DNA from: Pseudomonadota bacterium
GTDB taxonomy: Bacteria > Pseudomonadota > Gammaproteobacteria > Steroidobacterales > Steroidobacteraceae
Reading direction: 5' to 3'
Length of the DNA: 64,000 bases
NCBI GenBank assembly: GCA_037200975.1
Contig: JBBCGI010000001.1
Coordinates: 3,989,716-4,053,715, forward strand
Both the position numbers and the translations under genes were made by a program. Positions 1 to 64,000 of this stretch are shown here, one piece after another (positions within the stretch are counted from its first letter, which is position 1; the number at the start of each line of letters is the position of its first letter). Under the pieces are notes generated by a model. It was given only the letters and a program-made list of their open reading frames with translations, was not told where the DNA came from and made no database searches.

Positions 1-879
1 GACGATCGGGCCGAGTTGAGCGAGCCCACCCTGTTCGATTGCCAGACGGATCAGCGCGCGTTGTTCATCATTGCCGTGGCGCAGCGCGTGTAACAGCGGC
101 AACGTCGGTTTGCCCTCGGAAAGATCGTCGCCGAGATTCTTGCCGCGCGTCGCCGGGTCGGATTTGTAATCGAGCACGTCGTCGATCAGCTGGTACGCGG
201 TGCCGAGATGTTTGCCGTAACGCGCCAGGGCCGCCTGCTGCGCAACCGAAACGCCAGCGAGAACCGCCGCGACTTCCGCGCCCGCCTCGAACAGCCGGCC
301 GGTCTTGCGGTAGATCACCTCGAGATAACGCTGCTCGGTGGTCTCGGGGTCGTGCGCGTTCATGAGCTGCAGCACTTCGCCCTCGGCGATCACGTTGGTC
401 GCGTCGGCCATGATCTCCATGACGCGTTGCGAGCCGACGGTGGCCATCATCTGGAATGCGCGCGAGTAGACGAAATCGCCGACCAGCACACTCGCCTGGT
501 TGCCGAAGATGTTGTTAGCCGTGGCGCGGCCGCGGCGTTTCTGCGATCCATCTACCACGTCGTCGTGTAACAGCGTGGCCGTGTGTACGAACTCGATGAA
601 AGCCGCGGCTTCGACGTGTTTTTCCGTATCGATGCCGCAGGCGCGGCCCGCGAGCACGCACAGCAGGGGGCGCAGACGTTTGCCGCCGCCGCCGATGATG
701 TGTTCCGCAACCTGGTCCACCAGCGGCACGGCGCTCTTCAAACGCGCGCGAATCATGGTATCTACGGCCGCGAGATCCGCGCGGACCAGCCCGCGAATCT
801 CTTCGAGAGGCATGAGGGGAGCGTCGACGGCACGAGGCGCGGCGCGCGAGGTGGGCAGAGGGGTGACCTTGGAGCTCAT
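1..879 (-). CDS. ispB: Polyprenyl (octaprenyl) diphosphate synthase, 3' end outside window
   Basis: This trans-isoprenyl diphosphate synthase makes the long isoprenoid tail of ubiquinone by adding IPP units to an allylic primer. In the 293 residues visible, the first Asp-rich motif DDVVD lies at residues 106-110 (context LLHDDVVDGSQKRRGR) and the second, DDVLD, at 233-237, followed by GKNLGDDLSEGKPTLP; GGGGKRLRP precedes the first. The protein runs off the left edge, so the last 30 or so residues of the family's usual length are missing. The ATG at 879 gives an extra N-terminal segment. A start at the ATG at 813 (MPLEEIRGL) would align better with the E. coli protein, and neither has a clear ribosome site. 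It is divergent from rplU, the classical gammaproteobacterial arrangement. Confidence 0.93.
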   Translation of the reverse strand, partial: MSSKVTPLPTSRAAPRAVDAPLMPLEEIRGLVRADLAAVDTMIRARLKSAVPLVDQVAEHIIGGGGKRLRPLLCVLAGRACGIDTEKHVEAAAFIEFVHTATLLHDDVVDGSQKRRGRATANNIFGNQASVLVGDFVYSRAFQMMATVGSQRVMEIMADATNVIAEGEVLQLMNAHDPETTEQRYLEVIYRKTGRLFEAGAEVAAVLAGVSVAQQAALARYGKHLGTAYQLIDDVLDYKSDPATRGKNLGDDLSEGKPTLPLLHALRHGNDEQRALIRLAIEQGGLAQLGPIV

Positions 880-890
880 TTAGGGCGTTG

Positions 891-896
891 ATTCTA
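891..896 (-). promoter_or_regulatory. Candidate -10 box for ispB
   Basis: Read on the minus strand this is TAGAAT followed by CAACGCC, ending about 12 bases before the upstream ATG of ispB at 879. A start of transcription about 7 bases downstream would leave almost no leader before that ATG. No convincing -35 element is present at 16-18 bases spacing, so the call is tentative. Confidence 0.35.
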
Positions 897-924
897 GTGG
901 ATTATTTATGTTTTGCCGCCCTGT

Positions 925-953
925 TTGACCGATGGAGGGGGCGTACGTAGAAT
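925..953 (+). promoter_or_regulatory. Sigma-70 promoter of the rplU-rpmA operon
   Basis: TTGACC (925-930) and TAGAAT (948-953) are separated by exactly 17 bases, a strong match to the housekeeping consensus. They are followed by a GC-rich discriminator, GCGCCTC, typical of stringently controlled ribosomal promoters. Transcription should begin near 960, leaving a leader of about 60 bases before rplU. Confidence 0.8.
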
Positions 954-1020
954 GCGCCTCCCTTCGAAATGGCACAGGGCTTAAGGCTTTGGTTTCGAAC
1001 GGGTTTCCGGAGTTATCACG

Positions 1021-1332
1021 ATGTACGCGGTCATCGCCACGGGCGGCAAACAGTATCGGGTCGAAAACGGCACCGTCCTCCAGGTCGAAAAGCTCGACGC
1101 TGAGCCGGGAGCAACGGTCGAATTCGGCGAAGTCCTTCTCGTTGGCAATGGCGACGACATCAAGATCGGCGCGCCGATGCTCAAGGGCGGCAAGGTCACG
1201 GCCACGGTCGAGAAACACGGCAAGGGCGAGAAGAAAGTCATCGTCAAATTCCGCCGCCGCAAGCATTACCTGCGCCAGGGCACGCATCGCCAGTTCTACA
1301 CGCAGGTCAAGATCACCGGCATCAGCGCCTGA
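1021..1332 (+). CDS. rplU: 50S ribosomal protein L21
   Basis: This is a structural protein of the large ribosomal subunit that binds 23S rRNA. The 103-residue product has the family start [14 protein letters not shown], the central [13 protein letters not shown] block and a basic tail with [16 protein letters not shown], and its length equals the usual 103 residues. The ATG at 1021 has GGAG about 7 bases upstream. It is the first gene of an operon with rpmA, which starts 38 bases later, and is driven by the strong promoter at 925-953. Confidence 0.98.
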
Positions 1333-1370
1333 GCGCTGGTTCCCTAGCTAATTAGTCGGAGCAGACTCTC

Positions 1371-1628
1371 ATGGCACATAAAAAGGCAGGCGGCAGTACT
1401 CGTAACGGCCGCGATTCGCACAGCAAACGCCTCGGCGTGAAGAAGTTCGGCGGCGAAAACGTTCTCGCCGGCAACATCCTGGTCCGCCAGCGCGGCACCC
1501 AGATGCGCGCGGGCGCCAACGTCGGCATCGGCACGGACCACACGTTGTTCGCGCTCAAGGCGGGCACCGTCAAGTTCAGCAAGAAGGGCGCCGAGCAGCA
1601 CACCTTCGTGAACATCGACGCCGAGTAA
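1371..1628 (+). CDS. rpmA: 50S ribosomal protein L27
   Basis: This small basic protein of the large subunit has an N-terminal tail that reaches the peptidyl-transferase centre. The 85-residue product begins [16 protein letters not shown], the family hallmark, and carries [11 protein letters not shown] and [10 protein letters not shown]. It has no cleavable N-terminal extension of the Firmicutes type. It sits directly downstream of rplU and upstream of a strong intrinsic terminator. Confidence 0.98.
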
Positions 1629-1652
1629 TTACACTCGCATTCGCGAGCACTG

Positions 1653-1680
1653 AACCCGGCCTCGCGCCGGGTTTTTTGTT
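1653..1680 (+). terminator. Intrinsic terminator between rpmA and obgE
   Basis: An eight-base stem AACCCGGC/GCCGGGTT (1653-1660 with 1666-1673) and a short CTCGC loop are followed by a T-rich run. It ends the ribosomal-protein transcript only 17 bases before the obgE start, so obgE must depend on read-through or on initiation very near or inside this hairpin. Confidence 0.85.
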
Positions 1681-1697
1681 AGGGCAGGTTCCACTCC

Positions 1698-2915
1698 ATG
1701 AAATTCGTCGATGAAGCGCGCGTAAAGGTCCAGGCAGGCAATGGCGGCCGCGGCTGCGTGAGCTTCCGGCGCGAGAAGTTCGTCCCCTTCGGCGGCCCCG
1801 ACGGCGGTGACGGCGGCATGGGCGGCAGCATCACGCTGCGCGCGCGGGATGGCATCAACACGTTGGTCGATTTCCGCGTGGAGCGGACGTTCCGCGCCAA
1901 GAACGGCGAGCCGGGCGGCGGCCGCGACTGCTTCGGCCGCGGCGGCGAAGACATGCTGGTGATGGTGCCCGTGGGCACGATCGTGCGCGACGCGGATACC
2001 GGCGAAGTCCTGGGCGACCTGGCGAAAGCGGACGTCGAGCTGCTGGTCGCGCGGGGCGGCAAGGGCGGCTGGGGCAACCAGAGATTCAAGAACAGCAAGA
2101 ATCGTTCGCCGCGCCAGTTCGGCCCGGGGCTGCCCGGCGAGCAGCGCACGCTCGACCTCGAGCTCAAAGTGATCGCGGATGTGGGTTTGCTGGGCCTGCC
2201 GAATGCGGGCAAGTCCACGCTCATCAGCGCCGTGTCCGCCGCGCGACCGAAGATCGCCGACTATCCGTTCACCACGTTGTATCCGAATCTCGGCGTGATC
2301 AGCTGCGGCAACCAGCGCAGCTTCGTCATGGCGGACATCCCGGGCCTCATCGAGGGCGCCGCTGACGGCGCCGGTCTCGGCATCCGCTTTCTCAAACATC
2401 TGCAGCGCACGCGCGTGTTGCTGCACCTGGTCGACATCGCGCCGACCGATCCGAATGCGGATCCGGTCCGCGATGCGATCTCCATCGTCGGCGAGCTCGG
2501 CAAGTTCAGTGAGGATCTGCTCGCGAAGCCGCGCTGGCTCGTGCTCAACAAGAGCGATCTGATGCTGCCGGATGAAGCCGCGGCGAAAGCGGTGTCGATC
2601 GCGCAGGCGTTGAAATACCGCGGGCCGGCGTTCCTGATTTCGGGTGCGACGCATGCGGGTACGACCGACCTGACCGAGGCGGTGATGAGCTTCATCGAGT
2701 CCGGCGAAGCGCCGGCGCAGGGAAACCTGCCGCTTCCCGTCCCGGTCCAGCGCGCCCGCAAGGTGGCGTTTAAAAAGGCGACCAAGAAAACGGCGAAGAA
2801 GGCGGCGAAGAAGGCGGTCAAGAAGGCACCGCGAATGAAGCGCAAGGCCGCCACGGCCGTGAAAGCAAAGGCCAGGAAGAAGGCCGGCACGCGCCGGAAT
2901 CCGCGTCGCCGGTAG
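1698..2915 (+). CDS. obgE: Obg-family GTPase with lysine/alanine-rich C-terminal tail
   Basis: This is the essential ribosome-assembly and stress GTPase (also CgtA). The glycine-rich Obg fold occupies about residues 1-158, followed by the G domain: GLPNAGKS (166-173), a switch II DIPG motif (about 217-220) and NKSD as the base-specificity motif. The 405-residue length exceeds the family's usual 340-390 because the last 55 or so residues form a very basic tail of repeated KKA/KKT units ending RRNPRRR, resembling histone H1-like or RNA-binding tails. This tail replaces the acidic C-terminus found in E. coli ObgE. A terminator lies immediately upstream, so its expression is at least partly separated from rplU-rpmA. 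Confidence 0.96.
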
Positions 2916-3033
2916 CTAGGCAGACGAAGGCGGACATAGTGGGCTCCGCGACAGGCATGGCTGTCGCAAATCGGCGGGATGCGGCAGAGGAGAACGGGAA
3001 CGTCCGTTCACCGAACCAGGGGAGCCTCATCCA

Positions 3034-4221
3034 ATGAAGTACGCCACACTTGTATGCCTTTGCATCGCTCTGAGTCTTGCGAGCAAGGCGGGTGCCACCG
3101 GCCGGTCGTCGCGCTATCAGATTACGAACGTCGAATCGCCGGCGCTGTCGGATCCGGCCTGTCTGCCCGGCCACGCGGTGCGCACCGTCGCATGGGGCAT
3201 CAACGATTTCGGCACCGTGGCCGCCGACTATCTTTGCTACGTCGTGAGTGCGAACGCGCCAGTCGTGCAGAGTTTCGGCAAGGGCTTCATCTGGTCGCGC
3301 TTTCTTGGCGCCCAGGCCATCCCCACACCCGCAGGCTCACAGGGCGTGCATGCTCAAAGCGTCAACGACTGGGGCCAGGTATTCGGCCGGGAAATCACCA
3401 GCTCGGGCGAGGCTTATGGCGTTCAGTGGGCGCCCTATGGCGCCTATCAGCGCAACTTCACGGGTTCGAGCTGCGGGGCCATCGACGGCGCAGTCGCCGG
3501 CAGCCTCACTGGTTTTTCCGTGGCGTGGGGACTGCGGCCGGATGTCGCGACTGGTGCGTGTTCGGTCAAATGGCTGATCCGCGCGCCGTGGGGTGCCATC
3601 TCCGAGGGGCCGGTGGGCGGTCAGCCCTGGGACCTCAATGTGCGCAACGTCGCCGTGGGCGATGCCGGCAGCGCAGCGGTGAAAGTGCAGGTGCCGTCGG
3701 GCCGTACGCAGGTCTTGTTCGCCGGTACTGCAACGACATTTGGACGCGCCCAGGACATCAACGATGACGGTGAAGTGGCCGGCTATCTCAGCCAGCAGAA
3801 CAAGTTCTGCGGACAGGCAACTGCCGCAAGCTGGGATCGTGACGGCCGCATTCAAATCTTGCCGCATTTGCGCGGGCAGGCGTCCAGCCGTGCACATGCC
3901 ATCGGTGACGACGAGGTCGTCGGTCAATCCGGCCCCGGCCTGTATTGCGACAAGCCCTATAGCGAAGAAGAACGAGCCGTTATCTGGCAGTCGCGGCGCG
4001 TTACGGATCTCAACAGCCTGATTCCTGGCTGGCTGGGAATAACGTTGACGCGCGCAGTGGGCGTGAACCACAAAGGCCAGATCGCCGTCATCGGATTCAG
4101 GACTGCCGAACCGCTCGCAGAATGCCCGGTGCTCACCTGGGATGAGAACGACAACCCGCTGCTCGACTACTCGAAGAAGTGCCGCAATTTTCACAGCTTC
4201 GTGCTGACACCGATTCACTAG
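3034..4221 (+). CDS. Secreted protein with HAF-like repeats
   Basis: The 395-residue protein begins with a signal peptide (MKYATLVCLCIALSLASKAGA, probable cleavage after AGA), so it is exported. The body contains recurring short units of the type INxxGxVxG: GINDFGTVAA, SVNDWGQVFG, INDDGEVAGY and VNHKGQIAVIG. This spacing resembles the HAF family of predicted extracellular repeat proteins, which probably form a beta-propeller-like fold. The function is unknown. GGGGAG lies upstream of the ATG. It stands alone, converges on rpsT and ends at a shared bidirectional terminator. The assignment to the HAF family is by motif resemblance only. Confidence 0.8.
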   Translation: MKYATLVCLCIALSLASKAGATGRSSRYQITNVESPALSDPACLPGHAVRTVAWGINDFGTVAADYLCYVVSANAPVVQSFGKGFIWSRFLGAQAIPTPAGSQGVHAQSVNDWGQVFGREITSSGEAYGVQWAPYGAYQRNFTGSSCGAIDGAVAGSLTGFSVAWGLRPDVATGACSVKWLIRAPWGAISEGPVGGQPWDLNVRNVAVGDAGSAAVKVQVPSGRTQVLFAGTATTFGRAQDINDDGEVAGYLSQQNKFCGQATAASWDRDGRIQILPHLRGQASSRAHAIGDDEVVGQSGPGLYCDKPYSEEERAVIWQSRRVTDLNSLIPGWLGITLTRAVGVNHKGQIAVIGFRTAEPLAECPVLTWDENDNPLLDYSKKCRNFHSFVLTPIH

Positions 4222-4280
4222 AAGAGACCCGCGTTCCTCGAGCGGATCGAACGGCCGCGGGCACGTACACGCGACCAACA

Positions 4281-4307
4281 AAAAAGCCGGCTTTGAGCCG
4301 GCTTTTT
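4281..4307. terminator. Bidirectional terminator between the HAF-like gene and rpsT
   Basis: The hairpin AAAAAGCCGGCT-TTG-AGCCGGCTTTTTT has a perfect 12-base stem with A-rich 5' and T-rich 3' flanks, so it gives a U tract in both directions. It lies between two convergent genes and can end both transcripts. Confidence 0.9.
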
Positions 4308-4358
4308 TGCGTCGCGCCCATTCTTCGTTGAAGAACGGCGCCGGAGTTCGGAGCGGTC

Positions 4359-4625
4359 TTACTTGCCCATCGCCTTGATGCGGGCCGACAGGGCGCTCTT
4401 GTGGCGCGCGGCCTTGTTGCGATGAATGACGTTCTTGTTGACCAGCGAATCGATCAACGGCTGGGCATCCTTGAGTGCCGCAGAGGCATCGGTCTTGTTG
4501 CCGGCCGTGACGGCGTCGCTGACCTTGCGCAGGGCCGAGCGCATGCGTGAACGGAGCGCCACGTTGCGGGTGCGGTTGGTTTCAGCTCGACGGGCGGCTT
4601 TTTCGGCCGACTTGGTATTCGCCAC
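4359..4625 (-). CDS. rpsT: 30S ribosomal protein S20
   Basis: This primary 16S rRNA-binding protein of the small subunit is 88 residues long, as usual for the family, and is rich in Lys, Arg and Ala. It starts (M/V)ANTKSAEKAARRAE and contains NKNVIHRNKAARHKSAL. The start codon is GTG at 4625, with TGGAG about 8 bases upstream; the open frame continues upstream but the family start is unambiguous. A weak start codon is a known feature of rpsT, which is autoregulated in E. coli. It is divergent from murJ, the classical location. Confidence 0.97.
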   Translation of the reverse strand: MANTKSAEKAARRAETNRTRNVALRSRMRSALRKVSDAVTAGNKTDASAALKDAQPLIDSLVNKNVIHRNKAARHKSALSARIKAMGK

Positions 4626-4664
4626 GAAGCAATCTCCAGAAACGGGGTCGTTTTGAGGCCGCGT

Positions 4665-4693
4665 AGTGTGCTGAGCGACCCCCGCCTTGTCAA
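4665..4693 (-). promoter_or_regulatory. Promoter of rpsT
   Basis: On the minus strand a perfect TTGACA (4693-4688) is separated by 17 bases from CACACT (4670-4665), a weaker -10 element. Transcription would start near 4658, leaving about 33 bases before the GTG start. Confidence 0.6.
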
Positions 4694-4724
4694 CGCTCGC
4701 CACTTTTACCCCATTCGAGTCCGG

Positions 4725-4730
4725 TATAGT
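4725..4730 (+). promoter_or_regulatory. Candidate -10 box for murJ
   Basis: TATAGT is followed by a GCGCCCC discriminator, the same layout as the rplU promoter. No good -35 element is seen at the usual spacing. A start near 4737 would give a leader of about 40 bases before the GTG start of murJ. Confidence 0.45.
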
Positions 4731-4775
4731 GCGCCCCAACTTGAGGTTTTCCTTTATTTTTCGGGTGCTTGCACG

Positions 4776-6338
4776 GTGAGCGGAGCGATTTTCAAGAGCA
4801 CGGCGGTGACCGGCGTGGCGACGCTGGTGTCGCGGATCACGGGCCTGGCGCGCGAGATGATTTATGCGCAGGCCTTCGGCGCCAGCGCCTTCATGGACGC
4901 CTGGCTGGTGGCCTTCAAGATTCCGAACTTCCTGCGCCGCCTGTTTGCGGAGGGCTCGTTCTCCCAATCCTTCGTCCCGGTCATCAGCGAGTACAAACAC
5001 AAGCGCCCGCAGGACGAAGTGCGCGGTCTGGTCGACGATGTCGCGGGCACCTTCGGCGTCGTGTTGTTCGTCATCACGCTGATCGGCGTGATCGCCGCGC
5101 CGCTCATCATCCTCGCGTTCGCGCCGGGCTGGCATGCCGACGGCAACAAGTTCGACCTCGCGGTCTCGATGCTGCGCTGGACGTTTCCCTATCTATTCTT
5201 CATCTCGCTGAGCGCGTTGTTCTCGGGAGTGCTCAACAGCTACGGCAAGTTCGCATTGCCCGCATACACGCAGGTGATCATGAACATCGTCATGATCGTC
5301 GTGGCGCTGTGGATCGCGCCGCACACTGCGAACCCGGGCGTGGCGCTGGCGATGGGCGTGTTCGTGAGCGGCATCCTGCAACTCGGGTTCCAGGTGCCGA
5401 TGGTCATGAAGTTGGGCCTGTTCCGCTGGCCGCGGTGGCGGCCGGCCGCGGAGGGCGTGAAACGCATCGGCAAGCTGATGTTGCCCGGCATCGCCGGTTC
5501 GTCGATGGCGCAGGTCAGCCTGCTGCTCGACACGCAGATCGCCTCGTTCCTGATCACCGGCAGTGTTTCGTGGCTCTATTACGCCGACCGGCTCATGGAA
5601 TTCCCGCTCGGCGTCTTCAGCATCGCGCTCGCGACCGTGATCCTGCCGGGCCTGTCGAAGCACCACGCCGCGGATTCTCCCGAGCGCTTCACCGCCACAC
5701 TCGACTGGGCCCTGAAGCTCGTGATCCTGCTCGTGTCTCCGGCGGCGGTGGCGATGCTGGCGTTCGCCGGCCCGCTGACCGCGACCACGTTCGGCTACGG
5801 CAAGTTCAGCGCCTACGACGTCGACATGGCGAGTTACGCGCTCATGGCCTATTCGTGGGGTCTGATCGGGTTCTCGCTGGTCAAGGTGCTCGCGCCCGGT
5901 TACTTCGCGCGCCAGGACACGCGCACGCCGGTGCGCGTGGGGTTCATCGCGCTCGGGTGCAATATGGCGCTCAATATCGCGGTCGTCCTGCCGGCCAAGA
6001 AACTCGGATTCCCCGCGCCGCATATCCTGCTTGCCACGGCCACCTGTGTGTCCGCCGCCATCAACACCACGCTGCTGTGGCGCGGGCTGGTAAAGATCGG
6101 TGTGTACAAGCCAAAACCCGGCTGGGGCGTGCTGCTCGCGCGCATCGTGTTCGCGAACGCGGTCATGGCCGCCTTGCTGGTGTGGATGGCGGGCAGCACC
6201 GCCGACTGGCTGGCGCTGCCGCCGCTGCATCGCGCGGCACGCCTGGCCGTCTGCGTCGTCGGGGCTGCCGCGGCCTACTTCGCCGCGTTGTACGTTTCCG
6301 GTGTGCGTCTGGCGCAGATGCGCGGCGGCCACGCATAA
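4776..6338 (+). CDS. murJ: Lipid II flippase MurJ
   Basis: This integral membrane flippase of the MOP superfamily moves lipid II across the inner membrane for peptidoglycan synthesis. With the GTG start at 4776 (V/MSGAIFKSTAVTG) the protein has 520 residues, within the family range. It shows the conserved N-terminal SRITGLAREM and the FLRRLFAEGSFSQSFVPV segment, and many hydrophobic stretches consistent with about 14 helices. The frame continues 41 codons upstream, but that portion overlaps the promoter region and does not resemble MurJ. It is first in a run murJ-ribF-ileS-lspA-ispH with very short gaps or overlaps. Confidence 0.96.
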   Translation: MSGAIFKSTAVTGVATLVSRITGLAREMIYAQAFGASAFMDAWLVAFKIPNFLRRLFAEGSFSQSFVPVISEYKHKRPQDEVRGLVDDVAGTFGVVLFVITLIGVIAAPLIILAFAPGWHADGNKFDLAVSMLRWTFPYLFFISLSALFSGVLNSYGKFALPAYTQVIMNIVMIVVALWIAPHTANPGVALAMGVFVSGILQLGFQVPMVMKLGLFRWPRWRPAAEGVKRIGKLMLPGIAGSSMAQVSLLLDTQIASFLITGSVSWLYYADRLMEFPLGVFSIALATVILPGLSKHHAADSPERFTATLDWALKLVILLVSPAAVAMLAFAGPLTATTFGYGKFSAYDVDMASYALMAYSWGLIGFSLVKVLAPGYFARQDTRTPVRVGFIALGCNMALNIAVVLPAKKLGFPAPHILLATATCVSAAINTTLLWRGLVKIGVYKPKPGWGVLLARIVFANAVMAALLVWMAGSTADWLALPPLHRAARLAVCVVGAAAAYFAALYVSGVRLAQMRGGHA

Positions 6339-6344
6339 TCCCCG

Positions 6345-7286
6345 ATGGAAATCGTTCGCGGATTGCAGGGTCTGAAAGAGAGGCATCGCGGCGCCGCCAT
6401 CACGGTGGGCAGCTTCGATGGCATTCATCTCGGACACGGCGCGCTGATCGCGAGTGCCTGCGCGCTCGCGGCCCAGGCCGGAAGGCCCGCGATGATGCTG
6501 ACGTTCGAACCGCTGCCGCGCGAATATCTTGCGCCGCAGGATCCGCCGGCCAGGTTGACCGACCTGCGCGAGCGCTGGCGGGTCCTCGAACGGTCTGATT
6601 TGAGTTTTCTGTGCGTGCTGCGCTTCGACGAGAAGCTGCGGTCGCTCACCGGTGAGCAGTTCGTGAGCCTGTTGTCGGAGCGCTTTGCTGCCTCGGCAGT
6701 GGTGGTCGGCCAGGACTTTCGCTTCGGCCGCGGTGGCGCTGGCAGCGTGGGCTTGCTGCGCGCGGCGGCGGACGCCGGGAGATTCGCGCTCGAGCTGGTG
6801 CCGTCCGTATGTATCGACGACACGCGGGTGAGCTCGAGCGGTGTGCGGGCCCTGCTGGCCGCAGGAGATTTTCGCCGGGCGCGCGATTTGCTCGGCCGCG
6901 CGTATTCGATGCGTGGCCGCGTGGTGGAGGGCGAGAAGCTGGGGCGGCGGCTGGGTTATCCGACGGCCAACATCCGCATGCGGCGCGCGAAGCTGCCGTT
7001 GAGCGGGATTTTCGCGGTGCGCGTGCGCGGCGTGGACGAGGGCAATGTACATACAGCGCGCAACGGCGTTGCGAGTCTCGGGTTTCGCCCCACGGTGGGT
7101 GGCACCGAACCGTTGCTCGAGGCGCACGTGTTCGATTACGAGGGCACGCTGTACGGACGTGAGATAGAGATCGAGTTCGTCGCGAAGATCCGCGACGAGG
7201 AGAAGTTCGAGAACCTCGATGCGCTGGTGCGGCAGATGCACCTGGACGCAGCCGAGGCGCGCAAGATTCTGCAGAAGACTGTTTAG
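6345..7286 (+). CDS. ribF: Bifunctional riboflavin kinase/FAD synthetase
   Basis: RibF phosphorylates riboflavin to FMN and adenylates FMN to FAD. The 313-residue protein has the N-terminal nucleotidyltransferase domain with GSFDGIHLGH near residue 23 (HxGH-type) and SSSGVRALLAAGDF around residue 165. The C-terminal kinase domain has GRRLGYPTANI and a GxRPTVGG segment. The length is normal. The ATG starts six bases after the murJ stop. Confidence 0.97.
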   Translation: MEIVRGLQGLKERHRGAAITVGSFDGIHLGHGALIASACALAAQAGRPAMMLTFEPLPREYLAPQDPPARLTDLRERWRVLERSDLSFLCVLRFDEKLRSLTGEQFVSLLSERFAASAVVVGQDFRFGRGGAGSVGLLRAAADAGRFALELVPSVCIDDTRVSSSGVRALLAAGDFRRARDLLGRAYSMRGRVVEGEKLGRRLGYPTANIRMRRAKLPLSGIFAVRVRGVDEGNVHTARNGVASLGFRPTVGGTEPLLEAHVFDYEGTLYGREIEIEFVAKIRDEEKFENLDALVRQMHLDAAEARKILQKTV

Positions 7287-7305
7287 TTAGAGGAATGTGA
7301 CCGCA

Positions 7306-10143
7306 GTGGCCGACTACAAGAGCACGATCAATCTCCCCGAGACCGGCTTTCCTATGAAGGCCGATCTCGCGCAACGCGAACCGAAAATGCAGGCCGCCTG
7401 GGAAGCCGGCGACCTGTACGGCAAATTGCGCGCGATCGCGCGCGGCCGGCCGCGCTTCGTGCTGCACGATGGACCGCCGTACGCCAACGGCGCGTTACAT
7501 CTCGGTCACGCGGTGAACAAGGTGCTCAAGGACATCGTGGTCAAGTCGCACTCGCTCGATGGTTACGATTCGCCGTACGTGCCGGGCTGGGACTGCCACG
7601 GGCTGCCGATCGAACACGCCGTCGAGAAGAAAGTCGGGCGCGTGGGCGCGAAGATTTCGGCGAAAGATTTCCGTGCGGCCTGCCGCAAGTTCGCGACCGA
7701 ACAGGTCGAGCTGCAGCGCAGCGAGTTCAAGCGTTTCGGCGTGTGGGGCGACTGGAAACATCCCTATCTCACGATGGATCCGCACTTCGAGGCGCAGCAG
7801 ATCCGCGCGCTCGGCCACATCATCCGCAACGGGCATCTGTACAAAGGCGCCAAGCCGGTTCACTGGTGCCTGGATTGCCGCTCGGCCCTCGCCGAGGCGG
7901 AAGTCGAGTATGAAGACAAGATCTCCGCGGCGGTCGACGTGGAGTTCCGCGTTGCCGACAACGGCGATCTGGCGCGCCGCATCGGCGTGAGCCCCGATGT
8001 CATCGGTGCGTTTCCAGTTTCCATTCCGATCTGGACGACCACACCCTGGACGCTGCCGGCGAACGAGGCAGTTAGCCTCGGGCCGAAGATCGAATACGTG
8101 TTGCTCTGGGTGTCGCGCAACGGGCAGTCCGAGTTGTTAGTCCTGGCAAACGAGCTGCTGGACGCTTCGCTGACGCGTTATGGCTTGAACAAGGGCCAGG
8201 TGCTGGTGCAGTTCGAAGGCGCTGCGCTCGAACATCTGCAGCTGCAGCATCCATTCCTGCCCAAACACGTACCGGTGATCGTGGGCGAGCACGTGACGCT
8301 CGAAGCGGGCACCGGCGCCGTGCATACCGCGCCCGCGCACGGCCAGGACGATTTCATCATCGGCCAGAAGTACAGCCTGCCGGTCGACAACCCGGTGATG
8401 GGCGACGGCCGCTTCCGCGAAGGCACGCCGTTCGTCGCGGGAATGAAGATAGACGAGGGCGGCGAGGTCCTGATCAAGGAGCTCGAGAGCCGCGGTCGCC
8501 TGCTCAAGCACGAGCAGATCAAGCACAGCTACCCGCATTGCTGGCGCCACCACACGCCGGTGATCTTCCGCGCGACGCCGCAATGGTTCATCAGCATGAA
8601 CCAGAACCATTTGCGCGAACACGCATTGCGCGACATCAAGAAGGTGCAGTGGACGCCGGCCTGGGGCGAGCAACGCCTCGCGGGCATGATCGAGAACCGC
8701 CCGGACTGGTGCATCTCGCGCCAGCGTACCTGGGGTGTGCCGATCGCGCTGTTCGTCCACAAGCAGACTCAGGCGTTGCATCCACGCACGGCCGAACTAC
8801 TCGAGCAGGTGGCCGCGCGCATCGACAAGGACAATATCGAAGCCTGGTTCGAGCTCGATCCGCGCGAGTTGCTGGGCGACGAGGCCGACTCGTACGAGAA
8901 AGTGGCCGACGTCATGGACGTCTGGATGGACTCGGGGCTGTCGCACGAGTGTGTGCATCACACCCATCCCGACGACGTGAAGCCGCCGGTCGATCTGTAT
9001 CTCGAAGGCTCGGACCAGCATCGCGGCTGGTTTCACTCTTCGTTGCTGACTTCGGAAGCGCTGTACGCGCGCGCGCCTTACAAGGGCGTGCTGACGCACG
9101 GCTTCACGGTCGACGAGAAGGGTCGCAAGATGTCCAAGTCGCTGGGCAACGTGATCGCGCCGCAGAAGATCATGTCCACACTCGGCGCCGACATCATGCG
9201 CCTGTGGATCGCCGCGACCGACTACGCGAACGAGATGAGCCTGTCGGAGGAAATCCTCAAGCGCATCTCGGATTCGTATCGCCGCATGCGCAATACGGTG
9301 CGGTTCCTGTTAGGCAATCTCGCGGGGTTCGATCCGGCCGCGGACCTCTTACCCGCGGACCAGATGGTCGCCATCGACCGCTGGGCGCTGGCGCGTGCCG
9401 CGGCGCTGCACGAGGAGATCGCCGACGCGTATCGCAAGTACGAGTACCACCTGATCTACCAGAAGATTCACAACTTCTGCATCGTGGATCTGGGCGGCTT
9501 CTATCTGGATATCCTCAAGGACCGCCTCTACACCACGCCGAAGAAAAGCGTGGCGCGGCGTTCCGCGCAGACCGCGCTATTTCACATCGCCGAAAGCATG
9601 GTGCGCTGGCTCGCGCCGATCCTGTCTTTCACGGCCGATGAGATCTGGGCGTTCCTGCCCGGCAAGCGCAGCGAATCGGTGTTCCTCGAGACCTGGCACG
9701 AACTGCCGAAGGTCGCCGAAGACCCGATCGACTGGAACGGCTTCATCGCGTTGAAGACCGCGGTTTCGCAGGAGATGGAAAAGCTGCGCGTCGCCGGCAC
9801 CATCGGCGCGCCGCTCGACGCCGAAGTCGAAGTGTTCTGCAAGGACGACTACCTGGCGAAGTTCCAGGCGCTCGGCGAGGAGCTGCGGTTCCTGCTGATC
9901 ACCTCGGAGGCGCGCGTGAAGCGCGTGAGCAATGCGGCCGGCCCGCCGGTCGGCGCCATCAAGGTGGCCGAGATCGCGAAGGAAGGCGGGTTGTGGATCC
10001 GCGTGCAGCCGACCAGCGCGCCCAAGTGCGAACGCTGCTGGCATCACCGGCCCGAGGTGGGCTCTCTGCCTGAGCATCCGACGTTGTGTGAACGGTGCGT
10101 GACCAACGTCACGGGGCCGGGCGAATCGCGGAAGTACGTATGA
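7306..10143 (+). CDS. ileS: Isoleucyl-tRNA synthetase
   Basis: This class I aminoacyl-tRNA synthetase charges tRNA-Ile. The GTG at 7306 gives [17 protein letters not shown], matching the E. coli N-terminus, and has AGAGGA 11 bases upstream. A GTG at 7297 is in frame but sits only 2 bases from that site. The 945-residue protein shows the HIGH-type motif ANGALHLGH, an editing domain, KMSKSLGN, and a C-terminal zinc finger (CERCWHH...LCERC). Its stop overlaps the lspA start (ATGA). The order ribF-ileS-lspA-ispH is typical of gammaproteobacteria. Confidence 0.97.
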
Positions 10144-10670
10144 ACGACGCCGTCAAACTACCGATCGGCGCGAGCGGAATCCGCCTGCTGTGGATCTCCG
10201 TGCTGGTGATCGCCGGCGACCAGCTGACCAAGCTGTGGATCGAACGCACGATGGCGCTGGGCGATGCGTTCGCGGTGCTGCCGGTGCTCGACATCGTGCG
10301 TGCGCACAACTCGGGGGCGGCGTTCAGCTTCCTCGCGACCGCGGGCGGCTGGCAGCGCTGGGCGTTTTCGGTGCTCGCGGTCGGCGTGTCGATCGGACTC
10401 ATCTACTGGCTGCGCACCATCGCGCGCGCCACGCACGGTCTGCTCGCGACCGGCCTGGCGCTGATACTCGGCGGCGCCATCGGCAACGTCATCGACCGGA
10501 TCGAACACGGATACGTGGTCGACTTCGTCTACGCGCATTGGGGGCCGCATTATTTTCCGGCGTTCAACGTGGCCGACTCGGCCATCAGCATCGGCGCCGT
10601 GCTGGTGGTCCTCGACGCGTTGCGCGAATGGCGCCGCGAGCAGGCGCTCAAGGCAAACCAGGGGAAGTGA
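10140..10670 (+). CDS. lspA: Lipoprotein signal peptidase (signal peptidase II)
   Basis: This inner-membrane aspartyl protease removes signal peptides from prolipoproteins after lipid attachment. The 176-residue protein carries [10 protein letters not shown] in the first helix, the conserved HNSGAAFSF block, and the two catalytic aspartates in GNVIDRI and [11 protein letters not shown]. Four hydrophobic helices are apparent. The ATG overlaps the ileS stop by 4 bases. Several predicted lipoproteins elsewhere in the window (the amidohydrolase at 52156, the HlyD protein at 62557) would be its substrates. Confidence 0.97.
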
Positions 10671-10680
10671 CCGGCACCGC

Positions 10681-11631
10681 ATGAAAATCCTGCTCGCCAA
10701 TCCGCGTGGATTCTGTGCCGGCGTCGATCGTGCCATCGACATCGTCGAGCGCGCCATCGCGTTGTTCGGCGCGCCTATCTACGTACGCCACGAAGTGGTT
10801 CACAACGTGCACGTGGTGGATAGACTGCGCCGCCTCGGGGCGGTGTTCGTCGACGAGCTCGACCAGGTGCCCGACAACGCCACCGTGATCTTCTCGGCGC
10901 ACGGCGTTCCCGCGGCGGTGGAAAACGAAGCGTCGCGCCGCGGCTTGACGGTGTTCGACGCCACCTGTCCGCTGGTCACCAAGGTGCACATGGAAGTCGC
11001 GCGTTATGCGCGTGAGGGCCGCGACGTGGTGTTGATCGGTCACGCCGGGCACCCGGAAGTCGAAGGCACCATGGGGCGCTTCGATACTGCGAACGGCGGG
11101 CGCATGCATCTCATCGAGAACATCGAGCAGGCCGCGAAGCTCGAAGTGCGCGACGCGGAGCGGCTGGCCTTCGTCACACAGACCACGTTGTCGGTGGATG
11201 ACACGGCCGCGATCGTCAATGCGCTGCGGCAGCGGTTCCCCTCGCTCGCGAGCCCGCGCCGCGAAGACATCTGTTACGCCACGCAGAATCGCCAGGATGC
11301 CGTGAAGGAGCTGATCGCGAGCTGCGACGTGTTGATCGTCGTGGGCTCGATCACCAGCTCCAATTCCAATCGCCTGCGCGAGCTGGCGGAGCGCGCCGGC
11401 CGGCCGGGTTATCTCATCGACGACGCGTCGTTTCTGCAGCGCGAGTGGTTTGAGGGCAAAAATGCCGTGGGCGTGACCGCCGGCGCGTCGGCGCCCGAAG
11501 AACTGGTGCAGCAGGTCGTGGCACGCTTGCGCGAATGGGGCGGAACGCAGGCCGACGAATTGAAAGGGCGCGAAGAACACGTCGTGTTCTCGTTGCCGCG
11601 CGCGTTGCGCACCAGCGCGCCGCGCAGCTGA
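10681..11631 (+). CDS. ispH: 4-hydroxy-3-methylbut-2-enyl diphosphate reductase
   Basis: IspH is the iron-sulfur enzyme of the last MEP-pathway step, producing IPP and DMAPP, and so feeds the IspB reaction encoded at the left edge. The 316-residue protein has the three cluster cysteines in [16 protein letters not shown] and ICYATQNRQ, plus HEVVHN and the SSNSNRL substrate-binding segment. It is the last gene of the murJ operon, 10 bases after lspA, and is convergent with the minor-pilin operon. Confidence 0.97.
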
Positions 11632-11652
11632 GCGCGGCCTGAGGCCAGCGGC

Positions 11653-12105
11653 CTAACGCCAGCAGTCGGCGGATCGATCCGCTCCGCTGGCATCAACTGC
11701 CTTGCGCCGTCCGTTCTGATCGAGCGACAACTCGACGCATCTCGCATCACTTTCCTGGCCGCGGGCCTGCGACGCGCGCGCGGTCGCGACATAGGCGAGC
11801 CCGTCGGCACTGGCCTGGACTCCGATCGTGTAGAAACCGTGTTCGGAGACCGGCTCGAGCCCGAGCCCGGCGGGCGCGGGCGCAAGGATCTCGGCGCCCT
11901 GTGCGTAACGCGCGTGGATGCCGAAAAACCGGTCCTGCGCGCTTTGCGCGGCGATCAGCGCCGCGCGGCCGTCGGCGCGGTGAACGCGCAGCTGGTGCGT
12001 GCGCCACAGGGGGATCGCGAGCGCTACGAGCACGGCGATGACGATGAGCGCGGTGAGGATTTCCGCGAGGGTGAAGCCGCGCGCACAGTGCCGTGAAGAG
12101 TGCAA
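11653..12105 (-). CDS. pilE: Minor type IV pilin, PilE-like
   Basis: The 150-residue product has a class III (prepilin) signal: CARG|FTLAEILTALIVIAV, with Phe at +1 and Glu at +5, followed by a long hydrophobic helix, and two C-terminal-half Cys residues (DARCVEL, SADCWR) that could form the pilin D-loop disulfide. The TTG at 12105 is chosen as start: GGAG lies 7 bases upstream and it follows the pilX stop by 4 bases. The open frame extends further upstream into pilX. It is last in the fimT-pilV-pilW-pilX-pilE operon and would be processed by PilD. Confidence 0.85.
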   Translation of the reverse strand: MHSSRHCARGFTLAEILTALIVIAVLVALAIPLWRTHQLRVHRADGRAALIAAQSAQDRFFGIHARYAQGAEILAPAPAGLGLEPVSEHGFYTIGVQASADGLAYVATARASQARGQESDARCVELSLDQNGRRKAVDASGADRSADCWR

Positions 12106-12109
12106 CGCG

Positions 12110-12637
12110 CTACTCCACGGCCACGCGTTGCCAGGACAGCCGCGCCAGGTCGCCGCGTTCGAAGCAGCGCACGGGAACGGCCGGTGCACAGTCGCCTGCG
12201 CCGGCCACTCCATCGACGACCCACATGACATCGGCTCGCTGACGATCCACGGCGCGGCGGCTGGCGAACCCCGTGCTCACGATCTCGAAGTGGGCGCCGG
12301 CCAATGAGGCACCGGGTAACTGCGGCAGCGCCGCTTCGAAGCCCGCGAAACGCGTGGTGGTTTCGTAACGATCCGCCGAGCCCGGCATGAAACCCGAGCC
12401 GCTGACGGCAGCAGTGGCGGGATCGGCCGGGGAAGCAGAGAGGTTCACGATACGGCTGATGGCGGATTCGATGCCGGCACTGGCGGCGGACGCGGCATTC
12501 TCGCGAAACAGCGCGTTCTGCGCCAGCAACCGCTCGACGTGGGCGGTGCTCGCGCCGGCGAGCCCTAACAGGGTCACGAGCGACAACAGGATGAGGCCGA
12601 TGACGAGCGTCGTGCCGCGTTGCCGGGGCGCATTCAT
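12110..12637 (-). CDS. pilX: Minor pilin assembly protein PilX
   Basis: The 175-residue protein has the prepilin-like N-terminus QRG|TTLVIGLILLSLVTLLG. It lacks the usual Glu at position 5, as in tip-type pseudopilins of the PilX/GspK group. Next comes ASTAHVERLLAQNALFRENA, typical of PilX (positions of the helix that recur in the family). Cysteines near the C-terminus (DCAPAVPVRC) are consistent with a disulfide. Its start overlaps the pilW stop by 4 bases. In most gammaproteobacteria pilY1 would follow, but here pilE follows directly. Confidence 0.88.
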   Translation of the reverse strand: MNAPRQRGTTLVIGLILLSLVTLLGLAGASTAHVERLLAQNALFRENAASAASAGIESAISRIVNLSASPADPATAAVSGSGFMPGSADRYETTTRFAGFEAALPQLPGASLAGAHFEIVSTGFASRRAVDRQRADVMWVVDGVAGAGDCAPAVPVRCFERGDLARLSWQRVAVE

Positions 12638-13671
12638 GGCGCTGGCAACGGAGCGTCGCGCAGGTTGCGCAGTGCCACCGTGCGCTCGATCAGCAGCCGG
12701 CGCTGCGCGGCCTCGGCGGCCGCGGGCACGTACGTCACATCGGCGTAGCGCAAGGTGCGCCCATCGAAGTAGCCCCCCTCGGTGACATCGGCGCGCACAC
12801 GCAACCAGACACGCACGGCGATGACCTGCTGGCCGCGCAGCGCGGCGACGTCGGGCGGCACGAAGCGCACGAGGCCGTCTGCCAGCATGCCGATTTCCAC
12901 CTGCAGGTCTTCGACGCCGGGCAGGACTTCTTCATCGCGAAACTGCGCCGCGCCGCCGGCCTCGGTCAGCGCCTTCACCCGCAAGGAAGGCCAGGCGGCG
13001 TGTCCGACGGAATTGTTGGCGATGTAATAGGTACGGACCTCGAGATCGCGCACTTCGTTGTCTTCGTTCACGGGGCCGGGCGCGTGCCCGTCGAAGAACA
13101 GATCCTGGAATCCGAACGCGGCGAGGCGTTGCGAGTAGAGCTGCAGTCTCCCCGCATGCGGCGCAACGGCCTTCGAGGAAACGTGACGCACGGTCAACGT
13201 GTCCGATCCTGCGCGTGCGCCGCCGGCGCTCGCGGTGGGAGCGCAGTCGAGTGCACCGCTGCCCAGCGCGAACGAATTGTTGGAGCCCTGTACCGGAAGC
13301 TCCAGATCCACGGCGAAGTTGACGCCGCAGTCGTGCGCGCCGGCTGGCATCTGACCCACCGCGGCGGCGCCAGCTGCATCCGGCTGGCGCAACGCGTCTC
13401 CGGCGGCGAGCACGGAGCCGCCGCGCACTACGCGTACGCGCGGCGACGGATTGAAGCCATAGAAGCCGGCGTGATCGAGATCGCCGGTAACGACCGACAA
13501 CACGTGCCGTGCGGAATCCTGCAGGCGCGCGAGGCTTTCGTTGGTCGCGAACTGATCGCGGCAGCGTTGCAGCACGGCGAGGAACGCAGCCAGCAACACG
13601 AGGCCGAGCACCATGGCGATCATGATCTCCGGCAGGCTGAAGCCACACTGGTTGCCCTGCGGACGAGGCAC
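12634..13671 (-). CDS. pilW: Minor pilin PilW
   Basis: The 345-residue product, with GTG start at 13671, begins VPRPQGNQCG|FSLPEIMIAMVLG, a prepilin cleavage site with Phe +1 and Glu +5. It continues with FATNESLARLQDSARHVL, a common PilW segment. The long C-terminal domain with repeated beta-type stretches and the length match PilW of the priming minor-pilin complex. The start lies 3 bases after the pilV stop, and longer frames upstream overlap pilV and have no RBS advantage. Confidence 0.9.
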   Translation of the reverse strand: MPRPQGNQCGFSLPEIMIAMVLGLVLLAAFLAVLQRCRDQFATNESLARLQDSARHVLSVVTGDLDHAGFYGFNPSPRVRVVRGGSVLAAGDALRQPDAAGAAAVGQMPAGAHDCGVNFAVDLELPVQGSNNSFALGSGALDCAPTASAGGARAGSDTLTVRHVSSKAVAPHAGRLQLYSQRLAAFGFQDLFFDGHAPGPVNEDNEVRDLEVRTYYIANNSVGHAAWPSLRVKALTEAGGAAQFRDEEVLPGVEDLQVEIGMLADGLVRFVPPDVAALRGQQVIAVRVWLRVRADVTEGGYFDGRTLRYADVTYVPAAAEAAQRRLLIERTVALRNLRDAPLPAP

Positions 13672-13673
13672 GC

Positions 13674-14144
13674 TCAGCCCGCCACCGGCGGTGTCGGCAC
13701 TTGCAGCGAGACCGTTTCGGCATCGGCGAAGCGCGGATCCTGCCAACGCAACGAGATGACGAGGTGGCCGGGTTCGACTGAGCCGGTGGCGGGCGCGTAT
13801 TCGATGACGGCGAGGCTGTCTCCCGGCAGCGTGGCCAGTGCCCTTTCCGCGAAGTGGGCGAGATCGGCGGCGGCAAGTTGCGGTGCATCGCAGCCCGCGG
13901 CATCACACGGCGACGCACTCATTTCCGCGCGGGCCGTGGCGTAGCGCGCCGCGGCCGTGGGATTGGCGTTGATACGTTCCGCCATGTCGCGCAGCAGATG
14001 GGTCGCGGCCACCAGGCGCAGCGACTGCCCTTGAGAGCGCAGGCTGTCGAGCAACATGGCCGCGGCGCCGAGCAGACCCAGCGACAACACCGCGAGCGCG
14101 ATCAGCGCCTCGACCAGCGTGAAACCGCGGGCGCGATGTCTCAT
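13674..14144 (-). CDS. pilV: Minor pilin PilV
   Basis: The 156-residue protein starts at the ATG at 14144: MRHRARG|FTLVEALIALAVLSLG, a textbook prepilin peptide. Next is GAAAMLLDSLRSQGQSLRLVAATHLLRDMAERINAN (read in parts), with the DMAERI block diagnostic of PilV. It overlaps the fimT stop by 4 bases. PilV, PilW, PilX and FimT/FimU together prime pilus assembly beneath the major pilin. Confidence 0.9.
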   Translation of the reverse strand: MRHRARGFTLVEALIALAVLSLGLLGAAAMLLDSLRSQGQSLRLVAATHLLRDMAERINANPTAAARYATARAEMSASPCDAAGCDAPQLAAADLAHFAERALATLPGDSLAVIEYAPATGSVEPGHLVISLRWQDPRFADAETVSLQVPTPPVAG

Positions 14145-14641
14145 GGGCAGGCCGTTTCCGCGGGGCTGGTGACGCGCGCGCGGCCGCCCTGGCTGACCAC
14201 GATGGCGCGCGGCCGCGCGATACGCTGCGAATCGCAGATAGTTAGAGTGCCGGTGCTGGCGGCGAGGGAGTCGGGCCAGAAGGAGAGGCGCAGCCGCGAC
14301 GAACGCAGCACCACGCCCGGAGGCAGGGACTGCGCGGCGAGCAGGGCGGGGCGCCCATCCACCTCGAGGAACACCTGCCAATGTCCGGCTTGAGTGCCTG
14401 CGGTGAGGCACTGGCCCGCCGCGTCGCTCAGACACAGCACGCCCGTGCGGCCTTCCAGGATCGAACCGGCGCGCGCCTGTTGCAGCCCCGCCAGCAGCTC
14501 GTAGGCGGCACTGCGGACCGCGCCGGCGCGCAGGTCCGCCCGGAAACCCGGCACCGCCAGGCCGGCGAGCGTGGCGACGACCGCGAGGCCAAAACATAAC
14601 TCGACGAGGGTGATGCCCCGGCTTCCATTCCGCGTATGCAT
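14141..14641 (-). CDS. fimT: Minor pilin FimT/FimU (GspH family)
   Basis: The 166-residue protein begins MHTRNGSRG|ITLVELCFGLAVVATLAG, a prepilin signal with Glu +5. This is followed by RSAAYELLAGLQQARAGSILEG, the helix that defines GspH/FimT proteins, and a C-terminal domain with CDSQRIARPRAIVVS. It is first in the minor-pilin operon. Its 5' region is shared with the divergent Fur-family gene 105 bases away, so the two may be co-controlled. The fimT versus fimU name cannot be settled from sequence alone. Confidence 0.85.
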   Translation of the reverse strand: MHTRNGSRGITLVELCFGLAVVATLAGLAVPGFRADLRAGAVRSAAYELLAGLQQARAGSILEGRTGVLCLSDAAGQCLTAGTQAGHWQVFLEVDGRPALLAAQSLPPGVVLRSSRLRLSFWPDSLAASTGTLTICDSQRIARPRAIVVSQGGRARVTSPAETACP

Positions 14642-14710
14642 GGCGTGAATTCTGAGCTCCTCGCCACCGGTCCGTGGAGCGGCAAAAGGGCTGCATTCGA
14701 GCCATTTCGC

Positions 14711-14739
14711 ATTGCCGGGCCTGCCCTCGCGCGTATACT
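14711..14739 (+). promoter_or_regulatory. Promoter of the Fur-family gene, possibly leaderless
   Basis: TTGCCG (14712-14717) and TATACT (14734-14739) are 16 bases apart and followed by CGCGCCC. The predicted start of transcription falls on or within a base or two of the ATG at 14747, so the mRNA may lack a leader. No Shine-Dalgarno sequence precedes that ATG. Confidence 0.55.
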
Positions 14740-14746
14740 CGCGCCC

Positions 14747-15178
14747 ATGCCAATGACGGACCTCGATCCGGCCCTGGTCGAAAGCTTGAACAAGCGGCTC
14801 CTGGGGCACGGCGTCAGACCCACCGCGCAGCGTCTGCGTATCGCCTCGCTGCTCCTGGGGCGTCCACAACATCTCTCCGCCGAACAGGTGCTCGCCGGCC
14901 TGCGCAGCGTCGGGCTGCGGGTTTCAAAGGCCACGATTTACAACACGCTGAACCTGTTCGCGGCTTCCGGCCTGATCCGCCAGCTTTCGGTCGGCAACGA
15001 CCGCTGCTGGTTCGATTCGAACACCGACGCGCACTATCACTTTCACGACCTCGACACCGGCGCGTTGATGGATGTCTCCCTGAGAGATGTGGAGTTCCAG
15101 AAGCTGCCCGAGCCGCCGCCCGGGATGCAGGTGGATGGCATCGAGCTCATCATCCGGCTGCGCCGCAAGGTCGCCTGA
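14747..15178 (+). CDS. Fur-family transcriptional regulator, Irr-like
   Basis: The 143-residue regulator contains the winged-helix segment RPTAQRLRIASLL...LSAEQVLAGLR and SKATIYNTLNLFAASGLI, which are Fur-family signatures. The dimerisation part has DAHYHFHDLDTG, a His-rich metal site. The CxxC pairs that hold structural zinc in Fur, Zur and PerR are absent. Together with the C-terminus PPPGMQVDGIELIIRLRRK this resembles the Irr (iron response/haem-sensing) branch. Regulation of iron genes is inference, as none lie nearby. A second ATG at 14753 could be used. Confidence 0.82.
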   Translation: MPMTDLDPALVESLNKRLLGHGVRPTAQRLRIASLLLGRPQHLSAEQVLAGLRSVGLRVSKATIYNTLNLFAASGLIRQLSVGNDRCWFDSNTDAHYHFHDLDTGALMDVSLRDVEFQKLPEPPPGMQVDGIELIIRLRRKVA

Positions 15179-15214
15179 CTCAATCGTCGGCTTCCATCGC
15201 CAGCCCAGCGCCAT

Positions 15215-15220
15215 TAGAAT
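15215..15220 (+). promoter_or_regulatory. -10 box of the tRNA-Thr gene
   Basis: TAGAAT followed by the GC-rich discriminator GCGCGCC lies 18 bases before the mature tRNA 5' end, the expected position for a stable-RNA promoter. The -35 region is poor (TTCCAT at 17-base spacing). Confidence 0.5.
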
Positions 15221-15238
15221 GCGCGCCCTGCCGAATTC

Positions 15239-15314
15239 GCCCTCTTAGCTCAGCTGGTAGAGCACTTCATTCGTAATGAAGGGGTCATCTGTTCGAATCA
15301 GATAGAGGGCACCA
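15239..15314 (+). tRNA. tRNA-Thr (anticodon CGT)
   Basis: The 76-base cloverleaf closes fully. The acceptor stem is GCCCTCT/AGAGGGC, the D arm GCTC...GAGC, the anticodon stem CTTCA/TGAAG with loop TTCGTAA (anticodon CGT, reading ACG), and the T arm ATCTG-TTCGAAT-CAGAT. The 3' CCA is encoded. No integrase or att-like duplication is visible beside it. Confidence 0.97.
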
Positions 15315-15579
15315 GTTTTTCGCGATGCGATCGCCACCGCACGGTGGCGGCCGGGCCGGTAGTTAGTACTGCCGCGCCCCGGGCGAGCAGCCCGGCCGGA
15401 TCCTTCGACTCGCGGCCGACGCGGCAGGCGTCGAGCCGGACCGGGGCCGGTGCCGTCCCGGCTCCTACGGGCTTTCCCGGTCCGAATCTGCGTTTTGAGC
15501 ACTTGTTTTTCATCTGCCGTGCGTTATAACGCCTTCGCTTTCGAGCAAACCCCATCAAGGCGTTCCAGGAAAACTGTTG

Positions 15580-16497
15580 GTGAATCCAGACGGGCCGGCG
15601 AGCCCAAACCCTGCAGGCGATGACCAGCCCGCGCGCTGTTCGATGTGGATCCGCGTCTTCTCGCGCATCCCGCTCGCGCTGTGGTACCCGATCGCGCGTT
15701 TCATGGCCTGGTGCGCCTGGCGTGTGTTCCCGTATCGCCGTCACGTGGTCGACGCCAATCTCAAGGCGGCTTTCCCCGAATGGGACGAGGGCACGCGCGA
15801 ACGCGTGATCCGCGACTACTACCGCGGCTTTGCCGACATGCTGGTCGAGGTCATGCATTCGCTGCGCCTCACGCCCTGCGAATTGCAGCGCCGCGTGACG
15901 CTCGTCAATCCCGAGCTGGTGCGCGACCAGGTGGCGCTCGGCAAGCCGGTGCTGCTGGTGGCCGCGCATCAATGCAACTGGGAGTGGATGCTGCTCGGGC
16001 TCTCGACGCAGCTCGGCATCCCGGTCGACGCCGCCTACAAGCCGCTGATCGACAACTGGGCGGAAGTCGAGATGCGCAAGCTGCGCGGCCGGTTCGGCGC
16101 CCGGCTGATCCCGGCGCAGGAGTTGTTAGGCGACATCATCAGGCAGCGCGGCGTGCCACGCGCCATCGCCATGGTGGCGGACCAGGAACCGGTGTCGAGC
16201 GAGCGCAAGCAGTGGCTCAAGTTCCTCAATCGCGATACGGCGTTTTTTCTGGGGCCCGAAGAGATCACGCGCACGACGCGTTACGCGGCGTTTTTCCTGC
16301 GCCTGCGGCGCAAGGCGCGCGGCCGGTACGAAGTGGAGTTCGTGAAGCTCGCCGAGGCGGGCGAACAGCTGCCCGCCGGCGAATTCACGGCGCGTTATGC
16401 CCGCCTGGTCGAGGAGCAGATCCGCGCGGCGCCCGCGGACTGGCCCTGGTCGCACAAGCGCTGGAAGCTCAAAAAACCGCTTTATTGTCCAAACTGA
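15580..16497 (+). CDS. LpxL/HtrB-family lysophospholipid (lipid A) acyltransferase
   Basis: The protein belongs to the LpxL/LpxM/LABLAT acyltransferase family, which transfers acyl chains to lipid A precursors or related lipids at the inner membrane. It has 305 residues with the GTG start at 15580 (AGGA 9 bases upstream); a TTG directly before it or the ATG at 15643 are alternatives. A hydrophobic N-terminus (SRIPLALWYPIARFMAWCAW) precedes RRHVVDANLKAAFPE. The catalytic HX4E box is HQCNWEWM near residue 130, and MVADQEP with RDTAFFLGPE follow. Which member (lauroyl, myristoyl or ornithine-lipid type) cannot be told. It is separated from the upstream tRNA by 265 bases containing one GC-rich hairpin and nothing else recognisable. 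Confidence 0.88.
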   Translation: MNPDGPASPNPAGDDQPARCSMWIRVFSRIPLALWYPIARFMAWCAWRVFPYRRHVVDANLKAAFPEWDEGTRERVIRDYYRGFADMLVEVMHSLRLTPCELQRRVTLVNPELVRDQVALGKPVLLVAAHQCNWEWMLLGLSTQLGIPVDAAYKPLIDNWAEVEMRKLRGRFGARLIPAQELLGDIIRQRGVPRAIAMVADQEPVSSERKQWLKFLNRDTAFFLGPEEITRTTRYAAFFLRLRRKARGRYEVEFVKLAEAGEQLPAGEFTARYARLVEEQIRAAPADWPWSHKRWKLKKPLYCPN

Positions 16498-16598
16498 CTT
16501 GACCTAATGCGCCGATCGGGTTGTTAGTCTCCCGAACCCTACGTCGCTGCGTCGCGACGGCGCCGGTGTTTCCACGGGCCCTTAATCTGGGGCCACGT

Positions 16599-17957
16599 AT
16601 GAACAACACGACCACTTCCCATGAAACTCCAGCTACGTTGCTCGCGCCGCTGGCGCGTGGCCTCATGCGCCGCGCTCCAGAAATTCTCTCCCTGTCGATC
16701 CACGACGCGCGTGGCAATGCGCTCTGGTCGAGCGGCGACTTCCTGCTCGCGGAAGACTGCGCGCTGATCGCGGAAGTGGTCGAAGATCCGCATGACGTGC
16801 GCGGGCGCTCCGACGGCCTGTGGTGGGAGAGCGCGGATACCGCTCGCGCACGTTGTGCACTTGCGATATTCGAGGGAGCGGAATTCCGCGGCGTGACGCT
16901 GGTGGTGTTTTCGGGCCTGACCACGGGCGAGAGCGAACGCGGCGAGCGGGTCACCGAACTTGCGCCGGTGTTGCCGGTGCTCGGCAAGGCGTTGCGGATG
17001 CTCAAGTCCGAAGAGCCCGAACCGGCTCCGCCGCCGTCGCGTGTGGCCTCCGACACCACGGTCATCGCGGCGCTGCGCTTCGAGAATATTGCTTCGACGG
17101 AAGGGGGCGCACGCGACGAACTGGCCGAGGACCTGGCGACTCTCGAACGCGAAGAGCGGCTGCTCTCGCTCATCGATGTCGCGCTGCGCGACGACGAATT
17201 CGCGCTGCACCTGCAGCCGATCGTCTCGCTGCGCGATGAGACTTCACAGCTGATCGTCGAGGTGCTGATCCGCCTTCCCACGGAGGAATTCGGCGTGCTG
17301 GCCTCGCATGATTTTCTCGAAACGGCCGAACGCCACGGGCGCATGCCGGCCATCGACCGCTGGGTCATTCGCGCGCTGCTCGTCTGGATGCAGCGCAATC
17401 GCGAGCGCTGGGCCGATGTCAACGCGGTGTTCTCGGTGAACCTGTCCGGCCGATCGGTGGTGCGCCCGGATTTCCGCGACTATCTCGAAAATTGCCTCGA
17501 CAAATCGGGCCTGCCGCTGACCTCGCTGCGCTTCGAGATCGCCGAGCTCGACATGAGCCTGGCGCCGCAGGAGTTCGCGTCGCTGGCACGTTCGCTGGCG
17601 GATCGCGGCTGCGAGGTGTCGGTCGACAATGCCGGCACCGGCAGCGGACGCTTCGAATTCCTGCGCGAAGTGAACGCTGACATCCTCAAAATCGACGGCT
17701 CGCTGGTGCAGGGCGCATCGGACGACATCGTCTCGCGCGCGCTGATCAACGGCCTGGTGCACATGGCCGACACATTGGGCATGCGCACCGTGGCGAGCCA
17801 GGTGGATTCCACCGGCAAGCTGCGCGCGGTCACGCAGCTGGGCGTGGACTATGCGCAGGGGTTTCAGCTGAGCTCACCCGAACACATCGACACGTTCGAG
17901 TTCCTTGCCTGCGGCAGGCAGCGCTCGCCCGACGGCGGGGCGGCGGCTCCGACGTAG
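16599..17957 (+). CDS. Degenerate EAL-domain protein
   Basis: In this 452-residue cytoplasmic protein the N-terminal 190 residues have no recognised domain and are followed by an EAL domain. Several catalytic positions deviate from active c-di-GMP phosphodiesterases. The signature ExLxR appears as EVLIRL and NLSGRS is retained. The second site EITE appears as EIAELD, the metal-binding DDFGTG appears as DNAGTG, and the AEGVET loop appears as ASQVDS. LKID and QGF are kept. Loss of the second Asp of DDFG and of the loop Glu argues against catalysis, so it is more likely a c-di-GMP receptor or protein-interaction module. The ATG at 16599 was chosen, with a weak RBS. Confidence 0.85.
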   Translation: MNNTTTSHETPATLLAPLARGLMRRAPEILSLSIHDARGNALWSSGDFLLAEDCALIAEVVEDPHDVRGRSDGLWWESADTARARCALAIFEGAEFRGVTLVVFSGLTTGESERGERVTELAPVLPVLGKALRMLKSEEPEPAPPPSRVASDTTVIAALRFENIASTEGGARDELAEDLATLEREERLLSLIDVALRDDEFALHLQPIVSLRDETSQLIVEVLIRLPTEEFGVLASHDFLETAERHGRMPAIDRWVIRALLVWMQRNRERWADVNAVFSVNLSGRSVVRPDFRDYLENCLDKSGLPLTSLRFEIAELDMSLAPQEFASLARSLADRGCEVSVDNAGTGSGRFEFLREVNADILKIDGSLVQGASDDIVSRALINGLVHMADTLGMRTVASQVDSTGKLRAVTQLGVDYAQGFQLSSPEHIDTFEFLACGRQRSPDGGAAAPT

Positions 17958-17989
17958 ACGATGCCCTCGCGCGCGATGCGGCCGGCGGG

Positions 17990-18919
17990 TCAGCGCGCCG
18001 GGCGCTCCGGCAGATGACGTACACGCGCCTGGTAGTCGCGCAGTAGTTCGGCGGCGAATTCGGCGAACACGCGCACCTTGGCCAGATGCTGGGTGGCACG
18101 CGGATACACCACGCTGAGCGCCGGTCCCTCGCACGAGAACTCGCGCAGGATCTCCACCAGTCTGCCCTCCGCGAGATACCCGGCCACCAGCAGATCGGAG
18201 CTCTGCAGGATCCCCTGGCCCTCGAGCGCCGACGAGGTGATGGGCTCCGTCGTGTTGAATGCGAGCGTGCTCTGGATACGCAGCTTCATGACGCCGTTGC
18301 CCTGCTTGAACGTCCATGCAGGCCGGGCGCCATCGGCGCGCAGGTAACCGATGCAGCGATGTTGCTTGAGATCGGCCGGTGTACGCGGCACACCTGCGGC
18401 GGCGATGTAGGCCGGCGCGGCGCAGGTCACGAGCCGGGAAGTTGCGATCCGCTTCGCGATCAGATCGGGAGTGCGGATGGTGCCGGCGCGCACCGCCACG
18501 TCCACGCCTTCGGCCGCGAGGTCCACGAAGCGATCGTTGTAACGCACTTCGATCGCGACCTGCGGATACCGCTGCGTGAAGCGCGGCAGGGCGGGGGTCA
18601 GCAGGTGTTTGCCGAAGGCGACCGGGACATCGACGCGCAGGCGCCCCTGGGGGCGGTCGCGCGCCAGGCGCATCTCGTCATCCGCCGCCGCGACCTCCGC
18701 GAGAATGCGCTGGCAATGCGCGAGATAGACCGCGCCTTCGGGCGAAACAGAAACCTTGCGCGTGGTCCGGTGCAGCAGGCGTGTGCCGAGGTGTTTCTCG
18801 AGCTGCGCCACGTGGGCGCTGACCATGGCGCGCGACAGGTCCATGGCATCCGCGGCGCGCGCGAACGAGCCGAATTCCGCGACCCGGGCGAAAACCCGCA
18901 TTCCGAGCAGTTGGTCCAT
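17990..18919 (-). CDS. LysR-family transcriptional regulator
   Basis: The 309-residue regulator has an N-terminal winged HTH (MRVFARVAEFGSFARAADAM, LSRAMVSAHVAQLEKHLGTR, LLHRTTRKVSVSPEG) and a LysR substrate-binding domain (RLRVDVPVAFGKHLLTPALP onward). It matches the CrgA/DsdC-like subgroup common in proteobacteria. The ATG at 18919 (MDQLLGM) fits the family start; the longer frame upstream does not. The target is unknown. It is convergent with the EAL gene and faces the small membrane gene at 19024 across about 100 bases, a possible divergent target. Confidence 0.92.
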   Translation of the reverse strand: MDQLLGMRVFARVAEFGSFARAADAMDLSRAMVSAHVAQLEKHLGTRLLHRTTRKVSVSPEGAVYLAHCQRILAEVAAADDEMRLARDRPQGRLRVDVPVAFGKHLLTPALPRFTQRYPQVAIEVRYNDRFVDLAAEGVDVAVRAGTIRTPDLIAKRIATSRLVTCAAPAYIAAAGVPRTPADLKQHRCIGYLRADGARPAWTFKQGNGVMKLRIQSTLAFNTTEPITSSALEGQGILQSSDLLVAGYLAEGRLVEILREFSCEGPALSVVYPRATQHLAKVRVFAEFAAELLRDYQARVRHLPERPAR

Positions 18920-19023
18920 GGGCCTGGATTGTATGGCAGGACCGGACAATGAATTACGTTTTGCCCGGTTTTTGAAACCCAATGCGCCGGTTAGGTTACA
19001 CACCGCGCAAAGGAGTCATTACC

Positions 19024-19194
19024 ATGTTCCTGGTCGATCGTTCCCCGCTCGCCGTGTTGCTGCCGCTCGCCCTGCTGGTGGGAGCGGTGTTGTGGTCCAA
19101 CCATTCAGGTGGAGCCTCGGGGAAGCAGTCCGCCTCGCGGACGCAGCACGAGCAGCAGGATCAGACGGTCGCGGCCAATTTGCCCTCGAGGTGA
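19024..19194 (+). CDS. Small single-pass membrane protein (hypothetical)
   Basis: This 56-residue frame has a strong ribosome site (AAAGGAG, 6 bases before the ATG), one transmembrane segment (SPLAVLLPLALLVGAVLW) and a hydrophilic Ser/Gln-rich tail. No family is recognised. Its last 34 bases overlap the 3' end of the convergent acyl-AMP ligase gene, which is unusual but possible. The good RBS and the clear membrane segment are the only support. Confidence 0.5.
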   Translation: MFLVDRSPLAVLLPLALLVGAVLWSNHSGGASGKQSASRTQHEQQDQTVAANLPSR

Positions 19195-21134
19195 CGCGAC
19201 AGCTCGGCGATGGTCGGGAAGTCGAACAGCTCGGTGAGGTCGACCAGCCCCGGATAGACGCGATCGATCTGCTCGTGGATCTCGATGAGCTTGAGCGAGC
19301 TGGCGCCGATCTCGAACAGGTTGTCGTTCACGTCGATGTTGCGTTCCAGCGCGGCATCGCAGATGTCCTTGATCCGGAGTTCGATTTCCGTGCTCGTGGC
19401 CTTCGCACCGCCGGCCGCTTCGAGCTGTGCACGAAGCGAACCGATCTCGGCCATCTCCGCGGCGAACACGCCGTTCTCGTAATCCGCGGCGAGCAGGCCG
19501 CGCTGGATTTTTCCGCTGGTGGTCTTGGGCACGCGTTTGACCGGCACCACGTGCGCGACTTCGAGACCGGTATGTTCGTTGACCAGGCGCGTGACCTGCG
19601 CGGCGATGGGCATGAACTCCTTCATGTCCATGCGATGCAGCACGAAGATGATGAGGTCGTCGGTGCTCGCACCCTTCGGGCGCACGCCGGCGGCAACCAC
19701 CTTGCCGAGCTCCAGGCCGTCGGCCCGCTGCGCGATGCTCTCGATGTCGTGCGGGTAGTAGTTCTGCCCGTTGACGAAGATGATCTCCTTCGCGCGGCCG
19801 GTGATGAAGAGTTTGCCGCCCTTCATCATTCCGAGATCGCCGGTGCGCAGCCAGCCGTCGGCCGTGAAGCCCTTGGCATTGGCTTCCGGGTTTTCGAAGT
19901 AACCCTTCGTGACGTTGTCGCCGGAGATGAGGATGTGGCCGATGTGGTTCTCGGGCAGTTCACGATCGTCGTCGCCCGCGATGCGCACCTTGCTGAAGGG
20001 CACCGGCTGGCCCACGGCCATGATCGACAATGCATCGGCGTGATCGGCCGGCAGCAGGGCAGGTTGTTTGCCCACGTTGAGCTCATGGCGATTCACCGAG
20101 ATGGATTCGTACATCTCGCCCGGCGGCTGCGGGAAGCTGACTACCAACGTGGCTTCGGCGAGGCCATACACCGGGTACATCGCCTCGCGCCGCAGTTTCG
20201 CCGGCGCCAGCCGCGTCATGAATTCGTCCGCGAGTTCGACGGAGATCGGTTCCGCGCCGTTGTAGATGAGCCGCACGGTCGACAGATCGAGATCTCCGAG
20301 CTCGCGTTCGCCGAGCACTTTCAGGTAGTGCCGGAAACCGAAGTTCGGCGAACTCGTCACCGTGACCTGCTTGCGCGATGCGAACGTCATCCACAGCAAC
20401 GGCCGGCGGATGAATAGTTCGGTGGGCATCACGTTCAGCTGCATGCGATGCGCGAACATCATGATGTGCATGCCGATCAGGCCCATGTCGTGGGTCAGCG
20501 GCATCCACGTGAGATTCGTGTCGTGTTCGCCCCATTTCGATGCCTCACCCGCGCCGCGCGCGTTCTTGAGGATGTTGTCGTGCGTGAGCACGATGCCTTT
20601 GGGCTCGCTGGTCGAACCGGAGGAAAACTGGATGAACGCGGTATCGCCGGGTTTGACGGCGTGCACCTGGCCGGCTTTCGAGATGTCGTCGACCTGCTCG
20701 GCGAAGAACGCACGCGTGTTGAGCGAATCGAACGTCGCCTGCTCGCCGGCGCCGCCCGCGAACGCGCCGATGCGATCGAGCGTCTTGCGGTCGGTATAGA
20801 TGAAGGGCGTGCCCAGCTTCCGCGCGATGCGCAGCAGCTTGTGTTTGTGCTCGTCGCTGATGCCCAGCGCCACGGGCACCGGAATGATGCCGCCCAACAT
20901 GCCGGCCCAGAACGCATCCAGGAACTGCTCGTTGTTGGCGAGATAGATGATGAGCTTGTCGCCGGGCCGGGCGCCGAGTTTCTGCAGGTGGTGCAGGATG
21001 CCGAGCGCGCGCTCGTACAATTCGCCGTAACTCACCACCCGTTCGCTGGTCTCGGTTTCGAGATAACTGATGGTGCGTTTCACCGTGCGGTTCACGGTGA
21101 TCAATTCGGCCAGTGTTTGTGCGCTCGTGTTCAA
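19161..21134 (-). CDS. Fatty-acyl-AMP ligase-like enzyme fused to a C-terminal carrier protein
   Basis: This 657-residue enzyme is an ANL-superfamily adenylation protein that activates a carboxylic acid as acyl-AMP. Its core motifs are FIQFSSGSTSEPKGI (phosphate loop), YGLAEATLVVSFPQP, GWLRTGDLG, and a hinge GRAKEIIFVNGQNYYP; it aligns best with FAAL-type rather than CoA-forming ligases. The last 80 or so residues form an acyl-carrier domain with the phosphopantetheine serine in GASSLKL (Ser613). It therefore probably loads an acyl group onto its own carrier domain. The start overlaps the P450 stop by 4 bases, so the two are translationally coupled, suggesting that the P450 oxidises the carrier-bound acyl chain. 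The substrate is unknown. Confidence 0.88.
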   Translation of the reverse strand: MNTSAQTLAELITVNRTVKRTISYLETETSERVVSYGELYERALGILHHLQKLGARPGDKLIIYLANNEQFLDAFWAGMLGGIIPVPVALGISDEHKHKLLRIARKLGTPFIYTDRKTLDRIGAFAGGAGEQATFDSLNTRAFFAEQVDDISKAGQVHAVKPGDTAFIQFSSGSTSEPKGIVLTHDNILKNARGAGEASKWGEHDTNLTWMPLTHDMGLIGMHIMMFAHRMQLNVMPTELFIRRPLLWMTFASRKQVTVTSSPNFGFRHYLKVLGERELGDLDLSTVRLIYNGAEPISVELADEFMTRLAPAKLRREAMYPVYGLAEATLVVSFPQPPGEMYESISVNRHELNVGKQPALLPADHADALSIMAVGQPVPFSKVRIAGDDDRELPENHIGHILISGDNVTKGYFENPEANAKGFTADGWLRTGDLGMMKGGKLFITGRAKEIIFVNGQNYYPHDIESIAQRADGLELGKVVAAGVRPKGASTDDLIIFVLHRMDMKEFMPIAAQVTRLVNEHTGLEVAHVVPVKRVPKTTSGKIQRGLLAADYENGVFAAEMAEIGSLRAQLEAAGGAKATSTEIELRIKDICDAALERNIDVNDNLFEIGASSLKLIEIHEQIDRVYPGLVDLTELFDFPTIAELSRHLEGKLAATV

Positions 21135-22450
21135 AGAGTGTTCCTGCGTTCCAGCGTCATCATCAACGGGTATTTGGTGCGCAGATTGATCTGCGCTTCG
21201 AGCTCGAGTTCCCGGTCGGGTACGTAGCGCAGCCGGTACCGGCGCGCCACCTTATATAAGTGCATGTACATTTCATACAAGGCGAGGGTTTCTCCTATGC
21301 AGTGCCTTGGCCCGGCCGCGAACGGCATGTAGGCGAAACGCGGACGTTCGGATTCGTGCGCCGCGTCGAAGCGTTCGGGCCGGAATGCATCGGGGTCCTT
21401 CCAGTAACGCGGGTGACGGTGCAGTAGATAGGGGCAGAGCAACACGTCGGTGCCGGCCGGCACCGCGAAGCCGGACAACACGTCGGGCCCGATCGTGCGG
21501 CGCGACAGCAGCCAGCCGGGCGGATACAGCCGCAACGCCTCGTCCACCACGTTCTTTGTGTAGGCCAGCGCCTCCATTTCCGCGAGGCTCGGGTCGGATT
21601 TCTCCGCCGCCGCATCGATTTCGGCGTGCAGCAGTCTCTCGGCTTCCGGATTCTGCGACAACAGGTACCAGGTCCAGTTGAGACCGCTGGCGGTCGTTTC
21701 ATGACCGGCCACGATCAATGTCATCGCCTCGTCGATGAGCTCGCGCTCGGACATGGGCGCGCCGGTTTCCTTGTCGCGCGCATCGATGAGCATCTGCAGG
21801 AAATCGAAGTGTTCGGTTTTTTCCGCGCGCCGCCGCACCGCGAGACTGCCGACCAGCTTCGCCAGCTGGCGAAACTTGTAGGCGAATTTGAGATCGCGCG
21901 CCGGTTCCTTGGTGACGATGTCGAACGGGTTGCCGCCCATCTCTTTCGACAGCCTTTCGAGGTCGGTGCCGAAAATCGACAGCAGCACGATCTCGAGCGT
22001 GAGCTCGCTCATGTCGTCGGTGATGTTCACCATCTCGCCGCGGGCGGCCTGTGCTTCCCACTTGGCGATGAAGCGCTCGTTGCAGGCGTCGATGAGCTTC
22101 GAGAATTCCGTGATGACACGGCGATGGAAAGCCGGCTGCATCATGTAGCGCTGCCGTTTCCACAGGTCGCCTTCGCTGGTCATGATGCCGTGGCCGAGCA
22201 GGATCTTGACGCGGTCCAGCCCCGAACCCTTGGTGTAGTTCTTGTGGTTCGACACCAGCACGCGCTTGACGTCGTCCGGATGATTGATCACCCACATTTC
22301 GGCGCGGCGCGCGGGCGAATAAAACCGGTAAGTATCGCCGTGCCGGGCGGCGAGCCCGGTCATGCGGTGGATCGCGTCATCGTCGGCGCCGATGTCGAAT
22401 TGCATGTCCGCCAGCGGCGGCAGTGGCGCGGAAGCAGGGCTCGGTGACAT
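21131..22450 (-). CDS. Cytochrome P450
   Basis: The 439-residue soluble haem monooxygenase carries the I-helix AGHETTAS (248-255), the K-helix EALR (304-307), the RPERF meander and the haem loop FAAGPRHCIG with the ligand Cys384. The DLWKRQRYMMQPAFHR block resembles fatty-acid hydroxylases of the CYP4/CYP102 type. No reductase or ferredoxin gene is nearby. It is first in a two-gene operon with the ligase-carrier protein. By analogy with BioI-type P450s that act on acyl-ACP, the substrate may be a carrier-tethered fatty acid, but this is inference. The ATG at 22450 is divergent from the acyltransferase gene. Confidence 0.93.
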   Translation of the reverse strand: MSPSPASAPLPPLADMQFDIGADDDAIHRMTGLAARHGDTYRFYSPARRAEMWVINHPDDVKRVLVSNHKNYTKGSGLDRVKILLGHGIMTSEGDLWKRQRYMMQPAFHRRVITEFSKLIDACNERFIAKWEAQAARGEMVNITDDMSELTLEIVLLSIFGTDLERLSKEMGGNPFDIVTKEPARDLKFAYKFRQLAKLVGSLAVRRRAEKTEHFDFLQMLIDARDKETGAPMSERELIDEAMTLIVAGHETTASGLNWTWYLLSQNPEAERLLHAEIDAAAEKSDPSLAEMEALAYTKNVVDEALRLYPPGWLLSRRTIGPDVLSGFAVPAGTDVLLCPYLLHRHPRYWKDPDAFRPERFDAAHESERPRFAYMPFAAGPRHCIGETLALYEMYMHLYKVARRYRLRYVPDRELELEAQINLRTKYPLMMTLERRNTL

Positions 22451-22573
22451 TGCGCGGAATGATATAGCAATGCGGTTAGACGGCGGGTTTGGGCTCGATC
22501 AATCGCCGACGTTTCATTGCAGCCAGCGGCGGATTCACCGACAATTCGCGCCTCTTTTGCCGGCCTCAACCGG

Positions 22574-23335
22574 ATGCCAAACGATTCCGAAGACGCAGGC
22601 GGACTGCGCAATACCCTCTACAAGAAGGAGACCCGGTCGAAGCGTCGGATGACTCCGATGCGTCGCTTCGCCTGGCGGATCGTCGCGGCCGTGGGTGTGG
22701 GGTTGATCCGGCTTTTCTGGCGCAGTTGTCGCGTCGTGCGCATCGTGGGTGATGAACACACGGCACAGGCGCTGGCGAAGGCGCCTTCGCTGATCCCGGT
22801 GTACTGGCATCAACACCAGTTGTTCTGCTCGAAATATCTGCTCGAACAATCGGCGCGCGGATTGAAGCTCGGCTTCCTCATCAGCCCGTCGGTCGACGGA
22901 GATATCGGCGTGATGATCGTCTCGCGTTTCGGCGGCACGTCGATCCGCGGTTCGACCACGCACACCGGCGCACGCGCGCTGCGCGACTACTACGACGCAT
23001 TGACCAAGCAGGGTGTTTCGCCGTCGATCACGCCAGACGGGCCGAAAGGCCCGCGCTTCATTTTCAAGCCGGGCGCGATCCTGCTGTCGCAGATGTCGCA
23101 GCGCCCGATTTTGCCGATGGCCTATGCCGCGAGCCGCGCCTGGCTCATCGCGTGGGACAAGTTCGTCATTCCCTGGCCGTTCTCGCGCATCGTCATTGCC
23201 GTGGGGCCGCCGCGCCAGGTGCCGCGCGCGATCCAGCCGGCCGCACTCACCGCACTGCAGGCCGAGCTCGCGGACGAGCTGAAAAGATTGTTCGGCGTCG
23301 CGCGTGATGCATTGAGCGAGCGGGTGGCGGCATGA
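22574..23335 (+). CDS. DUF374-type lysophospholipid acyltransferase
   Basis: This membrane-associated acyltransferase-like protein has the HX4-type motif HQHQLFCSKYL, a SPSVDGDIGVMIVSRFGG segment, and ITPDGPKGPRFIFKPGAI, which is the hallmark of the DUF374 (LPLAT_DUF374) family, related to lipid A acyltransferases. The product has 253 residues from the ATG at 22574. A TTG at 22517 and ATGs near 22649 are alternatives, since no start has an obvious RBS. A hydrophobic segment (RIVAAVGVGLIRLFW) anchors it. Its stop overlaps the glycosyltransferase ATG (ATGA), so they are co-translated. Confidence 0.85.
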   Translation: MPNDSEDAGGLRNTLYKKETRSKRRMTPMRRFAWRIVAAVGVGLIRLFWRSCRVVRIVGDEHTAQALAKAPSLIPVYWHQHQLFCSKYLLEQSARGLKLGFLISPSVDGDIGVMIVSRFGGTSIRGSTTHTGARALRDYYDALTKQGVSPSITPDGPKGPRFIFKPGAILLSQMSQRPILPMAYAASRAWLIAWDKFVIPWPFSRIVIAVGPPRQVPRAIQPAALTALQAELADELKRLFGVARDALSERVAA

Positions 23336-24057
23336 GCGTGGATTTCTCCGTCGTCGTGCCGGTGTGCAATGAAGCCGAGAACGTCGAGCCGCTGGCGCGC
23401 GAGATCGATGCGGCGCTCGGCGGCCGCGCCTACGAAATGATTTTCGTGGACGACGGCAGCACCGACGACACGGCCGCCATCCTGCTCAAACTCAAGAGCG
23501 TGCTGCCGGCGCTGCGCGTGCTGCGCCATTCGTTTCGCAGCGGCCAGAGCGCGGCCGTGGCGAGCGGCGTGCGCGCGGCGCGTGCGCCGTGGATCGCCAC
23601 GCTCGACGGTGACGGGCAGAACGATCCGGCCGATATCCCGAAGCTCATCGCGGCGCGCGATGCGGCGGCCAACCGCGGCGTGCAGCTGTTCATGGGCAAC
23701 CGCAAGGCCAGCCGCAAGGACACCGCCTTTCGCAAGCTGCAATCGAGCGTCGCCAACGGCGTGCGCGGCGCCTTGTTAGGCGACGGCACGCCCGACACCG
23801 GCTGCGGCATCAAGCTCTTTTCGCGCGACCTGTTCCTCGAGCTGCCGCGTTTCGATCACATGCACCGTTTCCTGCCGGCGCTGTTCCAGCGGCACGGCGC
23901 GTCGGTGATCTCCGTGCCCGTGAGCCACCGGCCGCGCACGCGCGGCACGTCGAAGTACGGGATGCTCAATCGTCTGTGGGTCGGCATCGTCGACATCGCG
24001 GGTGTCATGTGGCTGCGCCGCCGCTACAAGAGCGGCCTGCTGGTGCGGGAAGACTGA
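23332..24057 (+). CDS. Family 2 glycosyltransferase, DPM1/ArnC-like
   Basis: The 241-residue cytosolic glycosyltransferase has a GT-A fold: SVVVPVCNEAENV at the N-terminus, FVDDGSTDDT, ATLDGDGQNDP as the DXD-type metal site, and GCGIKLFSRDLF. It lacks the C-terminal membrane helices of ArnC, so it resembles soluble dolichol/undecaprenyl-phosphate mannose synthases. The probable role is to make an undecaprenyl-phosphate sugar donor. The adjacent LAB_N protein and PMT-type transferase would be the partners that use it. Its start overlaps the upstream acyltransferase. Confidence 0.9.
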   Translation: MSVDFSVVVPVCNEAENVEPLAREIDAALGGRAYEMIFVDDGSTDDTAAILLKLKSVLPALRVLRHSFRSGQSAAVASGVRAARAPWIATLDGDGQNDPADIPKLIAARDAAANRGVQLFMGNRKASRKDTAFRKLQSSVANGVRGALLGDGTPDTGCGIKLFSRDLFLELPRFDHMHRFLPALFQRHGASVISVPVSHRPRTRGTSKYGMLNRLWVGIVDIAGVMWLRRRYKSGLLVRED

Positions 24058-24074
24058 GAAGGAAGGGGCGTCGC

Positions 24075-24383
24075 ATGAAAGAAGTCATTCTCGTGGCCTT
24101 TGGCATCACGGTCACGCCCTGGAAACTCGTGGGCTTTCTCGGCGCGCTGATGTTCGCGGGCCGCTGGATCATCCAGGCGCTGGCGACGCGCCGGCACGGC
24201 AAGCCGACGATCCCGCGCAGCTTCTGGGTCATCAGCCTCGCGGGCAGCGCGATGGTCACGTCGTATTTCATCTGGGGTAAGAACGACGCGGTCGGCGTGT
24301 TGACCAACCTGCTGCCCGCGTCCGTGGCGTTCTACAACCTGATCATGGACATCAAGTCCGGACGCGCGGCCGCCAATGCCTGA
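24075..24383 (+). CDS. Standalone LAB_N (lipid A biosynthesis N-terminal) membrane protein
   Basis: This 102-residue, three-helix protein has PWKLVGFLGALMFAGRWIIQ, SFWVISLAGSAMVTSYFIWG and LPASVAFYNLIMDIKS. These correspond to the LAB_N domain, found at the N-terminus of some LpxB proteins and as a free protein beside PMT-type glycosyltransferases, where it may assist polyprenyl-linked sugar transfer. The ATG at 24075 is preceded by GGAAGGGG. It overlaps the next gene by 8 bases. Confidence 0.85.
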   Translation: MKEVILVAFGITVTPWKLVGFLGALMFAGRWIIQALATRRHGKPTIPRSFWVISLAGSAMVTSYFIWGKNDAVGVLTNLLPASVAFYNLIMDIKSGRAAANA

Positions 24384-26442
24384 TATCGGTTTGTTGGGGG
24401 GCTCGCCTGGGCCGCGTGTCGTTCCGCCGCCAGTGCCGCGTGTTTCTGCGCCGTCTTTTCCGGCGGTGCCGCCGAGCGATGCGGCGGATTCCGCCGCGCC
24501 CCTCGCGCGCGCGGAGGCAGTCGCGGTTGCCGCGCACTTCCTGGCGCCGGTCGCCGCGGCGCCCATCGCGATAGTTAGTGTGCCGGTGTCGCTGGCGCCG
24601 GAACCGACGGCGTCCGCTCAATCCAGCGTGACATCTGCGCAGACCGCGCTCGCCGCCGCAAGCAGCGAATACGCGCCCGAACCTGTGCCCCCGCCGACGC
24701 CCGTTCCGCCCGCGGCAGTCGCGCCCCGGCCGCTGATCTCCATGCCGACGCCGATCCGCTGGAGCGATCTGCTGTGGCTGGCTTTCGCGTTGTTAGTCGT
24801 GATCGGCACCGGGCTCGGCATCCGCGACCCCTGGCCCGCGGACGAGCCGCGATTCGCGGTGGTCGCGCGCGACATGGTCGCCACGGGTGAGTGGCTGTTC
24901 CCGCGCGTCGGCGGCGATCTGTACCAGGACAAGCCGCCGCTGTTCTTCTGGCTGCTCGCGGTTTGCTTCACGCTGACCGGCTCGCTCAAATGGTCGTTCC
25001 TGATTCCCGCCTTCAGCGCTGCGGGCGGCGTGTTGTTCCTGGTCTACGACCTGGGCCGACGGCTCGTCGGCCGTGAAGCCGGATTCGCCGCGGCGCTGGT
25101 GCTGTGCTTCACGCTGCAGTTCGTGATGGTGTTCCGCGGCGCGCAGATCGATCCCGTGTTGTGTTTCCTCACGACGTTGTCGTTGTACGCGCTGCTGCGC
25201 CATCTGTTGCTTGGACCGGCCTGGCGCTGGTATTTCCTCGGCGGCTTCGTCGCGGGGCTCGGCATCTTCACCAAGGGCGTGGGTTTCCTGCCGCTGTTGG
25301 CGTTGATTCCGTTTTTCCTGCTGCGCGGGTTCCGCTGGCAGGGTCTCGCGGCCATCGACGCGGGCCGGGGCGGCTGGCGCTGGTGGCTCGCGCCGGCCGC
25401 GATGTTGCTCGCCGTCTGCCTGTGGTTCATTCCGATGCTGCTCGCAGTCGCCGCGAGCGGCGCGCCCGAGTACGCGGCCTATCGCGACGAGCTGCTGTTC
25501 AAACAGACCGTGGGCCGCTATGCGGCTTCGTGGCATCACGTGAAGGGCTGGTACTACTTCATCGTCGAAGTCATCCCGCCGTTGTGGTTGCCGTTCAGCC
25601 TGCTGCTGTTCTGGCTGGTGCCGAAATTCAGGACCGCGTTTCGCGAACGCGACGCGCGCGTGTGGCTGCCGCTGGGCTGGTTGCTGCTCGTGCTGCTGTT
25701 CTTCTCGTGGAGCCCGGGAAAACGCGGCGTGTACATCACGCCGGCCTTGCCGGCGCTGGCCCTCGCGTCGCTGCCGTTCATCGAGGCCGTACTGGCGCGC
25801 GCTGGCGTGCGGCGCGCGGGGCTCATGCTCGGCTCGGCCTTCTTCCTCGTGGCGGCGGCATTCGCTATTGCCTGGTCGACGCACGCGAAGTTCGCCGTCG
25901 ATACGCTCGCGGCCGCCAACCTGGACGGTCCGGGCGCCGTCTATGTCTACCTTTCGCTGTGCGGCACGGGGCTTGTCTACGCCTTCACACGTGCGCCGCT
26001 GGCTGCCTGGCCGGTGGCGATCGGTTCGCTCGCGGTCGTGTTCTCGTATTTCATCGCGCCCTCGATGAACGGCGAACGATCGGGCGGGGATTTCACGCGC
26101 GCCGCGCTCGCGCAGGTCAAACCCGGCGAGCAGCTCGCCCTGGTCGCTTACAAGGAGCAATTCCTGCTCTACCTCGACCGGCCCATCGTGAACTTCGGGC
26201 ACCGGCGTGTCTTCGAGGGGCCGCAGGAATCCTTCGACGCCTCCGCCTGGCTCAACGCGGCACCGGATCGGGTGCTGCTCGTGCCGGCCGATCAGCTCGC
26301 GCCTTGCTTCGTCGCAAACGTGGCGAAGGCGGGCTTCACGTCGGGCGAGGATTGGTCGCTGGTGCGGGCTCCGGCGGCAAATGCGTGCGCGGAGAAGGGC
26401 GACGCGCGACGGGCGATTCGTTACGTAATCACGCAGCGTTGA
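24376..26442 (+). CDS. ArnT/PMT-type membrane glycosyltransferase with Pro/Ala-rich N-terminal extension
   Basis: The 688-residue polytopic GT-C enzyme transfers a sugar from an undecaprenyl-phosphate donor to a lipid or protein on the periplasmic side. The catalytic loop has IRDPWPADEPRFAVVARDM, the DE motif of ArnT-like proteins, followed by LYQDKPPLFFWLLA and then about a dozen hydrophobic helices and a soluble C-terminal domain. The first 130 or so residues are low-complexity Pro/Ala/Val sequence, absent from typical ArnT. That region may be a cytoplasmic linker, or the true start may be internal near the first helix (for example around MPTPIRWSDLLW). It overlaps the LAB_N gene. Confidence 0.88.
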   Translation: MPDIGLLGGSPGPRVVPPPVPRVSAPSFPAVPPSDAADSAAPLARAEAVAVAAHFLAPVAAAPIAIVSVPVSLAPEPTASAQSSVTSAQTALAAASSEYAPEPVPPPTPVPPAAVAPRPLISMPTPIRWSDLLWLAFALLVVIGTGLGIRDPWPADEPRFAVVARDMVATGEWLFPRVGGDLYQDKPPLFFWLLAVCFTLTGSLKWSFLIPAFSAAGGVLFLVYDLGRRLVGREAGFAAALVLCFTLQFVMVFRGAQIDPVLCFLTTLSLYALLRHLLLGPAWRWYFLGGFVAGLGIFTKGVGFLPLLALIPFFLLRGFRWQGLAAIDAGRGGWRWWLAPAAMLLAVCLWFIPMLLAVAASGAPEYAAYRDELLFKQTVGRYAASWHHVKGWYYFIVEVIPPLWLPFSLLLFWLVPKFRTAFRERDARVWLPLGWLLLVLLFFSWSPGKRGVYITPALPALALASLPFIEAVLARAGVRRAGLMLGSAFFLVAAAFAIAWSTHAKFAVDTLAAANLDGPGAVYVYLSLCGTGLVYAFTRAPLAAWPVAIGSLAVVFSYFIAPSMNGERSGGDFTRAALAQVKPGEQLALVAYKEQFLLYLDRPIVNFGHRRVFEGPQESFDASAWLNAAPDRVLLVPADQLAPCFVANVAKAGFTSGEDWSLVRAPAANACAEKGDARRAIRYVITQR

Positions 26443-26464
26443 CCGCGGGCGGAGTCCTATTCTG

Positions 26465-26497
26465 TTGAGGAGCATGCACTTAGCTTGTGTTCCTCAA
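26465..26497. repeat. Short inverted repeat in the gap after the PMT gene
   Basis: TTGAGGA (26465-26471) and TCCTCAA (26491-26497) form a 7-base stem with a 19-base loop inside the 181-base gap 26443-26623. It has no U tract, so it is not a convincing terminator, and could be an operator or a weak hairpin. Nothing else stands out in this gap. Confidence 0.3.
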
Positions 26498-26623
26498 AAC
26501 TTATGACAGAATGCTTCGCAACTTTGGGAGGAAGCAGTTGCCGGAATCTGTGGCGCGGTTCGCCGTTGCTTACAGATCAAAGGCGTAGCGTGCTCTTCGC
26601 TCCGACCAAAGATTGGGAGAAGA

Positions 26624-29299
26624 GTGGCTCAAGCACCTGAACATCCTGCGGATCTGACGGCTTCGGACGTTTTCTCCACGGGCGTATGGTCGGCGCGCGG
26701 TGGCAAGCAGACGCTTGGCGTCGACATCGCCTGCACCAAGATTTCCATCGATCTGCAGAACATGCGGAAAGGCGCCGTCGACGGCTGCATCCGCGAGAGC
26801 CTCAACTCCCTGCGTGACGCCTCCGGCGTCGATACCGCCTTCGTCTGGCTGTTCAACGCCGACGGCCACACCATCGACGAGATCCATGCCGCTCACGGCG
26901 CGCTGGCCCAATGCCGTGTCGAGGCCTGGCGCTCGACCTCGCTCGAAGCGTTCCCGTGGTTCAAGGGCCGCCTCGAGCATCTGCGCCTCTCCGAGATCCG
27001 CGACAGCTCGGTGGCCCGCAAGGACCAGGCCATCGAAGCCAAGCGCCTCGCGGAATTGCAGATCGGTTCGGTACTGATGATCGCGTTCCGCGTCAGCGGT
27101 GTGCCGGCCGGAATCCTCGGGTTGGCGAACGCGCTGCCGCGCGGCGCCTGGGACGTGAACCTGCAGCTGCTGTTGAAGCTGCTCGGCAACTCCCTCGCCA
27201 GCGGCCTCGAGAAGCTCAAGGTCGAGAACCGGCTGCACAAGCTCGAAGAACGCCTCGAACTCGCGCAGGGCGCCGCCAACGATGGCCTGTGGGATTTCGA
27301 CATCGAAAGCAACGAAGTCCACTTCTCCCCGCGCTGGAAACAGATGCTGGGTTACCCGGTGGATGCGCTGCTGGATTCACCCGACTGGCGCAGCCTGGTT
27401 CATCCCGAAGACATGTCGCGCGTGCAGAGCGCGATCCGCGATCACGTGGCCGGCAAGTCGCCGATTTTCGAAAGCGTGCATCGCATGAAGCACCGCAACG
27501 GCGACTGGCGCTGGGTGGTGAGCCGCGCCAAGGCGCGCGTGGATGAACATGGCCGGCTGTTGCGGCTGGTCGGCGTCGAGCTCGACATCACCGAGCGCAA
27601 GCTCTACGAAGAGGCGCTGTTCCGCGAGAAGGAGAGCGCGCAGATCACGCTGCAGTCGATCGGTGACGGCGTCGTCACGACCGATGCGAATTCCACCGTG
27701 GATTACATCAATCCGGTCGCCGAACAACTGACCGGCTGGCGCCTCGAAGATGCGATGGGCCGGCCGATCGAAGAAATCTACCGCGCGTTCCACGAGGAAA
27801 CCTGCGAGCCGCTCGAGAATCCGTTGAGCGTGTCGATCCGCCGCACGCGGCCGATCAAGAGCGTGCGCCCGATGTTGCTGATCCGGCGCGACGGCAACGA
27901 GCTGTACGTGGAAAGCACCGCGGCGCCGATTCGTGACGGCGCCGGGGCCGTGTCCGGCGGTGTGCTCGTGTTCCATGACGTGACCGAGAGCCGCGAGCTC
28001 AATCGCCGCCTGTCGTACCACGCCTCGCACGATCTTTTGACCGGCCTCGTGAACCGCCGCGAGTTCGAAAGCCGCGTCGAACGCGCGCTCAAGAGCGCCA
28101 AGGCGCGCGAGTCGTCGTATGCGTTGTGTTACCTCGACATCGACCAGTTCAAGATCATCAACGACACCTGCGGCCATTCCGCGGGCGACGTGTTGTTAGG
28201 CCAGGTCGGCGCGCTGCTCAAGAGCAAGGTCCGCTGGCGTGACACTCTCGCGCGCCTCGGCGGAGACGAGTTCGGAATTCTTCTGGAAGCCTGCTCGCTC
28301 GACGAAGCGCTGCGCACGGCGGAAGTCATGCGCGAAGCGGTGCGCAATTTCAGGTTCACCTGGGAGGACCGCGTGTTCCGGCTCGGCGCGTCGGTGGGCG
28401 TGGTGCCCATCGCGGCGGAGAACGAAGACGTGGCGTCGATTCTTTCTGCCGCGGACAGCGCCTGCGCCGCCGCCAAGGAAGCCGGCCGCAACCGCGTGCA
28501 CAGTTTCGCCGAGAACGACATCGAGCTCATGCGCCGCCGGCGCGAGATGCAATGGGCGGCGCGTATCAACGCGGCGCTGGAAGAGGGCCGCTTCGAGCTG
28601 TATCGCATGCAGATCCAGCCGTTGCAGCGCCCCGAGCCCGGCCAGCACTACGAGCTGCTGCTGCGCATGCGCGACGAATCCGGCCGCATGGTGTCGCCCG
28701 ACAATTTCATCGCCGCGGCAGAACGCTACGGCCTGACTCCGGCGATCGATCGCTGGGTGGTCGAGAACGCGCTGCGCTGGCTGGTCAGCGAGGCGGACGA
28801 GCGCGAGAAGCTCGCCATGTGCTCGATCAATCTATCTGGCCAGAGCTTCGGCGACGACAAGTTCCTGCCGTTCGTCATCGAACAATTCAGCAAGAGCGGC
28901 ATCGACGCCTCGAAGATCTGCTTCGAGATCACCGAGACCGCGGCGGTCGCCAGCTTCAGCCAGGCGAACCGCTTCATCCAGGCGTTGAAGGAGCTGGGTT
29001 GCCGCTTCGCGCTCGACGACTTCGGCACCGGCCTCTCGTCGTTCGGTTACCTGAAACATTTCCCGGTCGACTTCCTCAAGATCGACGGCAGCTTCGTGCG
29101 CGAAATCCTGCACGACCCGATCGATCGCGAGATGGTGCGTTCGATCAACGAAATCGGTCATCTCACCGGCAAGAAGACCATCGCCGAGTTCGCCGAGAAC
29201 GCCGAGATCATCCAGATGCTCACCTCGCTGGGCGTCGACTACGCGCAAGGTTATGGCATCGCTCAGCCGCAACGCGTGCTGAAGGCCGTCAACGCCTAG
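26624..29299 (+). CDS. GAF-PAS-PAS-GGDEF-EAL c-di-GMP turnover protein
   Basis: The 891-residue cytoplasmic sensor has a GAF-like N-terminal region (about 45-205) and two PAS domains (about 225-335 and 345-460, the first ending in a PAC motif GVELDITERKLYEEAL). A GGDEF domain follows with intact LARLGGDEFGIL and the preceding DIDQFKIINDTCGHSAGD. The EAL domain has ELLLRM in place of EALLR but keeps NLSGQS, EITETAAV, DDFGTGLSSFGYL, LKIDGSF and the AEFAEN loop. Both catalytic activities look possible, as in the RmcA/MorA-type group. The start is GTG at 26624 with GGGAGAAGA upstream. It is a single gene. The sensed signal is unknown. Confidence 0.93.
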   Translation: MAQAPEHPADLTASDVFSTGVWSARGGKQTLGVDIACTKISIDLQNMRKGAVDGCIRESLNSLRDASGVDTAFVWLFNADGHTIDEIHAAHGALAQCRVEAWRSTSLEAFPWFKGRLEHLRLSEIRDSSVARKDQAIEAKRLAELQIGSVLMIAFRVSGVPAGILGLANALPRGAWDVNLQLLLKLLGNSLASGLEKLKVENRLHKLEERLELAQGAANDGLWDFDIESNEVHFSPRWKQMLGYPVDALLDSPDWRSLVHPEDMSRVQSAIRDHVAGKSPIFESVHRMKHRNGDWRWVVSRAKARVDEHGRLLRLVGVELDITERKLYEEALFREKESAQITLQSIGDGVVTTDANSTVDYINPVAEQLTGWRLEDAMGRPIEEIYRAFHEETCEPLENPLSVSIRRTRPIKSVRPMLLIRRDGNELYVESTAAPIRDGAGAVSGGVLVFHDVTESRELNRRLSYHASHDLLTGLVNRREFESRVERALKSAKARESSYALCYLDIDQFKIINDTCGHSAGDVLLGQVGALLKSKVRWRDTLARLGGDEFGILLEACSLDEALRTAEVMREAVRNFRFTWEDRVFRLGASVGVVPIAAENEDVASILSAADSACAAAKEAGRNRVHSFAENDIELMRRRREMQWAARINAALEEGRFELYRMQIQPLQRPEPGQHYELLLRMRDESGRMVSPDNFIAAAERYGLTPAIDRWVVENALRWLVSEADEREKLAMCSINLSGQSFGDDKFLPFVIEQFSKSGIDASKICFEITETAAVASFSQANRFIQALKELGCRFALDDFGTGLSSFGYLKHFPVDFLKIDGSFVREILHDPIDREMVRSINEIGHLTGKKTIAEFAENAEIIQMLTSLGVDYAQGYGIAQPQRVLKAVNA

Positions 29300-29383
29300 A
29301 CAGGCGCTGCGCGCCACGGTGGAAAACGGCGCCGAAGCGGCGTCGTCCATTGGGGTTATGATCTCTTCGTTCCGGGGGGATCC

Positions 29384-31798
29384 ATGCGCCAGCTCTTTCG
29401 CCTGACTTCCTTGTCCGCGCTCGCGGCCTTGGCGACCCCATTCATGCTCGCGCTGTGCGGCGGCGTCGTGCTCGCGCAAGGTGAGGCGGCCAAGACCGCC
29501 ACCATTCTCTGGTACGACCAGCCAGCGACCGACTGGGAGAAAGAAGCGCTGCCCATCGGCAACGGCCGCATCGGCGCGATGGTGTTCGGCAGCATCGATA
29601 CCGAGCGGCTGCAGATCTCCGAAAAATCGCTGTGGACCGGCGGGCCGGGCTCGGAGGACGGTTACAGCTACGGTCTTCCGGCCGACTCGCAGGTCGACCT
29701 GGTGCGAAGCATCGGCAAACAACTGGTGGAAGGCGCTCAGCTCGCGCCCGAAGACGTGGCCAAACAACTCGGCCGCAAGGTGCACAACTACGGCGACTAC
29801 CAGAGCTTCGGCGAGCTCGTGATCGAGCGCGAGCCGCAAGCCGAGCCGGTCACGGACTACCGCCGCGAGCTCGATCTGGACACCGCCATCGCGCGCGTGA
29901 GTTTCAAGCAGGGCGGAGTCGGCTACCGTCGCGAGTATTTCATCTCCTATCCCGACCAGCTGCTGGTCGTGCGCTGGTACAGCACCAGCGCGCAGAAGCT
30001 CAAGATCCGCTTCGCGGTGCCGGACAATCGCAGCGCGCAGTTCGACGTCGGCGCGCAGGGTCTGACCATCTCGGGTGCGCTCAAATCCAACGGGCTCAGA
30101 TATGCCGCGCACGTGCGCGTGGTTCCCGACTGCGGCTCTGTCACGCGTGACGGTGATGCCTTGCGCATCGAGACCGAGTGCGCCATCACCGTCCTCGTCG
30201 CTGCGCGTACCAACTACCGCATGCACTACCCGGACTATCGTGCGGCCGACGTCGAGCCTGCCGGGGTGGCGATGAAGGATGCCCTTGCGGTGGGAACTGC
30301 CGGTCACGCGCGTCTTTACGGCCCGCACATCAGCGACTACCAGGCATTGTTCCAGCGCGTGAAGCTCGATCTCGGCGGCGCTCAGCCCGGAAAGATGACC
30401 ACCGACCGCCTGCGTGCGCAGTACGGCAGCGGCAATATGTCTGCCGACCTCGCGCTCGAACAGCTGTATTTCAACTACGGCCGTTATCTGCTGATCTGCG
30501 CCTCGCGCAGCGGCTCCTTGCCCGCCAACCTGCAGGGCGTGTGGAACGACAAGGCCACGCCGCCGTGGAATGCCGACTACCACGTGAACATCAACCTGCA
30601 GATGAACTATTGGCCGGCGGAAACCGCCAACCTTTCGGAAACGGCAGCGCCGTTGTTCGATTTCGTCGATCAGCTGGTGCCGCCCGGAAAAATCGCCGCG
30701 CAGCGTTACTTCGGTGCCGGCGGCTGGACGATGTTCCTGAACACCAATGTCTGGGGATACGTGGGGCTCATCGACTGGCCCACCTCGTTCTGGCAGCCCG
30801 AGGCGGCAGCGTGGCTCGCGCAGCATTACTACGAGCACTATCTATTCAGCCGCGACGAGAAATTTCTCAGGCAACGCGCCTGGCCGGTCATGAAGGGCGC
30901 GGCGCAGTTCTGGCTCGATGCGCTGGTGATCGATCCGCACGACGGCAAGCTGGTCGTGAGCCCGAGCTACTCGCCGGAGCACGGGCCGTTTACCGCCGGT
31001 GCCGCGATGTCGCAGCAGATCGTCGCGGACCTGTTCGCCAATACGGTTGCGGCGGCGCCGCTGGCTGGCGACCGGGATTTCGGCAAACGTGTCGCCGCGG
31101 CGTTGGCGAATCTCGATCCGGGGCTGCGTGTCGGCAAGTCTGGCCAGCTGCAGGAATGGAAATCCGACATCGACGACATGAAAGACGATCATCGCCACGT
31201 CTCGCATCTGTTTGCGCTGCACCCGGCGAATGCCATCGATCCGGACAATAACCCGGAGCTCGCGGCGGCAGCACGCACTACACTCGATGCGCGCGGCGAC
31301 GCGAGCACCGGCTGGAGCCGCGCGTGGAAGATCAACTTCTGGGCGCGCCTGCGCGATGGCGACCGCGCGCACAGATTGTTGGCCGGCCTGCTGCGCGACA
31401 GCACGCTGCCGAATCTCTGGGACACGCACCCGCCGTTCCAGATCGACGGCAACTTCGGCGCCACGGCGGGCATGATCGAAATGCTGTTGCAGAGCCAGGG
31501 CGGCGAGATCCGGATCCTGCCGGCGCTGCCTGCATCGTGGCCGAAGGGCAGCGTCAGTGGAATTCGCGCGCGTGGCGATGTCACGGTCGGCATCGAATGG
31601 GATGCCTGCGGTCCGGTGAAACTTTCATTCACGACCGGACATGCGGGCCCGGTCAATGTGCGCTCAGCGCTCTTCACTCGCGGCTTCGATGCGAGCGTGA
31701 AGACCGAAGGTGCCCTGGACAAACGCAAGTTCATGGCGAGCCGCGGCGGGTCCTATTCGTTCTCGCGCGGCGCGGCGGTTGGTTGTCCTTTTCCTTGA
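29384..31798 (+). CDS. GH95 alpha-L-fucosidase, secreted
   Basis: The 804-residue glycoside hydrolase has a signal peptide (LSALAALATPFMLALCGGVVLAQ, read as the hydrophobic core and end). The N-terminal domain begins LWYDQPATDWEKEALPIGNG, the GH95 entry signature, with EKSLWTGGPG following. The (alpha/alpha)6 barrel has WNDKATPPWNADYHVNIN with the conserved Asn residues, PSYSPEHGP with the general acid Glu, and HPPFQIDGNFGATAGM with the conserved Asp. The family includes alpha-1,2-L-fucosidases and L-galactosidases that trim plant xyloglucan or host glycans. It stands alone between a signalling gene and a GFA gene. Confidence 0.93.
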   Translation: MRQLFRLTSLSALAALATPFMLALCGGVVLAQGEAAKTATILWYDQPATDWEKEALPIGNGRIGAMVFGSIDTERLQISEKSLWTGGPGSEDGYSYGLPADSQVDLVRSIGKQLVEGAQLAPEDVAKQLGRKVHNYGDYQSFGELVIEREPQAEPVTDYRRELDLDTAIARVSFKQGGVGYRREYFISYPDQLLVVRWYSTSAQKLKIRFAVPDNRSAQFDVGAQGLTISGALKSNGLRYAAHVRVVPDCGSVTRDGDALRIETECAITVLVAARTNYRMHYPDYRAADVEPAGVAMKDALAVGTAGHARLYGPHISDYQALFQRVKLDLGGAQPGKMTTDRLRAQYGSGNMSADLALEQLYFNYGRYLLICASRSGSLPANLQGVWNDKATPPWNADYHVNINLQMNYWPAETANLSETAAPLFDFVDQLVPPGKIAAQRYFGAGGWTMFLNTNVWGYVGLIDWPTSFWQPEAAAWLAQHYYEHYLFSRDEKFLRQRAWPVMKGAAQFWLDALVIDPHDGKLVVSPSYSPEHGPFTAGAAMSQQIVADLFANTVAAAPLAGDRDFGKRVAAALANLDPGLRVGKSGQLQEWKSDIDDMKDDHRHVSHLFALHPANAIDPDNNPELAAAARTTLDARGDASTGWSRAWKINFWARLRDGDRAHRLLAGLLRDSTLPNLWDTHPPFQIDGNFGATAGMIEMLLQSQGGEIRILPALPASWPKGSVSGIRARGDVTVGIEWDACGPVKLSFTTGHAGPVNVRSALFTRGFDASVKTEGALDKRKFMASRGGSYSFSRGAAVGCPFP

Positions 31799-31820
31799 AC
31801 GGGCGCGGCGGAGAGCGACG

Positions 31821-32240
31821 ATGCTGATGACCGGCAGCTGCCATTGCCGAAACATCGCCTTCACCCTCGACTGGCGACCCGAGCCCGCGACGATTCCCGC
31901 GCGCGCCTGCGGCTGTTCCTTCTGCGTCAAACACGGCGGGGTCTGGACGGCTTGCCCGACGGCGCATCTGCGTATCGCCGTAGTAGATCCCGGGCGCGTG
32001 AGCCGCTATGAATTCGGCACGAAAACCGCGCAATTCCATGTTTGTACGAATTGCGGCGTCGTGCCCGTCGTGACCAGCGCCATCGAAGGCCGGGTTTTCG
32101 CGGTGGTGAGCGTCAACGCCCTCCACGATATCGCGCCCGAGCGGCTCGATCGCAAGCCGGCATCGTTCGATGGCGAGAGCGAGGGGGACCGCCTGGCGAG
32201 GCGCCAGCGCAACTGGATAGGCAACGTCGAATTCGCCTGA
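31821..32240 (+). CDS. GFA-family (glutathione-dependent formaldehyde-activating) zinc protein
   Basis: This 139-residue protein has the cysteine pattern of the GFA/CENP-V fold: SCHCRNIAF, ACGCSFCVKHGG and VCTNCGVVPV, which bind two zinc ions. Family members include a proposed S-hydroxymethylglutathione synthase, but many have no known reaction, so no reaction is claimed. The ATG at 31821 has GGAGAG 5 bases upstream, 22 bases after the GH95 stop. Confidence 0.88.
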   Translation: MLMTGSCHCRNIAFTLDWRPEPATIPARACGCSFCVKHGGVWTACPTAHLRIAVVDPGRVSRYEFGTKTAQFHVCTNCGVVPVVTSAIEGRVFAVVSVNALHDIAPERLDRKPASFDGESEGDRLARRQRNWIGNVEFA

Positions 32241-32298
32241 AGCGGCCGGAACCGCAAAAAGCAGGCGCGGCCGGCGAGCGGCGCGTTACCCTTGGCGC

Positions 32299-33444
32299 AT
32301 GAATCCCTACATCATTCCCTGGATGGATGACGATCTCGAAGTCTTTCGCGACACGGTCGTCCGCTTCATCGAATCCGAAATGGTGCCGCACGACGCGCGC
32401 TGGCGCGAGCAGCACCACGTCGACCGCGAGACCTGGCGCAAGGCCGGCGAGACCGGGCTGCTGTTGTTAGATGTGCCGGCCGAATACGGCGGCGGCGGTG
32501 GAGATTTTCGCCACGAGGCGGTGATGTACACCGAGCTCGCGCGCCGCGGCATCGGCGCGTTCGGCCAGGGCGTGCACAGCATGTGCGCGCACTACGTGCT
32601 CAACCACGGGACGGAAGTGCAGAAGCAACGCTGGCTGCCGCGCCTGGCGTCGGGCGAGTTGATAGGCGCCATCTGCATGACCGAACCCGGCACGGGATCG
32701 GACCTCAAGGGCATCCGCACGCGCGCGGTGAAGCAGGGTGACCACTACGTGGTCGATGGCGCGAAGACGTTCATCACCAACGGCTCGCTCGCGACGCTGC
32801 TGATGCTGGTGGTCCGGACCGATCCGGCCGAAGGCAGCAAGGGCCTCTCCATCCTCATGGTCGAGACGAAGGATCTGCCGGGATATCGCGTCGGCCGCGT
32901 GCTCGACAAGATGGGCCTGCACGGGCAGGACACCTCAGAATTGTTCTTCCAGGGTGTCAACGTGCCGGTCGACTGCCTGCTGGGCGGCGTGGAAGGCAAG
33001 GGCATGCACCAGCTCATGCACGACCTGCCGTATGAACGCACCGTCATCGCGGTCGGCGCCGTGGGCGCGATGGAAGGCGGGCTCGAAGAGACGCTGAAAT
33101 ACGTGCGCGAACGCAAGACTTTCGGGCAGCCGGTATTCAACTACCAGAACACGCGCTTCAAGCTGGCGGAAGTGGCGAGCATCACGCGCATCGCACGCGT
33201 GTTCTCCGACCGCTGTGTCATGGACCTGGTGGCCGGCAAGCTCGACACCGAAACGGCGTCCATGGCCAAGTGGTGGGTCTCCGACATGCAGCAGCAGGTG
33301 CTGGACGAATGCGTGCAGCTGCACGGCGGCTACGGCTACATGAACGAATACCTCGTCTGCCGGCTGTTCGCGGATTCGCGCGTGCAGCGCATTTATGGCG
33401 GCACCAACGAGATCATGAAAGAGGTCATCGCGCGCGGCTTGTGA
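32299..33444 (+). CDS. Acyl-CoA dehydrogenase
   Basis: The 381-residue flavoenzyme oxidises acyl-CoA at the alpha-beta bond. It has the FAD/substrate segment ICMTEPGTGSDLKGI, KTFITNGSLATLLMLVVRT, FGQPVFNYQNTRFKLAE and the C-terminal QLHGGYGYMNEY...YGGTNEIMKEVI, whose Glu (in TNEIMKE) is the expected catalytic base, as in short- and branched-chain enzymes. The length is normal. It stands alone with no linked acyl-CoA ligase or hydratase, so the substrate chain cannot be inferred. Confidence 0.95.
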   Translation: MNPYIIPWMDDDLEVFRDTVVRFIESEMVPHDARWREQHHVDRETWRKAGETGLLLLDVPAEYGGGGGDFRHEAVMYTELARRGIGAFGQGVHSMCAHYVLNHGTEVQKQRWLPRLASGELIGAICMTEPGTGSDLKGIRTRAVKQGDHYVVDGAKTFITNGSLATLLMLVVRTDPAEGSKGLSILMVETKDLPGYRVGRVLDKMGLHGQDTSELFFQGVNVPVDCLLGGVEGKGMHQLMHDLPYERTVIAVGAVGAMEGGLEETLKYVRERKTFGQPVFNYQNTRFKLAEVASITRIARVFSDRCVMDLVAGKLDTETASMAKWWVSDMQQQVLDECVQLHGGYGYMNEYLVCRLFADSRVQRIYGGTNEIMKEVIARGL

Positions 33445-33522
33445 AGATTGAACGGCACACGGCAGAGACAGCCCGCGCGGCAAAGACTTTCGAACGATGT
33501 CCGATCGCCCAGGGGAAAAACA

Positions 33523-34080
33523 ATGACTAACAACCCTTATTCGCCGCCCACCGCCCCCGTCGCCGACGTGGGCCACGGTGGGCTCGTCGACCAGTCCAAT
33601 CCGTACTTCGCCGTCGGCCTGGTCAAGCTTGCCGTCATGAACATGGTGACTTTCGGCATCTACCAGGTTTACTGGTTCTACCGCCAATGGAACTTCGTGC
33701 GCGTTCGCGATCGCTCGGACATCTGGCCCGTCCCGCGGGCGATCTTCGCGATCATTTTCGTGTATCCGCTTTTTCAGCGCATCCGCTCGGATGCCGCGCA
33801 ACACCAGGTACCGGGCGGCCTCGCCGCAGGGCCCCTGGCCACCGTGTTCATCCTCTGCAACTTCATCTGGCGCGCGCCGGATCCCTGGTGGCTGGCAGGT
33901 TTCCTCACGACCGTCGTGGTGGTCGTGGCGCAAAAGGTCGTCAACGAGATCAATGTGGCTGCCTCACCGGACCACGATCGCAACGAACGCTTTGGCGGCT
34001 GGAACTGGTTCGGCATCGTCGTGGGCGGAGTGTTCTGGGCGCTCGTGATGATCGGCCTGCTCTTCGGAGTCGAAGAGTAG
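33523..34080 (+). CDS. Polytopic membrane protein (DUF4234-like, hypothetical)
   Basis: The 185-residue protein begins with a Pro-rich cytoplasmic segment (MTNNPYSPPTAPV). About four hydrophobic segments follow, the first containing FGIYQVYWFYRQWNFV, a signature resembling DUF4234 proteins. The ATG at 33523 has AGGGGA 6 bases upstream. It follows the acyl-CoA dehydrogenase by 78 bases. The function is unknown. Confidence 0.75.
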   Translation: MTNNPYSPPTAPVADVGHGGLVDQSNPYFAVGLVKLAVMNMVTFGIYQVYWFYRQWNFVRVRDRSDIWPVPRAIFAIIFVYPLFQRIRSDAAQHQVPGGLAAGPLATVFILCNFIWRAPDPWWLAGFLTTVVVVVAQKVVNEINVAASPDHDRNERFGGWNWFGIVVGGVFWALVMIGLLFGVEE

Positions 34081-34212
34081 CCAGCGGCACGCGGGCAGGC
34101 GGGCACTTTCCTCCGTGCACGTCGCGCTCGGCATCCCGCGCCGGTGTTCGCCTTTGCGCGGGGCGGTTGCGGTGGCATATTGCGGGTTCCTGCGGATTTC
34201 TAGAGGAACGCC

Positions 34213-34470
34213 ATGCGCACCGCCATCATTCTCGGCATCGGATTCTTGTTGTTAGGCGCATGCGCAGGAGCCGGTTGGCTCCTGGGCGGCGCGCCGCGAT
34301 TGAAACTGGCGGCGCTGGTGTTCATCGGCCTGTGGTTCGTCGCGACCGCGACGAACATGTACATCGGCGTCACGCGCGCCGGTTATTCCTTTATGGAAGA
34401 GTTGCCGATCTTCCTCTTGCTGTTCGGCGTGCCGGCCGTGGCTGCGTTGATCCTGCGTTACAAGGTCTGA
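34213..34470 (+). CDS. Small membrane protein, possible lipoprotein (hypothetical)
   Basis: This 85-residue frame has AGAGGA 5 bases before the ATG and three hydrophobic stretches. LLLGACAG near residue 14 resembles a lipobox but lies within a transmembrane-like helix. No family is recognised. Its stop abuts the stop of the convergent DUF4252 gene without any gap. Confidence 0.65.
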   Translation: MRTAIILGIGFLLLGACAGAGWLLGGAPRLKLAALVFIGLWFVATATNMYIGVTRAGYSFMEELPIFLLLFGVPAVAALILRYKV

Positions 34471-35100
34471 TCACTTTCCGGCCGGCGGTGCGGCCGCGGG
34501 CTTCGCTGCCGGCGCTTTCGTCGCTGCGGGTTTGTCCGGCACGGGCTTCTTGCCGGCTTCCAATTCGAGATCCGGCACACCCAGCTTCTGCAGGTCGTGC
34601 AGCTGCTCGAGATCGATGCTGCCGACGATGTTCACGATGGTGAACTCGCGCGGCTCGCTCGCGATGACGGCCAGGCCCTGCGCCCGGCCGTTTTCGATGA
34701 GCATGTAGACGTCGACATCGGTGTTCTCTTTCTTGCTGCGCGTCTCCACCATGCGCGTCCAGCCCGGTGCGCTCAACTGGCGGCGCACGGCGTCGACATC
34801 GGCCTTGGGGTACGCGAAGTCGGTGTCGAAAGTGTAGTTGCGCACGTAGATGCCGGTGAGCGAGGACACCAGTTTTTTCGCGGCGGCCTCCTCGGGATCG
34901 TTGCCGCTCAGGAAGCGCGACGCCATGCCGAGCAGCTCCGGGCCGAAGGTGACGTTCACCGATTCGCTGGCCTTCTCGGTCAAGCCTGCGAATTCGGGCA
35001 GCCGCAGTTGGCCCCGATTCTGCGCGGGGGCGGAGCTTTGCGCGAAGGCGCAGCCCATCGACAACAGGGCAACGGCAAGAAACGCGGCGCGGGCGTTCAT
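34471..35100 (-). CDS. DUF4252 secreted protein A
   Basis: The 209-residue protein has a signal peptide (AAFLAVALLSMGCAFA, cleaved before QSS) and a DUF4252 domain. Family-type segments are FGPELLGMASRFLSG, IYVRNYTFD, and ASEPREFTIVNIVGSIDLEQLHDLQK. A low-complexity Lys/Pro/Ala tail ends it. The function is unknown. It is the last gene of the ECF sigma operon and overlaps the anti-sigma-like gene by 4 bases. A paralogue with the same EPREFTIVN block lies upstream of the sigma gene at 36065. Confidence 0.85.
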   Translation of the reverse strand: MNARAAFLAVALLSMGCAFAQSSAPAQNRGQLRLPEFAGLTEKASESVNVTFGPELLGMASRFLSGNDPEEAAAKKLVSSLTGIYVRNYTFDTDFAYPKADVDAVRRQLSAPGWTRMVETRSKKENTDVDVYMLIENGRAQGLAVIASEPREFTIVNIVGSIDLEQLHDLQKLGVPDLELEAGKKPVPDKPAATKAPAAKPAAAPPAGK

Positions 35101-35480
35101 GAGCGATTCTCCTCAGTCCCCGCGTCCGGCGGGCTCTTCACGGCTTGATAGGCAAGATCGAGTTTCTGGCTGGTGACGCGCAGCGCCTGCAGCAGCTCCA
35201 GGCTCGCAGCGCGGCCCGCCGCGTCTTCACGTTGCTGGTTGTGGAAGGCCATCTGCTGGCCGAGCACCACCGCGAGGACCAGCGACGCGGCCAGTGCCGC
35301 GGGCGCGCCCAGGCGTTGCCAGTAGTTTGGCGGGCGCGCCGACACGGACTTCATCGCGATGGGTGTCACCACGCTGTCGCGGCGTTCGGGCAGCGCCCGC
35401 ATCACGCGCTGCGCGAAGCCCGCGGGGGCTTTCACGGGGCGCAGTGCGCGGCGCAGTTCGTCTTCGAAGTGGTCGGTCAT
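35097..35480 (-). CDS. Single-pass membrane protein, putative anti-sigma factor
   Basis: The 127-residue product has a short cytoplasmic N-terminus (FEDELRRALRPVKAPAGFAQRVMRAL), one transmembrane helix (LGAPAALAASLVLAVVLGQQ) and an extracytoplasmic coiled-coil-like tail. This layout and the 4-base overlap with the ECF sigma gene suggest a membrane anti-sigma factor. No zinc-binding HxxxCxxC motif is present, so it is not a canonical ZAS protein. Function is inferred from position. Confidence 0.7.
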   Translation of the reverse strand: MTDHFEDELRRALRPVKAPAGFAQRVMRALPERRDSVVTPIAMKSVSARPPNYWQRLGAPAALAASLVLAVVLGQQMAFHNQQREDAAGRAASLELLQALRVTSQKLDLAYQAVKSPPDAGTEENRS

Positions 35481-36040
35481 GACAATTCCTCCGCCGTGAT
35501 GAGTTTCGCGCCGATCATCCGGCTTCGCAGCGCGGTCAACGAACGCTTGATGTGGCTCTTCACGGTATTCACGGGCATATCGAGCGCAGTGGCGATCTCC
35601 GCGATGTCGCGGTCTTCCTGGTAACGCAGCACCATCACGGCGCGCGCGGCGGGTGGCAGTTCACCTAACAATCGCGCGAGCTCACGGCTCATGAGCGGGT
35701 CGTCGTCGGCCGCCGCGGCTGCGACGTGCGCGCCCTCGTCGAGCGGCTGCGTGGTGGTGTAGGGCAGGCGCCGCAGCCAGTCGATGGCCAGGTTCGACGC
35801 CACCCGCCGCAACCAGAAGCCCAGGTGTTCGAGCGACTCGATGCCGTCGAGCTTGCGGTACAGCTGCAGGAAGACGTCCTGCGCGAGGTCCTCGGCCTGG
35901 GCGCGGTTGTTCAGCATGCGGTACGCGATGCTGAACACCGAGCCCTGGTGCGCTTCGACTATCTCCGCGAACGCCACCGCTTCCCCGGCGCGTGCACGCA
36001 GCAGCAGGTCGTCAGGCACGGGCTGCGTTTGGGTCAACAC
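35477..36040 (-). CDS. ECF RNA polymerase sigma factor
   Basis: The 187-residue sigma-70 family protein has region 2 with VFSIAYRMLNNRAQAEDLAQDVFLQLYRKL and region 4 with LPPAARAVMVLRYQEDRDIAEIATAL...VNTVKSHIKRSLTALR (read in pieces). There is no region 1.1 or 3, as expected for ECF types. It is first in the operon sigma-anti-sigma-DUF4252. The upstream gap to the second DUF4252 gene is only 24 bases, so all four may be co-transcribed, and autoregulation is likely. Confidence 0.94.
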   Translation of the reverse strand: MLTQTQPVPDDLLLRARAGEAVAFAEIVEAHQGSVFSIAYRMLNNRAQAEDLAQDVFLQLYRKLDGIESLEHLGFWLRRVASNLAIDWLRRLPYTTTQPLDEGAHVAAAAADDDPLMSRELARLLGELPPAARAVMVLRYQEDRDIAEIATALDMPVNTVKSHIKRSLTALRSRMIGAKLITAEELS

Positions 36041-36064
36041 GGCGTTCTGTCGTCACCGGCGCGA

Positions 36065-36619
36065 TTATTCCTGGGCCACCTTGGGGATGCCGAATTGTCC
36101 TTCGAGCTTCGACAACTTGTCGATGTCGATGTTGCCGATCACGTTCACGATGGTGAACTCGCGCGGCTCGCTGGCGATCACGGCAATACCTTTGATCTTG
36201 CCGTCTTCGAGGCAAATGTAGACATCGGTATCTTCGCGCGGCTCGCGTTTGTGCTGCTGCACCAGGTGGTTCCAGCACGGCGCATCGAGCTGTTTGCGCA
36301 CGCTGTCGACGTCGGCCATCGAGTAGGCACCTTCTTCGTCGAACGAGAAGTTGCGGACCTGCACCGAGGTGACTTCCTGGAGGACGCTGAGGGCAGCCTT
36401 TTCCTCTTCGTCTGCGCCTTCGTTGGCGCTGCTCGCGGCGATCCGGGAGGCGAATCGCAGCAACGGTCCGCCGATGGTGATGTTCACCGAATCGTTGGCC
36501 TTGGCCCGCAGGTGATTGAAGCTCGGGATATCGAGATGGGGCGTGGCGGCCAGGGAGGCCGCGGGCAGGGTGAGAACGGCGGCGGCTGCGCTGGCAGCCA
36601 GGAAGACGGGGAATTTCAC
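36065..36619 (-). CDS. DUF4252 secreted protein B
   Basis: The 184-residue paralogue of the protein at 34471 has a signal peptide (AASAAAAVLTLPAASLA) and the same DUF4252 landmarks: IGGPLLRFASRIAA, VQVRNFSFDEEG, ASEPREFTIVNVIGNIDIDKLSK. It lacks the Pro/Lys tail. It sits just upstream of the ECF sigma gene on the same strand, so the pair of paralogues flanks the sigma/anti-sigma genes and may form the regulated output or the sensed component. Confidence 0.85.
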   Translation of the reverse strand: MKFPVFLAASAAAAVLTLPAASLAATPHLDIPSFNHLRAKANDSVNITIGGPLLRFASRIAASSANEGADEEEKAALSVLQEVTSVQVRNFSFDEEGAYSMADVDSVRKQLDAPCWNHLVQQHKREPREDTDVYICLEDGKIKGIAVIASEPREFTIVNVIGNIDIDKLSKLEGQFGIPKVAQE

Positions 36620-36685
36620 GGCGGGCTCCTGTTTTGAATGTCCCTGCCTTCCATACGAGCAGGGGCCCCGCCGGGTTGCAGTCGC

Positions 36686-37243
36686 TCAGTCGATGGTGAA
36701 AACCCGCAGATTGGAGCCCAGTTCATGGGGTGCGAGCGGATTGGCGGGGAAACCGACCTTTGCCAGCACGCCGCGCGCCTCGTAGCGGCCCCGGTCGAGG
36801 AAGGTGCCGTCGCGCATTTCCTGGGTCCAGTCGAGCTCGAAAACCTTGCTTTCGCTTGCCTGGAACGTGATTTCGCTGACGACGGTGGGAAACGCGAGGC
36901 CTTCATTCGATCGCCAGCGTGGTGAGTTTCCACCTTCCGCGAACATCAGGAACTCGGCCGCGGCAGTAGATGGCATCTGCAACGTCACGGGGTGATCCGT
37001 GCGATTGCGCACGGTGAGTTCGAACGTGATGAGCTCGGTACGCGCGAAGCGATAGGACTCGGTGCCGGCGGAATCGCGCAGGGCCAACGTCGTGCTGAAT
37101 GTCGGGCCATTGCCGCTGTCGATGTCGCGATGGGTGATGAGCCCGTTGCCGTCGGAGCTGCAGCTGTACTGCGCGCCCGCCGTGCAGAAAACGACGCCGA
37201 CGAGCAAGGCGAGTCGTGCCATCATTCGGCCCGAAATAAACAT
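36686..37243 (-). CDS. Secreted BsuPI-like protein
   Basis: The 185-residue protein has a signal peptide (MMARLALLVGVVFCTAGA) and a single beta-rich domain resembling the BsuPI (intracellular proteinase inhibitor) fold: ELITFELTVRNRTDHPVTLQM (split), ESKVFELDWTQ and LDRGRYEARGVL. Its role is unknown. The ATG at 37243 has GGAGG 4 bases upstream. That ATG shares two bases with the ATG of the divergent CPXCG gene (CATG at 37241-37244), so the two transcripts must overlap. Confidence 0.75.
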   Translation of the reverse strand: MFISGRMMARLALLVGVVFCTAGAQYSCSSDGNGLITHRDIDSGNGPTFSTTLALRDSAGTESYRFARTELITFELTVRNRTDHPVTLQMPSTAAAEFLMFAEGGNSPRWRSNEGLAFPTVVSEITFQASESKVFELDWTQEMRDGTFLDRGRYEARGVLAKVGFPANPLAPHELGSNLRVFTID

Positions 37244-37532
37244 GGTGCCTCCGGAAAAACCGCTGACCGACGCCGAAGTGGACGAGCTTTACGGGCTCGA
37301 GCCTGTGATCGGCGCGGACGCCATTGGAACGGACAAATCCGCTGCGGCGGAGTTCGTCACTGTCAGCTGCCCGTATTGCGGCGAGCCGTTCGAGACTACC
37401 GCCGACGTGAGCGCGGGTCCGTGTGTTTATGTCGAAGATTGTCAGATTTGTTGTCAGCCCATCGAGATGGAGCTTCGTGTGGATGAAAACGGCGCGCTTG
37501 CCGAAGTCCTGACGCGGCGCGGAGATAGTTAG
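37242..37532 (+). CDS. CPXCG-motif zinc-ribbon protein
   Basis: This 96-residue protein has a small zinc ribbon, SCPYCGEPF...[12 protein letters not shown], the hallmark of the CPXCG family of unknown function, preceded by a [12 protein letters not shown] helix. It begins at the ATG at 37242, whose complement is the start of the divergent gene. It is followed by an SDR gene after only 2 bases, so the two are co-transcribed. Confidence 0.82.
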
Positions 37533-37534
37533 AA

Positions 37535-38251
37535 ATGGAAAAGCGGGTGGCGCTCATCACGGGCGCGGGCAGCGGGATCGGCAAGGCGACGGCGCTGGCA
37601 TTCCTGGCGGATGGCTTTCGCGTGGTGGTGTCGGGACGGCACCGGGATGCCCTGGAGGAGGTTGCCAGGTCCGCGGGCGATGGGCAGTCGCTGGTGTTCG
37701 AGGCGGACGTCACGGACCCGGCCGCGGTGCGTGCGTTGTTCGACGCCACGCGCGAGAAGTTCGGCCGGCTCGACGTGTTGTTCAACAACGCGGGCGTGGG
37801 CACGCCATTCATTCCGCTCGAGGAGCTCAGCTACGAGCAATGGCGCGCGGTGATCGATACCAATGTGACCGGCGCGTTCCTGTGCACGCAGCAGGCGTTC
37901 CGGTTGATGAAGGATCAGGACCCGCGCGGCGGGCGCATCATCAACAACGGCTCGATCTCGGCGCATACGCCGCGCGCAAATTCGGCGCCGTACACCGCGT
38001 CCAAACATGCGATCACGGGGTTGACGAAATCCACCTCGCTCGATGGGCGCAAGTACGACATCGCCTGCGGCCAGATCGACATCGGCAATGCGCTGACCGA
38101 GCTTGCTTCGAAGCTGCCGCAGATGGAGCCGATGATGGACGTGAACCACGTGGCGAACGCGGTATTGCAGATGGCCAAACTACCGCTCGAGGCGAATGTG
38201 CAGTTCATGACCATCCTGGCGACGAAGATGGCCTATATAGGCCGCGGATGA
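37535..38251 (+). CDS. Short-chain dehydrogenase/reductase
   Basis: The 238-residue Rossmann enzyme has the cofactor motif [12 protein letters not shown] (in [10 protein letters not shown]), the catalytic Ser of NGSISAHTP and the YTASK pair. Acidic/basic discrimination residues after the second strand (SGRHRDAL) suggest NADP preference. The substrate is unknown. It ends at a long inverted repeat that separates it from a convergent response regulator. Confidence 0.93.
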
Positions 38252-38342
38252 GTGGTGCCGGGGTGCAATTCTCGTAATTGCGCGAACTTCCGCTCGTGCG
38301 CAAGCGTTCGCGCAATTACGAGAATTGCACCCCGGCACCACT
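38251..38342. repeat. Long perfect inverted repeat, family A copy 1
   Basis: Arms 38251-38287 and 38306-38342 are perfect 37-base complements around an 18-base loop. The arm begins AGTGGTGCCGGGG and contains GCAATTCTCGTAATTG. It lies between the stops of two convergent genes and would form a strong bidirectional hairpin. The core is the same as in the copy at 43631-43740. Confidence 0.95.
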
Positions 38343-38345
38343 TTC

Positions 38346-38948
38346 CTATAGCCATCCTCTCTGGCGCGCCAGGCGATACGCTTCGATCCGATTGCTCGCG
38401 CCGAGTTTGCCGATGGCCTCGGAAAGATAATTGCGCACCGTGCCGGCCGACAGCCCGAGCTGCTCCGCGATCTGCGGCGCGGACAATCCTTCGCCTGACA
38501 ATCTCAGCGTCTGCCGTTCGCGGTCGTTGAGCGGGTCCGATTCGTTCCACGCCTCGACGGCCAGGGCCGGGTCGATCGCCTTGCCACCGCGATGCACGCT
38601 GCGCAGCGCTTCCGCCAGTTTCTCCGCCGGCGAATCTTTCAATAGATAGCCTTTCACCCCGGCATCGAGCGCGCGCCGCAGGTAGCCCTGGCGCGCGAAC
38701 GTGGTGACGATCACCACCTTGCTGGGAAGCCCTTCCGCCTGGATCTTCTGCGCCAGTTCAATCCCCGTCATGCCGGGCATCTCGATGTCCGTGACCACGA
38801 TGTCAGGCTTGAGCCGCCGGCATTCCGACAACGCCTGCAAGCCGTCCGCCGCGGCGCCCAGCACTTCGATATCCCGTTCGAGCCTGAGCAGCGCGCCGAG
38901 CGCGCCGCGCACCATGGCCTGATCCTCGGCCAGCAGGATCTTGATCAT
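38346..38948 (-). CDS. NarL/DesR-family response regulator
   Basis: The 200-residue regulator has a receiver domain with the acidic pocket AEDQ, phospho-acceptor Asp54 in VTDIEMPG, and the Lys of LLKDS. A LuxR-type HTH follows (RERQTLRLSGEGLSAPQIAEQ in parts; LSAGTVRNYLSEAIGKL). It overlaps the kinase gene by 4 bases. The pair follows an ABC transporter gene pair on the same strand and probably controls it, as in DesKR/LiaSR-type systems. Confidence 0.94.
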   Translation of the reverse strand: MIKILLAEDQAMVRGALGALLRLERDIEVLGAAADGLQALSECRRLKPDIVVTDIEMPGMTGIELAQKIQAEGLPSKVVIVTTFARQGYLRRALDAGVKGYLLKDSPAEKLAEALRSVHRGGKAIDPALAVEAWNESDPLNDRERQTLRLSGEGLSAPQIAEQLGLSAGTVRNYLSEAIGKLGASNRIEAYRLARQRGWL

Positions 38949-40087
38949 GCGGCAATCGGAACGGTGGCGCGCAACAACGTGCCGCCATCCTTGCCGGCCT
39001 CGAGCAGCAGCGTGCCGCCCACGCTGCCGAGCCGCTCGCGCATGCCGTTCAAGCCGTTGCCGGGCACGATGCGTCCGCCGCGGCCGTCGTCGGTCACTTC
39101 CACGATCACCGCCGCGGAATTTTGCCGCACGCGAATCGTGACGCCCGTGGCGCCCGAGTGACGCCGGATGTTCGTGGTCGCCTCGCGCAACGACAGCGCC
39201 AGCGCCGTCTCGCGATCGTGCGGCAGCTTCACGTTCTCCATTTCGCAATTCACCTTGAGGCCCTGCGCCTCCAGCAACGCCGTGGCGGCGGTCAATTCGG
39301 CGGCGAGGGCGGTACTGCGAATGCCGGAGACGGCGTTACGCACCTGCGACAGCGCATCGCGCGCGACGCGTTCGACTTCGCCGATTTCGTTGCGCGCGGC
39401 GTCGAGATCGCGGTCGATGAGCTTGCGCGCCAGCTCCGATTTCAGCGCGACCACCGACAGCGTGTGGCCTAACAAATCGTGCAGATCGCGCCCGATCCGT
39501 TCGCGTTCGGCGAGCGTGGCGAGCCGCATGATCTCGATGTTGCTGCGGCGCAGGTGCAGGTGTTGCTCGGTGGTGTACGCGGTGTAGACCGCGGAAATGC
39601 CGAGCAGCACACCGGGCAGGCCGACGCTCAGCACGGTCGTCCGGTCGTGCCCGAGGAACATCATCTCCGCGACGAACAACACGATGGAGAGCGCGATCAG
39701 CCGCCAGGCGATCCGCGTCGGCAGCGTGAACGACAGGGCAAAGAACCCGAAGATGAGATACCCGAGCGAGGCCACATTGAACGGCGCCAGCGCATACGCC
39801 AGCGTGAAAGTGCCCGCGATGTAACGCAGCCGCTTGCGATGTGGGCCGCCGTAAAAGTACGTGCAGAGATGGAAATACAGGAAGACCGGAACAGTCAGCA
39901 GTGTCGGAAGGATGACCCGCGTGAAGGACTGATCGGCGAGAACGGCCCAGAGAAACAACCACGCTAGGTTGAACAGGATCATGAACGGCATGAACCGCAT
40001 GGCCCGCCCGTTCCCGTGCGTCATGTAGCCGACCATCGAATCGGGCGGCGCTTCCCGGATGTTCTGTATCAACTGTTTGAGGTTCAT
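38945..40087 (-). CDS. DesK-type sensor histidine kinase
   Basis: The 380-residue kinase has an N-terminal membrane domain of five or six helices without a large periplasmic loop, so it probably senses membrane state or a lipophilic signal. The HisKA_3 box is RERIGRDLHDLLGHTLS with the phospho-His. The ATPase domain has an N-box REATTNIRRHS, DDGRGG, and GNGLNGMRERL. Its start lies 34 bases from the end of the ABC permease. Confidence 0.94.
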   Translation of the reverse strand: MNLKQLIQNIREAPPDSMVGYMTHGNGRAMRFMPFMILFNLAWLFLWAVLADQSFTRVILPTLLTVPVFLYFHLCTYFYGGPHRKRLRYIAGTFTLAYALAPFNVASLGYLIFGFFALSFTLPTRIAWRLIALSIVLFVAEMMFLGHDRTTVLSVGLPGVLLGISAVYTAYTTEQHLHLRRSNIEIMRLATLAERERIGRDLHDLLGHTLSVVALKSELARKLIDRDLDAARNEIGEVERVARDALSQVRNAVSGIRSTALAAELTAATALLEAQGLKVNCEMENVKLPHDRETALALSLREATTNIRRHSGATGVTIRVRQNSAAVIVEVTDDGRGGRIVPGNGLNGMRERLGSVGGTLLLEAGKDGGTLLRATVPIAA

Positions 40088-40121
40088 GCGGTCCTCACGT
40101 GCGCGCCATCCTAACTCCCGG

Positions 40122-41579
40122 TCACTCGAGGCGCACGTCGTCGAGTGCGAACCGGAAGTCGCCGGGCGGACCCATCGCGCCGATCACGACGCCATGCACG
40201 CGTTTGAGGTCCATGCCGGCGAGGGTGTCGAGCTCGATCCGCACTTCCTTCCACTCCGGGCCCGCGGTGAAGGCGTACATGGGTGGAATGCCAGCGCGCC
40301 CCTCGGCGCCGACCAGGAACAGGACGGTGTATTGCCGGCCGTCACCGCGCGCGTGGAAGCGCAAGGTCTTCTTGCTCGAGTAGTCCATGAAGGCGCCGTC
40401 TTCGGTGCCCTTGGGAAAGAAGATCGTGCCGCCGAACGGATACTCGATCGCGTCGCGAACGGTGCCGCTCGCTTCGAGCGCGCCCTGGCTGTGTTCCGCG
40501 CCGCCGGCGATGACCTGCACGGACGAAGTCGAATTGCCGCCGCGGGTCTTGTCGTCCGCCACCATCCAGCCGACGCCGTAACTCGCGTTCAGCGTGCCGT
40601 CGTCGAAGCTGGCGACTACAGGGTTGGTAGGCGCGGGAACGCCGACCGGGCCCGCGCCATCGTCCGGCGTCTTCTGCACGCTGCCGCCCATGATGCCGGC
40701 GACGATGAGTCCGAGGCCGGCGAAAAAGACCGCGCGCGACAGCAGCCGTTGTAGCGGGACACCGGCGCGCCGCGCGCCGTCGGCGCCGCCGAACATCCGC
40801 AAGCCGCCATTGGCGAGCTTTCGCATCGCGATGGTGAAGAACACGATCGTGATTCCGGCCAGCGAGGCGACGTGGCTCGCGAAGGTGCCCATCGAGGGCG
40901 CACCGAGCGAGTCGAGTTGCAACTGCGCGAGGTGAAACGCCGGCCACAGCGGCGCGAACTGCTGCACGACATGCGGCAGGAGCGGCATCGGCACCCACAG
41001 GCCGGACAGGAACGCCATGGGTAGATAGATGACGTTGACGATGGCGGGCGCCGCCTGTCCGGAGACGAACGCGCCCACACACAGGCCGATCGCGCAGAAC
41101 GGCAACACGCCGAGGACGCCGATCACATACACCTCGAGGGCCTGCACGAAGCCGAAGGGCACGTGCCCGAGGAACTTCGCGAGCACGAGCATCAGCAGCG
41201 AGATGATGCTCGCGAAGATCATGGCCATCGCCATGCGCGCAACTAGATAGGCACCGGGCGGCATCGGCAGCGCCTGCTTGAACACCAGCAGGCCGTACTC
41301 GCGTTCGAACGCCAGCGAGACGCCGAAGCCGAACAGGCCTGGCGCCATCGTGCCGAACACCGACAGGCCGGCGAACGAATACAGCGCCGCGCCGGCATTA
41401 CCCTTGGCGCTGCCCATCAACACGCCGAACAGCAGATAGAACATCGCCGGGAACAGCAGCGTCGGCAGCGCGAAGGCGGGCGTGCGCAGCATCTTCACGA
41501 GCTCGAAGCGGATGTCGCCCAAATAGGCGGCTACCAGGCGCGCGCCGCTCATCTGTGAATGGTGGACGGCCGTGTTCAT
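40122..41579 (-). CDS. ABC-2 type permease fused to a C-terminal CIA30-like domain
   Basis: This 485-residue protein has an N-terminal ABC-2 membrane domain of about 260 residues with six hydrophobic segments (MLRTPAFALPTLLFPAMFYLL at the start, YLPMAFLSGLWVPMP later). After one further helix (SRAVFFAGLGLIVAGIMGGS) comes a 160-residue soluble beta-sandwich region: SFDDGTLNASYGVGWMVADD, YSSKKTLRFHARGDGRQYTV, GPEWKEVRIELDTL, and a final FRFALDDVRLE. This matches the CIA30/galactose-binding-like fold. By topology the extra domain is probably extracytoplasmic. The start overlaps the ATPase gene by 4 bases. Confidence 0.87.
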   Translation of the reverse strand: MNTAVHHSQMSGARLVAAYLGDIRFELVKMLRTPAFALPTLLFPAMFYLLFGVLMGSAKGNAGAALYSFAGLSVFGTMAPGLFGFGVSLAFEREYGLLVFKQALPMPPGAYLVARMAMAMIFASIISLLMLVLAKFLGHVPFGFVQALEVYVIGVLGVLPFCAIGLCVGAFVSGQAAPAIVNVIYLPMAFLSGLWVPMPLLPHVVQQFAPLWPAFHLAQLQLDSLGAPSMGTFASHVASLAGITIVFFTIAMRKLANGGLRMFGGADGARRAGVPLQRLLSRAVFFAGLGLIVAGIMGGSVQKTPDDGAGPVGVPAPTNPVVASFDDGTLNASYGVGWMVADDKTRGGNSTSSVQVIAGGAEHSQGALEASGTVRDAIEYPFGGTIFFPKGTEDGAFMDYSSKKTLRFHARGDGRQYTVLFLVGAEGRAGIPPMYAFTAGPEWKEVRIELDTLAGMDLKRVHGVVIGAMGPPGDFRFALDDVRLE

Positions 41580-42487
41580 GTTCCCGCCTCCGGACGCGCG
41601 CCGGCCGTGTTGGTGAGCTCCGTGAACGCTTCGGCGAGGCCGGCGCGCCGCACTTCGATGTCGCGCACGCCGGCGTCGCCGCCGAGCAGGCGGCGCAATA
41701 CCGCTTCGGCGTCGCGCGTCACGATCGACTGCCGGCCGGATTCGTCGCTCAGCTCGACGACTTCGGGCCAGGCGGCGATCTCGGCGCGCGGGAGCGAGCT
41801 GCGGCACTGGATGGTCTTGCGTGAGACGTGCGCGCGGATTTCATCCACGCTGCCGCCGGCGACCAGCCGGCCGTGCGCGACCACGGCGACGCGATCGGCG
41901 AGGGCCTCGGCTTCCTCCAGATAGTGAGTGGTCAGCACGATCGAGCAGCCTTCGTGGATGAGATCGCGCACCACCTGCCAGAGCGCGGCGCGCGCATTCG
42001 TGTCGAGCCCGACGCTGGGTTCGTCGAGGAACAGCAGCTCGGGCCTGCCGACGATGGCCATGGCGAACTGCACCTGCCGTTTCTGCCCGCCCGACAGATC
42101 CTTGTAAGTCCGGTCCGCGACCTTCTCTAGGCCGAGCCGCTTGATCACCGCTTGCACTTCGTAGGGCGTCGGATAGTAGCTAGCCACCTGGGTGAGGAAT
42201 TCGCGCGGCCGCATGACGGGCGACAACGCGACCTCCTGCATCATGATGCCGATGCGACGGCGCGCGGCGACCTCCTGGGGATCCTGGTCGAACAATGTGG
42301 CGGAACCTTCGTCGGGCCGCTGCAGCCCCAGCAACAGGGAGATCGCCGTGGACTTGCCCGCGCCATTGGGGCCGAGCAGGGCAAGCAGCTCGCCGCGCCG
42401 GACCGCGAGATCGAGTCCGTCGAGCGCGGTGATCTTTCCGAAGCGTTTACGGACCGCCTCGAGGCTGGCCAGCGGGGTTTGCGACAT
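41576..42487 (-). CDS. ABC transporter ATP-binding protein
   Basis: The 303-residue ATPase has Walker A GPNGAGKS, Q-loop MMQEVAL, signature LSGGQKRQ, Walker B LLFLDEPS and switch His TTHYLEE, followed by a C-terminal regulatory domain. It partners the permease it overlaps. The ATG at 42487 (MSQTPLASLEAV) has GGGAG 5 bases upstream and was preferred to a longer start. It is the first gene of a probable four-gene operon: ATPase, permease, kinase, regulator. Confidence 0.95.
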   Translation of the reverse strand: MSQTPLASLEAVRKRFGKITALDGLDLAVRRGELLALLGPNGAGKSTAISLLLGLQRPDEGSATLFDQDPQEVAARRRIGIMMQEVALSPVMRPREFLTQVASYYPTPYEVQAVIKRLGLEKVADRTYKDLSGGQKRQVQFAMAIVGRPELLFLDEPSVGLDTNARAALWQVVRDLIHEGCSIVLTTHYLEEAEALADRVAVVAHGRLVAGGSVDEIRAHVSRKTIQCRSSLPRAEIAAWPEVVELSDESGRQSIVTRDAEAVLRRLLGGDAGVRDIEVRRAGLAEAFTELTNTAGARPEAGT

Positions 42488-42568
42488 GTTTTCTCCCATG
42501 GAGGGCAGCATGTCGAAAGGGGCGGTGATTTTTAAGTCCCGCGTGTCAGCCGGGTCTCCTGACAGTTG

Positions 42569-43618
42569 TCACCTGCGCGGCTGAAAGACCGGAGTCTCGA
42601 GGCGCATGGATTGGGCCAGTTCGGCGCGGCCGACACTTTCGGCATAGTCGATGAGCGTGCGCAGATCGGGTGCCGAATCGAGCGTGAGACCCGGCGCCCG
42701 CGTGCGCAGCAGCTCGAACACGCTGAGCGCGGCGTCGGCGCGGCCGGCACGCAACAGGTGCCTGATCAAGGTGCTGGCGATCGTGTTGAGGCCGGCGGTG
42801 TAGTCCCAGCGCGCGGCCTGCTCGGCGACGTACAGGCTGTCGCGCACGATCAACGTTTCGTCGAGATCGCCGAGCCAGCGCGCCAGCGGGCGCGTCGCGT
42901 CGACGTGTTTGCCGATGCGAACGAGCTGGAACACCTCGTCGAGCATGCGCGCGCGCACCTTGAGCCGTTCGTACTCCTCGCGTGCGGCGGCACGTTCGGG
43001 GCTGCGGCTCGGTTCGTAACCGATCTGCGCGCGGCGCAGGTAGAGGCAGCCGCCGATCAGGCTGAAGAAGGAGATTTCGCAGAGCAGGCGGGCGGCGTGG
43101 GAGAACAGGGCCCAGGCACCGAGGCGTTGGAGTAGCGCGAGCAGTCCGAGATAGATCGGGATGGAGACGAGGATGGCGAGGTAATACGGGCCGAGGCCGC
43201 GCACGACGCGCAGCAGCATCAGTGGATTCACCGCCTGGTACGCGGGCTCGCCCATGCCGAGTGCGGCGATCGATGCGGGCAGCAACAGCAGCAGGGTGAT
43301 GCCGAGCACGATGCCCGCCTTGCCGCCAAGCAGATAACAAAGCCAGACACCGAGCCCGATGATCCCGAGTTGCAACCAAGGCCGCGATTCGAACGGACTC
43401 AGCGTGTCGACCGACATGACCGGCGGCTCGGATGCGCCATCGGCGATGTGCTCGATGAGCACGTAGCCGTATTTGAGCACCCAGATTTGCAGGAACAGCG
43501 ACCCGATCATTCCGTACAAGCCGCCGATCCCGAGGATGGTCATGAGTACGGAAAACGTACCCACCAGCAACAAGCTGGTCGGACTGAACGGAACCAGTAG
43601 AACGCGCAAGTAGTCCAT
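42569..43618 (-). CDS. Polytopic membrane protein, hypothetical
   Basis: The 349-residue protein has about six hydrophobic segments in its first 200 residues (LLVGTFSVLMTILGIGGLYG first). A soluble helical C-terminal half contains repeat-like helices (ARMLDEVFQLVRIGKHVDA, ATLIRHLLRAGRADAAL) reminiscent of tetratricopeptide repeats. No family is recognised with confidence. The ATG at 43618 was chosen (MDYLRVLL). Its upstream region carries the second long inverted repeat. It lies 81 bases before the ABC ATPase gene and may share its operon. Confidence 0.75.
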   Translation of the reverse strand: MDYLRVLLVPFSPTSLLLVGTFSVLMTILGIGGLYGMIGSLFLQIWVLKYGYVLIEHIADGASEPPVMSVDTLSPFESRPWLQLGIIGLGVWLCYLLGGKAGIVLGITLLLLLPASIAALGMGEPAYQAVNPLMLLRVVRGLGPYYLAILVSIPIYLGLLALLQRLGAWALFSHAARLLCEISFFSLIGGCLYLRRAQIGYEPSRSPERAAAREEYERLKVRARMLDEVFQLVRIGKHVDATRPLARWLGDLDETLIVRDSLYVAEQAARWDYTAGLNTIASTLIRHLLRAGRADAALSVFELLRTRAPGLTLDSAPDLRTLIDYAESVGRAELAQSMRLETPVFQPRR

Positions 43619-43630
43619 AATGCGGCGCCG

Positions 43631-43740
43631 TGCCGTGGAAGTGGTGCCGGGGTGCAATTCTCGTAATTGAGCAGGCGTTCAAACAAGTAGCAGCGTCTGT
43701 TCAATTACGAGAATTGCACCCCGGCACCACTTCCACGGCA
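43631..43740. repeat. Long perfect inverted repeat, family A copy 2
   Basis: Arms 43631-43670 and 43701-43740 are perfect 40-base complements with a 30-base loop. The core GTGGTGCCGGGGTGCAATT through CGTAATTG is identical to copy 1, while the loop and the outermost bases differ. It lies between divergent genes, just outside the start of the gene at 42569. Confidence 0.95.
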
Positions 43741-43774
43741 TCACTCTCATGCTACGCGGGGGATGAAGTAGAGC

Positions 43775-45460
43775 ATGGAAACGAATTCGTTTGATGCGAT
43801 CGTGGTCGGGAGCGGCATGAGCGGTGGATGGGCCGCCAAGGAGCTCACCGAAAAGGGCCTGAAGACCCTGGTGCTCGAACGCGGGCGCATGGTCAAACAC
43901 GGCGAATATCCGACCGCCACGAAGAATCCCTGGGATCTGCCGTACGGCAACCGCATCACGCAGGAAACGCGCAAGCACAAGTACGTGTGGTCGCGCACCG
44001 GATACCCCACGCCCGCCAACGAACACTGGATGATCGACGACCTCGAGAATCCCTTCGTCGAAGAGGCGCCCTTCGACTGGATGCGCGGCCATCATGTGGG
44101 CGGGCGTTCGATCATGTGGGCGCGTCAGAGTTATCGCTTCGGTCCGCTCGACATGGAAGCCAACGGCAAGGAAGGCGTCGGCGTTCCCTGGCCGGTCACG
44201 TACGACGAGATCGCGCCCTGGTACGACAAGGCGGAGATCTTCGCCGGCATCAGCGGCAGCGCAGATGGCCTGTATCAACTGCCCGACGGAAAATATCTCC
44301 CGCCGCACGATCTCAACTGCGTCGAAACCGATTTCAAACGGCGGCTCGATGACAAGTTAGGCCGCAAATTGATCATCGGCCGCTGCGCCAATCTCACCGC
44401 GCCGCTCACACACAACGAAAGCCCGCAGCGCGGCACCTGCCAGGCGCGCAACCTGTGTATTCGCGGCTGCCCGTATGGCGGCTACTTCAGCAGCGTCTCC
44501 GCGACGCTGCCGTCGGCGGAGCGCACCGGCAACATGACGCTGCTCGCCGACCAGATCGTCTACGAGCTCATCTACGACAACGACCGGGGCAAGGCCACCG
44601 GCGTGCGCGTGCTGGATGCCAAGACCGGCAATCAGACCGACTACTTCGCCAAGATCGTCTTCCTGTGCGCCTCGGCCCTCGGTTCGGCCTACATCATGCT
44701 GAACTCCACTTCGGCGCGTTTCCCGAACGGCTTCGGCAACGATTCGGGCGAGCTCGGCCACAACATCATGGATCACAACAAGCCGGGTAGTTCGAACGCC
44801 AGCGTCGAGGGATATCTCGACGTCGCGTACACCGGCCGGCGGCCGAATGGTTTCTACATTCCGCGTTATCGCAACGTCGGCAAGGACAAACGCAACTATC
44901 TACGCGGCTTCGGCTACCAGGGCCGTGCGGCGCGCGCAGGTTACGCGCGCTTCAACGACAGCGCGGCGATCGGCGAAGACCTCAAGAAGGAATTCCAGGA
45001 ACCGGGGCCGTGGAACATCAGCATGACCGCGTTCGGCGAGATCCTGCCGTATCACGACAACCACTGCCGCATCGATCGCGACAAGAAGGACAAATACGGA
45101 CTGCCGCTGCTGGTCGTGAATGCCATCGTGCGCGACAACGAGCGCAAGATGGAAGAAGACATGAAGAACGACGCGGCCGAAATGCTGACCGCCGCAGGCT
45201 TCAAGGACGTGAAAGTGCGCAGCGATTCGTACAACGTCGGCAACAGCATCCACGAGATGGGCACGGCGCGTATGGGCGCGGATCCGAAAAAATCCGTGCT
45301 CAACAAGTTCAACCAGGTGCATGCCTGCAAGAATGTGTTCGTCACCGATGGCTCGTTCATGCCCTCGTCGGGCTGCCAGAATCCCTCGCTCACCTACATG
45401 GCATTCACGGCGCGCGCGGCCGATCACGCGGTGTCGGAACTCAAGAAGGGCAACCTGTGA
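43775..45460 (+). CDS. GMC-family FAD oxidoreductase
   Basis: The 561-residue flavoprotein oxidises an alcohol or sugar. It has an N-terminal FAD motif IVVGSGMSGGWAAKEL, then WMRGHHVGGRSIMWARQSYR, a cysteine-rich segment (CQARNLCIRGCPYGG), and the C-terminal HEMGTARMG and SGCQNPSLTYMA blocks of the GMC C domain. No Tat or Sec signal is visible, so export, if any, would be with its partner. Its stop overlaps the start of the subunit 3-like gene, the layout of membrane-bound gluconate-2-dehydrogenase-type complexes. No cytochrome c subunit gene is present in the window. Confidence 0.93.
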   Translation: METNSFDAIVVGSGMSGGWAAKELTEKGLKTLVLERGRMVKHGEYPTATKNPWDLPYGNRITQETRKHKYVWSRTGYPTPANEHWMIDDLENPFVEEAPFDWMRGHHVGGRSIMWARQSYRFGPLDMEANGKEGVGVPWPVTYDEIAPWYDKAEIFAGISGSADGLYQLPDGKYLPPHDLNCVETDFKRRLDDKLGRKLIIGRCANLTAPLTHNESPQRGTCQARNLCIRGCPYGGYFSSVSATLPSAERTGNMTLLADQIVYELIYDNDRGKATGVRVLDAKTGNQTDYFAKIVFLCASALGSAYIMLNSTSARFPNGFGNDSGELGHNIMDHNKPGSSNASVEGYLDVAYTGRRPNGFYIPRYRNVGKDKRNYLRGFGYQGRAARAGYARFNDSAAIGEDLKKEFQEPGPWNISMTAFGEILPYHDNHCRIDRDKKDKYGLPLLVVNAIVRDNERKMEEDMKNDAAEMLTAAGFKDVKVRSDSYNVGNSIHEMGTARMGADPKKSVLNKFNQVHACKNVFVTDGSFMPSSGCQNPSLTYMAFTARAADHAVSELKKGNL

Positions 45461-46068
45461 GCGCGCCTGAAATGAATACGCACGAACCCGAAATCCTGCG
45501 GCGGCGCGAGTTGCTCAAGCGCGCGGCCTGGTTGCTGGGCGGTGCCATTTCGGCGCCCGCGGCGCTCGCAATCCTGCAGGGTTGCTCGGCGAAGGATGCG
45601 GACACCGCGGCGCCGGTGGCATTGAAAGTGTTGAGCGCCGCACAACTCGCGCTGGTCGCCGAAATAGCCGAGACGATGATTCCGAAAACCACCACGAGCG
45701 GCGCGAAGGATGCCGGCGTGCCGGCCTTCATCGACCAGGTACTCGATGCGGTTTATCCCAAGGATGCGCAGCAGCGCTTCACGGCGGGACTCGCGGATTT
45801 CGAAGCAGCCGCCAAGGCCGCGGACAAATCGTTCCTCGACCGCGATCCGGCCGACCGCGCGGCCTTCGTCAAACAAAGCCTCGAAGCCGCGCTGGCGGGC
45901 GAGCGCGAGCCGAAGCCGTTCATCCTCATGGCGCGCGAGCTCACGCTGCTCGGGTTCTTCACTTCGCAGGTGGGGATCGACGAGAACATGGATTACGTCG
46001 CGGTGCCCGGCGCGTACCACGGCTGTGTGCCGCTCTCGCAGATGAAGAAACACGTCTACTGGGAATAG
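45457..46068 (+). CDS. Gluconate 2-dehydrogenase subunit 3-like protein (Tat-exported, lipobox)
   Basis: The 203-residue protein has a twin-arginine signal (RRRELLKRAAWLLGG) with a lipobox-like AILQGCSA, followed by the subunit 3 domain (LVAEIAETMIPKT, AFIDQVLDAV, and a C-terminal GYH-like GAYHGCVP). It is the small partner of the preceding GMC flavoprotein and may carry it through the Tat system. The GTG at 45457 overlaps the upstream stop and has AAGGG at good spacing. An ATG at 45472 is possible. Confidence 0.9.
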   Translation: MSAPEMNTHEPEILRRRELLKRAAWLLGGAISAPAALAILQGCSAKDADTAAPVALKVLSAAQLALVAEIAETMIPKTTTSGAKDAGVPAFIDQVLDAVYPKDAQQRFTAGLADFEAAAKAADKSFLDRDPADRAAFVKQSLEAALAGEREPKPFILMARELTLLGFFTSQVGIDENMDYVAVPGAYHGCVPLSQMKKHVYWE

Positions 46069-46101
46069 GGCGCGGACGCGGCACGGCGCAGGAGTTCAGC
46101 A

Positions 46102-46995
46102 ATGACAATCGACAAGCGCATCATCGATCTCTACAACGAATACGTGCACTCGGCGCTGCCGCGGCGGGATTTCATGACCAGGCTGGTCAAGATCGCGGGC
46201 GGCACGGCCGCCGCGCTGGCGGTGCTGCCGCTCATCGAGCCTAACTACGCGCAGGCGCGCCAGACCGAGCCGGACGACAAGCGGCTCGCCACCGAGAAGC
46301 TGCAGTTCAACGGACCGGACGGGCCGGTCAAGGCCTATGTCGCCAGACCCCGCAAGCTGCGCCGCAGGGACCGGATCCCCGGCATCCTCGTCATCCATGA
46401 GAATCGTGGCCTCAACGAGCACATCGAAGACGTCACCCGGCGCGTCGCGCTCGCCGGCTACATGGCGGTTGCGCCGGACGGTCTTTCGTCCGCGGGTGGG
46501 GCACCGGCGGACCAGGAAGCCGCGCGCGATCTGTTCGCGAAGACCGACGGCGCCCGCATCGCGTCGGACATCCTCGCGGCGGTGCCGTGGCTGGCGGGTG
46601 ATGCGTCCAACAACGGCAAGATCGGCGTGGTCGGGTTCTGTTATGGCGGCGGTCTGGCGTTGCGCGCCGCGGTTGAAAACATCGGCGTCGATGCCGCGGT
46701 GGCGTATTACGGCAAGCAGTTGCCGGCGCAGGACACGAAGCGGCTACGCGTGCCGATCCTGCTTCACTACGCGGGCAACGACGAGCGCGTCAACGCCGGC
46801 ATTCCGGAATTCAAGGCGGCGCTCGATGCGCAGGGCGCCACCTACACGATCGAAATGTATCCGGGTACCGACCACGGCTTCAACAACGATTCGAGCGCCG
46901 CGCGTTACAACGACGAGGCAGCCAGGCTTGCGTGGAGCCGCACGATTGCGTTCTTCGATGCCAATCTGAAACCGCAGATTCCAAAGGAAGAATAG
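46102..46995 (+). CDS. Dienelactone hydrolase-family enzyme, Tat-exported
   Basis: The 297-residue alpha/beta-hydrolase has a Tat-type N-terminus (LPRRDFMTRLVKIAGG). The catalytic triad is Cys in VGFCYGGGLAL, Asp in YAGNDERV and His in TDHGFNN, preceded by VIHENRGLNEHIEDV. Such periplasmic DLH enzymes hydrolyse lactones or esters. A lactone product of the adjacent GMC dehydrogenase would be a logical substrate, but this is inference. It begins 33 bases after the subunit 3-like gene. Confidence 0.9.
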   Translation: MTIDKRIIDLYNEYVHSALPRRDFMTRLVKIAGGTAAALAVLPLIEPNYAQARQTEPDDKRLATEKLQFNGPDGPVKAYVARPRKLRRRDRIPGILVIHENRGLNEHIEDVTRRVALAGYMAVAPDGLSSAGGAPADQEAARDLFAKTDGARIASDILAAVPWLAGDASNNGKIGVVGFCYGGGLALRAAVENIGVDAAVAYYGKQLPAQDTKRLRVPILLHYAGNDERVNAGIPEFKAALDAQGATYTIEMYPGTDHGFNNDSSAARYNDEAARLAWSRTIAFFDANLKPQIPKEE

Positions 46996-47011
46996 ATAGC
47001 AGGGGGTAGTC

Positions 47012-47575
47012 ATGAGATTCCTGGCTCTTCTGCTGGTGGCCTTCGCACCGGCCGGCGGCGCTGTCGCCGAAGACTTCGACATCTGGAAAAAAACCATCAA
47101 CAACGATTCGAACGGCACCTGGAACTTCCAGCCCGAGAAACCGAAGGCGAAGTACTTCGTCGACAAGGGGGTTCCGGGCGAGCACGCGTTTCGTATCAAG
47201 GCAGAAAAGGGTGCGAACCCGTGGGACTTGCAGGCCAGCTCGCCGGTGCAGGGCGCGATCAATGAAGGCGACGTGGTCATGCTCATGTACTACGCGCGTG
47301 CCGCCGAGCCGGCCGAAGGTGGCAGTTCCTTGACCGCCCGGGTGCAGCTCGACAGCTCGCCGTACACGGCCACGCTCGAATTCAATGCGCCGATCACGGG
47401 CGAGTGGAACAGCTACTGCGCCCATCGCGTTGCCACCACGACGCTGCCGGAGAAAAAAGGCAGCGTGTCGATCCACCTTGCGGCGGCGAAGCAGGTCATC
47501 GAGCTGGGTCCGGTGTTCGTGTTCAACTTCGGCAAGGATTTCAACCGTGCGAAGCTGAAGGGCTGCGATGGCTGA
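47012..47575 (+). CDS. Secreted protein with possible carbohydrate-binding fold
   Basis: The 187-residue protein has a signal peptide (MRFLALLLVAFAPAGGAVA). The domain that follows resembles carbohydrate-binding modules with a jelly-roll fold: WNFQPEKPKAKYFVD, EHAFRIKAEKGANPWDLQ, EGDVVMLMYYARAAEP, and a terminal ELGPVFVFNFGKDF. No catalytic motif is visible. It lies 16 bases after the DLH gene and so belongs to the GMC cluster. It overlaps the next gene by 8 bases. Confidence 0.72.
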   Translation: MRFLALLLVAFAPAGGAVAEDFDIWKKTINNDSNGTWNFQPEKPKAKYFVDKGVPGEHAFRIKAEKGANPWDLQASSPVQGAINEGDVVMLMYYARAAEPAEGGSSLTARVQLDSSPYTATLEFNAPITGEWNSYCAHRVATTTLPEKKGSVSIHLAAAKQVIELGPVFVFNFGKDFNRAKLKGCDG

Positions 47576-48365
47576 CAAGGGCGCGCGCACCATTCCGAAG
47601 GCGGTACGCGAGTTGTGCCTCGCGTTTCCGGAGGCCGAGGAATTCGAATCGCATGGCGCTCCCAACTACCGCGCCAGGAAGAGCCGGGTCTTCGCGATGT
47701 TCGCGCTCAATCACCATGGCGACGGGCACGTGGCGCTGTGGCTGAATACGCCCGCGCTCGAGCAGGCGCGCCTGCTGGCGTCGTCGCAACACATCTTCAA
47801 GCCGCCCTACGTGGGCCCGTCGGGCTGGATCGGCGTCGAGCTCAACAAGGGTGTGTCCTGGAAGCAGGTGTGTGAACTCGTGCGTCTGGCGTATGCGAAC
47901 AGCTCGCCGGCCAAACTCGTGGCCCGGGTCGCGAAGACTCCAGCGATTGCCGCGCCGGCGGTGAAAATGAAACCGGCCGACATCGACCGGATGCTGGCGC
48001 CGAAGGCGCAGAAAGCACTCAAGTTGCTGCGCGAAATCTGCGCCGCGTTGCCCGAAGCCGACGAAGGCACACAAATGGGATCGGTGACCTGGCGCACCGG
48101 CAAGCGCAGTTTCCTGATGCTGTACGACTACGGAAAAGGACTCACCACATCATTCTGGGTGGGCATCGAGCGGCAGGGGCCGCTCGAAATGGATCCGCGT
48201 TTAAGGATTCCCGCCTATCTTGGCCACAACGGCTGGATCGCATTCGACCTGGCGGGCGGCGCCAATTCCCGCGAGCTGCGCGAATTCGTCGTCGAGAGCT
48301 TCCGTCATTTTGCGACGCGGCGCGCACTCGCCGCGCTCGACGCGAAACCTTCTCGCGTCGCCTGA
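47568..48365 (+). CDS. Tandem MmcQ/YjbR-like protein
   Basis: The 265-residue cytoplasmic protein is made of two related halves: KAVRELCLAFPEAEEFES followed by SGWIGVELN, and LLREICAALPEADEGTQM followed by NGWIAFDLA. Each is an MmcQ/YjbR-type (DUF1801/YdeI-related) fold. The function of the family is unclear, and DNA binding has been suggested for CyaY-like members. Its start overlaps the preceding gene by 8 bases. Confidence 0.82.
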   Translation: MADKGARTIPKAVRELCLAFPEAEEFESHGAPNYRARKSRVFAMFALNHHGDGHVALWLNTPALEQARLLASSQHIFKPPYVGPSGWIGVELNKGVSWKQVCELVRLAYANSSPAKLVARVAKTPAIAAPAVKMKPADIDRMLAPKAQKALKLLREICAALPEADEGTQMGSVTWRTGKRSFLMLYDYGKGLTTSFWVGIERQGPLEMDPRLRIPAYLGHNGWIAFDLAGGANSRELREFVVESFRHFATRRALAALDAKPSRVA

Positions 48366-48409
48366 TGGCGCCGGCGGCGGGCCGGGCACATCGATGATGA
48401 CGATGACTT

Positions 48410-50539
48410 TCAGTTGCCGGCCGGCTTTTCCGGCGCCCCCGCGTTCGCGACTTCGACGTCTCGCGCGACTTCGTCACGAATCCGCGCCCAGTGGAACAGG
48501 TTGTCCGGATTGGCATCGAAAGAATTGCCGTTGTAGGCCGTGAGCTTCATGTCCTTGTAGATAGGCCGCGTGATGCGGATCACCTCGTCCCAGTAAGCCA
48601 AGGCCCGTTCGAGATGGCCGATCGCCGCCCGGCGATGGCCCTCGCCGCCGCTGCTGCGAAAGGTCTGGAGCTCGACCGCGCCACGCAGCTTCTCGGCCAG
48701 GTGCAGGCCGAGGAACGCCCAGGTCCGCACGTCCGCCACTTCGTACATGAGCGAGGCATTGCGCGATGTATCGATGCCTTGCACGAGCCGCAGCGCTTCG
48801 CGGCAATCGCGCTCGAGCATCTGGCTGAGTTGCAGTGGCGTTACGCGGTCGGCCGCGAAAGTCTGTTTGTCGTGCAACGCCTGCACGTAGTCGGCTACCG
48901 AAACGTAGGCAGGATCCATCGTGGGTTGTTTGATCAACGCGTCGACGCCGATGTAATGCGTCTCCTCACCCTGCAGCGCCAGGAATCCCTCGCTGTAGAG
49001 CGTGAAGTCCCAACGCGAATCGAACAGCGAAGCGAGCCGCAGCTGGGTGTTCGAAGACAGCGCGTACGCGCGCAACAGGTTCCCGGCCTTCGGCCCGTAG
49101 CGGCGCTTAAAGTCCGCCTGGAAAGTGGAGTCGGGTGTCGTCGGGTCGTAGAGCAATCGCCCCCACAGTTCGTAGAACAGCCACTGCCGCTCGAAGGCCC
49201 ACTTCCAGTCGACGGGCTGGTCGCTGGCCGTGAAGTAGTCGAGCGCGGGGATATACGTCTCCGAGCCGATGAAATAACCGCCGACGTAATCCTGCGCGCC
49301 ATTCAGGCGGATGTGTTCGCGGATGAAATCCGGCACACCCCAACGCAGCGCGAAGAAATCCTCGTTGCGGACCTGCCAGACGATCTTGTAGTTGGACGGC
49401 GTCGGTTTGAAATACGTGTCGCCGAGCTTGCCGCCATGCACCTTGACCAGCTTCGGCGTCGAGTGGCCGTGCGACCAGTTGAATTTCATCTCGACCCAGA
49501 TCGGCCCGTCGAACTGATTGCCGAGTTTCTCCATTGCCGCGCGCGTCATCTGCTCGACATCGGTGCTCACGCCGGGGCCGGAAGACAGCCCTGACGAAAA
49601 CGGCACGCGATGAATGAGTTTGACGGGTTGCTTGCGTTTCGCGTTCAGCGCGCCGGCGATGTAGACCTCATCGACGAACTGCTGGCGCTGCAGCGGCGTC
49701 ATCTCCGCCATGCCTTCGCCGTGCGAGACCCCGATGCCATCGAGGTCCGGGTACTCCTCCAGCATCTGCGTCACGCTCTCGCGCAGGTACCGCTTGGTGA
49801 TGTCGGAGGTGTCGCCCGGCACGTAGTAGTGCGGGTAGAAGTTCTGCTTCGCGACACCGTGGGCTTTGGCGAATTCCTCGCTGACGAAGATGCTCCAGAA
49901 CACCACGTAGGTGTCGAGGCCGCGCTCCTTGGCCATGCGGAATATTTCGCGATACAGATGCTGCCATTGCGCAAACTCGGCGTCGGTCCACTTGCTGGCT
50001 TCCGGAAAGTTCTTCGGCCGGATCATGTAAGTGAACGGGTGCATGGTCCACAGGCTCACCGCGTTGAAGCGGTTGTCGACCATCATGTCGAGGAAGGCTT
50101 CCCAGTACGCGAGGTCGCGCACCGTGTCGAAATGTTGATCGAGCGCGGAGCTTGGCCGGTAGGTGTCCCACGGTGTGTTGAACTTGATGCCGCGGAAGCT
50201 CTCCGCGGGTTTGACCGGCCGGGCCGAGAGCTTCGCGAAATCGACGCCGTCGCGTAGTTGCTCGCGGGCCGCGAGCGCGCCGTAGATGAGGCCGCGTGCG
50301 TCGCCGCCTGTGATGACCACGTGGCGATCGCGTGCGGCGATCGAGAAGGATTCCGCGCCGAGTTTTGCGTCCACCGCGAGCGTGACCTCGCAGCGCGGAG
50401 AAGCAGGCAGCGCGGATTCGAGGCGCCGCTGTGCGTAGGCCGCTTGTATCGACTGATCCGAATGGATCTGGCAGGCGCCAGCCGCGGCGCTGGCCAGCAA
50501 CCCGAGCGATGCGAGCAGGACATTCAGGCGTCGGTTCAC
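48410..50539 (-). CDS. Secreted glycoside hydrolase-like TIM-barrel protein, family unassigned
   Basis: The protein has 709 residues with a signal peptide (LNVLLASLGLLASAAAGACQ) from the GTG at 50539; a further GTG start at 50581 is possible but adds an odd N-terminus. A zincin-like N-domain typical of GH20/GH67 (LAVDAKLGAESFSIAARD, GLIYGALAAREQL) leads to a barrel with GIKFNTPWDTYRP, RFNAVSLWTMHPFTYMI, YPDLDGIGVSHGEGMAEM and VEMKFNWSHGHSTPKL. GH67 alpha-glucuronidase-like activity is possible but the catalytic residues could not be matched. It is convergent with the MmcQ gene. Confidence 0.7.
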   Translation of the reverse strand: MNRRLNVLLASLGLLASAAAGACQIHSDQSIQAAYAQRRLESALPASPRCEVTLAVDAKLGAESFSIAARDRHVVITGGDARGLIYGALAAREQLRDGVDFAKLSARPVKPAESFRGIKFNTPWDTYRPSSALDQHFDTVRDLAYWEAFLDMMVDNRFNAVSLWTMHPFTYMIRPKNFPEASKWTDAEFAQWQHLYREIFRMAKERGLDTYVVFWSIFVSEEFAKAHGVAKQNFYPHYYVPGDTSDITKRYLRESVTQMLEEYPDLDGIGVSHGEGMAEMTPLQRQQFVDEVYIAGALNAKRKQPVKLIHRVPFSSGLSSGPGVSTDVEQMTRAAMEKLGNQFDGPIWVEMKFNWSHGHSTPKLVKVHGGKLGDTYFKPTPSNYKIVWQVRNEDFFALRWGVPDFIREHIRLNGAQDYVGGYFIGSETYIPALDYFTASDQPVDWKWAFERQWLFYELWGRLLYDPTTPDSTFQADFKRRYGPKAGNLLRAYALSSNTQLRLASLFDSRWDFTLYSEGFLALQGEETHYIGVDALIKQPTMDPAYVSVADYVQALHDKQTFAADRVTPLQLSQMLERDCREALRLVQGIDTSRNASLMYEVADVRTWAFLGLHLAEKLRGAVELQTFRSSGGEGHRRAAIGHLERALAYWDEVIRITRPIYKDMKLTAYNGNSFDANPDNLFHWARIRDEVARDVEVANAGAPEKPAGN

Positions 50540-50678
50540 CGGGTCATGATTCCAGTCGAGCGGGAAGCCGGCTCTTTCCACGAAAGAAAGCCAGCGAAGC
50601 GGACGTGTCCTTCACGAAGAAGACGGGGCGCGAATACCAGTGTTTCATGGATCGAACAGGGGCGATTGGTTAGAGGCG

Positions 50679-50741
50679 GATATGTCGGCAGGGAGACAGT
50701 ACTGTCAACCAAAATCGACGCAATTTGCGTCCGTCGTTGAC
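50679..50741. promoter_or_regulatory. Divergent promoter/operator region with nested palindromes
   Basis: On the minus strand TTGACA (50708-50703) with CATATC at 18-base spacing (50684-50679) is a plausible promoter for the hydrolase gene. A perfect palindrome ACAGTACTGT (50696-50705) overlaps that -35 element. Next to it GACGCAA-T-TTGCGTC (50717-50731) is flanked by GTCAAC (50704-50709) and GTTGAC (50736-50741). The layout suggests one or two repressor sites between the hydrolase and the gene at 50804. Confidence 0.5.
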
Positions 50742-50803
50742 GGTACGGGTCGCCCGTGTTGAAGTCCGCGCGCACTTGGCAAGTTCCACCAAGAGAACAC
50801 CCG

Positions 50804-51265
50804 ATGACCAAGATCCAGGACCTGTACGCCGACATCGAGCCCGATCTCGGCGCGATCGCGGATCCGCTGATCGAATTGTCCGGACGCTTCCTGCGCGAAC
50901 GCGGGAATTTCCTGCCGCACGCCGCCGTCCTGACGCAGGCAGGGAAGGTCACGCTGGTAGGTGCGATGTGCAACAGGTCCGATGGCGTTGCGGACTCCAA
51001 CTACATCAAGCCGCTGTTGCGCGACGGCCTGCGCACCATGGCCAGCGAAACTCACCTCAAGGCGGTGGGCGTCGCCGAAAAAGTCACGGTCAACCAGAGT
51101 GGCGGCGAGCCCGTCCTTGCCATCAAGGTGCTGCTGGAGCACCGGCAGGGTGTCAACGTCGCGTTCTACATGCCGTTCTCCAATGAAGATTCCGGTGCGT
51201 ACGTGTTCGGTAAAACTTTCTCCGTTCCGGCGAATTCCGAGATCAACGCCTGGGAAGACGACTGA
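50804..51265 (+). CDS. Hypothetical cytoplasmic protein
   Basis: The 153-residue protein is soluble, with an N-terminal helix (DIEPDLGAIADPLIELSGRF) and a beta-rich remainder (NFLPHAAVLTQAGKVTLVGA, ALNVAFY-type strand VNVAFYMPFSN). No family is recognised with confidence. The AHVLT/LPHAAVL block recalls proteins of unknown function with a roadblock-like fold, but this is weak. It is divergent from the secreted hydrolase and followed 2 bases later by an SDR gene. Confidence 0.65.
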   Translation: MTKIQDLYADIEPDLGAIADPLIELSGRFLRERGNFLPHAAVLTQAGKVTLVGAMCNRSDGVADSNYIKPLLRDGLRTMASETHLKAVGVAEKVTVNQSGGEPVLAIKVLLEHRQGVNVAFYMPFSNEDSGAYVFGKTFSVPANSEINAWEDD

Positions 51266-51267
51266 AC

Positions 51268-52089
51268 GTGTCGATGACAGTCGATACGGTGCTCATCACC
51301 GGCGCATCCTCGGGGATAGGCGCCGGATTGGCGCGGGAGTTCGTGCGCCGTGGCAAACGTGTCGTGCTGGTCGCGCGGCGCGTCGAGCAACTGGAGGCGC
51401 TGGCCGCGGAGTTGCGCGCGGGCGGCGGTCAGGCGAGCGCGCATCGCGCGGACGTCACCCTCGACGGAGACATCGCGCGGGTCGTCGCTGAACTTGCCGC
51501 GCAGGGCGTCACTCCCCACATCGTGATCGCAAATGCCGGCTTCGGCGTCGTGGGCCGGGCGCAGACTCTCGAGCTCGCGGACTTTCAGCGGCAGTTCGAC
51601 ACCAATGTGTTCGGCGTGCTGCGGACGTTGCACGAGACCTTTCCGGCCCTGCGCGCCACGCGCGGCCGCTTCGTCATCATGGGCAGCGTGTCGGGACACC
51701 TGTCGGTGCCGGGCGGCGCGCCTTATGCGATGAGCAAATTCGCGGTGCGTGCGCTGGCGGAATCCCTGCATGGCGATCTGCGCTCCGCGGGCGTGGGTTG
51801 CACGCTGATCTCACCCGGCTTCGTGGATTCCGATATCCGCCGGGTCGACAACCGCGGCGGCTTCCATGCGCAGGCGAGCGATCCGATCCCGGCGTGGCTG
51901 CGCATGAAGACGGCGAAAGCCGCGCGCATCATGGCGCGCGGAATCCTGAGCGGCCGGCGCGAGGTCGTGGTCACGTTCCACGGCAAGGTCATCGTGTTCA
52001 TGGCGCGCCACCTTCCGCGTTTCACGCGGTTCCTGCTGGTGCGCGCCAATCGCGGTTCGCGGCCCGAGCCGAAACAGGGCGCTGGTTAG
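51268..52089 (+). CDS. Short-chain dehydrogenase/reductase (classical)
   Basis: The 273-residue Rossmann enzyme has TGASSGIG, IANAGFG, a catalytic Ser in MGSVSGHLS and the YAMSK pair, and ends in a basic C-terminal extension (RFTRFLLVRANRGS) that may bind the membrane, as in lipid-acting SDRs. The substrate is unknown. The start is GTG at 51268 or ATG at 51274. It follows the hypothetical gene at once. Confidence 0.92.
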   Translation: MSMTVDTVLITGASSGIGAGLAREFVRRGKRVVLVARRVEQLEALAAELRAGGGQASAHRADVTLDGDIARVVAELAAQGVTPHIVIANAGFGVVGRAQTLELADFQRQFDTNVFGVLRTLHETFPALRATRGRFVIMGSVSGHLSVPGGAPYAMSKFAVRALAESLHGDLRSAGVGCTLISPGFVDSDIRRVDNRGGFHAQASDPIPAWLRMKTAKAARIMARGILSGRREVVVTFHGKVIVFMARHLPRFTRFLLVRANRGSRPEPKQGAG

Positions 52090-52155
52090 TCGTTGGCGAA
52101 CGACGGGAGCCGGCGAACAAGATTGTAAAAGCGGGCCCGAGAGTTCGCCGCGTGC

Positions 52156-53856
52156 TCAATCGGCCTTCGCGACCTGCGGGATTTCCCGGCCCGCGAAGAA
52201 GATATGCGCCACCTTTGTGGCGCGGACCGTGTCGGCCGCAGTTTCCTTGGTGAACGCGCGGTCGAGCACGACGACGTCGGCGGCCTTGCCGGTCTCGAGC
52301 GAGCCGATCTCCGAATCCCGCCCGATGAGGCGGGCCGCGTTGATCGTGTACGCCGCCAGCATCTCATCGAGCGTGAGCGCTTCCTTGGCGTTGAGCGCGC
52401 CGCGCTCTGGTTTGCCGGGATTCATGCGCGATATCGCGTTGCCCATGGCTTCGAAAGGATTGAAAGACGACACGTCCCAGTCGCTGCCGCCGGCGATCAC
52501 CGCGTGGTTGTCGGCCAGCGAACGCGCCGGATACTGGCGGGCCATGCGCTCCGGGCCCAGCCATGGCGTCAACGCATCGATGCTGTAGTTGTCGGGCTGT
52601 GCCCACAGCAGCTGCAGGGACGCCAGCACATCGAGCGCCGCGAAACGCGGCAGATCGGCGGGGTCGATCAATTGCAGGTGCGCGATGCTGTAGAGCCGCT
52701 TCGATCCCGCGGCACGCGCGACGCCGAAGGCATCGAGCGACTCGCGTACGGCGGCGTCGCCGATCGCATGGATATGCACATTGAAGCCGTTGGCATCGGC
52801 CTGCTTGATGAACGCGGCCATCGCGTCGGGCGCGAGATACAGCTTGCCCTTGCTGGTGCCCGGGCTTCCGTCGGCCTTGTTGTAGGGCTCGAGCACGGCG
52901 GCGGTCTGCGTCGGGAATTCCAGCACGCCGTCGGCGAATAGTTTGATGAAGTCGGCGCGCACCAGGGGATCGTCGCCCAGCTGGGCGCGCAGGCTCGCGA
53001 GCCGCGCGAATTCGGCCGGGGTGTTGTCGCCGCTGCTCTCGAGCGCAATCGTGACGCGCGCGTCGAGTTGTTTGAGTTTCGCCAGGCTCGCGTAGGCGGC
53101 GACGGTCTCAGTGTCGGTATTCGCCTCGAGGTAGGCGGTGATGCCGGCCGCGTGCAGCTGCGGCAGGACCCAGCGCAGCTTCTCCAGCCGTTTCTCGGGC
53201 GTGGGCTGGTCCATCGCAGAGGTCACGAGGCCGACGGCTCCGTCGACCAGGAAACCCGTGGCGTCGCCCTTCGCGTCGCGCTCGATGCGGCCGTCGTCCG
53301 GGTTCGGTGTCTTGCGCGTGATCTTCGCGAGCTCCAGCGCGCGCGAGTTCACCCAGGCCGTGTGGCCGTCGGCGCCCCACAGGAACAGCGGCCGGTCGCG
53401 CACGATGGTGTCGAGCTGCTGCCGGGTCGCCTTGAATCCCGCCCCGTTCACGTCGGTGACGACCAGCCACCTGGAGTCCTTGTCCGCCGCGAAGCAGCCG
53501 CGGACCTTGTCGATGGCCTTGTCGATGGTGAGCTGCTCGTCTTCCAGACTGCAGCCGCCGCGCGCCAGCGCGCCTTCGGCGGCGTGGATGTGGCTGTCGA
53601 TGAGGCCGGGCAGCACCGTCGCGCCCGCGGCGTCTATCACCTTGGTGCCGGCGCCTATCCACTGCTTCGCACCGGCGTCGTCACCGACGAAGGCGATGCG
53701 GCCCGCGGACATGGCAAGCGCCGTGGCGATTGGTGCGGCGGGGTTCATCGTGCGTATATCGCCGTGCAGGATCACGATGTCGGCGGCCGGGTGGGGTGGC
53801 TTCGAATTGCAGGCCACCAAGGCGATGGCGGCGAGCAGCACGTAGGCGTATTTCAT
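52156..53856 (-). CDS. Amidohydrolase (YtcJ-like), predicted lipoprotein
   Basis: The 566-residue metallohydrolase has a lipoprotein signal (VLLAAIALVACNS, Cys16). The barrel motifs are GLIDSHIHAAEG (HxH), NVHIHAIGDAAVRESLDAF and SDWDVSSFNPFEAMGNAI, and the C-terminal composite domain has GSLETGKAADVVVLD. YtcJ-type members act on amides or carbamates, but the substrate is unknown. It is convergent with the SDR gene. The 72-base gap to the next gene downstream of its start is featureless. Confidence 0.92.
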   Translation of the reverse strand: MKYAYVLLAAIALVACNSKPPHPAADIVILHGDIRTMNPAAPIATALAMSAGRIAFVGDDAGAKQWIGAGTKVIDAAGATVLPGLIDSHIHAAEGALARGGCSLEDEQLTIDKAIDKVRGCFAADKDSRWLVVTDVNGAGFKATRQQLDTIVRDRPLFLWGADGHTAWVNSRALELAKITRKTPNPDDGRIERDAKGDATGFLVDGAVGLVTSAMDQPTPEKRLEKLRWVLPQLHAAGITAYLEANTDTETVAAYASLAKLKQLDARVTIALESSGDNTPAEFARLASLRAQLGDDPLVRADFIKLFADGVLEFPTQTAAVLEPYNKADGSPGTSKGKLYLAPDAMAAFIKQADANGFNVHIHAIGDAAVRESLDAFGVARAAGSKRLYSIAHLQLIDPADLPRFAALDVLASLQLLWAQPDNYSIDALTPWLGPERMARQYPARSLADNHAVIAGGSDWDVSSFNPFEAMGNAISRMNPGKPERGALNAKEALTLDEMLAAYTINAARLIGRDSEIGSLETGKAADVVVLDRAFTKETAADTVRATKVAHIFFAGREIPQVAKAD

Positions 53857-53928
53857 CTTGTCATGGTCCAGCGATGGAGGCTGGCCGGTTTATAGCAGGT
53901 CCGGCTGCACGGGGAAGCTCGTGGCGGT

Positions 53929-54552
53929 TCAGCCAGCTTCAACGATCGCCTTGAGCCGCTCGAGAGCCTCGCTCCAGGCGCGGCGATAACCATCGGCCTC
54001 GGCGCGGGTTTGCAGACGATCGATGCTCACCATCACCGTGCATTTCGGGCCGGTGCCGTCGAATTTGATTTCGACGGGGGTGGGAAGCGTGAGCCCTTCG
54101 TCCTCCGCGATGAGGCGAATGTTCTTGCCCGCCGTGACCTTCTTGATGGTGGCGCGGTTGCCGTCCGCGTTGCGCCAGTGGCCGCCGTCGACGAGTTTCA
54201 GGTCGTGCTTCGGACCGAACCACTGGTCGAGGGCCTTGGCGGTCGCGAAGGCCGCGAAACATTTCGCCGGGCTCGCCTTGATGCTCTTGGTCGGGCAGAT
54301 GGCGAAGCCTTTCGGCTTGCCGTCCCTGGCGAGATCGCCACGCGCGATCTCGTATTCATTGACGATGGTCGTCACCCACCAGGCGTCGGCGACCTTCTGG
54401 TCGTCGCGCATCCAGACGCTCAAGGCACGGCGGCCGGGCGCGACACCGCCGTTCTTGTCGAGCGCCTTGAACCACTCGGCGAGCGTCTTGCCGGTGGCTT
54501 CTTTGCACGAAGCCTCGCTCACCGCGTGGTCGGATTTGCGTTCGACCTTCAT
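53929..54552 (-). CDS. DUF4287 + SRPBCC (AHSA1-like) fusion protein
   Basis: The 207-residue protein starts with a 60-residue DUF4287-like region (SEASCKEATGKTLAEWFKAL, WWVTTIVNEYEIARG). An SRPBCC/activator-of-Hsp90-like domain follows (ASPAKCFAAFATAKALDQWF, KHDLKLVDGGHWRN, TVMVSIDRLQTRAEADGYRR). SRPBCC proteins bind hydrophobic ligands. No enzymatic residue is evident. The ATG at 54552 (MKVERKSDHA) overlaps the next gene by 4 bases. Confidence 0.85.
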   Translation of the reverse strand: MKVERKSDHAVSEASCKEATGKTLAEWFKALDKNGGVAPGRRALSVWMRDDQKVADAWWVTTIVNEYEIARGDLARDGKPKGFAICPTKSIKASPAKCFAAFATAKALDQWFGPKHDLKLVDGGHWRNADGNRATIKKVTAGKNIRLIAEDEGLTLPTPVEIKFDGTGPKCTVMVSIDRLQTRAEADGYRRAWSEALERLKAIVEAG

Positions 54553-54977
54553 GGGCAGGGAAGTTGCGCGCAATCCTTGCAAGGCAGCAACGCGAGCACC
54601 AGGCCGATGATGGTGAACTGCAGCGTGTGATAACCGCCGTTGATCAGGAACAGCTTGAAGCTGCGGCGCTCGAATAGATAGTTGATGCCGAAGCTGCCGG
54701 CGACCCACAGCAGGCCCGCGGAGAAGCCCACGGCCGTGCCGAAGATCACGTTCGGCCGCGGCCCGAGGAAATTCGCGAAATTCCACGCGGCCAGGAGTGC
54801 GAGCACGAGCGTGGCACCCAGCCGCACGGCGGCGCTGCCGCTTCTGACCTGTTCGTCGCTGAGCCCCGCTTCGCGTTGCCAGGCCTTGCCGAACAGGACC
54901 GGGGAATACCACAGACCGCCGAGCAGGAAACACGCGACGGCCGCGGCGACGACGGCGAGATAGTTGATTTCAGGCAT
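54549..54977 (-). CDS. DUF1761 membrane protein
   Basis: This 142-residue four-helix membrane protein begins INYLAVVAAAVACFLLGGLWYSP, the DUF1761 signature (LGxLWYSPxxFGKxW), continuing FGKAWQREAG. The function is unknown. It is co-transcribed with the DUF4287-SRPBCC gene and preceded by a palindromic repeat. Confidence 0.88.
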   Translation of the reverse strand: MPEINYLAVVAAAVACFLLGGLWYSPVLFGKAWQREAGLSDEQVRSGSAAVRLGATLVLALLAAWNFANFLGPRPNVIFGTAVGFSAGLLWVAGSFGINYLFERRSFKLFLINGGYHTLQFTIIGLVLALLPCKDCAQLPCP

Positions 54978-55043
54978 GGAGCCTCCCTTTTGTTGTGGAG
55001 AGATTCTGCCCGCCGTCCGCCGGCCCGTCTTGGAAAAATGGGA

Positions 55044-55144
55044 AAAGGGGACATGCCTATTTTCGGAGATGACACATTCCTCATTTCGCCCTGTGCCAGG
55101 AAATGAGGAATGTCCCCAGCTCCAAAAATAGGCATGTCCCCTTT
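55044..55144. repeat. Imperfect long inverted repeat, family B
   Basis: Arms 55044-55087 and 55100-55144 match over about 45 bases with a few mismatches and one indel, around a 12-base loop. The arm starts AAAGGGGACATGCCTATTTT and ends CATTCCTCATTTC. The right arm overlaps the last bases of the AraC gene. It lies upstream of the DUF1761 gene. Its sequence is unrelated to family A. Confidence 0.9.
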
Positions 55145-56024
55145 ACCGGATGACGACGCTTTGGGAGTCGGGGCGGTCGCGGCGTGCCAGCTCGGCGGGC
55201 GAGAAGCCGGTGAAACGGCGGAATTCGTTGATGAGATGCGACTGGTCGTAGTAGCCGCATTGCTCGGCCAGCGCGGCCCAGGGCACATGTCCGTCGGCCG
55301 TATTGAGCAAAACCAGCGCGCCGCGAAATCTATGCACGCGCGCCAATGCCTTCGGCGTCAAACCCACCTGCTGCTGAAATAGATTGCCGAGGTGTTTGCG
55401 CGTGAAGCCGGTCTGCGTCGCGAGATCCTCGATGGAGATGCGACCGCCGCTGGCCGCGATGCGATCAACCGCCCAGCGCACGGCTGGATGGACGATGGTG
55501 CGCGGCTTGAGCCGGGCGAGCAGCCAGCGCTCGACACAGCGGAAGCGCGCTTCGAGCGACGGCGTGTTCAGCAGCCGCTCGCGCAGGCGCAACGCGCCGT
55601 CGCCGAGCGCATCGGCCAACGCGATGATGCGATCCGACAGGCCATCCATGCGTTCGCCGAGCCACGGAAAGGTGCCGCGCGCGGTGAACGCCACACCTAA
55701 CAAGGCATTGCCGTGCGGTGCCTCGGTGTCGATCGGCCCCTGGTGCAGGCCCGAGTACCACACGTCCACGAATGGCACGCGATTCTCGGGCGGCCCGGGC
55801 TCGATGCGATACTGCGGTGGACCGAGATTGATCAGCAGCTGGCTCTGCCCCGAGGGCAGGATGCGGTCACGTTGATAGGCGGTCTTGCCTTCGCCGAACC
55901 ACATGCTCGCGACGATTTCCGCGAGGCGTGGGTCGGTCTGCCAGACACTCACGCTCCAGTGCCCGATGGACGACTGGTGCGTGAATGTCTGCAGCCGCGG
56001 GTTCAGTCGTTGGTCCAGATCCAC
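55143..56024 (-). CDS. AraC-family transcriptional regulator
   Basis: The 293-residue regulator has a sensor domain (SVWQTDPRLAEIVASMWFGEG, RILPSGQSQLLINLGPPQYR, in parts) and a C-terminal double HTH: LATQTGFTRKHLGNLFQQ and ALAEQCGYYDQSHLINEFRRF, the AraC signature. The start is uncertain: GTG at 56024 or GTG at 56084, and both overlap the end of the esterase gene on the same strand. Control of the neighbouring polysaccharide genes is plausible but unproven. Its stop lies in the family B inverted repeat. Confidence 0.88.
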   Translation of the reverse strand: MDLDQRLNPRLQTFTHQSSIGHWSVSVWQTDPRLAEIVASMWFGEGKTAYQRDRILPSGQSQLLINLGPPQYRIEPGPPENRVPFVDVWYSGLHQGPIDTEAPHGNALLGVAFTARGTFPWLGERMDGLSDRIIALADALGDGALRLRERLLNTPSLEARFRCVERWLLARLKPRTIVHPAVRWAVDRIAASGGRISIEDLATQTGFTRKHLGNLFQQQVGLTPKALARVHRFRGALVLLNTADGHVPWAALAEQCGYYDQSHLINEFRRFTGFSPAELARRDRPDSQSVVIR

Positions 56025-57790
56025 CTGAGGATCTCGGGCAGCAACACGCCGCCATGGGCATCCGAATGCGCGCCGTCGCCCCACTGGTGGCGCACCTCGT
56101 AACGCGCGCCGAGCGCCTTGTCCTTGTCCGCCTTGGCGTTCGCGTACTCGAATGCCGACAACATCTGCTGGTTCGCCAGGAACCAGCTGCCGTGTTCGTT
56201 CGACAGGTCGTGTTCGCCATCCTGTAGATAGATGCGGATCGGCTTGATCGGATTCTTGCGGATCAACGTGGGATACAGATCGCCGCCCGGCACCATGGGT
56301 TTGCCGTCGGCGGCCGGAATGTAGCCGATCGACGTGTAACTGCCGATCATGCTGATCACGCGACGGAACACATCCGGCCGCTGCCAGGCCACCGTGAACG
56401 CGCAGATCGCGCCGCTCGACGTGCCGCCGATCACGCGTTTTTCCGGGTCGTTGGTCAGGTTGTATTTCTTGCCGACCTCGGGAAGCATCTCGTCGATCAG
56501 GAACCGCGCATACGTATCGTCGAGCGCGTCGTATTCCTCCTTGCGATGATCCGGATTCTTCATGTCGAGATCGGTGGGATAGGTCTCGCTGAGATTCCCC
56601 GGCGTGATGAAGATTCCGATCGTCACCGGCATCTGGCCCTTCCCGATGAGGTTCTCCATCACCTGCGGCACGCGCAGCGAACCGTTCGGATTCGTCGCGC
56701 GCTGGCCATCCTGGAACACCAGCACGTTCGCGGGTTTCTTCGGGTTGTACTGCGCCGGCACCCAGATCCAGTACCGCCGTACCGTGCCCGCGATGATCTT
56801 GCTGCGGAATTCGAATGGACCTTCGAGGCGGCCCTTCGGGATGCCTTCCTGCGGCAGCGAATCGGCCGTCAGCGCGTATTCACCGGCGCGGCGCATGAGC
56901 GGCTTAACGCCGTCGGCGAACTTGCAGTCCTCGGGGACAGGCTTGATGTAGTAGCTCTTGTAGTTAGCCGCCGCCTTGTCCATGCAGCCGGCGAGGTTGA
57001 GGATCTCCACCTTGCGGAAGTCGATCGGGTGCGACTCGCTCTGCAGCGAGATATAGCCGCTGTCGATCAGCGTGCCATCGGGCTTGGTGGTCGAGTTGTA
57101 CCCATCGACGGCGCCGCCGCCGTACTGCGGCAGCTCGTAGCGCAACACTTCCTTGCCGTTCACGAAATGCGTGATGGTTCCGGAGCCATGCACTTCGAAT
57201 TCCGCGCGCACCCATTGATCGCCATCGAACGTGGGCGAGGTGGAGTTGAGGCAATGATCCTTGTAGAGCGCGCCCTCGAAGACGATCTCGGTGCCCGGGC
57301 TGCACATGTTGGCCGTCGAGCGGGGCTTGCCGTCGCTGTTGCCACCCAGCAATTGCCCTTCGACCGAGATCGGGAAGGTCTGATCGCGCGGCATGGTGCG
57401 CGGATCCGGAGAATGCAGCATGGCACCGCTGTTGCGCAGCGCCCAGGCCGGGCCGCCGGGAACCTGTTCGCCGACGAAGCGATATTCGACCACCAGGCGG
57501 TAGTAAGAGAACGGATCCTTGTAGAAGAGGTGTCCGAACTGGTTGTCGAAGGTCGGATATTTCTTCTTGTCGTAACGCACTTCGAGCAAACCATTCTCGA
57601 CGCGGAACGTGTTGGCGAAATTGTCGCCGACTTCGTGTTTGGCGATCTTCGGCGTCCAGCCGGCGAGGTCCTTGCCGTTGAACATCACGATCCAGTCCTG
57701 TTTGTCCGCATCCGGATTGGCCACCGGTGTCTGGGCGGATGCGGAGTTGATCAGGGCGAACGCGCAGAGCGCGAGAAATCTGTTACGCAT
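56003..57790 (-). CDS. Secreted DUF1080 + feruloyl-esterase-like fusion
   Basis: The 595-residue exported protein has a signal peptide (NRFLALCAFALINSASAQ). The first domain (about 30-270) is a DUF1080/LamG-like glycan-related fold (DWIVMFNGKDLAGWTP, GPAWALRNSGAMLHSP, VNGKEVLRYELPQYGG). The second (about 320-590) is an esterase of the Fes/feruloyl-esterase type with the nucleophile elbow GGTSSGAICAF, an Asp in IYLQDGEHDLS and the terminal His in WGDGAHSDAHGG. It probably acts on ester-decorated polysaccharides such as feruloylated xylan. The ATG at 57790 has AGGAAG upstream. Confidence 0.85.
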   Translation of the reverse strand: MRNRFLALCAFALINSASAQTPVANPDADKQDWIVMFNGKDLAGWTPKIAKHEVGDNFANTFRVENGLLEVRYDKKKYPTFDNQFGHLFYKDPFSYYRLVVEYRFVGEQVPGGPAWALRNSGAMLHSPDPRTMPRDQTFPISVEGQLLGGNSDGKPRSTANMCSPGTEIVFEGALYKDHCLNSTSPTFDGDQWVRAEFEVHGSGTITHFVNGKEVLRYELPQYGGGAVDGYNSTTKPDGTLIDSGYISLQSESHPIDFRKVEILNLAGCMDKAAANYKSYYIKPVPEDCKFADGVKPLMRRAGEYALTADSLPQEGIPKGRLEGPFEFRSKIIAGTVRRYWIWVPAQYNPKKPANVLVFQDGQRATNPNGSLRVPQVMENLIGKGQMPVTIGIFITPGNLSETYPTDLDMKNPDHRKEEYDALDDTYARFLIDEMLPEVGKKYNLTNDPEKRVIGGTSSGAICAFTVAWQRPDVFRRVISMIGSYTSIGYIPAADGKPMVPGGDLYPTLIRKNPIKPIRIYLQDGEHDLSNEHGSWFLANQQMLSAFEYANAKADKDKALGARYEVRHQWGDGAHSDAHGGVLLPEILRWIWTND

Positions 57791-57848
57791 TTTTCTTCCT
57801 GTCTTGCGAAGGGGGCGTGACACGGGCCCGGCGCGGTCGCCGCTGTGT

Positions 57849-58370
57849 TCAGCCATCCTCAGGCCGGGCTGGCGTCGCGAGTATGCGCTGATAGAACGCG
57901 AGGTCCAGCCAGCGCCCGAACTTGAAACCCGATTGTTTGACGGTGCCGCAGTGAGTGAAACCGAGCCGCTCGTGCAGCCTGATGCTGACGGCATTCGAGG
58001 CGTCGATGCCGCCGACCAGCACGTGGAAGTCCTGCGCTTGCGCGGCCTCCACGATGGCTTCGAGCAAAGCCCGCCCCACGCCCTGGCCGCGAAACCGTGT
58101 GTCGACGTACACGGAATGCTCGACCGTGTACTTGTACGCCGGCCGCTCGCGAAACTGTCCATAACTCGCGAAGCCCAGCAACTCACCTGCATCGCTCTCT
58201 GCGCCGATGACCGGATAGAGTTTCGCCGCCTTGCCGGCGAACCAGCGGGCCATGTCCGCGTCGGTGCGCAGCTGGTAGTCGTACAACGCCGTGGAATTCG
58301 CGATCGCTTCGTTGAAGATCGCGAGGATGGCGGCGGAATGACGCTGCGGTTCGCAGCGGACGAGTTTCAT
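57849..58370 (-). CDS. GNAT N-acetyltransferase (MnaT/phosphinothricin-acetyltransferase-like)
   Basis: The 173-residue cytosolic enzyme has the acetyl-CoA motif RFRGQGVGRALLEAIVEA, preceded by a strand YTVEHSVYVD, and HVLVGGIDASNAVSIRLHERLGF (in parts), typical of YncA/Pat-type N-acetyltransferases of amino acids or herbicide-like substrates. The start is ATG at 58370. The longer open frame upstream lacks family similarity. It lies between the esterase and the GH10 genes. Confidence 0.9.
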   Translation of the reverse strand: MKLVRCEPQRHSAAILAIFNEAIANSTALYDYQLRTDADMARWFAGKAAKLYPVIGAESDAGELLGFASYGQFRERPAYKYTVEHSVYVDTRFRGQGVGRALLEAIVEAAQAQDFHVLVGGIDASNAVSIRLHERLGFTHCGTVKQSGFKFGRWLDLAFYQRILATPARPEDG

Positions 58371-58395
58371 GCGCCCATCTTCAATTGAGAATGAC

Positions 58396-59568
58396 TCATG
58401 CGGGAATGCCGGCGATCGTCGCGGGCTTGCGTAGCGGTGCGGCGCGGAACGCGGCGGCGATCGCGCCGCGCAGCGGCTTCGATAGATAGTGGTTGTCGTA
58501 GGGAGTCGGGCGCTTGGGCATCCCATCCTTGCGCGGCGTGCGGCCCTGCAGCCACGAGTGGCTGTCGACGAGACCCCAGCACATCACCACGTTCACCTGT
58601 TTGAACGACAAGGTGAGATCGAGAAATGCGCGGCCGAGCGCCGCGACCTGTTTGTCGCGCGCGCCGAAATCCGCGGGCAGCGTCGCATCGTGGACGTCGA
58701 ACTCGGTGATCGCGAGCGAATAACCCATGCCCGTCACATCTTCGAGAAACTTGCGCCAGGCCTTTTCATCGCGCGCGTCGAACACGCGGTTCGCATTGTT
58801 GGCCTGGTTCCCGCAGCCGATGTGTGCCTGGATTCCGAGCGTATTGACGGGCACGCCGGTCTTGCGGAAGCGTTCGAGCAGGTGCAACACGCCGTTGCGA
58901 TGCGCGGCGCTGTCGGGTTCCCAGCCCATGTAATCGTTGTAGACCAGCTCGGTTCCGGGCAACGCCGCGCGCGCGGCGCGAAACGCCGTCTGCAAAACCT
59001 TGTCAGGCGAACCCATCGCCTTCGACAACATCGTCTCGCGCATCTCGCCGGTGACGTTGTCGACGGCTTCGTTCACGACGTCCCACGAGACGATGCGTGT
59101 GCCGAAAAACGTGCAGGTCCTGGTGATGTGTTCGGTGAGCAGCGCCTCGGCGGCCTTGGCCGGCTCGGCGCCGAAGTCGTAATCGTCAAGCCATTTCGGC
59201 AACCAGCGCGGGTGATGCCACAGCAGGCAATGGCCACGCGTGAGCATCCTGTTCGACTCGGCGAAGGCCAGCAGTGTTTCGGCGCGTTCGAATTGAAAGT
59301 CGCCCGGCGCCGGCTGGATCGACGGCATCTTCAACGCGTTCTCCGGAACGATGACGCCGCATTGCGAGCGCACCAGTTCCAGATATCGCGGATCCGCGAG
59401 GCCACGCCCGCCGAGCGCGGCGCCGAAGTGCAGGCCTTTGGCGTGCGCCAGGGATTCGAGCGAGTCCGCGCCGGACTCGGACACGAGATCTTCGGCGCGC
59501 AACGGTACGGCGCCGAGTCCCGCCGACAAACCGGCCCCAAGAATTTCGCGGCGCGACCAGTTCGGCAT
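58396..59568 (-). CDS. GH10 endo-beta-1,4-xylanase, Tat-exported
   Basis: The 390-residue enzyme has a twin-arginine signal (WSRREILGAGLSAGLGA). The barrel contains RGHCLLWHHPRWLP, WDVVNEAVDN with the acid/base Glu, and LAITEFDVHD with the nucleophile Glu, plus MCWGLVDSHSWLQ. It cleaves xylan backbones. No CBM is fused. It lies next to the feruloyl-esterase fusion, with a GNAT gene between, forming a small hemicellulose unit. Confidence 0.95.
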   Translation of the reverse strand: MPNWSRREILGAGLSAGLGAVPLRAEDLVSESGADSLESLAHAKGLHFGAALGGRGLADPRYLELVRSQCGVIVPENALKMPSIQPAPGDFQFERAETLLAFAESNRMLTRGHCLLWHHPRWLPKWLDDYDFGAEPAKAAEALLTEHITRTCTFFGTRIVSWDVVNEAVDNVTGEMRETMLSKAMGSPDKVLQTAFRAARAALPGTELVYNDYMGWEPDSAAHRNGVLHLLERFRKTGVPVNTLGIQAHIGCGNQANNANRVFDARDEKAWRKFLEDVTGMGYSLAITEFDVHDATLPADFGARDKQVAALGRAFLDLTLSFKQVNVVMCWGLVDSHSWLQGRTPRKDGMPKRPTPYDNHYLSKPLRGAIAAAFRAAPLRKPATIAGIPA

Positions 59569-59571
59569 CGT

Positions 59572-60396
59572 TCAGCTCTGCAGGTACTTGGCGAGATCGC
59601 CGCTCGCGACGCTGCTGTCGAGAAATCCGAAGGTGCCCGACTCGCGAATCTCCTTGGCGGCGCCGATCAAGCCGCTCATGGCGGCACGATACAGCGAGGT
59701 TGCGAGGCTTATCCTGCGCACCCCGGCGTCGGCGAGTTCCGCTACGGAAAAAGACTTGCCGCGGATACCGACCATGAAATTGACGGGTTTCCCGAGCGAC
59801 GAACAGACCGTGCGGACCGCGTCGAGATCCGGCAGCGCCGGTGCGAACAACACATCCGCGCCGGCCTTCTCGTAAGCCTGCAGGCGTTTGATCGTGTCTT
59901 CGAGATCGTTGCGGCCGTGTAGATAGTTCTCGGCGCGCGCGGTGAGCGTGAACGGAAACGGCAAGGTGCGCGCGGCCTCGGCGGCCGCAGCAACCCGTTC
60001 GGTGGCGAAGCTCAGATCGAAGATCGGCGCCTCTTTCCGCCCGGTGGCATCCTCGATCGAGCCGCCGACCAGGCCCACGCCGGCGGCCATGCGGATGGCT
60101 TTCGCGGTGGCATCCGGCGCATCGCCAAAACCCTTCTCGAGATCCGCGGACACCGGCAGCGTGGTCGAGCTGCAGATGAGTTTCGCGTTCGCCAGCGATT
60201 CTTCGATGGAGATGCCATGGTCGAGCCGGCCGAGCGTGCCGGCGGCGGCGCCACTCGAGGTGGCCAAGGCGGGGAAACCCAGCGAGCTCAGGATTCTCGC
60301 GGAGCCGCCGTCCCAGCAGTTTGCGATGACGAATGTGCCTTTGGCGTGTTGGGCACGAAATCGTTGCGCGCGCTCTGCTTGTGCTTGTTCGCCCAT
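59572..60396 (-). CDS. PEP mutase/isocitrate lyase-family enzyme
   Basis: The 274-residue TIM-barrel enzyme of the ICL/PEPM superfamily has NCWDGGSARILSSLGFPA, VSADLEKGFGD with the metal Asp, GSIEDATGRKE and LTARAENYL. The small-enzyme layout resembles 2,3-dimethylmalate lyase or oxaloacetate decarboxylase-like members. The full catalytic Cys-containing loop of isocitrate lyase is not seen, so the reaction is unassigned. The ATG at 60396 has GGGGG upstream. It precedes the GH10 gene by 3 bases. Confidence 0.88.
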   Translation of the reverse strand: MGEQAQAERAQRFRAQHAKGTFVIANCWDGGSARILSSLGFPALATSSGAAAGTLGRLDHGISIEESLANAKLICSSTTLPVSADLEKGFGDAPDATAKAIRMAAGVGLVGGSIEDATGRKEAPIFDLSFATERVAAAAEAARTLPFPFTLTARAENYLHGRNDLEDTIKRLQAYEKAGADVLFAPALPDLDAVRTVCSSLGKPVNFMVGIRGKSFSVAELADAGVRRISLATSLYRAAMSGLIGAAKEIRESGTFGFLDSSVASGDLAKYLQS

Positions 60397-60480
60397 GACG
60401 CCCCCGTATTGAAGGGCCAAGTCTAGCTGCTGGGCGCGGCGACGTAATCCATGACTTGAAGGTAACCGCCCCGAATCCGC

Positions 60481-61614
60481 TCAATCCAGACGTTTCTTGA
60501 AGCGCGCCACCGCGATGCCCAGCATGACGGTCAGAAACACCGCGAGCTTGGCGAGCTGCGGCCACACCTCGGGCAGATCGGCGCCGCGCAGCATGATGCC
60601 GCGGATGATCACGTTGAAATGCGTCAGCGGCAGTACCTGTGCAATCCATTGCGCGGCCACCGGCATTCCCTCGAACGGGAACATGAAGCCCGACAGCAGG
60701 ATGGAGGGCAGCAGCGTGATGAAGGCCAGCTGAAATGCCTGGAACTGGGTTTGCGCCAGCGTGGAAACGAACAGGCCGAGCCCGAGCGTGGCGGCGATGA
60801 ACACCAGCGTTGCGGCGTACAGATTGGCAAGATTGCCGACCACCGGGACGTTGAACAGCGCGGAACCCACGATCATGATGAGTGAGGTTTGGATGAGCCC
60901 GATGCCCACGTACGGCAGTAGTTTGCCCACCATGAGCTCGAGGCGCCCGAGCGGCGTGGCGATCAGCAGCTCGAGATTGCCGCGTTCGCGCTCGCGCACG
61001 ATGGCTCCGGAAGTGAACAGCACCATCGTCATCGACAGGATGACGCCGATCAGCGCGGGCACGATCTGCACGGCGGTGCGTTTTTCGGGGTTGTACAACG
61101 TGCGGATCTCGATGCGGCGCGGCGCCATGCGTTTGCCACCGGAATAGGGGCCTTCACCGTGCCGGGAGAGGATGGGCAGCGTGGCGATGCCGCCCGCGAC
61201 GCCGGCGAGGCTGGGCTGCGATCCATCGACCAGGATCTGCACCACGGGGCGCGTATCCGATTGCAGGCGCCGTTCGAAATCGCGCGGGATCACGACCGCC
61301 ATGCTGGCGCGTCCTTCGCGCATGAGCCGGTCCAGCTCGGCAGATGAGGCGGTGGTGTAGCTGACGTGTACGACCTGCGTGGCGCGCAGCTGCGCGATGA
61401 ATTCGCGCGACATCGACGTGTTCGCATCGTCCTGGATCACAGTGGCGAGATTGCGCACGTCGTAGTTGATCGCGTAGCCGAACAACGTGATCTGCATGAG
61501 CGGCACGCCGACGATCATGCCGAAGGTCACGCGGTCGCGGGACAACTGCCGCACCTCCTTGGTGGCGACGGCGCGCAGGCGGCGCAACGAGGCGAGAAAC
61601 CTGTTAGCCGCCAT
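60481..61614 (-). CDS. ABC-2 type permease (YbhS/YbhR-like)
   Basis: The 377-residue protein has an N-terminal helix and a large extracytoplasmic domain, followed by five clustered helices (QIVPALIGVILSMTMVLFTS first). The cytoplasmic end RKF-type signal MLGIAVARFKKRLD matches this family. It is the single membrane partner of the upstream ATPase, overlapping it by 11 bases, and forms an exporter with the HlyD-type protein. Confidence 0.92.
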   Translation of the reverse strand: MAANRFLASLRRLRAVATKEVRQLSRDRVTFGMIVGVPLMQITLFGYAINYDVRNLATVIQDDANTSMSREFIAQLRATQVVHVSYTTASSAELDRLMREGRASMAVVIPRDFERRLQSDTRPVVQILVDGSQPSLAGVAGGIATLPILSRHGEGPYSGGKRMAPRRIEIRTLYNPEKRTAVQIVPALIGVILSMTMVLFTSGAIVRERERGNLELLIATPLGRLELMVGKLLPYVGIGLIQTSLIMIVGSALFNVPVVGNLANLYAATLVFIAATLGLGLFVSTLAQTQFQAFQLAFITLLPSILLSGFMFPFEGMPVAAQWIAQVLPLTHFNVIIRGIMLRGADLPEVWPQLAKLAVFLTVMLGIAVARFKKRLD

Positions 61615-62556
61615 ATTTTCCGGCCCGCGTGGCGACCACGAACACGTCTTCGAGGCTCGCCTGCGTGCGCTCGATGCGCGCGTCGATGCCGTGTTGCTGC
61701 AGCAGGGCACGCAGCTTGTCTCCCGCATCCCGCTCACCCCGGTCCGCGAGCACGCGCAGGCGGATGCCGAGTTGCGTGACGCCATGCACCCAGGGCAATG
61801 CCCGGATCAGTTGCGGCGCGGCGCTGCCGTCGGCGCCCTCGATCTCGAAGATGTCGGCTTCGACCCCGGCCATCAACTCGCGCGGCGTTCCTTCGGCCAC
61901 CACCTTGCCCTCGGCGATGATCGCGAGGCCGTGGCAGCGCTCGGCTTCGTCCATGTAGTGCGTCGAAACGAGGATCGTGGCGCCGGCCTCGGCGAGCTGG
62001 AACAACCGTTCCCAGAAATCGCGGCGGCTCTGCGGATCGACCGCGCTGGTCGGCTCGTCGAGCAGCAACAGCTCGGGTGAATGCAGGGTCGCCGCCGCCA
62101 GCGCCAGGCGCTGCTTCTGGCCGCCGCTCATCGTGCCGGCGCGCTGCCTGCGCAGTTTCTCGAGGTTGTAGGTGACGCGTTGCTCTGCGATGCGCGCCTC
62201 GACGTCGCCTTCGAGCCCGTACAGGTCTGCGATGAAACGCAGATTTTCGTCGCAGGTCAGGTCTTCCCACAGGGAAAATTTCTGCGGCATGTAGCCGAGC
62301 CGGCGGCGGATGGCTTCGGCATCCCTGACGACCGAGAGGCCAAACACCTCCGCGTGGCCATCGCTGGGCAATAACATGCCGCACAACATGCGCAGCGTGG
62401 TGGATTTTCCGGAACCGTTGGGGCCGAGGAATCCGTAGATGCGGCCGGAGGGGATGTCGAGGTCGATGTGATCCACCGCGACCTTGTCGCCGAACTTGCG
62501 CGTGAGCTGCCGCGCGGAAATGGCCGTGCCGCCACCGCCGGCAACAGCGGCGCTGT

Positions 62557-62560
<4 letters not shown>
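61604..62560 (-). CDS. ABC transporter ATPase (YbhF-like, single cassette)
   Basis: The 318-residue ATPase has Walker A GPNGSGKS, Q-loop MPQKFSL, signature MSGGQKQR, Walker B LLLLDEPT and STHYMDEAE. It has one nucleotide-binding domain, unlike the two-cassette YbhF of E. coli. The start is GTG at 62560, overlapping the HlyD gene by 4 bases. It drives efflux of an unknown hydrophobic compound. Confidence 0.94.

Positions 62561-64000
<1,440 letters not shown>

Follow-up and report, generated by a model that had tools for sequence, protein, structure and literature searches.

An LpxJ-family acyltransferase, a GT2-LAB_N-PMT cassette and a divergent FAAL-P450 pair in a Steroidobacteraceae genome: a candidate system for lipid A modification

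The genes considered here lie in a 64,000-nucleotide stretch of a Steroidobacteraceae genome (GenBank assembly GCA_037200975.1, contig JBBCGI010000001.1, positions 3,989,716 to 4,053,715 of the forward strand), hereafter the window. A four-gene unit on the plus strand diverges from a fatty acyl-AMP ligase (FAAL) and cytochrome P450 pair, and the features of this region, in window coordinates, are as follows.

15643-16497, plus strand: LpxL-type gene (Lip_A_acyltrans), which adjoins FAAL in some relatives and heads the cassette in one genus
19161-21134, minus strand: FAAL with a fused acyl-carrier (PP-binding) domain, 657 aa
21131-22450, minus strand: cytochrome P450, 439 aa
22451-22573, no strand: short intergenic region from which P450 and DUF374 diverge
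22574-23335, plus strand: DUF374/LpxJ-family acyltransferase, 253 aa (Pfam DUF374, 65.9 bits; cut-off 26.8)
23332-24057, plus strand: putative GT2 polyprenyl-phosphate-sugar synthase, 241 aa (Glycos_transf_2, 92.5 bits)
24075-24383, plus strand: LAB_N protein, 102 aa (Pfam LAB_N, 65.8 bits)
24376-26442, plus strand: PMT, an ArnT-like GT-C protein, 688 aa (PMT_2, 64.5 bits)
24376-24738, plus strand: Pro/Ala-rich N-terminal extension of PMT, its first 121 residues
26624-29299, plus strand: PAS-GGDEF-EAL protein, often downstream of DUF374 or of the cassette

The initial annotation described the four plus-strand genes as overlapping or nearly touching and as diverging from the ligase-P450 pair, and both descriptions hold. 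DUF374 and GT2 overlap by 4 nt, LAB_N and PMT by 8 nt, and GT2 is separated from LAB_N by 17 nt that include a purine-rich, Shine-Dalgarno-like stretch. P450 and FAAL overlap by 4 nt on the opposite strand (the FAAL start codon being TTG at 21134 or GTG at 21095), and the divergent gap, measured between the first ATGs, is 123 nt; a promoter scan of 22451-22573 gave no sigma-70-type consensus. The domain families also agree with the roles proposed at that stage, with GT2 as predicted donor synthase, PMT as periplasmic transferase and DUF374 as acyltransferase, while the PMT-type label, correct as to the PMT_2 domain, can be sharpened to ArnT-like.

Our comparison of relatives reveals a core with an optional cassette. 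In the core, FAAL-P450 diverges from DUF374, which is followed by PAS-GGDEF-EAL, and the GT2-LAB_N-PMT cassette occupies a slot upstream of the GGDEF-EAL gene. Among 80 FAAL loci found, the 50 with at least 8 kb upstream were used for counting: DUF374 is present in 45 and P450 also in 39, so DUF374 and FAAL-P450 do not lie in unrelated places among relatives, an arrangement that the initial annotation had taken as a sign of independence. GT2 and PMT occur in 8 of these 50 loci and LAB_N too in 5, a tally that misses one PMT (L192). Of 104 distinct DUF374 loci, 9 carry the complete set of six genes, more than chance would give; this count includes the window, and many of the other loci are incomplete. 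The suggested six-gene locus is a conserved neighbourhood and not a fixed unit. P450 and DUF374 run on opposite strands in 74 of the 75 distinct loci with both, their profile starts lying a median of 89 nt apart. Unlike DUF374 beside FAAL, the flanking Fur, LpxL-type and LysR genes shift position between loci.

Since the cassette is missing from most DUF374 loci seen, DUF374 can do without it. The cassette, in turn, exists without FAAL, P450 or DUF374, for example downstream of an LpxL-type gene; in one genus such a gene lies directly 5' of GT2-LAB_N-PMT in nine of the ten genomes with the place visible, and in the tenth (G253) a non-LpxL-type gene precedes it, with about 510 nt visible. A PMT was counted as belonging to the cassette above 300 bits, a threshold set after a gap had been seen between 328 and 172 bits. 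By this definition 35 of 66 genes have no DUF374 within 3 kb, some perhaps through contig ends; the test covered 46 DUF374 places in cassette-PMT genomes and excluded weak distant homologues, none of which, by eye, shared a contig with PMT.

The acyltransferase was initially read as part of a decoration not recognised as a named pathway, a view that has to be abandoned for this gene, as DUF374 corresponds to LpxJ, a published family of late acyltransferases acting on lipid A. Its residues W78, H79, D108, D155, W194 and D195 match the six that are essential in Rickettsia LpxJ, the match being made through motif order and spacing and not through alignment to R. typhi LpxJ, and all six are identical in 85 of 85 aligned DUF374 rows of at least 200 bits. 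LpxJ is described, in the accessible text of PMC6148475, as the late acyltransferase of Rickettsia and Epsilonproteobacteria. The window protein shares the family and the essential residues, but it is accompanied by FAAL-P450 and optionally by a sugar cassette. Because DUF374 would be an LpxJ-type late acyltransferase, lipid A is the most likely acceptor.

The FAAL protein has 'fatty acyl-AMP ligase' as its best NCBIfam model (346 bits against a cut-off of 600), and its PDB matches include McyG, FadD32 and FadD23. McyG, the entry most like the FAAL with its carrier domain, is a natural-product loading enzyme. This likeness, together with the fact that P450 was not seen in 6 of the 45 long FAAL loci retaining DUF374, would fit a separate secondary metabolite route that merely shares a promoter region with DUF374. 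We regard such a route as unlikely: DUF374 adjoins FAAL in 45 of 50 long loci while other flanking genes move, and a Pfam scan of 18 window proteins revealed no synthase module. The family names and the neighbourhood point instead to a special, possibly oxidised, acyl donor supplied by FAAL-P450.

The LAB_N protein, initially labelled a helper, does accompany the cassette PMT, and its relationship to SemiSWEET transporters allows a more specific description. It has three predicted helices (15-41, 48-69 and 72-101), Arg30, Gln34, Pro47 and Trp51 are among its conserved residues, and it is of the 'TPWK' subtype (type B), the types having been split by Pfam score (>100 versus <100 bits) in a survey of 150 family genomes. 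Searched against all PDB sequences, the LAB_N profile gave six matches at E<=10, all SemiSWEETs, the best being 4qnc (3.3e-4); three are so named in the search result, 4qnc and 4x5m are SemiSWEETs by their entry titles, and 4qnd we take to be one. A weak MtN3_slv match was obtained in 10 of 58 LAB_N sequences, and Pfam places LAB_N in the SemiSWEET/MtN3-like clan (PMC4499210, accessible text). In fold comparison of two models a SWEET-type entry took first and second rank, respectively, no match reaching E<=0.001, and a second structural comparison (VIA-align 2) returned helical proteins of other families, SemiSWEET being absent among the 50 matches listed.

GT2 lies directly 5' of LAB_N in 77 of 90 distinct genes, and a PMT-type gene directly 3' in 49. 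Across the order, GT2 adjoins LAB_N in 30 of 30 loci (the best 30 of 36 matches) and in all of the remaining six except G024; across the phylum it does so in 28 of 30 (the best 30 of 46). At the genome level the 150-genome survey, uncorrected for kinship, showed LAB_N with cassette PMT in 59, LAB_N alone in 1, PMT alone in 6 and neither in 84, so that 59 of 60 LAB_N-bearing genomes have the PMT; a looser PMT cut yields 112 of 150 genomes, covering all 60. Six of the 65 cassette-PMT genomes yielded no LAB_N; five of them are less than 90% complete and the other (G265) is 93%. GT2 and PMT are related across the family, while LAB_N varies, lying between them as type A or type B or being unlinked. 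Of 61 LAB_N genes, 29 lie away from the cassette PMT. In seven genomes the slot GT2 lacks an adjoining LAB_N, six having LAB_N elsewhere and three GtrA. An association of unlinked LAB_N with lipid A genes was considered and rejected, as 8 of 9 loci examined show no evident lipid A link; the other, L245, lies downstream of an apparent lpxK-kdsB.

The gene next to LAB_N encodes a short enzyme. Among NCBIfam models GT2 scores best with ArnC (93 bits against a cut-off of 529), and its best PDB matches are ArnC as well (1e-24); it aligns to about the first two thirds of the PDB ArnC chains (322-363 aa) and represents an ArnC-like catalytic part lacking the C-terminal stretch. Among the 84 distinct LAB_N-paired GT2s the median length is 242.5 aa, and 79 show no hydrophobic segment, at a cut so strict that LAB_N itself gives just one segment against its three predicted helices. 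In human cells DPM2 and DPM3 serve DPM1 as anchor and activator, and by analogy LAB_N might only anchor or activate a helix-less GT2 while an unlinked protein flips the lipid-linked sugar. The shortness of these GT2s relative to ArnC, their lack of hydrophobic segments and the two GtrA genes elsewhere in the genome, about 2.5 Mb from the unit in contig coordinates, speak for this; the strictness of the cut weakens the point on hydrophobic segments, and kinship to transporters would be unexpected in a mere anchor. We consider such a purely non-flipping role rather improbable and treat LAB_N as a candidate for flipping, for partnering GT2 at the membrane, or for both.

A PDB profile search with PMT at E<=1e-5 returned ArnT only (8e-24). 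The protein carries the motifs DEPRFA, YQDKP and QTVGRY. The RYA motif, whose Tyr43 is essential in Burkholderia ArnT, reads RFA in the window, and among 75 distinct PMTs RF occurs in 58, RY in 12 and neither in 5; the ArnT YFEKP motif (Lys69 essential) reads YQDKP, the Lys-Pro pattern being present in 72 of 75. The Pro/Ala-rich extension recurs only in G200 (L278), where it is in frame with gaps that are multiples of three; in other slots with PMT directly after LAB_N the gap does not exceed 48 nt. L-Ara4N was considered as the sugar and set aside: the genome has two Formyl_trans_C matches, which by eye read as Fmt beside RsmB in one case and adjoin an aldehyde dehydrogenase in the other. The sugar is probably not L-Ara4N, because neither protein is ArnA-like.

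PMT-type enzymes modify proteins and other lipids too, so the acceptor might be another glycolipid, a hopanoid or a protein, with DUF374 and the cassette drawn from unrelated envelope pathways. The optional presence of the cassette beside DUF374, its occurrence without DUF374 and the replacement of RYA by RFA would be in keeping with this, but the PDB search points to ArnT alone, and the gene at the head of the cassette is of LpxJ type in many slots and of LpxL type in one genus, these being lipid A acyltransferases of two unrelated kinds. An acceptor other than lipid A therefore appears doubtful to us.

With slightly better than even confidence, we propose that GT2, LAB_N and PMT are the three components of a periplasmic glycosylation system acting with an LpxJ-type DUF374, lipid A being the most likely acceptor and FAAL-P450 furnishing a special acyl donor. 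GT2 would load a sugar onto undecaprenyl phosphate on the cytoplasmic side; LAB_N would anchor the short GT2 and/or flip the lipid-linked sugar across the membrane, and in the periplasm the ArnT-like PMT would transfer the sugar to the acceptor. FAAL would charge its own carrier domain with a fatty acid, P450 may oxidise this chain while it is held there, and the resulting donor would then be used by DUF374 or by the nearby LpxL-type enzyme.

This arrangement resembles the ArnC-ArnE/ArnF-ArnT system of L-Ara4N modification of lipid A (accessible text of PMC9574504 and PMC5377068) in combining a GT2 donor synthase, a small membrane protein and an ArnT-like GT-C. It differs in having LAB_N in place of the SMR-type ArnE/F, a short GT2, the divergent PMT motifs and a genome in which an ArnA-like protein was not recognised. 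The GtrA-GtrB-Gtr and pentofuranose three-component systems likewise combine a polyprenyl-phosphate donor with a GT-C, but their flippase is known, of GtrA, SMR or MATE type (PMC11127046, accessible text), whereas here it is a candidate, LAB_N not being among those named in that text. The unit contains both the GT2-type polyprenyl-phosphate-sugar synthase and the GT-C transferase; it holds no GtrA, SMR or MATE flippase, and LAB_N is the sole third gene. LAB_N is like SemiSWEETs in its length of about 100 aa, three predicted helices and detectable profile similarity, and differs in its linkage to GT2/GT-C genes and its weak fold match. LAB_N-LpxB fusions of Chlamydiaceae (PMC3937554, accessible text) similarly tie the domain to a lipid A gene, although there it is fused and in the window free-standing. 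That fusion and the clan statement were the only literature found on LAB_N/PF07578, and no link of LAB_N to flipping or of the locus to a pathway appeared in the accessible texts of a search that took in few subscription papers.

More broadly, and only tentatively, LAB_N may represent an additional class of flippase for undecaprenyl-phosphate sugars, with a SemiSWEET-type architecture and partnering short, anchor-less GT2s across Pseudomonadota, which in Steroidobacteraceae would be tied to a locus attaching a P450-oxidised acyl chain to lipid A through LpxJ. A SemiSWEET-related LAB_N, usually with GT2 and often with a GT-C, offers a compact test system. Furthermore, the FAAL-P450-LpxJ core suggests that an environmental family may possess a lipid A acyl-chain route absent from the accessible texts of the papers found.

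The genome that holds the window is a single contig of 4.65 Mb, and the genes of the locus are arranged in two divergent units.

Genes of the locus (window numbering)
19161-21134, minus strand: acyl-AMP ligase with carrier domain (FAAL)
21131-22450, minus strand: P450, paired with the FAAL
22574-23335, plus strand: DUF374 acyltransferase
23332-24057, plus strand: GT2, an ArnC-like polyprenyl-phosphate-sugar synthase
24075-24383, plus strand: LAB_N
24376-26442, plus strand: PMT, an ArnT-like GT-C

The initial annotation described the four plus-strand genes as overlapping or nearly touching, which was borne out: DUF374 overlaps GT2 by 4 nt, LAB_N overlaps PMT by 8 nt, and the only gap, between GT2 and LAB_N, is 17 nt. 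An EAL gene (16593-17957) and a LysR gene (17990-19003) lie between an LpxL-type gene and the FAAL; the pair occupies the same place in genome G200 and locus L132, and G221 has LysR alone there, where its contig ends. Neither gene gave a match there at the cuts used in the remaining profile-searched loci (L090 being the window's own locus). Elsewhere, a 723-aa protein (48410-50581, minus strand) had no Pfam match at 0.001.

Conservation was assessed by searching 60 sequence stretches of relatives, and 80 loci picked out by FAAL alignment, with profiles made from the window and related sequences; gene contents were counted in the 50 of these 80 with at least 8 kb before the FAAL, a tally that overlooked one PMT, in L192. 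P450, DUF374 and GGDEF-EAL occur in 32 of the 50, joined by GT2, LAB_N and PMT in another five and by GT2 and PMT without LAB_N in two. The others carry DUF374 and GGDEF-EAL (five), these two with GT2 and PMT (one), P450 and GGDEF-EAL (one), GGDEF-EAL alone (one) or none of these genes (three). The six genes proposed as one locus are found together in 9 of 104 distinct DUF374 loci, many of the others being short and cut: the window, L070, L072, L079, L080, L114, L126, L147 and L197. The neighbourhood is thus conserved, yet only in part as a six-gene unit: because of these gene contents, FAAL-P450 set against DUF374 and GGDEF-EAL constitutes the core, into which GT2-LAB_N-PMT fits as a cassette occupying a single slot. 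The most constant neighbour is the PAS-GGDEF-EAL gene (26624-29299; 47/50), a hint that c-di-GMP and this envelope locus may be connected.

LAB_N is uncommon (35/196 order genomes, 45/299 phylum genomes) and keeps close company with the other two cassette genes. The loci retrieved contain 90 distinct LAB_N genes; GT2 immediately precedes 77 of them, on the same strand (L030, one of the 13 misses, has GT2 adjoining LAB_N in another count), and a PMT-type gene immediately follows 49. Across 150 family genomes, LAB_N is present in 60, a PMT above 300 bits in 65 and both in 59 (Fisher p 1.5e-33, kinship ignored). Two subtypes were distinguished by eye, the common type A and type B ('TPWK'), the window's own; LAB_N lies within 1.5 kb of PMT in 24/24 type A cases versus 8/37 of type B, and therefore the tie holds at genome level also when the two are not neighbours. 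Of seven genomes checked in which GT2 occupies the slot with no LAB_N next to it, six carry LAB_N elsewhere. In the seventh, G167 (L100), neither LAB_N nor a PMT above 300 bits was found in the genome and GT2 adjoins DUF374, possibly a decayed cassette or one with another partner. An unlinked LAB_N also stands behind an apparent lpxK-kdsB (named by eye) in L245 of G264 (1155-1478). In the GT2 tree the window's protein and its G221 counterpart form a pair (87/82). The window PMT belongs to an 11-row clade (100/100) that includes G221, G197 and others and is partly unresolved at its inner forks. This clade mixes eight type A members, two of type B and one without adjacent LAB_N; it therefore seems that the middle gene was swapped or relocated, its GT2 and PMT partners remaining in place.

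Ten positions are common to 58 LAB_N proteins (Gly20, Phe27, Arg30, Gln34, Pro47, Phe50, Trp51, Ser54, Gly57 and Tyr64, numbered as in the window protein), and the window protein is predicted to form three helices (mean pLDDT 92; type A model, 91). With Foldseek, a SWEET-type entry was the top-ranked match of the window model and the second-ranked one of the type A model, in neither case significantly. The sequence profile matched only SemiSWEET entries in the PDB (6/6, best E 3.3e-4), three so named in the search result and two by title; the sixth, 4qnd, we take to be a SemiSWEET. According to PMC4499210, LAB_N belongs to the MtN3-like Pfam clan, and PMC7176098 links GtrA, the proposed flippase of classical systems, to SWEET. 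Because LAB_N-paired GT2s are short (median 242.5 aa, n=84, versus 322-363 aa for PDB ArnC chains) and 79/84 show no distinct membrane segment under a stringent threshold, LAB_N may anchor GT2, flip its product, or both.

On the sugar side, GT2 is nearest to ArnC and PMT to ArnT, its sole PDB match. The Lys of the YFEKP motif appears to be retained in PMT, and one Arg aligns with an Arg of solved ArnT, which may or may not be the essential Arg254; ArnT has RYA where the window PMT has RFA. Neither formyltransferase-C protein of the genome resembles ArnA, so L-Ara4N was set aside and the sugar is probably another. The window PMT bears a Pro/Ala-rich N-terminal extension of 121 residues (24376-24738), in frame in G200 (L278) and absent from G221 of the same genus. 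The G221 PMT (L070, 1780-3555) contains one in-frame stop and the G204 GT2 (L073, 8826-9568) is frame-broken, through either assembly error or cassette decay.

LpxJ, an acyltransferase acting late in lipid A synthesis, was formerly called DUF374, and PMC6148475 reports that mutating Trp60, His61, Asp86, Asp132, Trp172 or Asp173 abolishes activity of the Rickettsia enzyme. These residues recur in the same order at positions 78, 79, 108, 155, 194 and 195 of the window protein and are invariant in 85/85 aligned rows; the protein has a match (E<=1e-10) in 136/150 family genomes, some at 26-30% identity only. The FAAL is nearest to the model 'fatty acyl-AMP ligase' and, in the PDB, to McyG, and we infer that it would produce an oxidised acyl donor with the P450. 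LpxL-family proteins have three matches in the genome, one of them inside the window (15658-16467). Within the genus g7, ten genomes have sequence covering the position ahead of GT2-LAB_N-PMT, and in nine of them an LpxL-type gene precedes the cassette by 15-104 nt; another gene stands there in G253, and the contig ends in G270. The cassette is thus headed by lipid A acyltransferases of two unrelated types, which favours lipid A as the probable acceptor.

In sum, a conserved FAAL-P450-LpxJ locus here has as an insert a probable three-component glycosylation cassette in which LAB_N stands where a flippase would be expected. The literature searched held no description of a LAB_N cassette in such a setting; its enzymes are ordinary singly, and their combination is new.
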